From: Ustilaginoidea virens
Taxonomy: Eukaryota > Ascomycota > Sordariomycetes > Hypocreales > Clavicipitaceae
Reading direction: 5' to 3'
Length of the DNA stretch: 64,000 nucleotides
Assembly: GCF_000687475.1 (NCBI RefSeq)
Contig: NC_057321.1
Location: 2,480,001 to 2,544,000 of the forward strand
Shown: piece after piece, positions 1 to 64,000 of the stretch
Layout of the letters: each line of letters starts with the position of its first letter
Numbering within the stretch: the first letter of the stretch is position 1
Made by a program: the position numbers and the translations under genes
Notes under the pieces: model-generated
What the model was told of the DNA's origin: nothing
The model's input: the letters and a program-made list of their open reading frames with translations, nothing else
Databases searched by the model: none

Positions 1-815
1 ACAGGGGCTGCTCAGCGTAGTGAGAGTTGACCTGAGCAGCATTGGCCGACGACGTGTCGACGTAGTATTGGCCAGTCACCGGGCTGTAGTAAATCTGCTG
101 CCCTTGATTCATGGCGGCCTGCATCCCAACCTGTTGCTGCATGTTTCGCAGTTGCTGCTGTTGCTCGTACAAGGCCATTTGCTGCTGGGTGAGCTGAGAG
201 TTGCTCATGTTGAGCTGCTGAAACTGCTGCGCGGCGGCCTGGACACTCCTGAGCTGCTGCTGAAGTCTCTGCTGCTGCTGGGCGAGGTACATGTTGGTAG
301 CCACGAGTTGGGCGTAAAGACTGGGGTCCATGTGCTCCTGGGCTTGATCGTCCATGGCAAGCTCGGGGGGGGGCGAGAACCTGGTCAACCGTGTACTGCG
401 CGTTATTCATCATGTTCGCATAACTCTGTTGAGCCCCGTACTGGGGAAAAGCAGTCTTTGGGGCGGCGCTGTAAGCATTGTCTTGCCCATAACCATAGAG
501 GTTGGCGACCATGCCGTGTTGTGCGTATTGCTGGGGGGTGGCATTGACGGTAGGCGACAGAGGTCCGGGGCCAAAGGTGGCAGCCGCGGCCGACTTGGGA
601 GCTGTTCGAAGACCGGCGAGGAGGTGAGATCGACTGGTCCGAGGCGTCGGTGCACTGCCGTCTCTGCTGACGTTGTTTTGCTTCGCGGCATCAAAGGACA
701 GAGGCTTGATAGTCTGGCCGCCTCGACGGGAAGCGAGACCACTCGTAGGCATGGACAGCCCATGGGCCGGAGTGAAGGAATTTGAAGACATTTGAGCTAG
801 ACCGCCTGCGTCCAT
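1..815 (-). CDS. Gln-rich uncharacterised protein, N-terminal part (runs off left edge, frame break)
   Basis: The reading frame begins at an ATG at 815 (a second in-frame ATG lies at 791) and runs leftwards. The first ~150 residues are Ser/Ala/Pro-rich and include TPRTSRSHLLAGLRTAP. At about 369-377 (plus strand G9, coding C9) the frame breaks; one base fewer restores an open frame that continues to base 1. The continued frame is strongly Gln-rich with heptad-like runs of Gln and Met/Leu, then a segment containing YYSPVTGQYYVD. I recognise the style of a conserved fungal Gln-rich protein but cannot name it or give a function. The break is either a homopolymer sequencing error, a true frameshift or an unrecognised intron; the clean coding character on both sides favours an error. 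The 3' end is outside the window. Confidence 0.6.
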
Positions 816-2062
816 TGCTCGCAGATATGACGACAAAATCTACTTGACGCGTCAAAAAAAAAAATCTGGTGGGTGTCCACTGTGCGGCAGTGTATCTAGC
901 TTTCGATGATAAAAGGCCGTTCGGGGTGAAGGAACGCAATGACCAATGGCAGATAAACGAAGAAATTAGTAATGAAGAAGACGTGCGTTCAAAAACAGGC
1001 TCCAGAGGAGGTGTGTCCGAGACGGAGTCGGAAAGGCGACTTCTCCAGAATGTGAAGCAGACAGTGACCAGTTTCGAAATCGTCGCCAAGTGAAGGCGTA
1101 ATAATGGTCAGAGAGAGAAGGCAACGATACTATAGAGCAATCGAGGAATAGCGGGAAACACGAGTGCCACCAGCGGTTGAGCGTCGAACAAGCTTCTTTT
1201 CCTAAGTCGTCTTGTTCTGTCGCTGTTCTTTGCTGTCTGAGAGGGAGCGAGTAATCACGTGCCGAGAAAAAGTATTAATTGGAAACGGGTACCGAGTCCG
1301 AGGACTAGAACTTGAAAAAAAAAAAAGGGAGGGGGGGCCAGGATTAAGAAGGAAAGAAATCGAAAAGGTGGTACTTTGATGTGTTCGTATGGTCCTTTCT
1401 AGGGCAGTTGCACCGTTTCTTGGCCACAGGAACCAAGCGAGAAGCAAACAAGGGATGACTCTGCTCGGCGGCTATCGTGCAACAACCAGTCGAGGGTGAC
1501 TAATGAGTAAACTCCCGGGTTGCTTGTAATGACTCGATATTCCGAAGAAAAGGTCAAGCTGCAGAGATCGAATATGAGTTGCAATGTATCGGTCGATGGT
1601 CAGGATGAAAAATGTATGGCTGAAAAGTATCGCGAAGCGGCAGGATGGCAGACGGAATAACAAGGCTTTGAGGCTCTTTTTCAAAGGTAGAATTACAAAG
1701 AGGTAATGCAAATGCCGAAGAGACGAAGACGATGTACCTGATGCAATAACGCTGGATGGCAAGGACGCAAGGAGGAGGAGCGTGCAGACTTTCCCGCTTT
1801 CGAGATGTAAGGTGCGTAGGCGCTTTGAGACGGACGTAATGTCGACGAGCAAGAGCGGTCGGAACTGAGTGCAGACAAATAATGGCAGCAGGCGGGTTGA
1901 GACGGACCAAAGGGTATCGTATCCGGGAACCGAAATGGATGTGGTGCTGCGGGTGCAGCCTTCCAAACTGAAACTGAAGAAAAGCGAGAAAAAAAAAAGG
2001 AAAGAATAGAAAGGTGATGATTGTGCACTGCAATGGAACCCGACTTTACTTTGCAATCAGAG

Positions 2063-2096
<34 letters not shown>

Positions 2097-2620
2097 GGCA
2101 CCTCTTTCTCCAATAGTCCACTTGTCCCTTGTCAAGAAGTTTTTTTGCCGAAAAATCGGGCTTTGACCTTGAATTCGAGTGTCGCTTTTGCGTTTCTTGG
2201 GCGATGATCGCGGCTGTTGGTGCAGTAGTGGTGATGCGGGTTTTGTGGACCTATCAAGGCGACGAGGGAAAAAAACTAACAGTGGCGAACGAGGTCGAAA
2301 ACGGGGTCGAAGGAAGACGATGCGCGGGGGAGAAAAAAAGAAAGAAAAAAAAAAACAGAAGGCGCAGGAGGAGATTCGGATACAGGGAGAGGGCGTAAAA
2401 AACAGAGGGGAAACGAGGGGAGGAGGTGAGGGTTCGAGGTTGAGGTTGGAGGTGGATGAAGGAGAGAGGGAGGAAGGGAGGAGCAAAGTAGAAAGGGGAG
2501 CCGGAAAAAGGATGGAAAGCGGTTGACGATGGGGGGGGGGGGTGCTCGAGGCGACTCTTGGCTGACTTGGGGTGCTCAAGGCTGAGATGGGAGCCACCAG
2601 ACAACAGGTGCAACTTGTGG
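816..2620. other. Leader/promoter spacer upstream of the Gln-rich gene
   Basis: No convincing coding sequence on either strand. Read on the minus strand the stretch is CT-rich with many T/C tracts, which is typical of leaders and promoters of filamentous ascomycete genes, so it most likely serves the leftward gene ending at 815. It contains a 32-base A tract (2063-2094) and a G12 run (2531-2542). The open frames here are low-complexity Ser/Phe/Pro or Arg/Lys/Glu stretches without domains. Confidence 0.5.
2063..2094. repeat. A32 homopolymer
   Basis: Uninterrupted run of 32 A on the plus strand in the CT-rich (minus strand) leader of the Gln-rich gene. It could be a slippage-prone microsatellite or the tail of an old retroposed sequence; nothing next to it looks like a retroposon. 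Confidence 0.9.
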
Positions 2621-3991
2621 CTGTCAAAAATTGGCCTGGGCCGGGCTAGGAGGGGGTGGGGGTCTGGTGACTTTGGGCCGGGGGGGGGGGAGGGCTTTCA
2701 CCAGTCGCCGAATGAGGCCGAACGAGGCCCCTGAGCTGCACTTGTTGCAAGCTGGCTGGGTGCCAGCAGCCTTGCCTTGCCGAGGATTCCAGGTTCCAGT
2801 GTGCTGGCGGGAGTCCGGGACGGCCTGGCGGGCGCCTCTGATCTCATCATGGCAGTTGGCACCAGTGGGGCGCCGGGTGGTGTCTGGTCCTGGGGCGACA
2901 TCGCAGGCCCAGCAGAGAGGCCCAGCAGCGACCCAGGCGGCAGACAACCACAGCCGCCGAGCAGTGCAGTGCACGTAGTGACCAGACGCCTTGGCTTGGC
3001 CGTCCAAACGCTGAAGCCACCCGCGCGTTGCGGTCAATTGGCCAGATCACTCACCAACCTTGCCAGGGGCTGCCGAAGGGGCACATGCAGTCGCGCACGC
3101 AAGGACACCCAAGCGCTGTGGCCCAGGGCCCAGGCCATTTGATGCTCTCTCGCCATGTCCATGTACCCCGGGCTCGCGGCGTTGTTGGCCTTCCCACCCA
3201 TCGTCTGGGGAGCAGATGGGGGGGGGGGGGGGGTGGTCAGCACGCCTGGATTTCTGCGCCGTGACGGCGGGAGCCGGCGGGTACATGTATGTATCTGTAT
3301 CTCGCAGTGGGCCCATCTCAACCCCAACCAGTGTCCGCCGGCTTCGGGCGCTCCAACCAGACATTGACTTTCTCCATCGACTTCCCTTCGCTCTGAGTGG
3401 TGGACCGACTCCAGAGTACCGGTGCATGCGGGCGTCACTGGCATGTTGCCCAGAAAAAGCTGGGGGGGGGGGGCTCGAGGCTCGGTACCCCGCTGGCTGG
3501 CCGGCTTGCTCCCTTTTTTTTTTTTTTTATTTCCCACGCACCGCACCAGACTGACATCTTGGAAAAAGCCGCTTGACTCATCCGTCAAAGCGCCACTGCT
3601 CAGCGTCAAACTTTCAGAGGCCGCTGCAGGGGCCGCCAGCCACTTGTTCTCGGGGCATTCTGGCGGCGGGACCAGGCGAATCAGGGAGCCTTTTGCGCAC
3701 AACTTGGCGAGGGTCTCCCCTCCCGGTCTATTGCGGGCGCCCAAGTACCGTGCCGCGCCCAATCAACGGGTCTCAGTCACCGCTGGGGGAGGGGGCGGGG
3801 GGGGGGAGGCGCCAGTTCCCGCCAATCAGGCGCCGGCGAAGGAATGCGGCGCGCAGGCGGGGGGTTGGGAGAAATGGCCCGCTTGATAGGCTAGGCCCGG
3901 GCCCGCGACCTGATTGGCTCGATGGTGCGTTCTCTCCTCATCACCGCAGTGGCTTCTGAAGATGGTCTGCTCTCCAGAGCCCAGCGCCCGA

Positions 3992-4034
3992 GCTGCTGCT
4001 GCTGCTGCTGCTGCTGCTTTTGCTTTGTTGTTGC

Positions 4035-4065
<31 letters not shown>

Positions 4066-4066
4066 G
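3992..4066. repeat. GCT then TTG trinucleotide microsatellites
   Basis: About nine GCT units (3992-4018) are followed within ten bases by an array of TTG/TGT units up to about 4066, broken by one GCTG. On the minus strand they read as Gln/Ser/Ala and Asn/Thr runs, but no gene context supports translation. Confidence 0.85.
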
Positions 4067-4578
4067 ATGCAGTCTGACCTTGCTTGGCGGCAATGGAGGC
4101 AGCATGCATTCAGCCTCCAAGTACTCCCGTACCCAGCCACCGTGTCTCGTCGATGTGCTCCGTACGAGTGAGTGGTCGAGTCTGCAATGTGGCAATTCGT
4201 CCGTCGAGTTAACCGTTAACCGTACGGGGTACTGGCATAGGCACGGTTTCATGGAATCCCGCCAACTGCCGGTGGAGCACAGTGTTTCGAGGTTGTCTTT
4301 TCCCTGCACGGTCGTCAGCCCGGCGCGGGCGGGGGAGCCGGCGCGGGATTACGGTTCAGGATAAAGTAAAATAGAGCAAGGCGTCTCGTCTCGGCTCGGA
4401 CGCGCCGTGCCTGCGGCCATTGCAAGCACGGCGGCTCCTGTGGCGGCCGCCGGCGTGAGGTCCTGGCACTGGGTTGCCAAGAATAGCACCAGCTGGACGC
4501 TGCTGCCCGATTTTCTTTTTGCTGTGCTGGCTGGCCAACCGACTCCACCGACGACGACTGCCCGCGCAAAGACGAACA

Positions 4579-4579
4579 A

Positions 4580-4610
<31 letters not shown>

Positions 4611-4611
4611 C
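4579..4611. repeat. Poly-A plus CA dinucleotide repeat
   Basis: About 18 A followed by eight CA units. Simple microsatellite in a gene-free spacer. Confidence 0.85.
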
Positions 4612-5274
4612 AATTGCATTCGACAGCGCGCACCATGGCTGCCATGGGCTTCTCGCTCGGGGGTCTCGCGCAGGTCGTCCGTCTGGGTGTCGGTATATAT
4701 TTGTTTGCCTTTGACCGTTAAGACGTTGGGTGGCCAGGGTACTCCAATTGCCGGTCGACGGGCGGGTTCCCTGCCAACATCTTCCATCGTATTCCTCCCC
4801 CCCCCCCCCCCCCCCTTGCGACCCACTCTCCCCTGTTTCGGCCATGCTCGAAGCAGCTAGACGGCTGGGGGCAGCTACTCCCTGCCGTCACCGCTGCCCA
4901 AGTACCTGCCCTTAGTGGCCGAGCCCAGCGTTACAAGTAATGACTCGCCCGCCCTTGCCCGAAACAGACGGGGATAATGACAAATGACATTCATGTCCCC
5001 CCGTCTGGGCAACCCAGATTGCAAGGCCGGTGGCTGCCTGCTTGTTCCTTTTTCATCATTCCTCCCAAGTTCCCAACTGAAACGGGCGAGTATCCCCCTC
5101 GGCCTAATGCACATCATTCTCCATGGGCCGTGATACCAGCATCGTAACGTACGATTGACTCGCTCGCGGACAAACCATCTTCCGAGCTTAGATGGCCGGC
5201 TAGCCGTGCTGCTCAAACTTGCCCATGCAGGCGTCAAAGGGAACGGACCGCGTGTCAAGGCACACAGTGCCTTT

Positions 5275-5430
5275 GTTAGATACCTACCTCAGGTACCTAA
5301 ATAACCAAACACTCCGTAGTATGTTGAATAAGAGGTAGGTACCCAGGGTCAGTACCTACCTAGGTAGGTACCTACCTGATACCTACCCTAGGTAAGTAAG
5401 GTAGGTACCTATGTAGGTACCTTATGTATG
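5275..5430. repeat. Palindromic TAGGTACC/GGTACCTA tandem repeat
   Basis: About 155 bases made almost entirely of permutations of TACCTAGG and GGTACCTA, so the block is nearly self-complementary. Similar but shorter blocks occur at 16797-16846 and inside both transposons of the secreted-protein array. No gene overlaps it. Confidence 0.8.
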
Positions 5431-8400
5431 TAGTCGACTGGACAGGGGCACAGCCTTGGCTGGCACTGTTGGCAGCTCACCAGTTTGTCCAACACGTTAG
5501 CCCGCATCATTGTGTTGTGATTGTGTACAATTATTCGAGAAAACGTCCATCCAGCAGGATGGGATCCCCCCCCCCTTTTTTTTTCTCTCTTTTCTTTTTC
5601 GAATGCGCAACACTATCGGCGCAACATCGCGGGCGCAACACCAGGAGCCTGGTCTCCCTCCGACGGCAGTTCCAAACGATGCTCAGCACCAAACGCACAC
5701 GTACAGACAATTCTCGATGCCACCCAAAGGGTCTTCAGCTCCGTCCTCAAGCGACACGCCTCTTGCTGCTGCTGCTCCCATCACGCGTCTCTGTCCGCCC
5801 GCAGTGTCCGTCAACAAGGACTTATGAGATTCCCGCAGCGCTGCTTCTGCCGAGGAGGCGAGCGTCTGCTTCGATGGCCTGCACAAGCTCCTGGCGCGGG
5901 GTTGAATGTTGGACATGTCTGACAGCAAAGCCGGACGGGAGCCGAATTCCGTAAACGCGGATTGTGACGAAAACGCAGACGGAGTTGGGAAAAGCAGGGC
6001 GGGCGGCCAGGCAATATGCAATCGTATCCTGCGTCAAGTCCCCAGAGTCGGCTTCTTTAGACGCAATCGGGTTTTGCAAGAGGTCCAGTCACAAGCCAGT
6101 CTGTGGCTGCGCATCCCTATGCTCCCCGAGCATTGGACGGGATTCCGGAGCAGAAATCTCGCACGCCACTCGGAGCTCCATCATCGTTAGGATCATCGCG
6201 GCCACGAGCTCTGGACATTTCCGCCGTGTGCTCGCTACCTGACGAGTAACGATCCTCGATGAATAATTTCAAGCTCTCGCTCGTACTGGTTTTTCATCCA
6301 TGATTTTCGAGCCATTTCCGTCTCGACGTTCACGAGGATTCCCGTCCCTTCTTCTGCAAGTCAGCAAGTGTGGAAAGTTACCTGTCACGAAAGTTGCAGC
6401 TACCCCAGAAAGATGACGGTGCAGATTCTTCCTCCCCCGGGGAATGGTTTTTGCCGACATGCCAGCAATGAGCCCATCAAGCAGGGCAGCAGGGCATCTC
6501 CACTCCAGAATCGGCTGCAAAGCCCAACCTCTCCAACGCAGACAAAGGAAGGGCACTTGAATTCCCTCCAAATGCTCGACCAAAACGGCCCCAAGGGTTC
6601 AGTCCCTGTGAGGTTTAGGTGCAGGCCTTGGAGAACGCGTGCTTTAAACTTATCCCGCTGGCGATAAGAATACAGCCATCTTCTCCGAGACGTTGTTGGC
6701 AATTTGGACCACCGTCACGGCTGATTCCTCAATGTGAGCGGGGATGTCTGCCAGAGCAAGTTTCGAAAGACGAGCAGCAGCTATTGATTCGACCCTCTTC
6801 AAGAGAACCCCTGTCGGTTTCTGGGTGCAGGATTCTCCTGGAAGAGGCGAGGAGAAAGACAGGGGCATGCGGCGTGCAGAGTCCCTTGGACATTTATTGT
6901 TCCAAAACGCCCTTTTGGCTGCGGACTGGCCCGGGCTGTGAAATATCCTCACTCTGGCGCGTTGGGACAAGCCGGACCTGCAGCCATTAGCAATGAAAGC
7001 GGACTTTTGCCTGCGGGTTACAAGCGTCGTCGAGCAGGAAAACGAGAAGAAACTATGGCCGTCTGATCAGATCGTTCATCTCCATATGGAGAGAGCCGAA
7101 CAAAGCTGTTGCATTTGCCGAGCATGAGATTTGGTTGACAGTTCAAGAATTCCATGAATGCGAGGAATAAAAAGAGAAGGCGGTGAGGTTCTGCTGCGTA
7201 CAACGCTGCCGCACCACCACTTCAGCCCAGCGCAACACCAGCGCAACACCAGCGCAATCCGGATCAAGGTCATCGACAGGGCCGTCATCGCCATCGGCAG
7301 TGGCAAACGTTTCCAAGATGCAGCTTTAGGCTCAGAGGGCATCGATCCGCCGGCATTGCCTGCCATGCACGTCCTGGCCACGAGACTTCCCGACCCAGAC
7401 TTCAAGTCGAAAGCCAGAAATGCCAGGACAGGCTCAGATTGAGCGACTCTCGGATGACCTGCTTGCCAAGGATGAGATTTATGCTAGCCTTGCCATGTTG
7501 GCCAGGTCTGGCCAAGACGCAAGTCTGCCGAATGAAAGAGGCGTGAGGCTTCGTTCTCGACACTGCCAGTGGACCAAAGCTCGAGGTACCGGACAAGACG
7601 ATCCAAACGAAGCCGCACTCTCTTTCAAGCCTCGCGAAGGAAGCACCGGACCGCGATGATGGCACGATGCAGCCCAGAAGGGTTCTTATCGACGACGTGT
7701 GGGTTTGGGGAAAGACCAAATGCGTCTTGTGTGGTCGCCGATGACTTTCCCACTCGTAAAGCTGAAGCGAGACCTGAGGCCGGGTCATTTGGGTACGAAC
7801 GACGGTGGAATCTGGCAAGACTGGGTGAGGGCTACATAACAACACCTGGGTGCAGCTTCAAACATGTGTCGAGCCAGGTCCTTGTCCGGTATCGACGCCT
7901 GGACAAGAGAGACGTTTGGTAGCCTGTTTACTTCGATGGCCTGGATCACACATGACGGGCCCCACGCACCGATGGCGCCATTCAAGGCTTTCCCAGGCGC
8001 TCGTTGAATCAGAACAAGGTCGTCATTACATCCGGACCGGGGGCAGCCATTGCTTGAAGCTGCAACCACTGGGATCTAACTGAAAAAAAAGGACTGTAAA
8101 CACCTTGTCGAAACGGCCGGCCCCGACTTTAGCGACCCGCAAGAGCCAACATGGACAGAACAAAGGCGGCGATGCGGTGGAAGCGGCTGATTCGCAGTCT
8201 TGTGCGTAACCCTCGCTCAGCTGTAGTTGATTCCCCGCGCAGGCCACGGCAACAGGACAGGCCGACGTGGCGTGCGCTCGCCCGAGCCGACGAAAGCTGA
8301 AACCGCCAGTTGGCGTTGCTGCTCGCATTGCTCGCAGGGCAAGTCCGCCTCAACGGGGTGTTTGAGGTGTTTGAGTCGTTGCTGGGGTGCCGCAACGTGT

Positions 8401-9255
8401 TGCCAGGGATCAATCAAGCAAGGGATGCAAGGGATGCAAGGCCCACATGACATGACATGCGTGTCGCAGCGTTCCACGTTGTCACTCCCTCGGCGAGCCG
8501 CCAAGCCGGGTCATGATGGTGGCGGAGGTCATCTGAGAAGAAACTTTTCGCAATGGCGCTTCCTAGCTTCCCAGGGGAGACGCAGGCCTCACAACCGCAA
8601 CCCATCATCCCTCGACCTGTCGCCGCCACTCCCCCACCGCACATGGCGCACGCCACGGCTCAAACTCGCCTAGCCATTCACCCCAAGACCGATTCAATGG
8701 GGTAATGAAAACTGCGGACGGAGCACCCAGAGGCCCACACCTTCGGCGTTGTTTCCCCCGCATTGGCATGGAAGGGGGGACGCCCCCCCCCGGTGACGAG
8801 CGTCGCCCGTTCAAGTGCCTGCGTCCGTGGTGGAGCCATGGCGACCTGGAAGCGTAGGAGACCATATGTACAAACTTGCAATTTTTTTATTCCTCCGTCA
8901 CACAGGGTCTGCTGACCCCTTGGCATGGCTTGGACCCGTTTTGCCGGGGGTTAGGTTAGCCACGGCTTATACATTGCACAAGGGCACTTATAAGTCGTGG
9001 GACACCACCATCAACAGACGGCGTTGCCAAGTGCTGCATTCTGCATTCTGCATTCCTCCGGCGCCGATAGAAAGCCCGGGAGCGACAAGAGCCACACGGC
9101 GTCGTCTGGCATTTCTCTCCATCATCCGTCGACCTGCCATTTGCTGTCCCGCGCATCCTCATCCCCTCGTTGCGCCTCGACCTCCACCACAACGCTCGCT
9201 CGAACAAAACAACGACCCTGCGAAAAGCCAGTCGAGAAACGCAACCGCCTCCAAC
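5431..9255. other. Long spacer without a recognisable intact gene
   Basis: Nearly 4 kb with only short, unrelated open frames on both strands. A few stretches (for example 7420-7740 plus strand and 7785-8069 minus strand) have coding-like composition, but frames change every 100-200 bases and no motif identifies them; they may be remnants of a decayed gene. The last ~300 bases are the upstream region of the DUF3602 gene and include a TATA-like ACTTATAAG near 8987. Confidence 0.45.
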
Positions 9256-9687
9256 ATGTCCAAGTATCTCCTCACCGAGCCCTCGCCCTCCACAACCTCG
9301 TACGTCCGCTGCGGCCGCGGCGGCGCCGGCAACACCTTCCGCGCCTCGTCCTCCGAAGCCCGCACCACCGCCGTCTCCCCCACTGCGAAAAAGACGCCCT
9401 CCTCCGGCCGCTTCTTCAGCGGCATCGGCGGCGCCGGCAACGCCCACCCGGCCGCCGAGCTCCCCTCCGCAGCGGCGTCCCTCGACGACGCCCTTCGCCA
9501 CGCCGCCAAACGGGACAACGCCCCCGTCGGCTACTGCGGCCGAGGGGGTGCCGGCAACATCTACCGCCGCAAGGACAGCGACGCCGCCTCGGCCTCGACC
9601 GCCTCCAGCGCGGCCAGCGTCAAGAGCAGCATGAGCTCGACGGCCAACCTGTGGAAGCGCGTCAGCGGCTCCTTCGGACGAGACTGA
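9256..9687 (+). CDS. DUF3602 family protein (GRGGAGN repeats)
   Basis: Single exon of 143 residues starting at MSKYLL. The sequence carries the hallmark of the fungal DUF3602 family: repeated [GR]GGAGN motifs, seen three times (CGRGGAGNTF at ~22, GIGGAGNAH at ~56, CGRGGAGNIY at ~94), separated by Ser/Ala/Thr-rich linkers. It has no signal peptide or membrane segment and ends in a Ser-rich, basic tail (LWKRVSGSFGRD). The family is widespread in ascomycetes and basidiomycetes, small and of unknown biochemical function, and described in some fungi as stress- or conidiation-associated. The start is the first ATG compatible with the family's short N-terminus; an upstream open frame from 8815 is leader. 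Codon use is GC-rich, like the surrounding core genes. Confidence 0.85.
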   Translation: MSKYLLTEPSPSTTSYVRCGRGGAGNTFRASSSEARTTAVSPTAKKTPSSGRFFSGIGGAGNAHPAAELPSAAASLDDALRHAAKRDNAPVGYCGRGGAGNIYRRKDSDAASASTASSAASVKSSMSSTANLWKRVSGSFGRD

Positions 9688-10459
9688 CGTCGTCTTGTCT
9701 GGGGCGGGGGAAAAGGAGGAACGGGTCATGTCTATAAGACTTTTCAAAAGTGCTCTACGTGGTTATTTCTGCCGTTTTGTTGTCCTGGTTTGCGAGTCGA
9801 TTTTCTAGGCCGGCGTTTTTGTAAGGGGGGGGACCTCAGAGCGAGCATCAGCAGCTCGCGTGTTTGCATCTGGTGAACTACCATTATACCCCTTCCCCGC
9901 TGCCGCAGCGGGCGTGTATCATAAGTTTTCATGTCGAATATTTAGCATTGGAGAATCATGCCGATGATGCAGAGGTGAAAATTTAAAAGTTTTCGTTGCG
10001 CAATTTGCGGCAAGTCCGTCGAGACGTGAGCGATTGGCGGCTCCTTGGCCCGCTGTTTTGGCCTCAATCGACGGTATACCGAGAGGCTAGCTGCTGTGAA
10101 CGAAAAAAAAAATCATATTGCACAAATGGCACCGCGGCTGCGTTGGTACGATAGGTAATACCTCTGACATGTTGCCGACAGCACCAGGGTATCTAAACAA
10201 CTCTCGCCTTGCTCCTTCATCAACCTTGATTCCTCCGTCGCTCTTGTCACCCCGCATTGCCACTCGATTCCACCTGCTCTCGGCACAGGTCCTCGGCAAC
10301 AGCCAGTATGACCACGTAAAACCTCTTTCTCTCTCGCTTCAAGGGGGGGGGTGGAGGCCTTACTGTGACAAAGGAAAAGAAGAAAAAAAGTCACTGGGCT
10401 GGTGGCAGCTCTTCGGCGCTGTATTGCTCGGTCGACGGGTCACCCTGGAGCATCATCAC
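9688..10459. other. Spacer between DUF3602 gene and the 3' end of arp1
   Basis: Convergent 3' regions: the rightward DUF3602 gene ends at 9687 and the leftward arp1 gene ends at 10460. I see no additional gene. Short A tracts lie near 10104 and 10380. Confidence 0.6.
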
Positions 10460-11988
10460 TCAAGTGAATTTGGTGTGGATAATGTCCGGGTTCTCGTGCC
10501 AGTCGTCGATGCTTACCCACATCTGCATCGCGTTAGCTTCATTTGACGTGCCCATGCCAAAGGGGGAGGGAAGGGGGGGGGGGGGGTAAGATCCCCTTTG
10601 ACTTGATTTTCCTCATCAAAATGGGTTTTGGTGGTGCATCGCCACGGAAAGAGCCTAGACGTACCTTGCGGAATGTGCTCAATCCGGCGAGAATGCTTCC
10701 CCCAATCCACGTCGAGTATTTCCGCTCGGGGGGCGCAAAGATTTTTATTCTCATGTCCTTGACCGCAAGCTTCTGCAGCTCGGTCAGTATTCTCTCGCCG
10801 AAGCCCTTGGTCAGGGTGCTGCCGCCAGAGAGGACAATGTTGCTGTACAACGACTTGCGCAGGTCCAGGTCCGTCCTGTTGATGGCGTCGACCACGATTT
10901 GGTGGACGCCGGGATACTCGAGGCCGATGATTTCGGGGTCGAACAGGACCTCTGGAGCTCGGAAGCGCTCGGGGCCAATCTGAAAGGGGGGGGTCAGGGT
11001 TACGTCGGGACGCACGTTTCGCAGGGGAAGCTTGATGAGAGGCGCGGACGGGATGCCAAACACGACGACGCAAAGCTCACCTTGAGCTTGTGGCCGTCCG
11101 GTAGGACGTATTCGGCAAACTTGCTCTCGTTTGGCTTGATGCCGATCCAGTCCCTCTCCTCTTTTCTCGGGTCGTGCGCAACATAGGACACGCTCTCCTT
11201 GATCAGCCGCACCACCTCCTTTTCGGCGCTTGTGTGGAACACGTAGCCGCTCTTCCGCAGCAGGGTCTGCAGGTACTCGGTCACGTCGCGACCAGCCACG
11301 TCGATTCGCCGGATGCTGCTGGGCATGGCGAACCCCTCGTAGACGGGGACAGCGTGCGAGACCCCGTCGCCCGAGTCCAGGACGATGCCGGTTGTGCGGC
11401 CGCTGGCGTATAATGACAGGACAGCTTGGATGGACGTGTGCAGGGCGGGGACGTTGAAAGTCTCGAAAAGTATTTGGGCCGCGGTGTCGCGGTTGCTCCG
11501 GGGGTTTAGAGGCGGTTCCGTCAGCAGAACAGGATGCTTGCACGTCCGACGGCCGTTAGCAAAGGCATCCCCGCGGTTGGGTTGGGTTGGGTCGCGTCAA
11601 CCCTCACCCCCCGCCAGATGGTGCATCCAGGGGTAGCATGAGCAGATGGGTGGGCAGATGGGGAGGCGGGAATCCGAACCTCTTCGCTCAACGTCTTGAG
11701 CCCCTCGCCGTAAACGTACTCCCATATCCTCTCCATGTCATCCCAGTCTGTGACAATGCCGTGCTCCAGGGGGTAGCGAATCTTCAGAAGCCCCCTCAGT
11801 TCCGTGGCGGCTTTTTGCCCGATGAATACGTCGCCTTCCAGGGCGCCAGCCAAAACTCTGAGGTGCTTCGGCCGTCCAACCCAGGAGGGGAAGAAGCACT
11901 TGGGAAGGTCGTCGCCGGCGAACCCGGCACGGATGGTGCCCGATCCATTGTCCAGGACAATGGGCGCGTTGTGAAGTATCTCCGTCAT
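10460..11988 (-). CDS. arp1: Arp1, actin-related protein of dynactin (centractin)
   Basis: Arp1 polymerises into the short filament at the base of dynactin, the cofactor of cytoplasmic dynein, so it acts in nuclear migration and organelle transport along microtubules. Five pieces were assembled on the minus strand: exons 11988-11680, 11536-11081, 10979-10665 and 10522-10460, giving 380 residues, the usual Arp1 length. The actin fold is clear: [21 protein letters not shown] near the start, [15 protein letters not shown] across intron 1, [20 protein letters not shown] (phosphate loop 2), [11 protein letters not shown] and [12 protein letters not shown] near the end. HPVLLTE-type joins and the C-terminus [20 protein letters not shown] support all three introns (143, 101 and 142 bp, phase 0). 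The last intron holds a G13 run. Arp1 rather than conventional actin is indicated by the N-terminus and C-terminus. The gene is head-to-head with the mbp1-type gene. Confidence 0.93.
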
Positions 11989-12725
11989 GGTTTCGAGCTT
12001 TGCCGTTGGGTTGTCGGGTTTTCGCCTGGACTGGGCTTCCGCGGCGCCCCTGACCGGTTTCAACCGTGGTCTCGCGACAAATCCAGGATGCTGGCAATCT
12101 ATTGCATGGGGAACGACGGGGAAGCGCAGAACGATTAACCACCGAATCAAGAGCTCATTGGCGTCGTGGTCAGCTGGCGTCGTTGGCAAGAGCGGGCTTG
12201 CTGCTGCGTGTGGTTATCGTCATCAATGTCAACAACAAGGCCCAACCCCGACGACACGACGGGCCTGGGCAAAGCTCACGGAAGCAACCAGCACCTTGCG
12301 CCACTGTGGCTCGGCTGCTCGAAATTCGACGCCACATACATGCATCACGTGCGGCCATGGCTTCAAGGGAGGGCCCAAGCAGGGCAGGAAGCACTTTAGT
12401 GGTTCGCGTGGATTCGCGTCTTCTCCGTCGCGAACCGCGTCGTCGACGAGCCAACCAGACGCAATTCAAAGAACGGAGACAACGCTGCAAACTCACCACC
12501 CTTGCAATAATCTCGTCTATGCTATTTCGAGTCGCCGGTGCAACATCCCCACCGCGCAGCAGTCTTTTCTCCCGTCGAGCTGGCTCTACCCTTGGCGACA
12601 AAGTCACTGGCCCTTTTTCGCTCTAGTCACGGAGCTTCCCCTCATCGCCTCGCCTCGCCTCATCTCCCGACCGTTGCCTATGGACATCTAGAACGCTTGG
12701 TGCTGGACTCGGAATTACCGCCATC
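11989..12725. promoter_or_regulatory. Divergent promoter region of arp1 and the mbp1-type gene
   Basis: This 737-bp stretch separates two start codons pointing away from each other, so it must hold both promoters. It is CT-rich on the plus strand close to the mbp1-type start (for example CCTCGCCTCGCCTCATCTCCC around 12648-12668). No further gene is visible; open frames across it are Arg-rich shadows. Confidence 0.6.
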
Positions 12726-15156
12726 ATGGTCAAGGGCGCTGCTGCTGCTGCTGCTGCCGCCGGGGGGCGTCCTACGGGGCCCGGTGTCTACAGTGCCACG
12801 TACAGTGGTGTAAGAATCCAATCCGTCCCTGTTGCTGCGCTTTGCTTTCTCTTGGAACATTCATACTATACGAATATCGTGATGTGCTTCTGGCTCTGGT
12901 CTGATGGCTGCAAATGTGGTCAGCCTGGCCTGATATTCCCAACTCCCGGCATGCGCTCCTGGCCTTGATGCCGCAATCACAGACCACAACAACAAGGAGC
13001 CATGATTCACCCCATCTCCGCAACGTTCAACGTCTTTCCTTTCTTCTGACCGTTTCCATGACAGATTCCCGTGTACGAGTTTCAATTCGGCACGGACCTC
13101 AAGGAACACGTTATGCGACGAAGACACGATGACTGGATCAATGCAACACATATTCTGAAAGCTGCGGGGTTCGATAAACCCGCCCGTACCAGAATTCTAG
13201 AGCGAGATGTTCAGAAAGACATACACGAAAAGATCCAAGGAGGATACGGCAAATATCAGGGTGCGTGTCTCGCGCGGTTTGACCTTGCAACGTCCTGACC
13301 CAAGATAGGTACCTGGATACCACTCGGTTCTGGAGAAGCACTCGCGCAACGCCACAGCGTCTACGACAGATTACAACCCATCTTTGAATTTGTTGCCGGC
13401 AACGAAAGTCCTCCACCAGCACCTCGACACACAACGAAGCCAAAGACTTCAAAGGCCAAGCCCCCGCCTCCTCCCCCTCCGAAATGGGGCGCCAGTAGGT
13501 CTACGATTCAATGCAGAACAAAGCTCCTTCGCACATGCACCATACTAATGCAGACGGGTGTGTGTGTGTGTGTGTGTGTGTGTAGGTGCTGTCATGGCAC
13601 GTCATGACGAGATGGACAACGGCGAAGCGATGATGGGCGAAGACGATACTCCTGACAATCTTACGGTAGCTTCTGCCTCGTACATGGCGGACGACGACCA
13701 TTTTGACACGTCGTACATGTCAACAACAGGCCACAGGAAACGAAAAAGGGAGGAACACGTGCAAGACCTCACCGAGCAGCAACACGCGGTCTATGGCGAC
13801 GAGTTACTGGATTACTTTCTGCTTTCTAGAAACGAGCAGCCCGCCATCAAGCCCGATCCGCCGCCCAACTTCCAGCCAGACTGGCTCATCGATGCCGAAA
13901 ACCACACCGCGCTTCACTGGGCCTCTGCCATGGGCGACGTGGACGTCATCAAGCAACTGAAGCGCTTCCACGCCAACATATCGGTCAAGAATATCCGTGG
14001 AGAAACACCATTTATGCGATCGGTCAACTTCACAAACTGCTACGAGAAGCAGTCGTTCCCCGCCGTGCTCAAGGAGCTCTTCGACACGGTGGACGCCAGG
14101 GATAACTCTGGTTGCACAGTCATCCACCACGCGGCGGTGATGAAGAACGGGAGAGTATTTAGCCCGTCGTGCTCACGATACTACCTGGACCTCATACTCA
14201 ACCGGCTGCAAGCCAACGTGGACCCTTGCACGTTCCAGCAGATGATCGACGTGCAGGACAACGAGGGAAACACGGCCTTGCACCTGGCAGCGCAGAGAAA
14301 CGCCCGCAAGTGCATCAGGGCGCTGCTCGGCCGCAACGCTTCGACCGACATTGCCAACCACGAAGGCATAAGGGCGGAGGACCTGATTATGGAGCTCAAC
14401 GCTGCGAAGAAGGAGCGCAACCCCCAGCGCTCGTCGTCACCGTTTGCGCCAGACTCGCAACGGCATGCCTCGTTTCGGGACGCCTTTGCGGAGAAGAAGA
14501 AGAAGCCGACGGCTTTCCTCTCCACGGCCGCGACGACGGTGCAGTCTCGGATCTCGCCCTTGATAATGGAAAAGTTCCAGGACCTGGCCAAGAGCTACGA
14601 CGAAGAGTGGCAGGAAAAGGACGTGGCAGAGGCCGAGGCGCGAAGGATCCTAGCAAACACGCAAGCGGAACTCAGCGCAGCCCGCCAACAAATAGCCGAG
14701 CTCGAGGCGCAGCTGGAATCCGACGAGGTGGCGAGCAAGATTCTGAGCGAGGCCAACCTGGCCAAGCACCAGGTCTTGTCGCTCATCACGCACCAGAACA
14801 GGCTGCATATCCACCAGGCCGTGGACAATGAGCTGAGCCGCCACAACGGCGACACGAGCCAAGACGGCACATACGAGGAGAGATTGGCTCTTGCCCGGCA
14901 GCTCGGCCAGATGCTAGCGGAGCAGAGACAAGCCGAGGCGGACTACGTTGATGCCCTGAGCATGGTCGGCGTCGGGGACAAGATTGAAAAGTATAGGAAG
15001 CTGCTGAAACGATGCCTGGACGCAAAGGACGGCGAGAGCCTGGACACGAACCTGGACAATCTCATTGAGATGATGGAGGAAGAGAAGGACGCAAGCGGCG
15101 TGGAGGGCGCAGCACCATCAGCAGCGGAACCCATGGACTATGCTGTGGGCGCTTGA
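12726..15156 (+). CDS. mbp1: APSES-domain cell-cycle transcription factor (Mbp1/Res type)
   Basis: DNA-binding subunit of an MBF-like complex that drives G1/S genes through MluI cell-cycle boxes. Exons 12726-12809, 13065-13260, 13309-13494 and 13586-15156 give 678 residues. Order of parts: Ala-rich start, APSES/KilA-N domain at ~22-125 ([41 protein letters not shown]), Pro-rich linker, KRKREE basic stretch, ankyrin repeats ([12 protein letters not shown] at ~262, GCTVIHHAA at ~329, [11 protein letters not shown] at ~383), then a long Gln/Glu-rich coiled coil. This is the Mbp1/Swi4 layout; the APSES sequence is closest to Mbp1. Intron 2 interrupts a Gly codon (48 bp). Intron 3 has a perfect TACTAAT branch site followed by a (TG)n array before the chosen acceptor at 13584-13585; a nearer AG exists (see findings). 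Confidence 0.93.
13559..13583. repeat. TG dinucleotide repeat inside mbp1 intron 3
   Basis: About 12 TG units fill the space between the branch site and the 3' splice site of the third intron of the mbp1-type gene. Length variation here changes branch-to-acceptor distance but not the protein. Confidence 0.9.
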
Positions 15157-15169
15157 TTGGACGGAGGAA

Positions 15170-15191
15170 GGGGGGGGGGGGGGGGGGGGGG
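15170..15191. repeat. G22 homopolymer
   Basis: Run of about 22 G directly after the mbp1-type stop codon; one of at least ten G or C runs of 12 or more bases in the window. Confidence 0.9.
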
Positions 15192-16002
15192 CGAAAGCAT
15201 TGGTTGGACAAATACATGTTTGCATCGCCTGGGATTGTCGCCTGGGTAATGTTGATTGGCGGCGGCGGCAGCGGCGGAAAGGCGAGCGGCGTTTTTTTAT
15301 TTTTTTATTTTTTGTTTTTCTGTTGGTTCGGCAATGGTTGGGCGTAGCTGTTTTGACGTTGACTTTGGGTAGGGTGCGTGGGAACAGAATCAACCTTGTC
15401 ACGAGGCATGTTTACCAGACGGCCTGGGCGGATGACGTGGTTTCTATGCTTTATGCTTTCATGCTTTTCTTTTGCTTCTTGCGTCTTGTTTCGCCGTCGG
15501 TGATGTCGTGAAGCACAGCGCTCTTCTGCACAATGGCCAGGATGAACGGCTGCACTGCAAGTCGAGTCAAGCGGCCGGCAGATGAAGGCGGTGAGCCGTC
15601 TGGCTACGCCGAAGCGCCGGTTCGGAGCAGCCGGAAGGCCTGGCCGCGGGTGCAGGCGCGGGTGCAGAGAGGCATGTTCATGTCAACTTGCTTCCGACGC
15701 CTTCTCGCGCCGCAGCCCTAGGGCTGGGCAACGACGAGAACAGCTATGGAGCGTGACGCATCGACACGAGAAGGAGGAAGAGGGCTGCCCCTCGCCACGC
15801 ACGCACTTGCTCTGGCCATCCCATCTCGGACCGGCGGCGATCTCGGACATGGGGGCCGGCATATCTACGCGTGTGGCTGCAGGGCAGGGCAGGGCAGGGC
15901 AGGGCATGGGATTCGCTTCCGCTTGCGACGCTGGGCGTTGCAGGGGCTGTCGAGCGTGGGCGTGGGCTGGCATCTGCCACCCGTGATCGTGATGGGGAGA
16001 GC

Positions 16003-16047
16003 GCCACGCCACGCCACGCCACGCCACGCCACGCCACGCCACGCCAC
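16003..16047. repeat. ACGCC pentanucleotide array
   Basis: Nine perfect copies of ACGCC. No gene overlaps it. Confidence 0.9.
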
Positions 16048-16941
16048 GATCCGGTTTCGAACCGCTGCTCAGCTGGGTCGAGGACGGGGCTAGACCGGGC
16101 CGGGGGATGATGCGCGCGGCATGCACGGTAGGGCGGGATTTCTAGAAACATGGGCAAGTCGACTCTGGGATCGGCGGCTCAGCTGGGCAAGGTTTCTGGT
16201 TCTTTGTGTTTTCGTGTCTTTGTGGACCGACCGACACAAAGGCGTCGTGAGGTTTGCCCAAGATTTGCTTTGGCGGAGGAGGAGCACGTGAGCACGTGAG
16301 CTGCCGCAGCCAAGGCCACGCCGCGGGTTACCCGATTGGATTTGGCGGGCGGCCAATTGTGCTGAACCGGGTCAATTATGAGGGACGGACGGCTACTTGT
16401 GCTGCAAATCTGGGAGATGGGGCGCAGCGGGAGACGACGGCAAGGCAAGCCTTTGGCCGTGCGGTGGCCACACAGACCTGCTGCTGCTGCATGTCGGGGC
16501 TGCATCATCACGGCATCGAGGTTGTTGTTGTTGTGCATGCGTTATGCATTGCGTCTGGTCGCATTGTGCAGTGCGTGCCAGCGCAGGCGATCGGATCTCT
16601 TCAGGTCAAACAAACGCGGCGGCGTTGTGCGGCGGCGTTGTGCAGCGGCGGAAGCCCCACCAGCTCGGGCCTCGGTCGACATGCCGCCGCGTTCGTTGCG
16701 CTGGCCTGGCCCAGCCCAGCTGAAAAGGGCTGGCCTGGCGCGTTTTACCAGACACCTGGCTTGCATCCCAGCCGTGCTGCCCTGCCCACTGCTTACCTTG
16801 GGTACCTAGGTACGTACCTACCTAGGTACCTGTTGCATTAGGTACGGAGCCCTGCCTGCTGCCTGCTGCCTGCTGCCCGCTGCACAAACACGTCTCGGCA
16901 GGGCCCTGTCGGGATCCCGGCCGGCAAATCAATGGGCTCGA

Positions 16942-16980
16942 CATGGCATGGCATGGCATGGCATGGCATGGCATGGCATG
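16942..16980. repeat. CATGG pentanucleotide array
   Basis: Seven to eight perfect copies of ATGGC/CATGG in a spacer. Confidence 0.9.
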
Positions 16981-17994
16981 ACGGGGGTCGCGCGGCCTTG
17001 GGCCGTCTGCCTCTTGTCGGCTTTGTTAGGGGGAGTCATTGAAGTGGACAGAGACTGCCTGGGCGGGGCAGGGCAGGGCAGACAGCATGAAGCTTGAGTC
17101 TGGTCTGTCTGGTCTGTCTGGTTGTGGTCTGGTTGTTCAGCTGGCGTCAACTGCTGCTGAGACACCTGGGCCCGCGGGGCCGGTGCCGGTTGGGCAGCAG
17201 CCTGGCAGCAGCCTGGCCGCAGCGAACGGCTCACTATGTGCACCTGTTGGCCCGATGTCCTTCGGGGCCCTTGCCAGGGCGGCTTCCGGGACATGCATCG
17301 CGACGTCTGGTTGGGCTGGCTCGGGGCGCTTTCCTCCCATGGCCAGCTGACAATTCCCAAGCTCCCATTTGCCTTTTTTTTTTTTTTTTTTTTTTTTTCT
17401 TTTATCGCTCCGTACGCAGGGACGTCTGTCTGGTGGACGTCTGTCTGGCAACGCACCTCGGTCGCCGCCGACCCACACTTGGGCTGGGACGACGAAGAGA
17501 GCTGGGGCTGGTTGCAACCAACCTCGCACCGACGAGTCAGTCAGTTCAAGTCATGGGGACATAAAAGGGCACTCGGGCCCCTGGGGCGGCACGCGTCGGA
17601 ATCGGCCGTGGAATCGTGCTTATGAACAAGCCGGCAGTCAAGAAAGGATCTTTGCCGACGACGCTTTGCATTGACCTGCCGGGTCAGTCGCCAGTCGCCA
17701 GTCGCCAGTCGCCCATCCAGACGCTGCCGCCCGCTGCTGCCCGCTGTCGCCCCGGGCGTTACTCGGTACTCGGTTACGACATAGGTGCTCAGCCATCCAT
17801 CACACGTCGTGGCTCGAGTCAGTCGAGTCAATCTGCCATCGACTTGCAGCAACCCCCAGCCCCTATCCCCGCTCCGTAGGGCAGACCCGTCAACCACCCC
17901 CCCCCCCCCCTCCCACCCTGTCCCCTGCCAACCCGACCTGCACCTGGCCTGCACCTGGCCTGCACCTGGCACCTGGCACCTGGCACCTCCAGAC

Positions 17995-18912
17995 ATGCCG
18001 GCCGCTCGCAACCACCTGCCCGGCGGCGCCCTCCTCATGCCCGACTACTTGAAACCCCAACTCCCCACCGTCTGGCACGCCATCCAGAGCTTTCTCGCCC
18101 TCTTTGCCGTCCTCGTCATCCTTCGCTTCCTCCTGCAGACCCTCTGTGCCCTGCCGAGACCGACACGCCCGCCAAGCAGGCTGCCTTGTCGTCACCCCGC
18201 CCCACGCTCGCGCCGCCCAGCCCTGCCGCCATCGGCCCCTGCACTCGGCGGCATGAAAATGGACAAGGAGGACGCGCTGCGCCGCGCCGCCCAAGGCGAC
18301 CAGCCCGACCGCCGGACGGTTGACGACTCCGGCCCCCAGCGCGGGCGTCTTGCCGCCGCCCAGCCCTTCCTGCCGCCCGCGCCGCCGCTGACGCCGCCTG
18401 AGCTCAGCGCCGCCGTGTTCCCCTTTGCCCCAGACCACCAGCCGCCGCACGCCATGGACGGCTTCATTCGCCAGCCCAACCCAGACTACAACTACAACTA
18501 CAACCCCTGCAACACAGCCGCCGCGTCCTCCCCAGCTACGCCGCCGCGACGCCTCTCCTACCACAGGGTGCTGGGCATCTCCCCCTTGGCCGGCGGCAGC
18601 AGAGCGGCCGACGCCGACTTTGCGCCCAGCTCGTACCCGCCCAGCAGCCCGTTGTTGCCGCCGCCGCCGCCGCCGCCGCCGCCGCCCCCGGCAGCACCCG
18701 CCGATGACCAGGCCCGGCGACGCGTCGACGTCAAGGGGGAAATCATCTCGGCGCTGGACGGTCAAGGGGCGGGCTGGACGCGGCACACCCGCGTCTACGG
18801 GGGGGGCGTTTGCCTGGCCTGCGCTGCGTCGGGCGCCGAGCACGGGGGCTTCTACGGTGCCACGGTGACGCCTGAGGAGATGCGTCACGGGGCAGTCTCT
18901 GTGCAATCGTAG
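17995..18912 (+). CDS. Uncharacterised Pro-rich single-pass membrane protein
   Basis: Single-exon frame of 305 residues; the ATG at 17995 is the first after a CACCTGG repeat and gives a sensible N-terminus. Residues ~30-52 form a hydrophobic helix (FLALFAVLVILRFLLQTL), likely a membrane anchor. The middle is disordered, rich in Pro/Ala/Ser with NYNYN and an 11-12 Pro run (18655-18690). The C-terminal ~60 residues look folded: GWTRHTRVYGGGVCLACAAS and GGFYGATVTPEEMR have the look of a conserved motif with two Cys two residues apart. I do not recognise a named family and assign no function. The 3' side has four GTTTTCCGC units followed by T and A runs that may be part of the terminator. Confidence 0.6.
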   Translation: MPAARNHLPGGALLMPDYLKPQLPTVWHAIQSFLALFAVLVILRFLLQTLCALPRPTRPPSRLPCRHPAPRSRRPALPPSAPALGGMKMDKEDALRRAAQGDQPDRRTVDDSGPQRGRLAAAQPFLPPAPPLTPPELSAAVFPFAPDHQPPHAMDGFIRQPNPDYNYNYNPCNTAAASSPATPPRRLSYHRVLGISPLAGGSRAADADFAPSSYPPSSPLLPPPPPPPPPPPAAPADDQARRRVDVKGEIISALDGQGAGWTRHTRVYGGGVCLACAASGAEHGGFYGATVTPEEMRHGAVSVQS

Positions 18913-18944
18913 GACCTGCCACGCAACGACTTGCCCGTGCTCGT

Positions 18945-19024
18945 TTTCCGCGTTTTCCGCGTTTTCCGCGTTTTTTGCATTTTTTTTTTTTTCATTTTCT
19001 CCTTTTTTTTTTAAAAAAAAAAAA
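18945..19024. repeat. GTTTTCCGC units followed by T and A tracts
   Basis: Three to four copies of CGTTTTCCG directly 3' of the membrane protein gene, then T11-type tracts and A12. Position and composition fit a 3' untranslated/termination region. Confidence 0.6.
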
Positions 19025-22000
19025 TTTCTTTTTCTCCGCTGCGAAAAAAATGATGTAACGATGCTGACGCTTCTTATTTTCAATGCACTTTGGCATCTTC
19101 TCTGGCATCTTCTCCCCGGGGTTCAAGCTTCATGTGGGTCTGGGTACGCTGCAATGCGGCTGCTTGTGCGCTGTGGACGTGGACGCATGAGTCGGATACT
19201 GATACCACGGTCCACGGGTGCGGTTGGGTTCCTGTTGATGCGGAGGGATCGTCAAGATGCCTCTGCAGACACGGCTGACCACCCGCCCTCCCGACGGCCG
19301 CCAAGCACCAACACGCATCCCCGGCCAAGGGGCCTCGTGACCCGCCCGCCGTGCTTACCAGTCGCCGCCATGGCGAAAGAACGCCCGAGAGAACGCCCGC
19401 GAGCGTTATCTTCAGCCAAGGCGGACCAGCACGCCACGGCTCACGAGGACATCTTGATGCCCAGCATTAATCCGCGCATGTTGACCGTGCCCTCGCCACG
19501 CGCCCGGAGCCGAATCTGACTGCGCAGGGCTGAGAAGGGCACGGCCGACCCTAGTCCGCGCGAGGCGGCGAGAGATGGGTGCGTCTGACCGGTCATCGCC
19601 ACGCAGGCTGCAAGATGCGCGGTACCAGGACCTTGTCGCCAAGCCAGAAGTGACACGGGTCTAAAACGGCGCGGGGGGAGCATGCGGGGGCCAGGACCGT
19701 CTCGTTGTGGATGCGGTTAACGGAGCTGTCTTCTCGGCTTCATTGGATGGGCTGGCAAGGAGGCAAGCGAGGGATCGAGTTGCTGGTGGAGCCTCGTTCC
19801 CAGCGCTTGCATGGCTTCAATGTTCAGCCCTGAAAGAATTCACTCGGCATGGGGTCCGGAAGGAGCATGTAAACAGGCAAGGAAGGATTGTCAAACCTGC
19901 AATGACGGCAAGCCCCAAATAGAACCATGTTTCCTGGCACACATTTTCCTATTAGGAGCTGCACACCGACTTTCTCTCCTTTTTGCTCCACACGTACTCA
20001 TCATCACGACTTTTCCCCGCACAATGGCCTCACGGCTTGCTTTGCAGGCTACATCTGCAATACATCGTCATTATCAACAGCATTGTTAACGGGCTCATCA
20101 GGTACGCCCGTTAGCAGCGCATTAGCCGGCTGCATCTCCTTCCATAGCTTACTATAACCGATTCTTCTACACCACAGGAGCAGTACCTTGAGATCCGCGC
20201 AATCCCGGTCCTGGGCCAAGTTCCTTATCTTCGCAGCTAAATCCCGAGGTGGACTCTGAGCAGAAGGAAGATGGGTATAGTACAGGCCTCGATAGAAGCT
20301 CCATATTACCCCAAGGCGGCATTAATAAATCGCGATTTCGCTCACCATGTGCACAATTCAAAGGTTCGCAGCAGCGAAAAAGAAGGTCGCTTACGTATGT
20401 ACCTGGTACTTGTGGAACGATATGTGCTTTCATTTAGGCTTAGCGTCGCCGTACTTGCGTGTTTACGTGCTCATTGGTCTAGTCCACTCCTCTAAGCCGG
20501 AAATGAGCTAGTATAAAAATAGTTCCCCTCCTTGCACTAAAATGCGGCGAACGCATAGAGTGCGGCTCTATTAGGCTGTATGCTGAGACATAAAGGGCCC
20601 GCTGCGGGCGGAAGGAGCCCCTTATTCTCCGTCGGCTTGCCAACGCCGCAGCTGATTGGTATGCGCTCCCCCGACGGATACCCGACCTGGCATTGCCAAC
20701 GCCTTGGCTGCGATGTCGCCGATTCATGGCACGCCCTTCTCCAACCCCGTTGCACGCCATGGCCTCACCATCTCGTCTTCTGCCGAGGCTTTCCCTCGCA
20801 ATGCTGCAGTTTGTGGCGAGGCAAACAGCGCTTGCCTGGAACCTCGCTCTCCAGCTCATCAGTCCCTTTGCGCCCTTGTTTGGCGACAGCATCGCCAAGT
20901 CGATACTAGTCGGTGATAATCCTGGTTGCCACCCCGAGGAAAGCCCCCCCAAAAAAAAAAAAAAAAAAAAGAAAAGAAAAGGCTGACTTGCGGCCACGCA
21001 GAGCTGCAGGGCCAGCAGAGCAGATCCTCAAGACCTGGGAAGTCTGACGAGGACTTGACTTGCTTCGACCCTTGATAGCTCTGCGTCGCCGAATAAGTTT
21101 GCTGCGTGAAAATAAGCAACCGCGTGCTTGGATGAGCGTTGGATGATGACCACCTCTTATTTGCTGCTTGTCGTGTGTATGGCCGGGTCGAGGGCCTTTC
21201 TTTGTAGAAGAGGCAGAAGTGATGAGCTGGTAGCGATGACAGTGGCGAATACCCTGCCAGGGTTTCTCGTCGCATGGCTGTGACGTGTACTAGATCCTGT
21301 CGCACTGGCCTAGCTTGCACCCTCCGCCACACCACGAACTCTTTGCACATGATGGCAGGTACCTTGGGTCTGGTAGATTTCAGAAAACAAACCAATGTGG
21401 AGGGAGGTGAGGTTGGGGAAGCATGGGAAATGTTTCCCTGTGTTGCAACCGGCAGCGGGGGTTGTACATATATATGTAACATGATTGACGATGCTTGCTG
21501 GTTGCAACGGTGCAACCCCCGCCCCAGAGGAATCCCTCAGCTGCTGGTGTCCTAACCAATCAGTGGCGTTGGATAGTTGCTCCTCTGGATTTAGCACCCA
21601 TCAATCTCGCGACACGGACACAACGATGCAAAGCGACTTCATCGACGAATAATACAACCAATCGACAAATCTACTGAAACGATTTTCGCTGTATGCTTAG
21701 GAGGGAAAGCGGGATGCTGCTTCCCTTTAGGGCATATCCCTAGCTTTGTACCACACAGAGTCTGGTACATAAGCGAGGAGCGTGTAACAGTCCTTGATTA
21801 ACTACGTAGGAAATTAGCGAGCAATGCCGCTATTTACAATGCTCCGATAGTATACAATTGTGTATATAAATAACAGGAAAATAAAAAATTAATAAAAAGG
21901 AATTATTAGGCCTTGGTAGGCCTTATAAGGCCTTATTAGTGCCTAATATATGAATCATGATAAAGGTATGAAAAGACTGTCTTATATAACTTTATTAGAT

Positions 22001-22190
22001 ATCTGCTTGGAATAAGAGACCCATGTGAGACCTGCGCTACGTAAGCAACCCTACCATACATCACAGCACTCTGCCTTCCCCGATCCTGCAACAGGGACAT
22101 TGCTACCGGCTGCAGCTGTCCACTTTGCATGTTTAAAACGACAGGAGAAAAGCCATCCCGCGGATCGAAATGACAGCTGTGAAGAACGAC
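19025..22190. other. Left part of accessory island, no intact gene
   Basis: No convincing gene. From about 19.7 kb the composition shifts to lower GC with many TA-rich segments (21660-22010 is strongly AT-rich), as in decayed transposons. An A20 tract lies at 20950. A short segment around 20595-20625 (GGGCCCGCTGCGGGCGG) resembles one near 26700 (GCCCGCTGCAGGCG), suggesting copies of one dispersed repeat. Confidence 0.5.
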
Positions 22191-22884
22191 CTACGTCCTC
22201 ATCAAGCCCGCTGTAGGCCTCCTCGCCGCACGTGCCAGAGTATACAACACGGAACCGAGGCTTGAGATGTCATCAGCCTGGCCGGGAGCATGCCCTCCCT
22301 CCCACTCGCGTGACCGGTATCTCGGTCCCGGGGCACCACCCGACGCAGCATGTCCCGGAAACGAGCTCCCGGAAAATCGCAGATCCGCAGGTCCATGTTC
22401 CCCATCCAGGAGAAAGTCCCGAGGCGTGACGTCGCGGTGGATCACACCCACGCCGTGGGGGCTGCTCATCGCCTGGGCCGCCTGCAGAGCCCGTTTCGCG
22501 CGCGTGTCGGCATCGACCTCGCCATGGCTCCTCAAGAAGGGTCTCCAGATCTCCCCGTGGGGCGTGGTCCTCGAGAACCAATGTCCTGCATTTGCTGCCC
22601 CAGCCCATCAGCTTGGGGATAAACGGGCACGGGTCGATGTAACGGTACACCCATCGTACTCGTGCTCCATGTTCTGGCGGTCTCTCCGTTCCTCCTCGGG
22701 ATCGTATGGGTTCGGGAGCTGGGGGTCTTGGCAATGTGGTCGGAGGGCAGTCGCTCCACCAGCGCCGTTGACCCACGGCGAACATATCCCCCCTTTGTGA
22801 TGCAGCATGCGGTTCCCTCGGGGACGGGGTCGGGGATGTTGAAGGCTGACTCTGGCGCGTGCGGCCGAAGCGCCCCGCTCCCAT
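22191..22884 (-). pseudogene. Broken Ser/Thr protein-kinase-like gene
   Basis: Several minus-strand frames, taken in turn, spell a protein-kinase-like domain: a segment ending in DPVPEGT and ITKGGY (Gly-rich loop area), NPYDPEEERRDRQNMEHEYD (helix C area), YRYIDPCPFIPKLMGW, TLVLEDHAPRGDLETLL (hinge), then GVIHRDVTPRDFLLD (catalytic loop), LRICDF (DFG area) and DDISSLGSVLYTL (helix F). At least three frameshifts separate these pieces (near 22515, 22640 and 22720), the catalytic-loop Asn is replaced by Asp in one frame, and the copy stops early. The residues between motifs agree with the small accessory kinases often amplified in fungal genomes. I call it a pseudogene; no single frame spans the domain. 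Confidence 0.75.
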
Positions 22885-24298
22885 TCACCAGGAGCAAGCA
22901 CGTATTGCGTCGCTGGCCGAGATTCTAGAGCGTCATGAGCATCAGCGGAGCGGCGTGTATGTACTCTTTCCATCGAGTCCTTGAGACTGCGAGGACGATG
23001 GAGAGACGTCAGTCTATGATATTTAGGGGCCTGGGTGAGTGCTCGGGGCGATTGAAATCCACAACAGGCTTGACACTGGCACTGGCACTGGCACTGTTCT
23101 CGGGAGACTTTTGCTGCTCGGTGTGGGCGGCAAGGCGCGTAATGAACGACCAGGTGCCTTTGAAACCAGTGCACCAGTATGGCGAGGGGCCGGGAGCACG
23201 CGGAGCGAGCTTCGTGCTGCCCCCGCGCTGCTTCGTTCCGTGGTCAATCGTGGCAGCTGTATGCGAGAAACGGTTTGTTGCAAGGTGAACAAAGTGATGC
23301 CAGCCGGTTCAATCGATGTACACGTTTACTTGGTGAGATTCTACCCAGTCTTGTCGCGAATTCCTAACCGAGAAGATTTCTGTCGATCGTGTACCTAGAT
23401 ACATGAAGTAAACGACCGGTTTGATAGGCTTATTCCTGGAGCTGCCTAGCAGTTATTTACAGTAGAATTGTACTGCTGGCGACGTCGCTTCGTTTGACTC
23501 TCCTTTGATTCTTCCTAGTTAAACTTGACATGACCAGAAATATACTTGTGATTATTTATTTTACTTGTGTGTTTACACAATGACTACGCACTCCGTGGTT
23601 TCTCCTAATAGTAATAGTCTTTAGGATTGCCAATACTGCTTCTAGGCCTATAGCCAATCTCTGTTCAGACTACGGGTTATAGTACTGTAATAGCTGCACT
23701 TACTTCCTCCTCCCAAACGTGGTAATAGCGGTAGACCCTGAAACGGCAAGAGAACTAATTACTCGCGAAACTGTCGGCATCATATCAGCAGACCCGTGAA
23801 ATATAGCAGCATGACCAGAAGTAGCATCGTTGACCTGTGATCAAAATTATGCAGCATCAGGATCTGGGACTTGCGACTCGCTCGGCCATTGCACATCAAC
23901 GACTTGGATAGACTGTATAAAACACGTGGCCCGGCGAGTATCGAAACCTCATCCATCCATCGCCAGCTAACGAGCCCGCCGGCTCTTCCCAGGTGCAAGG
24001 GTGTGCGGAAGAGCTGGGGCGCGGCGCGGCAAGGCACGGCACGATATTAAGTAAGCGGCAGAAAGCCTGCAAGAGAACCTTGTGTACCGGGCTGTGAGGG
24101 AGCGGGCAGCATCGCTGCCGGATTTATGCAAGATCCAGACTCGCCGTGCTTGCCATCCCCACACGCCGGCTCAGGCCCTGCTGCGCCTTTATAAGCAGCC
24201 ACTCTTGCCCTTCTCCCGATGCCACCCTCTCTTCCTGTTCACGCAAAGTCGCCCAGGCACCGATCCTGCCTCATTCTGCAAACCGTGCCTGCTGCAGC
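22885..24298. other. Spacer between kinase remnant and UstYa gene 1
   Basis: 23039-23110 holds four CTGGCA/TGGCAC units; 23390-23780 is AT-rich with no gene and looks like a decayed transposon. The last ~110 bases are the promoter of UstYa gene 1. Confidence 0.5.
24188..24196 (+). promoter_or_regulatory. TATA-like element of UstYa gene 1
   Basis: TTTATAAG about 105 bases before the ATG at 24299. The other two UstYa genes and the peptide precursor have TATA-like elements at 85-120 bases, which supports the assigned starts. Confidence 0.55.
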
Positions 24299-25323
24299 AT
24301 GGAAACAAGGCATTACAAGCTGCTTCCCCGCAAATCTGGCGACTTCCCGGCCGACGACTCCAGCGCAATATGCGATGCTACGAGCCGCGGCCGCCGGCAA
24401 CGAGCCTGGCGGGTTGTCGCGCTCTCTAGCATCCTGCTCAACGCAGTCCTGGGCGGACTTGCGATTGCGCACGCGACCGTCTCGCCGCTTGCTCCGTCCC
24501 TGCGTCAGCAACGGTTGTACTGTAAGTCGAGTCCGTCGCGACCAGGCCCCGGGTTCTAACGCCGAGCAGCTCCGGCGCAGCACGTCTTGCGCCGCGTCGA
24601 CCGCGTCTTCACCGGCGGATTCGGCGCAGGGGCGAGTCCCTACCAAGGGGCCCCAAACGAGACGAACAACAGGCTCTGGCGGAACCTCTACGACTGTGAG
24701 TTCTGGTCCCCCCCCCCCCCCCCCCCCCCCCATGACGGATATGCCCGAGGGCTCGCTCTGCTGTAGAGTCTGGCGGCAGGCTAACCGCCCCGCGTAGCTG
24801 TTGGCATATCGCGCATCTCCGCGGCAGAAGCTGCGCCGATGGTGAATCGGACGCTGCCCATCCCCGGCGACCACGGCTACTACGTTACGTCGCTGGATGT
24901 CTTCCACCAGCTGCACTGTCTGGTGAGCTTTGCCCGCTTTGCCCGCTTTGCAAGTCCACTGACTTCAGGTTCATCGGCTGACGTCGTGTGGGTGACGCGC
25001 AGAATGTGGTCAGGCAGGCGGTGTATGGCCACGTGGATTGGACCAACCAGGACGAGCTGTTTGCTATTGACCATATCGACCACTGCATCGATACGATCCG
25101 CCAGAGCCTGCAGTGCAACGCCGACGTCACGCCCGTCACGTTCGTGTGGTCTCGCGGGAGGAATCGCGCGCTGGAGGAAGCCCGGGTCATCCACACCTGC
25201 GTGGATTTCGAAGCCATTCGCGGCTGGGCCTCCAAGCATACGATGAGGGTGCCCTTTAATTGGACTGCGCAGATTGACGACGATCCGCTAGGCTGGGGGG
25301 CTGGTGTGGAAAGGCACGCGTGA
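24299..25323 (+). CDS. UstYa/DUF3328 family oxidase-like protein 1
   Basis: Exons 24299-24521, 24570-24695, 24798-24922 and 25003-25323 give 264 residues. Layout is that of UstYa (DUF3328): short cytosolic N-terminus (METRHYKLLP), one membrane helix at ~42-62, then a lumenal domain with the two HxxHC motifs that define the family: FHQLHCL and DHIDHCID. An N-glycosylation sequon (NRT) precedes the first motif. UstYa proteins catalyse oxidative steps such as macrocyclisation, hydroxylation or chlorination in biosynthesis of ribosomal and non-ribosomal peptides. All introns have good GT-AG ends; intron 2 contains C24 (24708-24731). The start is preferred over an upstream in-frame ATG (24146) because family members begin shortly before the helix and because TATA lies at 24188. 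The protein looks complete. Confidence 0.88.
24708..24731. repeat. C24 homopolymer in an intron of UstYa gene 1
   Basis: Uninterrupted C24 within intron 2 (24696-24797), far from both splice sites. Confidence 0.9.
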
Positions 25324-26814
25324 CGTTTGAGGGGGTTGGTGTCTAACCAGGGGTTTGCGCGGGTACTGACAAGGCTTCAGCGCGAGCGAGCGCCTGTCGA
25401 ACCTATCGGTGCTTACATGTATGTACCTGTTAGCTGGGTAGGCACCTGGGGATGTAGATATGTAGATAGTTGATAACTAGCGGTCAAGTAACGCGCCAAC
25501 AAGTTGCCCGAGTGGACTACAATTTACGAGCCGGGTAGTTGACCGAAGAGCTTGGCGTCGCGCAAAGGAACCAGACTAGATACATGCCCCACTTCACGCA
25601 CGCAATGAATCCTATCTGGCATCTCGGGCGGCAAGATGGCGGTCATGAGAAACGAAATAACCCGAGTTGTCCGGGGCACCTTGCAGCTGGGCGGAAAAAA
25701 CACCAAAGTGCCAAGGGTCATTCCATCACACGAGATTATTGAAATCCGCAATGCAAGGTGCGAAATGTGGGGCGCATGCAACATAGGTAGGTGCTAGGAG
25801 TTTTATGCGGGCGCATGAGGCGCCTCCGGCCCGCTCCGGGCCGGGGTGCCGCCCTATTCGTTCCCGTCTGAGTCACAATCAATCCCATTTCGTCCAAACT
25901 CTCCGACAAAAGGGCACCTGGCCGTGGACACCTAGCATCTTTCACCATTCTCGATATGTTTCGGCCCTGCTAAGAGGGAGTATTGACAGCGCATGCTGCA
26001 TGATAAAGCCGTACTGAAATTATTCCCGGTCGGCTTTATTGAACGCGTCCCGTCTCTCACATGGCTCCATCTCACGGAGCATAGGTGGTTCTGAGTCATC
26101 ATTAGCTGCCGCGAGGCCCGCCCGATTTTCTGGCTCCAAAGTTCCTTTCATGTTTGCTATGAGCAAGGGACAGTATATAGACGCAAAGATACAGCCCTTG
26201 CCGTAGGTAGCTCGTCAGACTGATATCCCTAGTATTGAAAAAAAACGATCCATCATTTGATGCTGACACAAGCCCCGCTACAAGTGTCAAACAAGCCAGG
26301 TGTTCCGTTCCGTACACCACAGACTCTTTGCATCCTTAAGCAAAGCTGTGCCGAAGGTGCAGCGTGCGCTACGTAAGTGCGTAAAGCGTGCCTTCCAGCT
26401 TTGCTTCTTTAATGAGAGGCCAGGGGTGCTAAGCCACCACAATCACTAGCCACATGTCATTCAAGCCAGCGATCTGATTGGTCTAGAGGGCACTAAAACG
26501 CCCCTATTGGCTGAAAAACCAGAGCCGGTACGTATCTTTGTGGATCCGGTACGTACTCTTAAGAGGCGTAAATGAGGCTATTGCTACAGCATTTAGTATT
26601 GCAAGAGGTCGGGTCTATACTTAATTATGACGAGGTGGCGGAAAAAAGACGCAGAAAGCTACATCGTCGGCTTTATGTAATGCTTTCTAAGCAGAGGCCC
26701 GCTGCAGGCGAAAAAGCCCGCTGCAGGCGGAAGCTCGCCGCAGGCGGCCCCCGGCAGGGCCCCCGGAGGGCCCCCGGAGGGGAATAATAAAAAATGCACT
26801 ATGTTAAAATATTT
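25324..26814. other. Spacer with decayed repeat sequence, no gene
   Basis: Between UstYa gene 1 and the minisatellite I see no intact gene. A 71-codon open frame at 26572-26787 ends in an Arg/Gly/Pro-rich tail generated by a GC-rich palindromic segment (26697-26785) and has no recognisable domain; this segment resembles one at 20595-20625 and is probably a transposon end. Confidence 0.5.
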
Positions 26815-27650
26815 AAGTAAAAAAAAGGCAGTAAAGGCGGTGAAGTGAGGCAGTAAAAAGGCGGTAAAAAGGGTAGTAAAAACAATAGTAAAATAAGATA
26901 GTAGAAAAGGCAGGGCAAAGGCGGTAAAATACGGCAGTAAAAGATAGTAAAATAAGGAAATAAACAGGCGGTAAAATAAGGTAGTAAAAAAGGCGGTAAA
27001 AAGACGGTAAAAAAGGCAGTAAAAGGCGGTAAAGTAAGGCAGTAAAAAGGCGGTAAAAAGGGTAGTAAAAATAATAGTAGTAAAAAAGGCAGGATAAAGG
27101 CGGTAAAATACGGCAGTAAAAGATAGTAAAATAAGGCAATAAACAGGCGGTAAAATAAGGCAGTAAAAAAGGCAGGGCAAAGGCGGTAAAATACGGCAGT
27201 AAAAGATAGTAAAATAAGGCAATAAACAGGCGGTAAAATAAGACAGTAAAAAAGGCGGTAAAAAGACGGTAAAAAAGGCAGTAAAAGGCGGTGAAGTAAG
27301 GCAGTAAAAAGGCGGTAAAAAGGGTAGTAAAAACAATAGTGGTAAAAAAGGTGGACAAAGGCGGTAAAATACGGCAGTAAAAGATAGTAAAATAAGGCAA
27401 TAAACAGGCGGTAAAATAAGGCAGTAAAAGGCGGTGAATTGAGGCAGTAAAAAGGCGGTAAAAAGGGTAGTAAAAATAATAGTAAAATAAGATAGTAGAA
27501 AAGGCAAGGCAAAGGCGGTAAAATTCGGCAGTAAAAGATGGTAAAATAAGGCAGTAAAAAGGCAGTAAAAAGGCAGTAAAGGTAAAATAAAGTAGTAAAA
27601 AAAGCAGTAAAAGAGTAGTAAAAAAGGCAGTAAATAAAGCAGTAGCTAAG
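26815..27650. repeat. Minisatellite of GGCGGTAAAA/GGCAGTAAAA units with higher-order structure
   Basis: About 835 bases composed of ~10-12 bp units (GGCAGTAAAA, GGCGGTAAAA and close variants). Units are ordered: a phrase starting AAAGGCGGTAAAATACGGCAG recurs near 26917, 27095, 27178 and 27357 and in altered form near 27509, with spacing of roughly 80 to 180 bases, so larger blocks were duplicated after the short unit spread. On the minus strand all three frames are open and Phe/Leu/Tyr-rich; this is a by-product of the repeat, not a gene. Confidence 0.9.
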
Positions 27651-28087
27651 ACGGACTAATATTTACCCGTCTGGCTACTCCGCCTTCCCTATGTCTTTGA
27701 CACTAAAGAATTCAGCGGCACCTTAGGGCTACCGCAGCTTTGCGCCTCCTACGATGCCGATAAATTCGGCGCGTCGGCCTAGTATCTCTTCAGACGTCAA
27801 CTCGTGACAGGTTTTTTGGATCAAATTGACTTCCGTGCTTTACGGACCACCGTCTCTGGGAGAGCGTTGAGTACTGGGCGGTGTGGGCTAGGAAGCAACC
27901 AAATCCTTGTCAACACATTGAGCTGAGTAACAGTAACAGATCCTTGAGTCATCAGAAATTCCTTTTTTGGTTGAGTCATTCTAGAGCCCAGAATGGGCAA
28001 ACCGCCGTTCCGCGTCTGGCTCGCATTGGCATGTCGTGACTACTAGAAGTCTTGCCGCGGTTAATAATCTGCGAAGGAAGGTCGCTA

Positions 28088-28138
28088 ACTACAGCCCCGG
28101 GCAACTACAGCCCCGGGCAACTACAGCCCCGGGCTACT
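28088..28138. repeat. Three tandem copies of a 17-bp unit
   Basis: Unit CTACAGCCCCGGGCAA repeated three times; each contains the palindrome CCCGGG. Confidence 0.85.
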
Positions 28139-28354
28139 AAAAGCCAGGAAATGTGATATTGAAGGGACTTTTTGAAGAATTCTCTTGGCCAAGTTACTCA
28201 CCCGCAAAAGTCCCTGAGGCGAGGTTCAGACTAAGGGATCCTTTGAACTTTCCTGGGGGTAGAGAAGGCCTCTCGAAGCGTAAGAGACAAATCATAATCC
28301 ACAGTGCTATGGAGTAGCTAGGTATTCACGTTCAACGTTCCTGGCGTTGTGGAA

Positions 28355-28363
28355 ATATAAAAG
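28355..28363 (+). promoter_or_regulatory. TATA-like element of the precursor peptide gene
   Basis: ATATAAAAG about 120 bases before the ATG at 28476. Confidence 0.6.
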
Positions 28364-28475
28364 CACCTTCGATGGACGTAATCTGTTCCTAGATTATCTT
28401 AATTTCAAAAAGAAATCTATTAGACAAAAATCTCTCCCCAGTTCAGTTTTTAATCTTTATTACCGATCTGCCAGA

Positions 28476-28820
28476 ATGAAGCCCACGAATATGGTCATGC
28501 TTGCCACTGCTCTCCTGGTCAACGGAGCTCTTGGATTGCCTACCGTAAGATTTATTCCTCGACTCTAAATATGGGAGATATTTTGTCTAACACTAAGTTT
28601 CTGGAAATAGCCTGGCTCTGGCATGATTTCTGGTGTGGACTCTTACTCTACACGTTCGGCTTGGACCAAGGCCGAGGTAAATACTATGCTTGAGTTAAAT
28701 AGAATCATGGTAAGCCGCTAGCTAACTTGAGCCCAGACAGAGGAATCTTCTGTTGAGAAGCGCCAATGCCCGGCATCCGAGAACAACGTGGACTGCTATT
28801 CCACTAGAACGGCATGGTAG
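28476..28820 (+). CDS. Small secreted Kex2-type precursor peptide, candidate RiPP precursor
   Basis: Three exons (28476-28544, 28611-28676, 28737-28820), all joined in phase 0, encode 72 residues. Both introns (66 and 60 bp) have GT-AG ends and a CTAAC branch site about 20 bases before the acceptor. Residues 1-20 form a signal peptide (MVMLATALLVNGALG). The rest holds an imperfect ten-residue repeat: VDSYSTRSAW in exon 2 and VDCYSTRTAW at the very C-terminus (8 of 10 identical). Between them lies SSVEKR followed by Gln, a typical Kex2 site, which would release an 18-residue peptide with two Cys, one Tyr and a C-terminal Trp. Signal peptide, Lys-Arg site, repeated Tyr-containing core and neighbouring UstYa genes are the features of UstYa-modified peptide precursors (ustiloxin/asperipin type). 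It lacks the many repeats of those precursors, so an unmodified secreted peptide is the alternative. A possible donor overlaps the stop codon (28817), so a further exon cannot be excluded. Confidence 0.7.
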
Positions 28821-29338
28821 GTGGCTTAGCCGATTACGGGATTTCAAGTCAAAGATGGTATGATATAGGACATGAGGCACAGGAGAAGCATGGCGGAAAG
28901 AATGGCGGGGAAATGGCAAAAAAAGCGTAGGTCCTTTAATCGCTAAATAAAAAAATACCATACTTTGCAATTTTGAGGGAACAAAATCCCTCTATTTTAT
29001 CCCGTTTTGCTGTTTGTAGTCACTGTAATTAATGTGGGCAATGCTTTGCTCTGCTTTGCCTCAAAGTAACTTGGTGTACATAATAATTGCTCTCCATAGT
29101 TGAGCACTTTACATCTTCCCAAGCCAATAGTATTCCTCGCTAGACCCGTTTTTTCTCCCGTTTAGCCAGGAATTGGAAATTCTGGTTGGTCGCGTGGTTG
29201 GGAGCCTGGTTTAATCTTATATATAACCCGTCTTTTACGCTGCTTGAAACTGTTCCCGCATCAGTCACCCTACCTACATTGACTGACTTCGCAACGCAAT
29301 AGAGCTTGGCAGGATCCGTTTCAACGTCATCTCACGCA
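28821..29338. other. Spacer between precursor and UstYa gene 2
   Basis: AT-rich 3' region of the precursor and promoter of UstYa gene 2; no other gene seen. Confidence 0.55.
29217..29226 (+). promoter_or_regulatory. TATA-like element of UstYa gene 2
   Basis: TTATATATAA about 115 bases upstream of the ATG at 29339. Confidence 0.55.
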
Positions 29339-30325
29339 ATGTATCAAGGGAAGATGCAGGTTGAAGAAGAGAATAACAGCCTGCTTGGGGAGGAAGAGGT
29401 TTCTGGACCTTCAAAGTCAGCTAGGAAGACTGGATCTCAAAGGCTGGCATGGCTGGTACCAATCATGGCTGCAGCATCAGCCCTTTTCTTCCTCACGGCG
29501 GCTGTCTCCTGGACATACTTTTTCAAGGCGACCTCTAAAGATTATATTTGCTACGAGAAGAAATACTGTAAGTCGGCAAGCCTTGAACATGTATTCTTCA
29601 GGACTTGAATTTTAACACATGATGACGCTTTAGCACTTGAATCGCTCTGGAATGCTGTGCGCTACGAGCCGGCGCAGTTCCACCTAGAACCTGATGTGCC
29701 ATCGCCCTTTCGAGGTAAGCCGAGGCCAGAACTGGACGAAGCGTGGGCCAATGTGACGGAAGGTAAGCAAGACACGACATGATTAGCAAGTCGGAGCTCA
29801 CAAGCAGATATCTCAGGCCACCTTATTCTGCTAAGTCCAGAGGAAATGCGAGGACTAGGGCACGCTACCCAAGGCGCGGCTATGCACGGGGACAGCTATT
29901 TGGGGCTCGTCGAGGTTTTCCACCACGTCCATTGCGTCGATTTCATCCGCAAGTACATCTTCAAAGAGCACTACCCGGACTGGAGAAATCTCGGAGGCCC
30001 ACCAGAGGCCGTCTTGGGGCATGTCGGTAAGTGTGGTTGATCAGCGTTGCTTTCTGGGTCGTCGCTCGTCGTTGGTCGCTCGTCGCTCGTCGCTCGTCGC
30101 TCGTCGCTCGTCGCTCGATGCTGATTGGTGTTAGACCACTGCATAGACCTCCTCCGGCAAAAAGTGCTTTGCGACGCCGACGTTGGCCTCATGGCGTACT
30201 CCTACGACCCCGAGACCAAATTCGCCAAGGCTCGCACATCCAACATGCACATGTGCCGCGATTTTCAAGCCATCAAGGACTGGGCGGCAGGACGGAAGTG
30301 GGAGCCGAAGGCTGACTCGGCCTAG
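29339..30325 (+). CDS. UstYa/DUF3328 family oxidase-like protein 2
   Basis: Exons 29339-29567, 29634-29762, 29808-30026 and 30135-30325 give 255 residues. A charged N-terminus (EEENNSLLGEEE) precedes one membrane helix (~38-60, LVPIMAAASALFFLTAAVSW). The lumenal part has PRPELDEAW, a common UstYa sequence, and both HxxHC motifs: FHHVHCV and, directly after intron 3, DHCID, where the preceding residues come from GHV. A second in-frame ATG lies at 29354. Exon 2/3 splice (45-bp intron) is the least certain: acceptor GCAG at 29804-29807 was chosen because it keeps the frame and yields DISGHL. Intron 3 carries seven or so TCGTCGCTCG-like units. The gene looks complete. Role as for the family: oxidative tailoring of a peptide; it is the UstYa gene closest to the precursor, about 0.5 kb downstream on the same strand. 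Confidence 0.86.
30051..30118. repeat. GTCGCTC array in an intron of UstYa gene 2
   Basis: Repeated GTCGCTC/GTCGTTG units (about eight) inside intron 3 (30027-30134). Confidence 0.85.
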
Positions 30326-31187
30326 CCGGATTTGGAAGGTGGTGTGTGGGCGGCTCGAATCGGGAAAGGGCGAAGGATAAGCGGGGAGTGGGAAATGGGG
30401 AAGTGGGGACGCCCAAGTTACATGGGCCGTCGCAGAAATTTCATCTCATCTCACCTGCATCCTGCGTCCTACGTCTTCCCCTGCATCTGCACAAAAAGCC
30501 CCGAGACGTCAATCCCCCAACGTTACCGGCGCCGATGGGGCTTGATCTTAGCTCCGCCATTACTATGAATGCTTATTACTACCATCTATACTTATCCAAA
30601 GGAACCATTTCCCTTGGTTCTGTCCCTTTCCTACCGCCGAGGCCATGTTTCCCATCTGCCCCACATTAAAGCCGTTGCCCACGGGACAATTCATCACCCT
30701 GGCTTGAAGACAGCTCTTGGTGGGTCTCAATATCTAGGAACTTTTGAAAAGCTTCAGCGGGCTGATAGTCAACTCGTACGACCAGTGTCCTCAAAAGCGA
30801 CCCTGGCTCGTCTCACCCGTGCGAAGCGGGCTGCAAGGTACGAGGCGGTAGGCTGCCGCGACTCGGCACGGAGCCGAAGTAGCATGAGCACCTTGAGGCT
30901 GTCCTACGTCGCAAAATTCCCCGACGACTTGTCAGTAGAGTCTAGACTCTCAAACCTGGAGCCTGCCATGCTACGGACTTCTGCACCAAAAGATGTCTCA
31001 CCTCGGCCGGGACCTGACTTCATCAGCTTCTTCGCGTCTCGATAAATATGTCGAGATGCCCAACAGGATTTCGAAACCAGCCTTCCCTATCCGTTCTACC
31101 CAATATAGTCCCCTTTTCCATATTGTCCATCATCCGTCTGCCTCGGTGACTTGACCAAATCAAAAATACATCATCACCCACGCCATC
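30326..31187. other. Spacer between UstYa gene 2 and the APH-like gene
   Basis: Contains a 158-codon open frame (30569-31045, plus strand) of Ser/Arg/Leu-rich sequence without motif or signal peptide; I do not support it as a gene. The last 100 bases are the leader of the APH-like gene. Confidence 0.5.
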
Positions 31188-32492
31188 ATGTCCTTGAACG
31201 ACAAGCACGCAGCCTTGATACGGAGCATCCTGCAAGACCGGTTTCTCCTGGCACCAAATGCTTTTAAAATTGAGCCAGTTAAAGAGGCCAAGAATAATCA
31301 CGTCTTCTTGCTCAAGTTGACCAGTCCAACCTTGGAACCTTCCCCCCCCTCCAACCAGGTATTTACGACCCCTATCCCTGCCAAAACATCGCGTCTGGTG
31401 TTTCGGATACCCAAAGAGAACGTCAGCTTGGAGGACTCGGTGCGTATCCGCAACGAGGTCGCTTTTCTTACCCTGGCCCGCGAGGCTCTCTCGCCCATCG
31501 GTCCCTCTCTTACTCCCGCCGTGTTTGGCTGGTCAGATACGGTTTCCGACTCCAGCTTTGGCTGGATTCTAGAGGAGTGGAAAACTGGGGAACACCTCAC
31601 AATCCAAAAGCTCGTGAAGCTTGGCGACGAGACGCAGCGCCTCGTCCTAGGTCAGATGGCAAAGGTTGCCAAATGTCTCCAGGACTACCAGCTACCGGAC
31701 AGCGCGACCGAGTTTGGTGGCCTTACCTTTGACGAAGAAGGGACGATTAAAAGCACCAAGAGTGTAATTCCCTGTGGAGGGCCGTTTCCTTCCTACGGCG
31801 CCTTTCTGAAGGGCACGTTCCGTTGGCAACTAGAGGCAAGCGAGCGAAGCACGCATGTAAACGGCTGGCGTGACTATCCCGAGCTGCGCAAAAGGATCGA
31901 CGCCTTTTTCGCCGACGGACTGGACGGGGTTATAGCCAAGGTGCCAAAGCAGAAGCCAACATTGGTCAACGCAGATATCGGTAAGGAAACCCCAAACACT
32001 TGATTTTGCTGCGGTCCCCCCCCCTGTTTTCACGCCAGCTAATTAAGTGCTCTAGCCTTTGTAAACCTGCGTTTTGATCCCGCAACGTATCGGCTCACCG
32101 CCGTGCTGGACTTTGACTTTTCGCACGTCGGGGCGCCTATTTCCGAGCACCTGTTCTCGTTCTGGGACTGGGACGCCTTGCTGCCCAGCCAGGCGAATCC
32201 TGTTGGATCGTTGCGGGAATGGATGCTTGAAGGCTTTCCAAAGGACGTAGAAGATTGTTTCAAGGTGAATCGGCTATGGGATGACATGTTGGCCGATGCT
32301 CATGCGCAAAAACCTTCCACGATCGCGGGAGCCGGTCTCATGGCCGACCTGTGGTGGTTTTCGCAGGAGCTGTGCCAGGCGTACTGGTTTATGGAAAGGA
32401 TCGTCGGAAAATCCTCAGCTAAGGAGCTCGAGGAGAAGAAGAAAGATAGCGCGGCTAAGCTTGACAAGTATCTGGCGTTGTGGGGGTTCTAG
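31188..32492 (+). CDS. APH-fold phosphotransferase (aminoglycoside/choline-kinase-like)
   Basis: Exons 31188-31980 and 32056-32492 (intron 75 bp) encode 409 residues with no signal peptide. The fold is recognised from the C-terminal half: VNADIAFVN fits the catalytic loop pattern [H/N]xDxxxxN, here with Asn in place of the usual His and with the intron splitting it, followed by VLDFDFSHVG, the metal-binding Asp segment of the family, and a helical C-terminus. The N-lobe has RLVFRIPKE (likely the Lys-containing strand) and IRNEVAFLTLARE (helix C Glu). Related fungal proteins phosphorylate small molecules or remain uncharacterised; the substrate is unknown. It lies on the same strand between UstYa genes 2 and 3 and could act in the same pathway, but the neighbourhood is the only hint. 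Confidence 0.8.
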
Positions 32493-32920
32493 CTGCGTAG
32501 CTAGGTGCTCTGCAGAATCTGCACGGTGAAATTCTGTACGCGTAATGCTCGCTTACATAGTAACTACTTGGTAGACTCTTTTCATTTCTCCAACAACAAC
32601 ATACCTCTTTGACTGTCCAGCTCATAGAGGTCCCCTTGGGGGATTAGCAACTTGACATGCAGGTTAGGCTCACGCCCTCGTTGAGAGTAGCCATGCCATC
32701 GACCATGGCCAGGTTTTCTCATGACAAGGAACAAGGGTTGAATTCCATGTTGGCACTGCAGTTTTCAAATACGGACTAGCTTTTGAAGGCTCCTATGGAG
32801 AGCACCCTTTGCCAGGCCCCGCCAGGCCAATATATATCTTGCTGCCTCCTCCCTCCCTCTTCTTTCTCCAACACCTCCCAAGGCTGCTATGCATATCGAG
32901 GCACACACCGCACCTACACC
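32493..32920. other. Spacer and promoter of UstYa gene 3
   Basis: No gene. A TATA-like ATATATAT (about 32830-32838) lies 85-90 bases before the ATG of UstYa gene 3, followed by a CT-rich leader. Confidence 0.55.
32830..32838 (+). promoter_or_regulatory. TATA-like element of UstYa gene 3
   Basis: AATATATAT upstream of a CT-rich leader (TCCTCCCTCCCTCTTC) and the ATG at 32921. Confidence 0.5.
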
Positions 32921-33914
32921 ATGAATACCATCAAGAGCATCTTTTCCCAGCCACGCTATCAGACGGTGGATGCGGACGCCAACACCGCCAGTGATTCGTC
33001 TGAGCCCGACGACAACCTTTTGCACAAGCGGCGCACGCAAGCTCCGCGCCGCGGCGTGCCAGCAATCACGCTGGCTGTGCTTCTTGTAGTGTCCAACATC
33101 GCCACCGGGATCCTTGCCGTCCTCGTAACGAAAGGCGCCTTTTGCGGATGGCACGAATCCTCCCTGAACAGCGACTTGAAGCGCGCCAACGCCTACTGTG
33201 AGTTAGCATGCAGCCTCCCTCGCTCACCCCTTTCCCCTCCCCTTCCCCCCAGCGCCCGTCCCCAGCCTGACAGCCCGGCACGCAGCCCCCATCTACGACC
33301 AGCTGGACCTCAACGTCAGCCTGACCACCCTCAACGGCGCCTTGCGGGACAACTCGTCCATCTGGCGGCAGCCCCCGTCCCCCGCCGTCGACGCCGCCTG
33401 GGACCGCATATCCACCGAGGGCCTGGAGCTCGTCACCGTCACGGCGGCCGACGTGGCCAAGTCGGGCAAGGACCCGTCGGCGACGCTGCGGGCCCCGCTG
33501 TCCTGGGGCCGCGGCGAGGGCGCCTACCTCGCGCAGATCGAGGTGTTCCACCAGATCCACTGCCTGAACGAGCTGCGCAAGGAGATGCACCGCGGGTACT
33601 ACTACGGCGGGAAGGGGGACGGCGGGGACGAGCTGCGCCGGGCGCACAAGTCGCACTGCGTGCACATGCTGCTGCAGGCGCTGGCGTGCCGGGCCGACGT
33701 GGGCATCGTCACGCACAACTGGGTGCGCAACGAGGGCATCGCGGAGCCCAAGACGCGGCTGATGCCGGACTTTAGCACGGTCAAGAAGTGCGTCGACTTT
33801 GAGGGGCTGCTGGGGTGGGCGAGGGGGGCGGCCGTCGAGGATCTGCGGAGCAGGTGGGCGGACCTGCGGTGGACGCCGGGCGAGACGATTGTGCCGGGGC
33901 AGGGGTACGCGTGA
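32921..33914 (+). CDS. UstYa/DUF3328 family oxidase-like protein 3
   Basis: Exons 32921-33197 and 33253-33914 (one 55-bp intron) encode 312 residues. N-terminus MNTIKSIFSQPRYQ is cytosolic; the membrane helix is at ~49-70 (ITLAVLLVVSNIATGILAVLV); the lumenal domain has NVSLTTLNG and NSS sequons and the two HxxHC motifs FHQIHCL and HKSHCVHM. It is longer and far more GC-rich than UstYa genes 1 and 2 and has only the first intron in common with them, so it is an older paralogue or a separate acquisition rather than a recent duplicate. The upstream in-frame codons from 32783 contain the TATA and CT-rich leader and are not taken as coding. Function as for the family; complete. Confidence 0.88.
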
Positions 33915-34391
33915 GCAAGCCGAGGGGAAGGGCCGGAGAGGGCCGGAGAAGGCCGGAGCGGAGGAATCCCGAGGAGGCGCTGGCTGGACGGCAAGTCTCG
34001 TGGGCATCAGAATCGCGGTGCCGGGGGGTAGGAGCTCCGACGGGGTGCTGTCAAGTCACGGGGCCAAAGCACGCAGGCAAGGCCCAAATTCACCAGCGAG
34101 ATCACAGACGCGCGCAAAAGTATATTTGTCATGTAGATAAGTCTCCCTCAACGGAATCACGGGAAGAGCTGCCTACACAGTCCACGCGACCAGCCAGATA
34201 CCTGCCAGAGCCCTAGGCTCCAGCCCACGCCGGAGAAGAAAATGGCCCAAAGTCGAGCTTTGGCGCCCAACTGTTGCGCGCCACGACCCCGAGTACTGCC
34301 GTTGACCCGAGGCGCGGTGCAGAGTAGACGGGCACCGCGTCCGCTCGCGGGAGCTTAGAAAACCACACGCAACGGGGCGCGCTTTGCCGGC
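33915..34391. other. Convergent spacer between UstYa gene 3 and the repeat-tailed secreted protein
   Basis: GGCCGGAGA-like units near 33926-33958; no gene supported. Minus-strand open frames reaching into it are shadows. Confidence 0.55.
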
Positions 34392-34814
34392 TTAGTCGGG
34401 GCCTCGTGCTGCTCGGTCGCGGCCTCGTGCTGCTCGGTCGCGGCCTCGTGCTGCTCGGTCGGGGCCTCGTGCTGCTCGGTCGGGGCCTCGTGCTGCTCGG
34501 TCGGGGCCTCGTGCTGCTCGGTCGGGGCCTCGTGCTGCTCGGTTGCGGCCTTGTGCTGCGGCCATTGGAGGCTTCTTCTTGTTGTGAGGCAAGCAATCCC
34601 CCGCGCACTCAAGGTCGTAATCATCATAGCAGGTGCACGTCTGAGTCACCTCCCCGGCGGTACATTGTGCTTGATATTTTTGGACCGGTCTAGTGTGCGG
34701 CTTTATGCAGCAAGGCGCACCCGCGTTGAAAAGCGCGCCCGGGCAGGTCTCAGAATAAGATGCCCGGACGACAGTGCCGAGGCCCAAGGCGAGGAGGGGG
34801 GCAAAGCAGCGCAT
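34392..34814 (-). CDS. Small secreted Cys-rich protein with a 7-residue tandem-repeat tail
   Basis: Single exon of 140 residues. Residues 1-18 are a signal peptide (MRCFAPLLALGLGTVVRA). Residues ~19-75 contain eight Cys (one, an adjacent pair, then five more, including TCTC) and look like a compact disulfide domain. The tail is a tandem array of RGPDRAA (with QGRNRAA and RGRDRAA variants) encoded by a 21-bp unit repeated about eight times (34397-34553); it ends with RGPD and a stop. Because 21 is a multiple of three, all three frames stay open over the repeat; the frame given is the one with signal peptide and Cys domain. No family recognised. It may be an effector-type or wall protein; single Arg residues instead of Lys-Arg make a Kex2-processed peptide precursor less likely. 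Confidence 0.6.
   Translation of the reverse strand: MRCFAPLLALGLGTVVRASYSETCPGALFNAGAPCCIKPHTRPVQKYQAQCTAGEVTQTCTCYDDYDLECAGDCLPHNKKKPPMAAAQGRNRAARGPDRAARGPDRAARGPDRAARGPDRAARGRDRAARGRDRAARGPD
34397..34553. repeat. 21-bp tandem repeat, about eight copies
   Basis: Unit (minus strand) CGAGCAGCACGAGGCCCCGAC with G/C variants in two copies. It encodes the tail of the secreted Cys-rich protein. Confidence 0.92.
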
Positions 34815-36490
34815 CCTAGGTGCCTTGCACGCATGATGATTAGTACTGGTTCTGGTGTGCGGGGAGCGAGTTTGCGTACTTTGAAGTGCGTAAAAAAAAC
34901 AGGTTGGTCGGCCTTGGGTTGGTAGCTGGAAGATGAGAGGAGAAGAAAGAGCTGAGGTGTGTAGAGCGGAAGAGCAGGACGAAGAGGAGAATGGAGGGCC
35001 TTTATAGAGAAAAGCGTTGGCGATGGTGCGGCCCTCGTCGCTCGTGTAGCTGCATCAACTTGACCGCAGGCATGTCGACTCTTTGCTGTAAATGTCTCAT
35101 GATGCGGGCTTTGGGGGGCATTTCCCACATGCCCGTTTCCACGCTCGAGAAGTAACAAGAGGCTGCGGACTCGCCCCGGGGGTCGGAGAGTGTCGGCGTC
35201 GACACCACCCGAGGCCAGCACAAGGGTGTTTTCATCTAGCGCCATCTACGCGGTCGACTCGCTCGAGTTACATTGCATCTCCTGCAGTGTCGTGTCGGTG
35301 AAGAAACGCGTCCAGAGGGTTGCAAGAAAAGCGCGCTCCTGCAAGGATATGCGGTTGGTCGATGCTCGGCCGTATCCGAGAGTCATGAGTTATGCGGGAA
35401 AACCCAGTGACAGCCTAAATAGAGCCGCATCCGTTATCAAGACGGGGATCCTCAGGGCCGGTGAAATCAGGCCCACGGGGCCGCGTAGATAATATTTGGC
35501 CCTGCGTGGTACGATGTACTATCGGAGCCGACTCCGTAGTTGCCGGCAATGATTGACTACTGTACATCAGTCGCGCCGCGCCGCGCCGCCCCGGCTGGCT
35601 GGGCGGTCCACGTGGCAAGTATGTACTGTACTTGGCCAGCGCCTTGCATCGCATCGCGTCTTGGCGCTGGAGCGCTAGCGCTGCAAAGCTGCCTGGCGCG
35701 TGCCTAGATAGCCGAGCCGATAAGGCCCCGCCTACTGGGTACGGAGTTGCGCCGATGTAGCAACATGATTCGCTAGGTGCCGCCGCGACGCGGGGAATTC
35801 GCCGATTCGCCGATTCGCCGGGCCGTCTCCCGCGAAATCCCCGGCACAATCTCGCAGAATCTCCGACAGAATCTCCGACCGGCAGCGGGCAGCCAGTTGC
35901 AGAACCCGGCCCCGGCCAACGCTTGACCCGCCGCGCCCGCCGACTGGGCGGCGCGGTCGGGGCTCTCCCTCCACTCTTATGCGGGCGGCTGCGGCCAACA
36001 GGAAGAAGTGAGACAGCAAGGAACCGCGGTAACATACGTGGCGCCCGAGGCAACCCCCAGCGCTAGCGGCCCAGCGCCCTGGGCTAGAACGCCGACCCCG
36101 CATGCGCCCCATCAGCCGGAGCCTCCGGCGGCGCCGGCCCAGACTCCCGGGGCGTAAGCAGGCGCGCCCGTCGGACAGGCCGAGCCGGATGCGGCGCAGC
36201 CTACGCAACGGTCGACGGAGTGCAAACTGGCTACGAATCAGGGTGGATAAGTTTTCCTCGGATCCTGTCCATGCCAAGGCGCGAGTCCTGGTCCTGCGGA
36301 TGAATTTAACGTGGCTTCCTCTGCAGCAACCCATTGCTACTATTTCCCTGCTTGTAACATAGCAGCATATACGTATGGACGTATGCTCTTCAAGCAGGAC
36401 CTCGAGGTACGTGCGCACGCCACTTGGCATGTTCGATCATGTATGTGCCTTTGATGCGAATCGTCTAGCCGTGGCCCATTGTGGAAAATG
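34815..36490. other. Spacer left of the secreted-protein array
   Basis: No gene seen. The right end (about 35980-36490) is shared with 38810-39420: for example TGCGGGCGGCTGCGG at ~35981 occurs inverted at ~38845, and GCATGCGCCCC...CAGCCGGAGC...TCCGGCGGCGCC at ~36101 recurs at ~39111 in direct orientation. This is therefore the outer part of the duplicated cassette. Confidence 0.55.
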
Positions 36491-36507
36491 GCTGATGTGG
36501 CGCCCAT
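36491..36507 (+). promoter_or_regulatory. Conserved upstream motif, array member 1
   Basis: GCTGATGTGGCGCCC, preceded by GTGCCTTTGATG and CTAGCCGTGGCCCATTG, 322 bases before the ATG. The same block is found before all seven array members. Confidence 0.6.
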
Positions 36508-36812
36508 ATTTGCAGGGGGGGGGGGGGTGTTAAACCCCGGATTCGTTCGTTTTCGGCTCGCCATCTATTCGCCTTTGCATATAGGGATTTACTGAGCCCA
36601 CCCGGTGTTCTATCTGCTGCCCAGCTGGATACCTTACAACTGCCGATAGGTACCCGCGCTTGGCGCAACTCCTCCCGACACCCTGGCCAGAACTACTTTA
36701 AATTCCGGCCCTGTCCCGACCGACCCCTGTCCCGGCTCAGACCAACCCGTAACACGTCAAACACTCAAGCTGCCCGCAAGACTTTCCCCAGGTAGAAGCC
36801 TAGCGACAAGCA

Positions 36813-37133
36813 ATGCATCTCTCGCGCATCGTCATCGGCCTCGCCGCCCTCCTGGCCCCCCTTGCCGCGGCTGTCAGAGCCCGCGACATCATCGACCGCA
36901 GCGATCTTGTCGAGTATAAAATCTTTCGAGACCACCTGCCCCAGGACCAGCGCACCAAGATGTCCTTTGTCCAAGCCGGCCGCGGCAGCAATTTTATCCG
37001 GGTTGACGTCTATAGCTCGTCTGGCAACAGCCCACAGTGGCAATACTTTAGACTATTTAAAGCCCGCGAAAACGCCCAGCGGATTCTCAACCCTGGTCAT
37101 CGCAGGTCTATCGAGATTCCTCAGCAAGAATAG
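36813..37133 (+). CDS. Small secreted protein, array member 1
   Basis: Single exon, 106 residues. Signal peptide MHLSRIVIGLAALLAPLAAA, then a mature part without Cys: RDIIDRSDLVEYKIFRD, FIRVDVYS, YFRLFKARENAQRIL and a basic GHRRSIEIPQQE end. It is closest to member 2 (shared GHRRSI and PxQE end). The start is the first ATG after the leader CAAGACTTTCCCC and a TTTAAATTCCGG element near 36697. No family known to me; length, secretion and tandem amplification suggest an effector-like or antimicrobial role, which is inference. Confidence 0.8.
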   Translation: MHLSRIVIGLAALLAPLAAAVRARDIIDRSDLVEYKIFRDHLPQDQRTKMSFVQAGRGSNFIRVDVYSSSGNSPQWQYFRLFKARENAQRILNPGHRRSIEIPQQE

Positions 37134-37691
37134 CACTCACCTTCAGATGCTCAGATAGCACTTATCTGGGTGCTGTTAGTTATAAATGGTTAAATAATAC
37201 TACTAGGGGGAACAAAGGACAGCGTTTTAGGGAGGGTCTTCTTTAGTAGAAGTGATGCGAACACGGCACCCTACGAGTGAGGGGAAGGGCCGGCAGAGGC
37301 GTCTTATCTAGGTAGAGAGAACTAGGCTGCCGTGGGTTGCAATAGTCATAAAGCTTTTGATATGCCAGGAATCGATAGCTCTTCCACCAAGCAAACAAGA
37401 TGAGAAGCCAAGAGAGTGCAAAAGGCGACTAAGCATCAGAGTCTCTCTTGTCCTATAAACAAACGAAACAAGCGATCCTGGCGTAGCTTTTCCAACAATT
37501 AAATATTTCCTTATTGCACATCATGATCCTAGGTATGCCCCGCTTGCGCCACCGTGATAAGTGAAACTATCAACTATTCTGCCTTTATCTCCTTTTAAAC
37601 TATTTGTCTTGTTTAGCATATATGCCACGTTGCAGCTTCATATGCCTTTGATGGATTTTAAACTTCCAGCGGTGGCCGAGTATTAAACAGC

Positions 37692-37708
37692 GCTGATGTG
37701 GCGCTCGT
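37692..37708 (+). promoter_or_regulatory. Conserved upstream motif, array member 2
   Basis: GCTGATGTGGCGCTCGT followed by GTAGCAGAGGGTTAAAC, 215 bases before the ATG; TATAATAA at 37801 is the likely core promoter. Confidence 0.6.
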
Positions 37709-37906
37709 GTAGCAGAGGGTTAAACCTAAAAACTATACAATCAGCCACCGGTTTTGAAAAGGACACATGATCGATATAAGTCAGATAGTATAGCCAAGTC
37801 TATAATAAGGCACGCATGGCCAGAACTACGTAGGCTTAGAGACGGACTCCTAACAGCCTATCCTTTAGTTTACTTACAAGACTCTCCCCTCGCAAAAAGC
37901 AGGCCA

Positions 37907-38221
37907 ATGCATCTCCCGCGCATCGTCGTCGGCCTCGCGGCCCTCCTGGCCCCCCTTGCCGCGGCTTTCAAACAACGCGACCTCATCGACCCCAGCGAAC
38001 TTGGCCTCTTTAGAGAATTTGAAGCCCGGCTGGCCGATAACCACGAGTTCACCAAGGTTTCCCTTATCCAAGGCGGCCGCCTTGTCCGGTTTGATGTCTA
38101 CAGCCCGTCTAGCGCCGGCTCACGGCGGATTGGCTTTAAGGATTTCAGAGCCAGCAAGAACGCCGCGCAGATTCTCAACCGTGGCCATCGCAGGTCGATC
38201 GTCCTTCCTCGGCAAGAATAG
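37907..38221 (+). CDS. Small secreted protein, array member 2
   Basis: Single exon, 104 residues, starting at MHLPRIVVGLAALLAPLAAA (signal peptide). Mature part: RDLIDPSELGLFREFEARL, LVRFDVYS, FKDFRASKNAAQILNRGHRRSIVLPRQE. No Cys. An in-frame extension to 37754 contains the leader (ACTCTCCCCTCGCAAAAAGC) shared with the other members and is not coding. Downstream sequence (38222-38400) matches that after members 1, 4 and 5, including GGGCCGGCAGAGG. Confidence 0.82.
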   Translation: MHLPRIVVGLAALLAPLAAAFKQRDLIDPSELGLFREFEARLADNHEFTKVSLIQGGRLVRFDVYSPSSAGSRRIGFKDFRASKNAAQILNRGHRRSIVLPRQE

Positions 38222-39419
38222 CACTCATCTCAAGATGCTTGAAAAGCACTCATCTAGGGGCTATCAAGTATTGCAGGGTCAAATACTGTTACTAGGGGAG
38301 TAAAGGGTAGCATTAGGGAGGGCGTTGTTTAGTGGAAGTGATGTGCATACGTCTCCTAGGAGTTAGGGACAGGGCCGGCAGAGGCGCATCATAGAAGCAG
38401 ATAAACTATATAGGGGTAGGTCGCAGAAGTTACAAATCTAGTTCAATAAATACACAGGCAATCGACGGCTTTTTATAGTAGTAAGAGAGTGCAAAAGGCG
38501 ACCAAGGCCATGATCAATGTGCGTGCGCCTGGCGCCCAGAATTGGCGCACTCTTTACAAATGATGGCACCCTACCAGAACTAGTAAGGATTAGCCACATA
38601 GTTTTGTAGAAGCCATCCAAGAACACTACAAACCCTGGTAGGGGCCCTGGGAGCCTGGGAGCCCCCGGGGCTACTCCATGCCAGGAGGCGAGGTGGTCTT
38701 TTGCAGAAACGCACAATATCCAACAATTATATTCCGCCAGCAGCCCTCGACGCTTTCTATCTTGATCCCGTAATAACAATAGCCCGGAACAGACGCCCGC
38801 GAGCAGATACCGCGGCCCCTTGCCGTCTCGCTCCTTCCTGTTGACCGCAGCCGCCCGCACAAAGACGAGACACAACCTACGCAGAGCCTGCCTGGGAAAA
38901 CGTAGCACCCACCGACTGGCCAGCGGGCCGGGGGTTCAGACTGGAACACTTGTTCTTGATGCCTCCGCCGCGTCCCGCCGCATCTCCTCTGCATCTGCTG
39001 AAACACAGGTACCTTTTCCACCATCCACCTCTGCAAACGCCGCGTTTCTTGGCGCGCAAGCCGGCCCGCGCTAAGCGCTCGAGCGTCCCCGGCCTAGTCG
39101 CCGACTGCGCATGCGCCCCCATCATATCATCAGCCGGAGCGTCCGGCGGCGCCAGTACCCCGGCGAGCCCGCGGCAATCGATAGGGTGCGCAAAAACGTG
39201 GCTTCAAAGTAGGGCGGGATAGTTTCGTTCTGTCCATGCACAAGGCACGGACGGATCCTGGTCCTGTTGCAGCAAAGCCTATCCTACTGCTTCCCTGCCT
39301 GTGGGAGCACGTTATGCCTGGGTGTATGGAGGCGCGGACGCGAGCCACTTTGCAAGGCTCCATCATGCGTCTTTGACGCGAGAAAAAGTTGTCTAGCCGT
39401 GGCCCATTGCGGACAAAAG
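38222..39419. other. Spacer within the array, with captured scj1 fragment
   Basis: Contains the conserved 3' block of member 2, then a segment shared in part with 35980-36490. A short stretch (38944-39011) is derived from the scj1 gene found at 53.2 kb. No intact gene. Confidence 0.55.
38944..39011 (-). pseudogene. Fragment of the scj1 (DnaJ) zinc-finger region
   Basis: About 68 bases align with 53190-53270 in the same orientation: ACACTTGTTCTTGATGC is identical, then the CCGCCGCG..., and CATCTGCATCTGCTG-like sequence follow, with a deletion of about 9 bases. Translated on the minus strand the fragment gives FQQMQ and, in another frame, IKNKC, both found in the DnaJ Cys-rich region. The frames are broken, so it is a non-coding captured or duplicated gene scrap. 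Confidence 0.7.
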
Positions 39420-39436
39420 GCTGGTGTGGCGCTCGT
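39420..39436 (+). promoter_or_regulatory. Conserved upstream motif, array member 3
   Basis: GCTGGTGTGGCGCTCGT, now 1011 bases before the ATG of member 3; removing the transposon and one target duplication (691 bases) restores 320, like member 1. Confidence 0.6.
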
Positions 39437-39604
39437 ATCCGCCGAGAGTCAAACCCCTCAAAATGTTCGTTTTCGGTACTAACCATCTGGTCAATCCACA
39501 TGGGGGGGATTCACCAAACCCACTCTTTCTTTTAGACTACGTTACCGCTCTGGATAGGTGCCCATGTTTGGCGCAATTCCCCCCAGCACCATGGCCAGAG
39601 ATAC

Positions 39605-39610
39605 TATAAA
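39605..39610 (+). promoter_or_regulatory. TATA element of array member 3
   Basis: TATAAATCCCGG, matching TATAAATTCCGG of member 4. It lies before the transposon at 39724, so the element sits in the transcribed leader if this TATA is used. Confidence 0.5.
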
Positions 39611-39723
39611 TCCCGGCAGCAGTCCAGTCCAGTCCCGTCCGGCTCAGACCTGCTCAGACCTGCTCAGACCAACCCCCGACAAGCCAAGCACTCAAGTTCT
39701 CGGCAAGATTCTCCCCTCGGAAA

Positions 39724-40405
39724 GAGGGTACAGGTCAACCGACCTGTGTCCCCCCCTTGTCATCCGACCCCCCCATAATAACTTAACTGACCTGACCATT
39801 GCTGTGGGCTGTATTCTTAATATAATTGGTTTATTAGGGAATAGTGGGTTAAGTCACTTTGCATAGAAAATTATATAAAAAGTACTTTCTCTGCTATTTT
39901 ACTAGGTTCTTAGGTAGGGGTACCTGGTAAAAGAAATTAAAGAAGTCTCTTTATATATAAAAATATATATAAGGGTACCTCTCTCTCTATTTCTAGAACC
40001 TAGGTACCTAGATACTTAGTAGAAGTATTAGAAGTCACTTTATATGGAAAAATATATATAAAGGTACTTTTTTCTATTATAGTACCTAAGTACCTAAGTA
40101 CCTACCTAGTAAAAAGAAAAGAAGTCACTTTCTGTAGAAAGGTCTATATAAAGGTACTTTCTTTACTTTCAATATTAGGTTCTTAGGTACCTAGGGATAT
40201 AAAATCAAAGTATAATAGAAGTCACTTTCTATAGAAAAAAATATATAAAGATACTTATAGTCTAGTGGCTACTGTAGATTAAAGGATCCACTACTCTTTA
40301 TTAGCGTATCTCTATATTAGGAAAGAGCCTTGGTCAGGTCAGTTAAGTTATTATAGGGGGGTCGAATGACAAGGGGGGGGCATAGGTCGGTTGATATGTA
40401 GTCTC
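39724..40405. mobile_element. Non-autonomous TIR transposon (MITE), copy 1, 682 bp
   Basis: The ends are imperfect inverted repeats of about 75-80 bases: left GAGGGTACAGGTCAACCGACC... and right ...GGTCGGTTGATATGTAGTCTC, continuing inward through TTGTCATCCGACCCCCCCAT / ATAGGGGGGTCGAATGACAA and TAACTTAACTGACCTGACC. The insertion is flanked by a perfect 9-bp duplication, CCTCGGAAA (39715-39723 and 40406-40414). The AT-rich interior is about five ~100-bp units starting with AAGTCACTTT and containing TATATAAAGGTAC. There is no coding capacity. Nine-base duplications with long terminal repeats are typical of Mutator-like elements, so that superfamily is the likely source. It lies in the 5' leader of member 3. 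Confidence 0.9.
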
Positions 40406-40430
40406 CCTCGGAAAAGCCCAACGACAAGCA

Positions 40431-40742
40431 ATGCATCTCCTGCGCATCGCTATCGGCCTCGTCGCCCTCCTGGTCTCCCTTGCCGCGGCCTATGAACCCA
40501 TTGACGTCATCGCCCCTTCTGACCGTAGAAGATACACAAGATTTGTAAACTCTATGACAGCGGCGCGCCAGCATTCTAGAATGCGCCTTTCGGATAACGG
40601 CAACACCATCATAGCTCGTGTCTACTCCTCACCAGCTCAAGGCGGATATTTCAAATTCTCCAGGACCTTCGCGGCTAGCACAGAAGCCTATAGTACTTTC
40701 GAGCTACTCCGTTTCAGGCCAATTGTTGTTGGTTATGTATAG
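40431..40742 (+). CDS. Small secreted protein, array member 3 (transposon in leader)
   Basis: Single exon, 103 residues. Signal peptide MHLLRIAIGLVALLVSLAAA; mature part begins YEPIDVIAPSD, with IIARVYSS in place of VDVYS and FSRTFAASTEAYS later, ending FRPIVVGYV. One of the more divergent members; with member 6 it shares an [F/Y]E..D.IA start. The coding sequence is intact, but the 682-bp element sits 26 bases before the ATG with only the duplicated CCTCGGAAA between them, so expression may be altered. Confidence 0.8.
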   Translation: MHLLRIAIGLVALLVSLAAAYEPIDVIAPSDRRRYTRFVNSMTAARQHSRMRLSDNGNTIIARVYSSPAQGGYFKFSRTFAASTEAYSTFELLRFRPIVVGYV

Positions 40743-41376
40743 TAGCACTTGTCCTCAAGAGATGCTTAGAAGGCGTCAGTCTGGGTGCTATCAAGTATTG
40801 CGGGTTAAATTGCTAACTGCCGGTGGAATAAGGGATGGCGTCAGGCAGGGGGGTTTTTTTTTGCGGAAGGTGTGAGGGACAGGGCCGGCAGCGGCATCGC
40901 ATATAAGTAGATAAACTACATATAGGCTGCCGTAGGTCGCAGTAGCTACAAATCTAATTAAGTAAATACACAGGCAATCGATAGCTCCTTATAATAAGTA
41001 AGACGAGCAGCTAAGAGAGCGCAAAATGCGACCCAGGCCGTGACCTAAGTATGTACGTGCGCCTGGCGACTAAAATTGGCGCACCAGACTCTTTACAAAT
41101 AATAGCGCCTTGCCAGAAACAGTAGGGATTAGCAATATATTATGATGGAAGCATCCTAGAACATGATCACCTTCGCTAGCAGGGGCCGCTTTCATGCACT
41201 GGAAAAGGAGTAGCTGCTAAGGATACACGAAATCAATTCGGCGCAGTGGCTCAAAATTGGCGTTTCTGTCTAGCGTTCTATAATACAAGCATATTCTACA
41301 AGCTATTAGCCCCACGTATTTCATAAGTCCCTTTGCATCGCGAGGCGTACTTGGAGTCTGGGCCTTTGTAAACAGG

Positions 41377-41393
41377 GCTGATGTGGCGCTCGC
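41377..41393 (+). promoter_or_regulatory. Conserved upstream motif, array member 4
   Basis: GCTGATGTGGCGCTCGC followed by ATAGCAGAGGGT, 221 bases before the ATG; TATAAATTCCGGC at 41498. Confidence 0.6.
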
Positions 41394-41597
41394 ATAGCAG
41401 AGGGTAGAATTGCCCTTGCATGTTCTTTTTTACTAATATTTAGGCCACCTTTCTACGTCGCCAAGTAGATAAATAAGGCATGCATGGCCAGAACTGTTAT
41501 AAATTCCGGCTCCCATCTGGCTTACGGACGGACTCCTAATAGCCCATCCCCTTAGGTTCTTTGCAAGACTCTCCCCTCGCGAAAGCAGCGTTAGGCC

Positions 41598-41930
41598 ATG
41601 CACCTCTTTCGCATCGTTATCGGCCTCGTCGCCCTCCTGGCCCCCCTTGCCGCGGCTAATGGAGCCGGCATTATCGACCCCAGCGCTTTGGCCCAGTTTA
41701 GAGTCTTTCAAGCCCAGCTGGACCCGAACCACCAGTATACCAAGACGTCCCTTGTTAAAGACGGCCGAGGCGACTATTTAATCCGGGTTGACGTCTACAG
41801 CTACGCCGAACCAGAGAGGCAATCCTATAGATTATTTCCAGCTAGCAGGTACGCCTTGCAGATTCTCAACGAGCAGAATAGCGACCAGAAAAATCCCAAC
41901 CCGCGCAGTCGCAATCGCAAGCACATTTAG
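41598..41930 (+). CDS. Small secreted protein, array member 4
   Basis: Single exon, 110 residues. Signal peptide MHLFRIVIGLVALLAPLAAA; mature part NGAGIIDPSALAQFRVFQAQL, LIRVDVYSYAE, YRLFPASRYALQILNE and a basic tail NPRSRNRKHI. The first ~40 mature residues are nearly the same as in member 5 (NGAGII.PSAL). No Cys. Conserved 3' block follows (GGGGGAATAAAGGACAGCGTCAGGGAGGGTG). Confidence 0.82.
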   Translation: MHLFRIVIGLVALLAPLAAANGAGIIDPSALAQFRVFQAQLDPNHQYTKTSLVKDGRGDYLIRVDVYSYAEPERQSYRLFPASRYALQILNEQNSDQKNPNPRSRNRKHI

Positions 41931-42583
41931 GTCAATTAGTGGCAAGCATAGCACTTGTCTTGAAAGAGATACTCAGAAGGAAATATCTAGGCGCATCAAG
42001 TATGGCAGGTTCAATACTACTACTACTAGGGGGGAATAAAGGACAGCGTCAGGGAGGGTGTTCTTTAGTAGAAGTGATGCGAATACGTGTCCTGCGGGTG
42101 AGGGATCAACTCTTATATATGCAGATAAACTAGGCTGCCATGGGTCGCAGCAGTTGTCAATCTTTTTTAAATTCACAGGCAACCGATAGGTCTTCTAGCA
42201 AGTAACAAGAGTAGCTGAAAGTGCAAAAGGCGACCAAGGCCGTGATCCAAGTACCCTGATCCAAGCAAGTGATGGCGCCTTCCCCGAAGGATCTGCAACA
42301 TAATTTTATGGAAGCGTACCCAGAACACCATGGACCCCTGTTCACCATGTATCGCGCCACAGGGGCCGCTTACATGCTAACAAGAGTGTGCGCAATCAGT
42401 TTGCTTCCGAGGTAACAAAACTACGAGGAATAGTAAAACTATATTACTCTCTTCTTCTCAACTCTGGACTTCTTCTCTTCTTCTTTCTTTTTCACCGGTT
42501 TCCTACTTTATGGCATATACGCCACGTTGCAGTTAGAACGTCCTCTTTGCCTAAGACCCGGCAGTGGCTAATAATTGAATATG

Positions 42584-42600
42584 GCTGATGTGGCGCTTCT
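42584..42600 (+). promoter_or_regulatory. Conserved upstream motif, array member 5
   Basis: GCTGATGTGGCGCTTCT, 166 bases before the ATG; TATATAATCCCAC at 42645. Confidence 0.55.
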
Positions 42601-42749
42601 GCTGCGGAGTGGTTTACCTTGGTCGCTGGTTCCTTTTCACCATGTATATAATCCCACTCAGTCCGTCAGCTCAGAGACCACCTCCTAATAACCCAACTCA
42701 GCTGCCGCAAGACTTTCCCCCATTGCAAAAGGCTAAGTATCCGGCAGCA

Positions 42750-43058
42750 ATGCGTCTCCTGCGCACCGTCGTCGGCCTCGTCGCCCTCCTGTCCCCCCTT
42801 GCCGCGGCTAATGGAGCCGGCATTATCCACCCCAGCGCTTTGAGCAAGTATAGAATCTTTCAAACCCAGCTGAACCTGAGGCACCAGTACACCGAGATGC
42901 ACCTCGTCAAAGACAGCCGAGGCTTCACTTTTGTCCAGGTTGACATCTACAGCCGCGCCGGAGGAAAGCTGCAAGGCCATAAATACTTCAAAGCTAGCAA
43001 GGACGCCCCGCAGATTTTTGCCGGCCTGGCCAATGGCGGGCCTATCGTCAAGACTTAG
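42750..43058 (+). CDS. Small secreted protein, array member 5
   Basis: Single exon, 102 residues, beginning MRLLRTVVGLVALLSPLAAA (signal peptide). Mature part NGAGIIHPSALSKYRIFQTQL, FVQVDIYSRAG, YFKASKDAPQIF, ending GGPIVKT. An in-frame extension to 42588 crosses the TATA element and leader and is not used. Closest to member 4. Confidence 0.82.
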   Translation: MRLLRTVVGLVALLSPLAAANGAGIIHPSALSKYRIFQTQLNLRHQYTEMHLVKDSRGFTFVQVDIYSRAGGKLQGHKYFKASKDAPQIFAGLANGGPIVKT

Positions 43059-43563
43059 CGAGCATAGCGCTTGACTTGACAAAAGAGATGACTCGGAAAG
43101 AACTCATCTAGGGGCACCGAGTATGGCAGGTTAAGTAATACTACTCGGGGGAGTAAAGGACGGCGTTAGGGAGTGCGTTCTTTAGTAGAAGTGATGCGAA
43201 TGCGTGTCCTGGGGGTGAGGGACGGGACAGGGGCCGGCAGAGGGTCAACTCTTATATACGCAGATACACTAGGCTGCCATAGGTTGCAATAGCGCTGAAG
43301 CGTTTATAATGTCCAGTGAATCAATAGCTCTTCTAGCAAGTATGACGAAGAGCTAAGAGAGCGCAAAAGGCAACTAACATCAGAGTTGATACTTAACATT
43401 AGTTCTGCCTCTAATTTAATAGATAAATAATACAGTTTCTTTCTCATTAATAAAGCTATCTTACTATTTTTCTACTTTTTAGCAGATAAGCCACGTTGCA
43501 GTTTCATGTGCTCTTGATTTGTCCTCTGATTTTCTACTATTAACGGGGCTAACTATTAAACGG

Positions 43564-43580
43564 GCTGATGTGGCGCTCGT
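43564..43580 (+). promoter_or_regulatory. Conserved upstream motif, array member 6
   Basis: GCTGATGTGGCGCTCGT, 217 bases before the ATG, with GCCACGTTGCAGTTTCATGTG further upstream (43489); TATATAATA at 43638. Confidence 0.6.
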
Positions 43581-43780
43581 CTAATTTTCTAGTCTTCACC
43601 TAAAATCAATACAGCACCTTTTTCTATCATAGCCAAGTATATAATAAGGCATGCCCGGCCAGATCTACTACACAACCGCACTCACTCAGTCCGTCAGCTC
43701 AGGGACCATCTCCCAACAACCCAACCCATAGCTGCCTCGCAAGACTTTCCCCCATTGCAAAGGCCAAGCAACCAGCAGCA

Positions 43781-44137
43781 ATGCTTCTCCTGCGCATCAT
43801 CATCGGCCTCGTCGCCCTCCTGGCCCCCCTTGCCGCGGCTTTTGAAGCCATCGACTGCATCGCTGAACGCGACCTTGTCAGCTACAACCAGTTTGTATCC
43901 AGGCTCACCCCAGACGTGTATGGCGAGATGAAGCCTATGAAAGGCTTCGGATATGTCCAGGTTGACGTCTACTACGCAAATACCAGACCACGAAGTCTGG
44001 TGTTCTCCAGGGTCTTTCACGCTAGCCCGAATGCTAAGAATATTATTATATCTCGCTATTATCAGCCATTTATCATTGCTCCGCAACTGGAGCAAGCGCA
44101 TAGTCCTTCCCCTAAGAGGCTTAGAAAAAAGCCCTAG
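43781..44137 (+). CDS. Small secreted protein, array member 6
   Basis: Single exon, 118 residues, the longest member. Signal peptide MLLLRIIIGLVALLAPLAAA; mature part FEAIDCIAERDLVSYNQF, YVQVDVYYAN, FSRVFHASPNAKNI and an extended basic tail SPSPKRLRKKP. It has the only mature Cys in the family. The tail probably arose by loss of an earlier stop codon. Confidence 0.8.
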   Translation: MLLLRIIIGLVALLAPLAAAFEAIDCIAERDLVSYNQFVSRLTPDVYGEMKPMKGFGYVQVDVYYANTRPRSLVFSRVFHASPNAKNIIISRYYQPFIIAPQLEQAHSPSPKRLRKKP

Positions 44138-44457
44138 GCTGGGTGCTATGAAGCATTGCGGGTTGCATGTTGTATCTATACTGTCGGGGCCGGCGGAGGG
44201 TCTAGTCTGTCGTGGGTTGCAAGCTGACGGCTATTAGGCGTCATGTCACACGGGGAATCGGTGGCTCTTCCAGCAAGTAAGACGGGTAGTTAGGAGAGTG
44301 CAAAAAGGCGACCAACATCAGAGTCGACTTTTGTCATTTGCTTCCGCCTCTAGTCTAACCGATGAATAATGTGGCTTTTTGGCATACATGCCACGTCGCT
44401 GTTTCATGTGCCTTTGATATGAAACTTCTAGCCGAGGCCGCTTACTAAATAAACATG

Positions 44458-44474
44458 ACTGATGTGGCGCTTGT
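44458..44474 (+). promoter_or_regulatory. Conserved upstream motif, array member 7
   Basis: CTGATGTGGCGCTTGT, now 1030 bases before the ATG of member 7; without the transposon and one duplication (794 bases) the distance would be 236. Confidence 0.6.
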
Positions 44475-44491
44475 ACTGCAGAGTGTTTCAC

Positions 44492-45276
44492 GAGGGTACA
44501 GGTCAACCGACCTGTGTCCCCCCCTTGTCATCCGACCCCCCCATAATAACTTAACTGACCTGACCATTGCTGTGGGCTATACTCTTAATATAATTGGTTT
44601 ATTAGGGAATAGTGGGTCAGGTCACTTTATATAGAAAACTATATAGAGAAGTACTTTCTCTGATATTTTACTAGGTTCTTAGGTAGGGGTACCTAGTAAA
44701 AGAAATTAAAGAAGTCACTTTCTTTAGAAAATATAAGGAGAAGTACTTTCTCTGCTGTTTTATTAGGTTCTTACGTAAGGGTACCTAGTAAGAATATTAA
44801 AGAAGTCACTTTCTATAGAAATATATATATAAAGGTACCTCTCTTTCTATCCCTAGTACCTACCTAGGTACTAGGTACCTAGGTACTTAGTAGAAATATA
44901 AGAAATCACTTTATATAGAAAATTATATATAAAGGTACTTTTTCTACGTATAGTACCTAAGGACCTAGGTACCTACCTAATAAAAGAAAGGAAGTCACTT
45001 TCTATACAAAAGTCTATATAAAGGTACTTTATCTACTTTTAATATTAGGTTCTTAGGTAAGGTAGGGATACCTAGTAAAAATATAAGGGAAGTCACTCAC
45101 TATAGAAAAATATATATAAAGATACTTATAGTCTAGTGGCTACTATAGATTAAAGGATCTACTACTATTTATTAGCGTATCTCTATATTAGGAAAGAGCA
45201 TTGGTCAGGTCTGTTAAGTTATTATGGGGGGGTCGAATGACTAGGGGGGGGCATAGGTCGGTTGATATGTAGTCTC
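44492..45276. mobile_element. Non-autonomous TIR transposon (MITE), copy 2, 785 bp
   Basis: Same family and orientation as the element at 39724-40405: identical outer ends (GAGGGTACAGGTCAACC ... GATATGTAGTCTC) and the same interior organisation. It is flanked by a perfect but different 9-bp duplication, GTGTTTCAC (44483-44491 and 45277-45285), proving an independent insertion. It is 103 bases longer than copy 1, which equals one additional AAGTCACTTT-type internal unit (six instead of five). It lies between the upstream motif and the TATA-like element of member 7. No coding capacity. Confidence 0.9.
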
Positions 45277-45487
45277 GTGTTTCACCTTGGACGTTCTTTT
45301 TCGCTAAATATCCGGTCCGCCGTTCGGTATATAGTCTTAGAAAAAAAAAATCAACGGCCCAATACCGCGGCTGGAAATATCATAAAATCCCACTCAATGC
45401 GTCGGCTTGGAGACTGTCTCCTAATAACCTAGCTCAGCTGCCTCACAAGACTTGTCCCTCATCGCAAAGACTAAGCATCCAGCAGCA

Positions 45488-45799
45488 ATGCATCTCCTGC
45501 GCATCGTCATCGCCCTCGCCACCCTATTGGCACCCGTTGCCATGGCTGCTCTTAGACTCCGCGACACCATCCACACCGAAAACCTTCGCATCTACGACAG
45601 TTTCATGTCCCAGATACACCTCCCCATGGTCTATCACGCGTACTTGAAGAACAACAGAGTCCATATTGACGTCTATGACCACGAGGGTGGCAAGATAGTG
45701 AACTACGCGACCTACAAGTCCAGCACCAGGGCCGCGGCCTTTTTCCAATACGTGTCGGAGCAGCCCCCGTGGAAGGCGGCGCACCTGGCCTCATCCTGA
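45488..45799 (+). CDS. Small secreted protein, array member 7
   Basis: Single exon, 103 residues. Signal peptide MHLLRIVIALATLLAPVAMA; mature part ALRLRDTIHTENLRIYDSF, VHIDVYDHEGG, YKSSTRAAAFFQY, ending WKAAHLASS. The most divergent member and the last of the array. Leader CACAAGACTTGTCCCTCATCGCAAAG matches members 5 and 6; CATAAAATCCCAC at 45381 is the likely TATA region, downstream of transposon copy 2. Confidence 0.8.
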   Translation: MHLLRIVIALATLLAPVAMAALRLRDTIHTENLRIYDSFMSQIHLPMVYHAYLKNNRVHIDVYDHEGGKIVNYATYKSSTRAAAFFQYVSEQPPWKAAHLASS

Positions 45800-48404
45800 G
45801 CTAGACCAAGACAACATATCGTAGCTCAGAGAGCGTGGCACCAGTGCCGAGGGGCTGTGTTCAAAGCGCAAAGTCTAGGTGCTACCAGTATTGCGGGTCG
45901 AGTAAAGCACTGCCACGCCGTAAGGGACGCTGCTCTTTGGCAGAAGTGGTGCCCATAAATGTCCCGGGCATGGCTTTCGATTGTTGCCGTCTTCCACCCG
46001 GTCTTGGGCCGCGTTGCCGACGACGTAGATTGGTCGGCTGCGAACGCTGCCAAGGGGCAAGAGGAGGCGCATCGGATTACGGATAGCAAGGTTCAATAGA
46101 AAAGGGCGTGCTCCAACTTTCCCCAGCTGCCGTGTTCCGTGACTGGGTTTCAAAAGAATGACGTGCCATGTATACCTGCCGGAGCAGACTGTCAGATGCA
46201 GTCTGCTGCAGCCTCCGCATACCTAGTGTCAGCCTCGCTGAAGCTCTCATTTAGAAGGCAAACCTGCTTCCATTTGCAAGTGTTGAAGCAGTCCACCCTT
46301 GATGCCCTTGACCAGAGGTTTCCTCGTTCTTGATCAGTTTACCTTGGCACTACTTTGATCACTCTACCATGCTTCGGCTATTTGAATTGACGTCGAGTTC
46401 ATTCAGGAACTCTGTGACCGCTTAGGAATGCATATGACAGGCGTCAACCGGCGCCTTGTGTCAGAGCAGCTATTAACGAAATCGGGATACCCTAATGTCA
46501 AGTCAATACCACCAACGAGAGAATGCGATACACGGCCTCGACGCTGAGCATAAAGCTGTTGACAGAATGTTAGCATACCACCCTACTCACAGAAGACATG
46601 CATTCGCCAAAAATAGCGTAGCATTTAGACATTCCTCCAGTCCCCCGGCCTAGTCTGTCGCCCAGGGATGCTGAAGCTGCCAATGGCGCGCGGCAGCAGC
46701 TGAACTTCACTGGAAGGGATTGTTGAGAAAAGAAAGCTAGCCGAGATGATGGAACCCACAGCTGCTGCCTGGTCACCATGTCCTGCAGAAAACTTGCTTA
46801 GGTAGGTAGTCATGGGTATTCTGTAGCTGGTACAACTTCAGTCTTTCAACAAACCTGCAAGCCAACGGCTCGCCACAGTCCCTAGAAACCCATCGCAATG
46901 AGATTGAAAGTTTTGATTGGCAAGCGACGGGATTGTCGAAGGCTGAGGCGCACCGCGCCTTGAAGTGATGAAACTCACCATTACCACACAGAGAGATGCT
47001 CCTTCTCAACCACTCTCGATCGCCATGTCTGTCTCGCGATTTTGGGTCCGTCATGAAGATTCTTGGAGAGGGGAGTTGTACTCCGCAGAAGGCACCTACC
47101 AAATCCATGTCTGCAGCAGCTCCGGGCAAAACGAGCGCTTAATCGATCCAATCAGTTCATGATGGATGCTTGCTCCCACCATACTAGCGCGCCTCGCATC
47201 AACAAATGGTCACCACCCTTTGCGCCACACAATGGCCACGTGGCTTTGTGCTCCGCTGGGCGTGAAGAATACTGCAGCCTGACGATTCTCGTAAGCGTGT
47301 TGGTTTGGTGGTGTCTGGCTCAGCCTGCTAGGAAATGTTTTCTGCCCCCCCCCTGGCGTTTGACGCCCGGGAAAACGTTGGTTCACAGCGTTGCAGACAA
47401 TCGACCAGGGCTTGTGCGAGACGGCCCGGGGACGAAAAGATCTAGAGTTGGGATATCAAGTGATGCGCTGATGCCGCCAATGCAGGTTCACGACCTAGGG
47501 ACTCAGTTCCCAGAAGTTACCTCCCGGGGCGAATAACTCACAGATGGGGTTAGAAGAGCCATCTCGAAGCCTTCAAAGCGTTTTATTTACCCAAGTTCTG
47601 ATAGTGGCATGTACTTAAACTATATAACTGAATTGTAGGTCATCGCGACGATCAAGTTAGCCTGCCTTCTCACCTACGTTTGTGAGAGCTTTCATCGCCG
47701 CGCCTACCGCTTTAAATGACATACAATACATCAAGTGTAATACTGTAGCGACCACCCACACACTCCCAGCTCCGCAGCCTGACGAGGTAGGCAGCAGGGC
47801 AACAAATTTCCACGCACTGATATCCCACCCCCACGGCACCGTAGGGGTACCAACAGTCGCACGATCGTATATGGGTTTTCCGCCTGGTCCTCGGGTTTCC
47901 CATATAAATTAGCATTGGGGTACTAGATACTAGTATAGATAGGACCACCTAAGTATACTAGCTAGTGTAATAAATATATAATACTGTAGCGTGAGTATTG
48001 CGGACCCCAATGGACATGAAGAAATGTGTTCCTCAAAACTCAGTTTTCTTCCACCATATTGATATGATGCGTGACAAGCTAGCCAGTGCCTCAGCTGGCC
48101 TTCTTGCAGGCCATGGCATTTCGCAGGTATCGTCTGCGACCAGTAGCAGAAACCTGCGTATCACACAGCCACGATGATGGCCGCAGTTATGCCAGCCCTA
48201 ACCGACCAAACGTTCAAGGAAGAGGCTTCTCGTGGACATGTAGATTGTTTAGTACTGCACCCTAAGCGCTTAGAGTCCAGCCGGCAAGCGGCTAAGTCGT
48301 CTCTTGCTGAGTATAAAACTCGCGCGTCTTGCTAGAGCATTGCGACAAGACGAATTCCAATTCATTATCAACTTAATACACAAAAGCCAGGTTCTACAAA
48401 CATC
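45800..48404. other. Right part of the accessory island, no supported gene
   Basis: No gene with recognisable motifs. A minus-strand frame at 46625-46813 and another at 46773-47129 have coding-like composition but no start, domain or family I can identify; they may be parts of a decayed gene. The segment 47880-47990 is AT-rich. Confidence 0.45.
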
Positions 48405-48587
48405 ATGTGTTTCTACATTATTCCCACGAAAGTGTTCCAAGGCTGTCGATGCACGCGACCCGACGGCATCCCATACTACGACTTGTGCCTTGGGGTGAAG
48501 GAAGGGAGGAAGAAGAGATGCGATCCCCTTATAACGGACACGTCCAAAATTAAAATAGTTCGCGGAAATTGCCCCGCGCATCGGTAA
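48405..48587 (+). CDS. Small Cys-rich protein candidate (60 residues)
   Basis: Open frame of 60 residues beginning MCFYIIPTKVFQGCRC with six Cys (positions about 2, 14, 16, 28, 39 and 56) and a GNCP near the end. It has no signal peptide. The start (Met-Cys), a CxC about 12 residues in, and a terminal GxCP recall the many small Cys-rich intracellular proteins of unknown function in ascomycetes. The evidence is composition and Cys spacing only, so it could be chance. Confidence 0.4.
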   Translation: MCFYIIPTKVFQGCRCTRPDGIPYYDLCLGVKEGRKKRCDPLITDTSKIKIVRGNCPAHR

Positions 48588-49317
48588 TTCTGTAAGTCTA
48601 GTATTAATGAAGCCATTCTCCTATACTTACATTCAACTAGTCCAAAAGATGCTGTCATCGCGCCTTTTTTTCATCGTCATAAAGCGGCAGCGGCATTTCT
48701 CTCTCCTATGTGCTGGGTAGTCTAACAGATGATGTGGGGTTGAGAGGCTACGAGAAACTCATGAAGAGCAGAAGAAAAAGATGGACAAAGCAGGCTTTTT
48801 TTTTTTTTTTTTTTTTCCCCAAAGTTATGTCGTTTGTAATCTTAAGCTGTACACGCAAAGTCCACTGTCAGTATTTATGGTTCGTTCAATAGAGGGCATA
48901 CTTATCAGCTTCAGACTAGTTTTTCTTCGGAAGGAATAAATTCAACCTCCTACCCAACCAACCACAACCACATTTCTGACCCCGAGGTCGTGTGAATGCT
49001 TTCAGCCCCGAAGCTTCCGACGACTGGATGGGGCTCCAGACTGTCACATGACCCTAGCTATAAAGACTCCACCATCACACACACCTAGCCCACCTAGCCT
49101 AGGTCAATCAAGCCTCCTTCATATCACGTCGTGCACCGTCACACAGACCCTCTACATCGTACGTGCAATCTCCCCGGACCTGTGGTCGCACCTCCAGCGC
49201 CAGGGTGTCCGCACAAGCACTCCATCGTATCCCTTCATTTCTCCCCCGACCGTCCCATCCTGAAAGCTGACAACGATCGATGCGTGCACTAAACTGCACT
49301 CCCGACATGCAATAGCC
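48588..49317. other. Promoter region of the Ste20-type kinase
   Basis: Contains a T22 tract (48798-48818), and a CT-rich leader (ACCATCACACACACCTAGCCCACC and CATTTCTCCCCCGACC) before the ATG at 49318. No other gene. Confidence 0.5.
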
Positions 49318-51438
49318 ATGTCGACACTGACCGCCCCCGCTGGTGCTGACGACCCGTGGAGAAACGAGGAGAGCGCAGTCGAAGATGCTCGGAGGACCCA
49401 ATCCATTATCGCGCACGAATGTGCAAATACCGGCACAAAACCGCCACCGTACGAGTTGATGGCCCTTATCGGTAAAGGTAGCTTTGGTCGGGTTTATAAA
49501 GCTCGTGGGCTAAAAACAAGGCGACCGGTGGCCGTTAAAATCATCAGCATCGAGGAGGGCGACAGCACCCACCCCGGTGGCACAGATACTTTCAGCGATA
49601 TCCTAAAGGAGATAAACACATTGAAGCTTCTCAACGATAGGGGAGCCAAAAATATCAATCGCGTTCTCGATACTCACCTCGTTGGTCAGTCTGTTTGGAT
49701 GATCACTGAGTATTGTGCTGGTGGTAGCGTCTCTACTCTAATGAGACCAACCGGCGGCTTGGCCGAGAGGTGGATTGTACCCATCTTGCGGGAAGTAGCC
49801 GAGGCTATACACTGGGTCCACAGTCAGGGCGTCATTCATCGCGACATCAAATGTGCCAATGTTCTCATTACCGAGGTCGGAGGCGTTCAACTTTGCGACT
49901 TCGGCGTTGCTGGCATTATCGAGACCAAGTTCGACAAGAGAAGCACCGTCACGGGCACACTACAGTGGATGGCTCCAGAGCTATTCGAATCCTCAACATC
50001 GTACGGCATCGAGGTCGATATTTGGGCTTTTGGATCTATGGCTTACGAGGTTGCTACGGGACTTCCGCCAAATGCGACCGGCCTAATTGATCTGGCAAAC
50101 TTTGGGTCGCATCTCAAACACAACTGTCCGCGTCTCGAGGGAGATGGATACTCGTCACATCTTCGAGACATAGTCGCGTGCTGCATGGTTCCCGATCCGG
50201 CCCAACGACCCAATATCGAGCAGGTTCAGGCACATCCATACATTTTCGGCACATCCGATCGATTTCCTACTCCCTCGCTATCTCAGCTTGTCAACGCCTA
50301 TAAACTTTGGGAGGCCCAAGGGGGAAGTAGGAAGTCTCTCTTTTCTGCAGGTGGTGCGCAAGGTCTTGCAAACGCTTCATCCCCATTAGTTCCGAACGAC
50401 GAATGGGACTTTGGAACGTTCAAAGAGTCGAGTCTCGAGTGTGACGATTCAGAAACCCGGACCATTCAGGATGCATATGGGACGGCGGTCGGCTTGCCTT
50501 GGCAGCCACGAACAAACCCGGCACGTCGCCGGCCACCAATTGTCAAGCCACTGATTGTACCCCTCGAGCATATTTTCGACCCCAATTCCAGCACCAACTA
50601 TGACGACAATGCCCGTGCTTTCTACGGACATTATGCCCAACCGCGGACAGATGATCTGCCACTGCGGGACGACAAGGACAGCTCCACCATCAGAGAGTCG
50701 CTAATAGACCTCGATGCCTCACTTGACGGAAATCACCTATCGCAGTTCGTTGATATGGGGACAATCAGAGCAGGCCCTCCGTCAGCCCCCAATAATACAT
50801 TGGACCCGAGTCATCGCCTGACCCAGGATTGGAAATTCCCACTTATGACACCATATGCTGAAGACCCCGAAGAGAATAGTCATTCACATCCCAAGTCGTG
50901 GAATGTGGTTCCGGGCATACCGATCCCGGACACGCAGCTTCATCGCGCTTCGACGATAAGTCTCATTGACCTTGATGCCAGCACAGTAGACGGGGCAGGA
51001 GTCTTTCCCCGCCCATCCACGGCGAACTCTGACAATATATCAATGAGCTCTGATACAGGAAAGTCGCCATTCGAGCTCGAAGAACAAGTCTTCCATGCAA
51101 GCTCATTACCAGCCTCCAGGGAACCCTCTATTTACGTGACAGATGACGTGACTATTGAGAGCCTTATCGTACCCGATGACGACTCACCGAATGACCAAGT
51201 CGTCGATTTACCAGAGGAAAGCACCGTACAGAAGCAGGGAGGCCAGGACGAGAGCCTTCCGCATGACCAGCACACCACCTTGGCGGTTCCAGCCCCACCA
51301 TCTACGAACGTGATGCTGGGCATCAATACCGAAGAAGAGCTAAAACAAGAACTGAAACGGTTGATCTCAAGCTTGGGCGAGCACCTTCAATTGGCGTCCG
51401 ACGCACTAGCGCACTTGCCTGTTAGACACGACATGTAA
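49318..51438 (+). CDS. Ste20/GCK-family Ser/Thr protein kinase
   Basis: Single exon, 706 residues. Kinase domain at ~45-305: Gly-rich loop IGKGSFGRVYKA (51-62), Lys in VAVKII (74), helix C Glu in ILKEIN, catalytic loop VIHRDIKCANVL (172-183), CDFGVAG (193-199), activation segment GTLQWMAPELFE and DIWAFGSMAYEVATG. HRDIKxxN and GTxxWMAPE mark the Ste20/germinal-centre group, which in fungi includes Nak1/Kic1 (RAM polarity pathway), Sid1 (septation) and Sps1-like kinases; I cannot decide among them. The C-terminal 400 residues are disordered and Ser/Asp-rich, with two SLIDLDAS-type repeats (around 460 and 545), and end in a short coiled coil (EEELKQELKRLISSLGEHLQ) that may bind a partner. All catalytic residues are present. 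Introns are absent. Confidence 0.88.
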   Translation: MSTLTAPAGADDPWRNEESAVEDARRTQSIIAHECANTGTKPPPYELMALIGKGSFGRVYKARGLKTRRPVAVKIISIEEGDSTHPGGTDTFSDILKEINTLKLLNDRGAKNINRVLDTHLVGQSVWMITEYCAGGSVSTLMRPTGGLAERWIVPILREVAEAIHWVHSQGVIHRDIKCANVLITEVGGVQLCDFGVAGIIETKFDKRSTVTGTLQWMAPELFESSTSYGIEVDIWAFGSMAYEVATGLPPNATGLIDLANFGSHLKHNCPRLEGDGYSSHLRDIVACCMVPDPAQRPNIEQVQAHPYIFGTSDRFPTPSLSQLVNAYKLWEAQGGSRKSLFSAGGAQGLANASSPLVPNDEWDFGTFKESSLECDDSETRTIQDAYGTAVGLPWQPRTNPARRRPPIVKPLIVPLEHIFDPNSSTNYDDNARAFYGHYAQPRTDDLPLRDDKDSSTIRESLIDLDASLDGNHLSQFVDMGTIRAGPPSAPNNTLDPSHRLTQDWKFPLMTPYAEDPEENSHSHPKSWNVVPGIPIPDTQLHRASTISLIDLDASTVDGAGVFPRPSTANSDNISMSSDTGKSPFELEEQVFHASSLPASREPSIYVTDDVTIESLIVPDDDSPNDQVVDLPEESTVQKQGGQDESLPHDQHTTLAVPAPPSTNVMLGINTEEELKQELKRLISSLGEHLQLASDALAHLPVRHDM

Positions 51439-52598
51439 GTACATCAAGTCTTTTGAGAATTTATAGACGCTAAGTGTAGACAGCATTAGTATTTAAGGAA
51501 GCTAGGGGTTTAAAATTGCTGAACGTGAAGATTAGCGCCCCGTGCTGTCTTGAGCGCTACGCCTTGCTCTCCGAGAACTATGCCTTGCTTAGCCACGTTT
51601 ACCCACGCAGTGTGCTGCTGCCTACCTACTCAAGTATTTTACTCAAGTATTTCATGCCAATAAAAAGGTAATGAATGCAGCTCAGATGCATGCATATAAA
51701 TGCGTAAATGTATTAACTTACTCGGTATGTATTACCTATACTCTAGTTCTTCTTTTCTTTCTGCGTCCTCTGACTAGTCTCCTTCAGCAACGAGTTACAA
51801 TGGCTCATTTCTGTGCCTGCGGAAGTGGTTGCGGCTTCAGAAGTGATGAAGCTTCCGCAATCTGTCCCTCCCACGTGCCATCTTGGCGACACTCTTTACA
51901 GACCTCATCATCACAATCAATATGTCTGGTGTTGATACGTACGGCCAGGCAGGATACATACTTGCCCTGGTTAAAATCACAGACATCATCGGCTTCATGT
52001 AAGACATTTCAACACCATTATCCCCAGCCATGTGAGAAGCGAGACCATGAAACGTTCAAGCTTGCTGACCGCCAACAAAAGAGTATCCGGCATCATCTTG
52101 AATAGCGCGGGCACCCCAGAGCAGGGATTCATTGGTCTTGCGTACTGGCGCGGTCGGGGGCCCTTCAACAACGGCTTCAAAGGCTTCTGCACCATCATCC
52201 TCGTGTGCTATGCCGCGCACAAGGTCATCCACCGGGCGAGAGAATATATACCCGCTCGCTCTGTGGACGTCGACACAGGAAGGCGCGAGTACAACGTCCA
52301 CTCGTCGGAGGCGCGGGACGAGGAAGACCGGGCCGTTTGGCCCCGACCTGGAAAAGTATGTACGAGTGCTTGTGCCGAGATACCCTGACTTGGAACCAAC
52401 TTCAAGAACTTGGTCGGCAATCCACGTGCTTAAGCAAATGAACGTCTAGCAAACCAAGACCGAGTTTGGAGCATGCAGCTGACTGATTCCATGGATACAA
52501 CCGTCTATATGGTATGATATCTACTAAAAATATCCCCCCCCCCAGGCGTCAGCATGCCACCCTCCGCCTAAAAGCCAGTCATAATCTTCACATATTCA
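51439..52598. other. Spacer between kinase and scj1
   Basis: No supported gene. Overlapping open frames on both strands (for example 51671-52105 plus, 52056-52301 minus) lack motifs; the minus-strand pieces have coding-like composition and might be remnants. Confidence 0.45.
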
Positions 52599-53994
52599 TC
52601 ATAACTCATCTCGCACCGGGGCCGCATCTGCGTCTGGTCGTCCAGTATCCTGTTGCAGATCCACACCTTGCTTCGCTCGCCACTTTTCCCACAGATCCCA
52701 AAATTCCGCTTCCATTGTCTTGTCCATCTGGTCCGGTAAAATGACTTCGTATGTGACGTAGAGATTGCCAAACTCGTACTTGTGGTAGACGCTGTCGCCA
52801 TCCTCGTGCCATTTGGGCATGCCTTCCCCCGGAACGGTCTCTACTTGGCCGCTCTGCACCACTTGACCGCGCGGTCGGCTGAGGCGAACAACGTGAGAGT
52901 CAAGGTGAGTGAGGTTGCGAGTCCAGCCTCCCATCCAGGCTTCGCGGAGAGACAGGACCTCGGTCCAGTACAAGTCGTCGCCCTTGCGACGGAAAAAGGC
53001 TCCGTCCACATTGTCGGGGTTATCTTCGGGCGCGGGATCCTTCTCGGTGAGTGTGACGATCAAATCCCCGGCGACCCAGTCGGGGCTTTGGTCGGCCTCG
53101 TTCTCGTACACGACCCTCGAGTCACGCTTGGCTCCTCTCTCAATCTTGAGGCTCACCGGCGTGCGCTTCCGCTCCACCCGCTGACCCTGGCAGACCGGAC
53201 ACTTGTTCTTGATGCTTTTGCCGCGCCCTCCGCACGCGTCGCACCTCATCTGCATCTGCTGGAACATACCTGGGGCAAGCTGCTGCTTGATGATCCGCAC
53301 GCCATGCCCCCCGCAGGACGAGCACGTGTCGACTTGCCCGTCGGCGCTGCCCGTGCCCTCGCAGTGCTCGCAGATGAACTGGCGCTCCCAGTGGAACTCG
53401 CTCGTGGCGCCGTTGTAGAAGTCGCGCAGCGAGATGCCCACCTTGACCTCGACGTTGTGACCTCGAGGTTCGCCGGATGCCCGCCCGAAATGGCCGTGTC
53501 CGCCGAAGAACTTGCTAAACAGGTCAAAGGGGTCGTGGCCACCGCCCCCGTTTTTGTGCTGCTTGACGGCCTCGTGGCCGTGGCGATCGTAGATTTTGCG
53601 AGTCTCGGCGTCGCTCAGGACATCGTAGGCTTCGGACACCTCTACGAATTTCTCATGGGCCGTCTGGTCTCCCCTGCGTACCCTGTTAGCAGCTTTCTGG
53701 GGAGGGGGCGACGGGGGGGAAGGGGGGGGGGGGTTGCGGGTCTCGCAGACACACGTACGGGTTTTTGTCCGGATGCCATTTCTTGGATAGTTGGCGATAA
53801 GCAGATTTTAGTTGCTTGTCGGTGGCTTGCTTGTCGACGCCGAGAATCTAGTCGCACGGTGTTAGGTCCAGAAGAAGACATGTGTAGGGCACGTTTGGCC
53901 GACGCGGGTCGCATGCCTTGTAATAGTCCTCCGCGCAAAGGGCGAGCTGTATCAAGGCGACGAAGAGCAGACAGGTGACGGTGTTGTACAACAT
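52599..53994 (-). CDS. scj1: ER-lumenal DnaJ (Hsp40) co-chaperone, Scj1 type
   Basis: Class I J-protein that works with the ER Hsp70 Kar2/BiP in folding and quality control. Exons 53994-53917, 53847-53759 and 53673-52599 give 413 residues. Signal peptide MLYNTVTCLLFVALIQLALC, then J domain (DYYKILGVDKQ, SKKWHPDKNPGD with the HPD triad at ~50), Gly/Phe-rich linker (GGGGHDPFDLF), four zinc-binding repeats (CEHCEGTG, CSSCGGHG, CDACGGRG, CPVCQGQR), substrate-binding C-terminal domains, and a C-terminal RDEL, an ER retrieval signal. All hallmarks of Scj1/ERdj3-like proteins are present. Intron 1 (53848-53916) appears to start with GC rather than GT (AAG/GCATGC), with CTAAC and CTAG at the 3' end. 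Intron 2 contains G12. Divergent from prp2. Confidence 0.93.
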
Positions 53995-54644
53995 GGCTGC
54001 ATTGACCCCCCGGGCAAGGAGCAGGTACGTTACAAGACGAAAAACAAGTCGGAGGGATAAAACGAGCGACTGGTCCCTTTTGACGCGCCGCGGTTCGCAG
54101 GCGCTGGGTTATGGTGAGCGGGGAGGCGAAAGAAGAAACGAGGACGAGTCGCCAGCTGGTTGCTCCAGTATAGATAGATGGATAGATGGATGGATGGATG
54201 GATGGATGGGTTGGTTTGGTTGCCTCTTCTCTTCGACAGCTGTCCGTTTGCAGGAAAGCTCGCGTCGCTGTTGAATAAAACCAGCGTGTTAACAAGTCGA
54301 ACCCTTGCCAGACGTCCCCGTTGAGGACAAGTTTGTAGCCAGGGGGTGTGACCACGCACTGCTGTCATTGGCCAGCTCTCCCATGCCCTGGGGCCCCACG
54401 TCCGCCGCCGCGTACGGACCCACCTGAATGTCTTGGGACCTCCTTCTCACTGCTGAGTAAGCAAAGCAAGGTTCCAAGCCTATTTTGACCCGTTTTCAAG
54501 CAGCTCCGAGTCTCCGTACGTGCCTCTTCATCCGGACTGGGCAAGCTGCTGCTTTCCTCACCAACCTATCTTTGGCGGGGTGTCTTGTTGCGGACACAGG
54601 CAGCCGATCTAGCCTTGGCTCGCCCGCGATTGCAATCGCCGGCC
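53995..54644. promoter_or_regulatory. Divergent promoter region of scj1 and prp2
   Basis: 650 bases between two outward-pointing starts. Contains a GATG/GATA tetranucleotide array (about 54173-54209). It must hold both promoters; a possible unfolded-protein-response element for scj1 was not identified by eye. Confidence 0.55.
54173..54209. repeat. GATG/GATA tetranucleotide array
   Basis: TAGATAGATGGATAGATGGATGGATGGATGG, nine or so units in the scj1-prp2 intergenic region. Confidence 0.88.
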
Positions 54645-57600
54645 ATGAGCTCCAAAAAGTACGCCTTTGTGCCCATGGAGGACGACGAGGTCGGCCCGCA
54701 AAAAGTCGTCAGAGAAAAGAAGCATAGGCACCGCCACGGGGGTCGTGACTGTGACCGTGACCGCGACCGCGACCGTGACCGTGACCGCGACCGCGACCGT
54801 GACCGTGACCGCGACCGCGACCGTGACCGTGACCGCGACCGCGACCGTGACCGCGGCAGAGACAGCACGTCCTCTTCAAGGCCTTCCAAATCACATCGCG
54901 ATCCAAGTCGCTCCAGGTCGCCGCGGACATCGTCGTCTCATCACATCCACCCCAAAACCTATCGTCGACACGACGCAGAGGCTGACTTTGACCATCGTTG
55001 GGCCGATGAGGAGCCACCCTCTGACGACATATGCTCTCACGACAACCACGAAAACCACGACAACAACGGTAGTCCCGCGCCCGACTTTGAAGAGTCTGCG
55101 AGCAAACGCGTCAAGCTCAGCCACGATGACGCCTCCAAGTACGACGAGGATCTTTCCGACGGGGCAAAAGAAGAGCTCGCAAGACGTAGAGACATTGAGG
55201 AAAGAGAGGCTTTTGCTAAGCGCTTGAAAGAGAAGGACGATGGCAGGTCAAAAAAGAACCAACGCGACGGCGACTCATCAAGGCGGAAACTGGCCGAAGA
55301 TGCCGCAGCAAGAGACGCCGCGTTGCCGGACTTGCGGGAGAGGTCGCGTCAGGAGTATTTGAAGAAACGAGAAACCGAGCGGCTCGTCCTGCTGCGAAAA
55401 CAGGTTGCGGAAGAGACGGCCGAGCTGAGAAGCGGTGTACGATTGTCGCACAAGGAAAAGGCCGAGTTTGCCAAGAATAGGGAAATCTTGCGCCTCGCCG
55501 AGGAAAGGCTCAAGATCGACGATCATCGGGACGGCTACTACATGCCCGAGGACTACATCACGGAAAAAGGAAAGCTGGACAGGAAGAAGAAGGAGGAAGC
55601 TCTGTACAAACGATACGTGGAGAGGGATGAATATGGCCAGGAAAAGTTCGTCACGGAACATGAGGAGTGGGAGCTGGAGCAGGCAGCCAAGGCGAAAGCC
55701 CAGATCCAGCGGGCCGAAATCGAAAACGAAGACTACGACTATGTCATGGACGACGCGCAGTACATCCAGTGGAGCCTTGATTCTCGCATGGCCGGCGAAG
55801 GCAAGACGAGGGAGCAGATGTTTCTCGATGCGCAAATCGACGCCGCCGAGAAGAAGGCGCTCTCGATCCAAGAGACGCGCAAGAGCCTGCCGATCTACGA
55901 ATACCGTGATCAGTTTCTGGCAGCCCTGGAGGAGTACCAGATCCTGGTCGTTGTGGGAGAGACGGGCAGCGGCAAGACGACCCAACTGCCCCAGTACCTG
56001 CATGAGGCAGGCTACACCAAGAACGGGATGAAGGTTGGGTGTACGCAACCTCGGCGAGTTGCGGCTATGAGCGTCGCGGCCCGTGTGGCAGAGGAGGTGG
56101 GTGTCAAGGTTGGAAACGAGGTCGGATACTCCATCCGTTTTGAGGATTGCACGGGCGACAAGACCATTCTCAAGTACATGACGGACGGCATGTTGCTGCG
56201 AGAGTTCATGACGGAGCCAGACCTGGCGGGCTACTCGGCACTCATGATTGACGAAGCACACGAGAGAACAGTTCACACAGACATTCTTCTCGCCCTTATC
56301 AAGGATCTGGCTCGGGAGCGCAAGGACCTGAAGCTGCTCATCTCCTCCGCTACCATGAACGCCACCAAGTTCTCTGAATACTTTGATGATGCGCCCATCT
56401 TTAATATTCCCGGTCGACGGTATCCCGTCGACATATACTACACCCCCGCCCCCGAGGCCAACTACTTGGCTGCAGCCATCACGACCGTCTTTCAGATCCA
56501 CACGACGCAACCAAAGGGCGACATTCTCATCTTCTTGACCGGCCAAGACGAGATTGAGGCAGCTGAGCTGGAGATAACCGAAACGGCGAGAAAGCTCGGC
56601 AGCCGGATCAAGGAACTGGTCATCTGTCCAATCTATGCCAACTTGCCCTCGGATCTGCAGGCCAAAATCTTTGAGCCAACACCTGCGGGAGCTCGCAAGG
56701 TGGTGTTGGCAACCAACATTGCAGAGACGAGCCTGACAATCGATGGCATTGTGTACGTCATCGACCCTGGGTATGTCAAGGAAAACGTCTACAATCCCGC
56801 CACGGGCATGTCGAACCTGGTGGTGGTTCCCTGCTCCCGCGCCTCTGCCAACCAGCGCAGCGGCCGCGCCGGACGTGTCGGGCCCGGCAAGTGCTTCCGC
56901 CTCTACACCAAGTTTGCCTACATGAACGAAATGGACGAGTCGACGACGCCCGAGATCCAGCGGACCAACCTCAACGGCGTGGTGCTGCAGCTCAAGTCGC
57001 TCGGCATCAACGAGCTGCTGGACTTTGAGTTTATGGACCCGCCCCCGACGGAAGCCCTGATCGGCGCCCTCAACCAGCTCTTTGCCCTGCAGGGGCTCAA
57101 CCACAAGGGCGAGCTGACCAAGCTGGGCCGGCAGATGGCCGAGTTCCCGACAGACCCCATGCTGGCCAAGGCGGTGCTGGCCGCCGACAAGGAGGGCTGC
57201 GTCGAGGAAGTGCTGTCCATTGTGTCGATGCTGGGGGAGGCGTCGGCCCTGTTTTTCCGCCCAAAGGACAAGAAGATCCACGCGGACAGCGCCAGGAACC
57301 GCTTCACCGTCAAGGATGGCGGCGACCACGCGACGCTGCTCAACGTGTGGAACCAGTGGGTCGACAGCGACTTCTCGCCCGTGTGGGCGCGCGAGAACTT
57401 TCTGCAGCAGCGCTCGCTGACCCGCGCGCGGGACGTTCGCGATCAGCTGTCCAAGCTGTGCGAGCGGGTGGAAGTCACGCCGTCCACCTGCGGGGCGAGC
57501 AACCTGGTGCCCATCAAGCGAGCCATCACGGCCGGCTTCTTCCCAAACGCGGCTCGGCTGCAGCGGAGCGGCGACAGCTACCGGACCGTCAAGAACAACA

Positions 57601-57812
57601 CGACGGTATGGGTTCACCCCAGCAGCGTGCTGATGTCGGTCGACCCCCCGGCCAAGATGGTGATTTATTTCGAGCTGGTGCAGACCACCAAGGAGTACAT
57701 GAGAGGGGTGATTCCTATCGAGCCCAAGTGGTTGGCGGAGCTGGCGCCGCACTTTCACAAGCAAAAGGACATTGAAGCGATGGAGGAGCGGAAGATGCCC
57801 AAGCAGAGGTGA
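54645..57812 (+). CDS. prp2: Prp2-type DEAH-box pre-mRNA splicing RNA helicase
   Basis: Spliceosomal ATPase (yeast Prp2, S. pombe Cdc28, human DHX16) that remodels the activated spliceosome before the first transesterification. Single exon, 1055 residues. An Arg-Asp repeat (~38-72), then a charged N-terminus with [15 protein letters not shown], typical of this subfamily, then the helicase core: [15 protein letters not shown] (motif I, ~437), [12 protein letters not shown] (Ia), DEAH (~534), SATMN (~567), FLTGQDEIE (IV), [12 protein letters not shown] (V), [19 protein letters not shown] (VI, ~736), followed by the winged-helix/ratchet (HA2) and OB-fold regions. The N-terminus identifies Prp2 rather than Prp16/22/43. 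The start at 54645 ([11 protein letters not shown]) is preferred over an in-frame ATG 60 bases upstream because it begins the conserved sequence. The 3' end is only 72 bases from the convergent hydroxylase gene. Confidence 0.93.
54749..54861. repeat. GACCGY hexamer/18-bp repeat encoding Arg-Asp
   Basis: About 18 units of GACCGC or GACCGT arranged as an 18-bp higher unit (GACCGTGACCGCGACCGC) inside the prp2 coding sequence. It encodes a perfect Asp-Arg dipeptide array, an RD-type motif known from splicing factors. Confidence 0.92.
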
Positions 57813-57884
57813 CGTGGGAGTGTAATGCACTCGTTCTTATGTATCTGTGCGTGCGTGTATTCTGTCTGTCGGCGCAGCTGTCAT

Positions 57885-58774
57885 CTACTTGTCCCCCCCC
57901 TCCCTGTCCACCCAGCGATACAGGATATCTGTCCTCATGGTATACTTGACACCACTTGTGACCTCTGCACCCTCGTGGTACAGCTTCCCGTGTTGGAAGA
58001 TCAAGACACTCCCCGCCTTGGGATGGACATCGAGACGCCTGCTCTCATCCCGGGAAAGAAACGACGTCGCGCCTCCAACATGACCCGTTCCAGCGGCGGA
58101 CGCTTGGGCCGAGTCATTCAGATACAGATGCACCGTGTAGTGGGTTCGCATCTCGCTGCCACTTTCATCCCTATGGTAATACGGTCCGTCGCAATGCGCT
58201 GTGAACGATCAGCATGAGAAACTGCGGAAGAATACGTGTTGAAACAGACTACAACCAATGTCCACTTACGTCTAAAGAACTGACCCGGCGAGTACTTGAG
58301 GAACCTCATCCTCTCATTCACGCGCTCAAACACCCACCTCCCGGAAAGATGGCCCCTCTCTCTGTCCGCAGGCGTCCTGCCGAACAGGGCCTCCACGCCA
58401 CGACCCTGTCTACATCGATCCCACAACCTGTTGACGATGGTCTGCTGGTCCCAGACGATCCTGTCGCTGTTTCTGTAATCAAAGATGGGAACTTCCCACC
58501 CCGCGCCGGCGCTCACGAGCGCGGGCCTCCAGGGAGAAGCGGCCCCCTTCTCGAGCACAACGCTCGATTCGGCCAGGCAGAGGAGCTGGGCGCATTCCTC
58601 GGGGGACAGGACATTGTCCAGCACGGCTGCGACGGCGCCCTCGTACTCTGGCAGGGCAGGACTCCATCGTATGGGCGTTACGGTGACGGGCTTGGCGGGC
58701 GCGTCCTCGAGGAAGCCGGCCGGGATGGAGACTGGGTGTGATGCGTAGCTCGTGCGTTGGGGTGCTGCTGGCAT
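57885..58774 (-). CDS. 2-oxoglutarate/Fe(II)-dependent oxygenase (prolyl 4-hydroxylase-like)
   Basis: Exons 58774-58270 and 58198-57885 (71-bp intron) give 272 residues. The fold is recognised from the P4Hc-type core: VLDNVLSPEECAQLLCLAESS, NSDRIVWDQQ, MRFLKYSPGQFFRPHCDGPYY, HYTVHLYLND, GGATSFL, PKAGSVLIFQHGKLYHEG and VKYTMRTDILY. HxD (PHCD) and the later His (LYHEG) are the iron ligands; Arg in MRTD binds 2-oxoglutarate. All are present, so the enzyme should be active, with protein or small-molecule substrate unknown. The intron splits the FFRPHCD motif. Start chosen at MPAAPQRTSY, near the family's usual N-terminus; in-frame ATGs at 58849 and 59008 would add a basic, Ser/Pro-rich extension that could be a targeting peptide. 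Convergent with prp2. Confidence 0.87.
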
Positions 58775-61700
58775 TGCGGGAGGAGGCGGTTGTAGGTTTT
58801 GCCGTCGGGTTGGGGGGAGGGAGTTTATCGCCAATTTTCTTTGGGACATGGAACGGGTCAGAGTGGGAAAGGACAGGTGTTGTGTAGCAGTGGAGGGGGG
58901 GGGGTTGCAGCACAGCCCCCCTTGGGGAAACTGGTTGGGCGTGGATACGGCACGGCGGCGGGCGAAGCTGGGGCTTTGGAGAAACGAGGTGTTGACTAGG
59001 ACTGGCATCCGCGCGGGGCTTTCGAGGGACGACGTAGACGCGGCAGCGTGGGCGTGGGCGTGGCAGGTTCAATATGGCGAATCCCTCATGGTGTTGGCGT
59101 CCAAGTGTGTCCTTTCTGGGTCGTAAGCTTCCCTGGCTCGCTCAAGGGCTGAGAGCTGAGCAACGGGAGAGAGGAGCTCGAAATAGGAGGGATGAATTCA
59201 TCTGGTGCACGGGTCGGATGCATTCGAATTGACTAGTCTTGGCAGTTAGGAAACACACAAAAAAAAAAAAAAAAAAAAAAAAAAAGGACTTGAAACCCTC
59301 AAGTGAGGCTGGAAGAAGGCTTTGGGTGACGATGGATGGGACGAAGCTGCCGGTGCTGACGTAACGCGTCGGTGAGCACTGGGTGCCTGGGAACTGAGGC
59401 TGCAGCAGCAAGCTGTGGATCCCGCGCCGAAATCAACTGAAGCATTTATTCGTCCTGTCGAGAACGAACTCGACAGCAGCAAGTCAATACAACACCACAC
59501 ACGGAACAAGAGTCCAGGTCGCCACTCGGCTAACAACTAACAACTCACCAGTCCATTGCCACGGTGGTTGGTTGTCGTCCCGGGTTCGCCGATGACCAAG
59601 CACAGGGTTACCTCGTCCTGGGCTCCTGGCCATGGGTTTCCACGTGGGCGGGGCGATTTGATCTTGTTCTACGACGTGCAGCCAGGGCACCATGTTGCTT
59701 TTCTGCAAGGCTCCTGCGGACCGCAAATTGTCCGCGAGGCGAGGCCCGTCGAACCTGGAAACAAGACGACTCCGTTGCTCGCGTCTTCTTGCTGACCATG
59801 GCCAGGGGCTGCCATGTTCACACGTCTGTTTGAGCAAGTCCCGCGTCCTCCAGAATGCGAATCAGCACGAGGACAAGAACAGCCGCGCTGCTGCCACGGC
59901 ATAACTAGCTCTTCCCGGAGAATGCGACGGAAGATTCAATCACAGCACGGAACGCTCCGCTGGCTGACAAGGGGCGACCATCCAGGGCCGACCATCCAGG
60001 GCCGACGAGCTTCCAGACAGCTGAGGAGGGGAGGAGGGGGGAATCTCACAGTGACACGGAAGCAGTCCCCTTTTTGTCGTCTGACTTGGGCTGCGCAGCC
60101 GGCATCGTCAACCATTTCAACACGTGCAAGACAGCATCCATCATTCGCATGCCAGAGTTGCGGTGTGGGAAGCGACTTTTTTCCCCGATGCGCCTCGTGG
60201 TTATTTCAGCTCCATTCCAGCAAAGACCCCCTGGTTCCGTACCAGGCGCAAACTTCTTCAATCCCGGGCTCGAAACGAGCGTGCTTGAACCGCGTCCGTG
60301 TGCCATGTGCTATTCCTCGGCACAGCGTGCAAGCATGACGAGCGTCATGGGGCTTTCGCGAAACATGGGTGCTGGAACACGAGTGCCCTTGCCCTTGGAA
60401 AGTCGATAATATATTTTTTTTTATCCCCAGGCCACGCCAAGCCAAGCGCGCGCAGAAAAGGTACGTGTCACTCGCAACCCCACATAATCTATTACCTTGC
60501 TTCCCGAAGCCCGAAACTGCAGGGGCTGTGTTCTCGTGGGCCCTGCCGCCTGAAGCGGTCTCTTGTCAATGGAGAGGCGTCGGCGATTTTCGCTGCCCCC
60601 AGTGCAGCTGATGGACCAAGCTGGATGCAGAAATGCAAAACACCCCGAGCGTATACCCATGCCGCCTTAGTCATCTTGCCTGGGGCATGTGGCCAGGATA
60701 TCTGGGTGGACTCAGACAACATGGCCAAGCCACCATCCCGGAAAGATCGGTCATGACTCTACCAAGAATACAAGCCGTCCGCCGGTCTGTTGCCTCGACG
60801 CAACGAACCCTCGTGGAAATGTTCTATAAGCAACCGACGGAGCAAGGGCGCCTGCGTGGGTGTCGAGTCTTGTGAGTGGCCTTTTGCCATTCTGCACTCT
60901 TCTTTGCGGCTCGGTCCGGAGGCTTAATGGGTTCCCTACGTGGCAGACGAAAAAATTCATGTTCACAAGCAATTTCAAGAAGAGAGAAAGGGGACTGAAT
61001 ATTGAAACCCGGCACTGCAGAGAAAACAAGGTGCTCGAATTGGAAAAATTGGCGGCCGTGTCTTCAAACGCTGAAGCTATATCTGGCAAATACAGGACAG
61101 CTCACGAAGCACAAGCCGCTGCCGTATCTTTTCTTGCCAAATGTTTACCACAGCGCAGCATAAAAATGCGCAAAGCCATACTACCCAGGTAGCTAATTGC
61201 TGTATTTGGGGGCCTGGTATTTGGACGGAATTTCCGTGTCTGTCCTCGCTCCTGCTAAAGTGCGTCATGAACTTGGACAAGACGGGAAACGCTCCGGAGT
61301 TTGGTCTCGCCTAGAACAGCCCGGAGAAAGTGCTCTCGGACCTTTTCCGCTTTGAATCATTGCACATTTCAGGTATAACACCCACCGGGGGGGGGGGGGG
61401 GGGGGCATTGTAACCGGCCGTTTTCAGGTGATACCTATCCGGTAATGAATCGCCTCGTCACCCCTACGCTTCCCGTGTGAGGCTGAAGGTGCCATGATGA
61501 CAGAACTGGTATACCGGCCGGGAGCCTTATACTCCCAGGATGCATCACTTGACACACTCTGTCTTGGTTCCCGTCACTCTTTAGCGTCCAAATTAAGACA
61601 TTGTCTTGGATTTTGATTTTCCCCTTCCCCTCCTTCTGCGTAACAAGCCCATTAATTGTTGTTTGTGCCTTAGTTTTTGCCCCCTTCTCCCACTTGTGGT

Positions 61701-62193
61701 ACCCACCTCGTTTGTTCAAGTTTGTGGCGTTGGAAAATACTTTCAAAACACTTGCTCCAATAGTCAGGCTGAGAGAGACGTTGTCTGAACAGCTTCCATG
61801 GAAAGACCCAGGCGTGACAGCATCCGGGTTTCAAAGACAGCTGAGCGTTCTCCGATCACAACTCATCTCGTTTTGGCCCAAGACGCGCATGCACAGAAAA
61901 ATGGACAACAAAAAGAGGTATAGCCCGTACGGATTACATGACGGGAGTAAAAGGCCTCTAGTCAGCTCCGTGCCAGGCCCACTGTTTTCGTTCATCATCC
62001 CATTGCCAGCGGGCGCTGCCGTGCCGTTTCGAACCAAGACTGGTTGGCTCTGTCCGGATCGGTCAGATGTCAAGGGGGAGGAATCGAATCAGCTATTTAA
62101 CTTAAGTCGCGTGGGATATGGCATGCCTTTTGAGCCTGGAACAGGGTCGACACTCGGCAGCTCCCCAGTCCTTGGATTCGCGCTTTTCTGGCC
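58775..62193. other. Spacer between hydroxylase and Zn2Cys6 gene, no supported gene
   Basis: 3.4 kb of mixed composition. Contains A27 (about 59259-59285), G19 (61389-61407) and the 5' regions of both flanking genes. A 230-codon frame (61601-62293, plus strand) overlaps the start of the transcription factor in another frame and has no domain; I do not support it. Confidence 0.5.
61389..61407. repeat. G19 homopolymer
   Basis: Run of 19 G in the spacer upstream of the Zn2Cys6 gene. Confidence 0.9.
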
Positions 62194-64000
62194 ATGTCGC
62201 ATATGCCTTTTCCCTGGGATTCGTCCGGAGCTTTGGAGGCAGAATCCCAGGGCCAAAGGGAATGCTGGGCCGCCACGAATGCCTTGGGCTTAGCGCTCCA
62301 GAACGGCTTCAACATGACCAGCCAGAGTCAGGTTCAGGAGACGCTGCCAAGACTGGGGTTTGATCTCGACGACACGCCTCTGCACGGAACAATCCCCGTT
62401 GGCCAATGGGCTGCCGTCCCAGGCGCATCGACCTCAGCTCCGCCGCTGGTGCAGAGCAGACTTGACGGATCATGTGGGCAGATGAACCGATCAGATCCAG
62501 GCGTGTTGGAATACGTGCAGCAGCCGTGGCACGATGTAGACCGTCAGACCGCACTTGGCACCTGGGTGGACGCGATACTGCCAAATGGGCAGATGGATGA
62601 AAACCCGACACAAGGTGAGACAGTTTCGCGGGCCATCTATTTACTTTGCAGCCAAAAGGTTGCCGACGCGGCGCCAAATTGACACACGATGAAGAACTCC
62701 GCTACAGTCCTTATCAACGCTCAGCACACGTAGATGTTCGGCATAACATGGACCATGCTAACCTGCTGGACAACCCTTGCGACCGTCTAGAAGCTCTAAA
62801 GGCAGATTCTCAGGTGAGCCCCGATACCATTTTGCTTGCAAATTTGAATGGAAAGTTTTTCTATTCTCAACCTCGTACAACTTGGTTATAATTGCCTTTT
62901 TGGTTTTTTAAAAAAAACGCTCACTCCTGCTGAAACAGTACTCAAGCGAGGCATCGCCGCCCATGGTTTCCCCGTCGCCGCCGACGGATCCGCTGCCGCA
63001 AGGCCAAACACAGGGCGCTCTCAACGGCATTGTTCCCGACACCCTTGACCCGGTGGGGAAGCCAGAGAACTGGTGTGAGCTCGTGCTTGGCAAATCCAGC
63101 GGGCACGGACGACAGGCGAGGCGACGGCCTTTTCAAAATACCCATCTTCGGCAGGAGACGGCGCGAACGAGAAAGATTGGCTCGTGTCTCCGGTGCAGAA
63201 AGCAGCGGCTGCGCGTGAGTATTGAAACCAATACTCGCCGGTCGGCATATCTTTGGATGCGTGGTGCTTTCACTAACCCGGGTCCTCCTCCCCGCCTCCC
63301 CCCCCCCCCCCCACGCTCCCATCCCCTTCTCTCTTCGCAGTGTGAAATGAGCCCTCAAGGCACTGGTCAACCATGCTTGCCGTGTAGCAGACTCGCATAT
63401 CAGGTGCCCGGCCGTTTACCCTGTCTCCGATACAGAATCAAAGACATGCAACTGTACATGCCCGATGAGGACCTTGTGCTGAACTGGACACTCGACTGCT
63501 TCGGCCACGGCAAGCCTAGGACGGGCAAAACGGCAGTGGTCGGCATATCCCAGGCACTCGGCAACCAGCGCATCGTCTTGCGCGTCCATAAACACGGCGC
63601 GGAGGACCACGACGCAGCGGACGCCGGTGCGCAGGCAGCGGCCGTGACGCAGCAGCCCCTTTCGCTGGTGGACCACGACGAAGCCAGGAGGGCCGTTGCC
63701 AACTACATCCCCGGCGTTACAGGCGAAGCGTTTCGCCGCTTCCTAGGCCCGCCGGACGGACTGCCCAACAAGACGTTTCGCCAGGCATGTGCCCTGTACA
63801 AGGACCCAGCCACTCCGCCGGAAATAACGCAGCTGATCCGCCAGCTGTTCACCGTCTGGACGGCGAGCAGGATCGTGTCCATGCCGGCCTTCCTCGTCGG
63901 CGACGGCGTGGCTGGCACGACGCAGCCGCCCCGTTGCGCCGGCCAGCTGCCGCCGCTGCTGGCTCTGCAGCTCAAAGCCATCCTGACAAACTACATCCGG
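62194..64000 (+). CDS. Zn2Cys6 binuclear-cluster transcription factor, N-terminal part (runs off right edge)
   Basis: Exons 62194-62614, 62659-62813, 62939-63214 and 63341-64000+, joined in frame (intron 1 boundaries uncertain: acceptor at 62658 keeps the frame, a nearer AG at 62651 does not). The first ~280 residues are disordered (Gln/Pro/Asp-rich, probable activation or regulatory region). The DNA-binding cluster is split by intron 3: GSCLRCRKQRLR before it and CEMSPQGTGQPCLPC after it, followed by RLPCLRYRIKD. This gives Cys-x2-Cys-x6-Cys...Cys-x2-Cys...Cys, with the long loop and RLPCLRYKI-like sequence of one conserved fungal Zn2Cys6 subgroup. The remainder to base 64000 is an open helical region. 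Such proteins bind CGG-type sites as dimers and regulate metabolism or development; targets are unknown. The 5' start (62194) is the first ATG of the frame and not certain. Intron 3 has C14 near its acceptor. Confidence 0.8.

What the first reader, a model, noticed from the sequence alone, without database searches (positions are those of the whole stretch)
24299..33914. Candidate UstYa-type peptide (RiPP) gene cluster with three UstYa genes, a Kex2-type precursor and an APH-like kinase
Seen: three genes with the membrane-helix plus double-HxxHC layout of UstYa/DUF3328 lie on one strand within 9.6 kb, with a 72-residue secreted precursor and an APH-fold gene between them. Known: UstYa proteins with Kex2-processed repeat precursors make ustiloxin- and asperipin-like cyclic peptides. 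Inference: these genes form one pathway. The usual partners (methyltransferase, P450, tyrosinase, peptidase, transporter) are absent here, so the cluster would be minimal or of a new type, with a kinase as unusual partner.
Basis: partly seen in the sequence, partly recalled or inferred. Interest (0 to 1): 0.88.

Follow-up and report, generated by a model that had tools for sequence, protein, structure and literature searches.

The report
Fungal peptide cluster with partner kinase
This stretch of a rice-infecting fungus's chromosome holds a compact set of genes that probably makes a small chemically modified peptide from an unusually short precursor, with a kinase-like gene whose nearest relative in the genome also sits beside a gene of the same enzyme family.

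Summary
On the + strand stand three intact UstYa genes (Pfam E 2.7e-45 to 2e-47), a 72-residue secreted precursor and an APH-family gene, all with GT-AG introns.

The precursor repeats VDxYSTRxAW: 8 of 10 residues match but only 21 of 30 bases, and 6 of the 9 base changes are silent. In the scan tuned to this repeat it is the window's only pair outside a minisatellite.

Two of the genome's other four UstYa places hold classical Kex2-repeat precursors, one in the ustiloxin-type cluster. But this precursor has one dibasic site and two copies, below the published definition of three or more. The kinase may be more than a bystander: its only relative found by sequence in the 37 Mb genome also lies beside a UstYa gene. 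No shared promoter motif was found, and homologues in other fungi could not be searched.

Verdict: probably a real, small UstYa peptide cluster with an atypical precursor. Product and kinase role are unproven.

The parts
24299..25323 (+). UstYa-A, 4 exons, 264 aa, HxxHC at residues 153 and 182
   Evidence: (PF11807 E 1.4e-45)
28476..28820 (+). Precursor gene P, 3 exons, 72 aa: signal-peptide-like start, one KR, two copies of VDxYSTRxAW
   Evidence: no Pfam family; no second copy in own genome. Signal peptide judged by eye, no predictor run
28635..28664 (+). First repeat copy VDSYSTRSAW (exon 2)
28758..28763 (+). KR dibasic (Kex2-type) site
   Evidence: read from the translation
28764..28817 (+). 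Predicted released 18-residue peptide QCPASENNVDCYSTRTAW
   Evidence: read; release is inferred
28788..28817 (+). Second repeat copy VDCYSTRTAW (exon 3, ends at the stop codon)
29339..30325 (+). UstYa-B, 4 exons, 255 aa, HxxHC at residues 158 and 191
   Evidence: (PF11807 E 2.7e-45)
31188..32492 (+). K, APH-family gene, 2 exons, 409 aa; no signal-like or membrane segment
   Evidence: (PF01636 E 2.1e-10); relative beside a UstYa gene at C4:5622940-5624144
32921..33914 (+). UstYa-C, 2 exons, 312 aa, HxxHC at residues 192 and 224
   Evidence: (PF11807 E 2e-47); closest to the C1 UstYa, 37% over 97 aa

Best explanation
A small UstYa-type ribosomal peptide cluster. P is carried into the ER by its signal peptide. 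The lumenal domains of the three single-pass UstYa proteins oxidise side chains in its VDxYSTRxAW copies, the tyrosine being the likeliest site, forming a cross-link or other change. Kex2 cuts once after KR and releases an 18-residue peptide that ends in YSTRTAW; the first copy leaves on the propeptide half. K, which has no signal or membrane segment and so is probably cytosolic, acts on the product or an intermediate there, most plausibly as a phosphotransferase for self-protection or late tailoring. Shown: the gene structures, families, motifs, repeat and genomic neighbourhoods. Inferred: shared pathway, oxidation, cleavage, topology and the role of K.
For: Three intact UstYa genes with double HxxHC around P. 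P's repeat is kept as peptide while its DNA has drifted: 8 of 10 residues, 21 of 30 bases, 6 of 9 base changes silent; 143 of 100,000 random placements of 9 changes alter two or fewer residues. The same scan finds the repeat precursors at two of the other four UstYa places (L013, L014) and none at L015 or L016. Tyrosine is in 65.6% of repeat sequences of precursors with UstYa neighbours against 38.2% of those without (PMC7329392, section read). K's only relative found by sequence in its genome lies next to a UstYa gene; a naive chance of lying within 2 kb of one of the 4 other places is about 0.0004. Precedent: the APH-family kinase ComG in the corramycin cluster phosphorylates and inactivates that peptide (PMC10996006, passages).
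Against: P falls outside the published definition of a Kex2-processed repeat protein. No k-mer is shared by the five upstream regions above control, and K lacks the TATA-like box seen 90-121 bases before the other four starts. 3.2 kb with a minisatellite separates UstYa-A from P. The second UstYa-APH place shows no recognisable precursor, so the kinase pairing need not involve a peptide like P. K has Asn where its relative has His in the catalytic loop and Arg near where it has Lys in the N-lobe, so its activity is uncertain. UstYa proteins also occur in polyketide and nonribosomal pathways (PMC12048977, section 22). No expression data and no relatives from other fungi were available.
Confidence: 0.6

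Rival explanations
1. P is an ordinary secreted peptide (signal or effector) cut by Kex2 and left unmodified; the UstYa genes act on another substrate and the neighbourhood is coincidence.
For: P has a cysteine pair and a single KR, and lies in a stretch with other small secreted genes: at least seven members of an MHLxR family at 36.8-45.8 kb. 78% of Kex2-repeat proteins in one survey have no UstYa neighbour (22% do; PMC7329392).
Against: P stands between two UstYa genes, 518 bases before one of them, in the same orientation. It has a repeated tyrosine motif. It is not the alpha-pheromone: the only close pair of WCxxxGQxCW matches is on C2, with a third single match on C1 and none on C6 (the motif is recalled).
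Confidence: 0.25
2. The three UstYa genes and P form a pathway, and K is an unrelated neighbour.
For: APH-family genes are numerous: 24 matches in this genome, a lower bound that did not even list K. K lacks the TATA-like box of the other four.
Against: K's only relative found by sequence stands beside a different UstYa gene, and K lies 428 bases upstream of UstYa-C on the same strand.
Confidence: 0.35
3. The cluster is silent or decaying, P being a remnant of a longer repeat precursor that lost cores.
For: Only two copies and one KR remain, where the other two precursors of this genome have five and eight copies. A minisatellite has grown next to it.
Against: All five reading frames are intact with splice sites, and the two copies are conserved at the peptide level despite silent drift.
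Confidence: 0.12

Closest known systems
Ustiloxin-type cluster on C4 of the same genome (L014)
   Same: UstYa genes beside a secreted, Kex2-cut, tyrosine-bearing precursor
   Different: That precursor has eight YxIG copies each bounded by KR; a tyrosinase and FMO-like ORFs (label recalled) lie there; no APH gene was seen in the 9.9 kb read
C1 locus of the same genome (L013)
   Same: Few genes: a secreted precursor and a UstYa gene, the latter closest to UstYa-C
   Different: Five SPYxDTDKIAV copies separated by KR, one UstYa, no APH seen
Asperipin-2a, phomopsin, epichloecyclin and victorin clusters (from papers: passages and sections)
   Same: UstYa-family oxidation of peptides, mostly from secreted multi-core precursors
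   Different: Classical repeat precursors; I recall no APH gene in them and did not test this
Corramycin kinase ComG (PMC10996006, passages)
   Same: APH-family kinase encoded in a peptide natural-product cluster
   Different: Bacterial, nonribosomal peptide; similarity of K to ComG itself was not tested

Membership tests
UstYa (DUF3328) protein family | Pfam PF11807 match above cut-off and two HxxHC motifs | tested here: met
   A, B and C: 155-162 bits against a cut-off of 25; two HxxHC each
Dikaritin / UstYa-RiPP cluster | Secreted precursor close to UstYa genes | tested here: met
   P lies 518 bases from UstYa-B; signal peptide judged by eye only
Dikaritin / UstYa-RiPP cluster | Tyrosine in the repeated core | tested here: met
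   Y in both copies
Dikaritin / UstYa-RiPP cluster | Cyclised or otherwise modified product | not testable with these tools
   needs mass spectrometry
Kex2-processed repeat protein (definition of PMC7329392) | At least three tandem repeats of 8 or more residues between Kex2 sites | tested here: not met
   two copies, one KR; definition
APH (PF01636) | Pfam match above cut-off | tested here: met
   41.2 bits against 23.2
APH (PF01636) | Catalytic-loop Asp and Asn and the metal-binding Asp (motif recalled) | tested here: inconclusive
   Loop reads NADIAFVN with LDFDF; the relative reads HGDFTTNN with VDFDW. Asp and Asn kept, His changed
Fungal alpha-pheromone precursor | WCxxxGQxCW-type repeats (recalled) | tested here: not met
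   absent from P; three matches in the genome, two on C2 and one on C1

The most novel reading that the evidence does not exclude
The APH-family kinase is a dedicated partner of some UstYa peptide pathways, phosphorylating the cyclised peptide for self-protection or maturation, and P represents a class of single-cut, two-core UstYa precursors that repeat-based genome mining is set to miss.
Probability: 0.2. Interest if true: 0.75.

Novelty: new variant of a known kind. Interest (0 to 1): 0.5.

Why it matters
Repeat-based searches define fungal UstYa precursors by three or more Kex2-bounded cores, and authors working on lichens asked whether UstYa clusters without visible repeats use a single-core precursor (PMC12048977, section 22). 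P is a concrete intermediate case that could be tested. If the kinase pairing holds in other fungi, it would point to a new tailoring or self-protection step in these pathways, in a fungus already known for ustiloxins.

Tried and rejected
Rejected: P as alpha-pheromone. Membership of the ustiloxin cluster: the ustiloxin-type precursor lies on C4, not here. Shared promoter element: none above control for 6-, 7- or 8-mers, and CGG..CCG pairs differ between genes. Alternative end of P exon 2 at the GTAAG of 28710: it would leave a 27-base intron (reasoned, not run).

Led nowhere: AlphaFold of the UstYa-C lumenal domain from one sequence gave mean pLDDT 36.8 and no usable model; the five-row fragment alignment was poor, so it was not used. 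No PDB sequence matches UstYa-C at E 1 or better; K's best is 0.023. Precursor search at L015 and L016: scans found no convincing one; one search printed one unconvincing L015 ORF. These scans are not sensitive: (8-mers) missed P, one search missed the L014 precursor, and one search missed P, I believe because of its GTAAAT donor. A search for UV8b_0764 to UV8b_0768 locus tags returned one paper, PMC12028740. The strings YSTRTAW, QCPASENN and VDCYSTR occur in 0 papers of the held library. PMC13233505 counts four fungal-RiPP-like entries in UV-8b without places, so I cannot say whether this locus was already flagged.
Full report
Place and organism. The window is G000:C6:2480001-2544000 of a 37.16 Mb genome in 8 contigs. 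The lengths of C1, C2, C4, C6 and C7 equal those of five chromosomes of Ustilaginoidea virens UV-8b in Table 3 of PMC13233505 (passages seen), so I take the window to be on chromosome 6 of that strain. Passages of PMC12028740 name the ustiloxin genes of this species.

The genes. Five models on the + strand splice to intact reading frames: UstYa-A, precursor P, UstYa-B, APH-like K and UstYa-C. Pfam gives UstYa for A, B and C at E 1.4e-45, 2.7e-45 and 2e-47, APH for K at 2.1e-10, and nothing for P. Each UstYa has one N-terminal hydrophobic segment with 4-5 K/R in the 15 residues before it and 1-2 after, and two HxxHC motifs; from the positive-inside rule (recalled) the HxxHC domain would face the lumen. 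K has no comparable hydrophobic segment. Neighbouring genes named by Pfam are an actin relative, an ankyrin protein, a protein kinase, a DnaJ and a DEAH-type helicase; the ORF and coding-score lists show no large synthase gene, but the whole window was not scanned with Pfam.

The precursor. P reads MKPTNMVMLATALLVNGALGLPT / PGSGMISGVDSYSTRSAWTKAE / TEESSVEKRQCPASENNVDCYSTRTAW, with exon breaks at the slashes. The two copies VDSYSTRSAW and VDCYSTRTAW agree at 8 of 10 residues and 21 of 30 bases; five of the eight shared residues use different codons, so 6 of 9 base changes are silent. When 9 random changes are put on copy one, 143 of 100,000 trials alter two or fewer residues; 0 of 20,000 shuffles of the two halves reach the alignment score. 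A first scan with 8-residue words missed P. With 10-residue words, at least 8 matches and at most 23 of 30 bases alike, the window gives 19 pairs, 18 in the minisatellite and 1 in P; 20 shuffled windows give 3 in all. Those settings were chosen after P was known. P has no second copy in the genome.

The other UstYa places. The genome has 9 PF11807 matches, read as 8 genes in 5 places. C4 near 5.707 Mb (L014) holds a precursor with eight YxIG copies bounded by KR, two UstYa genes, a tyrosinase and FMO-like ORFs, that is a ustiloxin-type cluster (the core names and FMO label are recalled). C1 (L013) holds a precursor with five SPYxDTDKIAV copies and one UstYa. C4 near 5.621 Mb (L015) holds a UstYa and, about 1.8 kb further on the same strand, an APH-family gene. 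C2 (L016) holds a UstYa gene with no partner that I recognised. Thus three of five places have a tyrosine-bearing, KR-containing precursor and two of five have an APH gene; the window is the one place with both.

The kinase. A search with K finds, at E up to 1, itself and the L015 gene and nothing else: 4 matches, 2 per gene, the L015 ones at 4.0e-18 and 0.073. The two proteins align end to end with 113 of 398 aligned residues identical. The Pfam APH search lists 24 other matches and neither K nor the L015 gene, so the APH superfamily is large and that count is a lower bound. The naive chance of a given locus lying within 2 kb of one of the other 4 UstYa places is about 0.0004; this is a post hoc figure. 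ComG, an APH-family kinase in the corramycin cluster, phosphorylates and inactivates its peptide (PMC10996006, passages), which makes self-protection a sensible guess for K. K has NADIAFVN where its relative has HGDFTTNN, so its activity needs testing.

Results against. P is not a Kex2-processed repeat protein by the published rule of three or more repeats between Kex2 sites (PMC7329392, section 13). The upstream regions share no k-mer above control: one 6-mer in all five against a control mean of 2.15, no 7- or 8-mer. A TATA-like box lies at -109, -120, -121 and -90 of A, P, B and C but none of the patterns used is found before K. UstYa proteins are not confined to ribosomal peptides (PMC12048977, section 22). 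Relatives in other fungi could not be searched and no expression data were seen.

How it most likely works. P enters the ER; UstYa lumenal domains oxidise side chains in the repeated motif; Kex2 cuts once after KR; the freed 18-residue peptide, perhaps with N-terminal pyroglutamate and a disulphide, leaves the cell or is handled further; K acts in the cytosol on product or intermediate. The gene structures and families are shown; each later step is inferred.

Comparison and novelty. By enzyme family, neighbourhood and tyrosine core it works like a dikaritin cluster; by precursor it fails the strict repeat definition. I therefore call it a new variant of a known kind. The sequence strings of its peptide occur in 0 held papers, and PMC13233505 counts four fungal-RiPP-like entries in this strain without giving places, so an automatic flag on this locus may exist.

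Noticed in passing
window 36813-45790, + strand: Tandem array of seven small secreted proteins of one family (MHLxRIVIGLxALLAPLAAA...) with no Pfam match for the three tested. The genome has about 19 members in six places (C6 window 7, C1 3, C7 6, one each on C3, C4 and C6), some at weak E-values; two of the six places lie next to UstYa loci.
   Followed up: partly
L013:3143-3487 (C1:4843642-4843986), - strand: A second classical Kex2-repeat precursor of this genome, five SPYxDTDKIAV copies, beside a UstYa gene and 1.8 kb from members of the MHLxR family.
   Followed up: partly
L015:4490-8481 (C4): UstYa gene followed by an APH-family gene with no recognisable precursor.
   Followed up: partly
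window 34376-34925, - strand: Cysteine-rich secreted-looking ORF and, in another frame, an ORF with TEQHEAP-type 7-residue repeats from a 21-base DNA repeat; no Pfam match.
   Followed up: no
window 26800-27660: Long minisatellite of GGTAAAA-type units between UstYa-A and P.
   Followed up: no
window 22191-22884, - strand: Weak, partial protein-kinase match (PF00069 E 4.5e-05, below cut-off) in one frame with kinase-like stretches in others by eye; may be a decayed kinase gene. Not reconstructed.
   Followed up: no
window 24708-24731: Run of about 24 C in intron 2 of UstYa-A.
   Followed up: no
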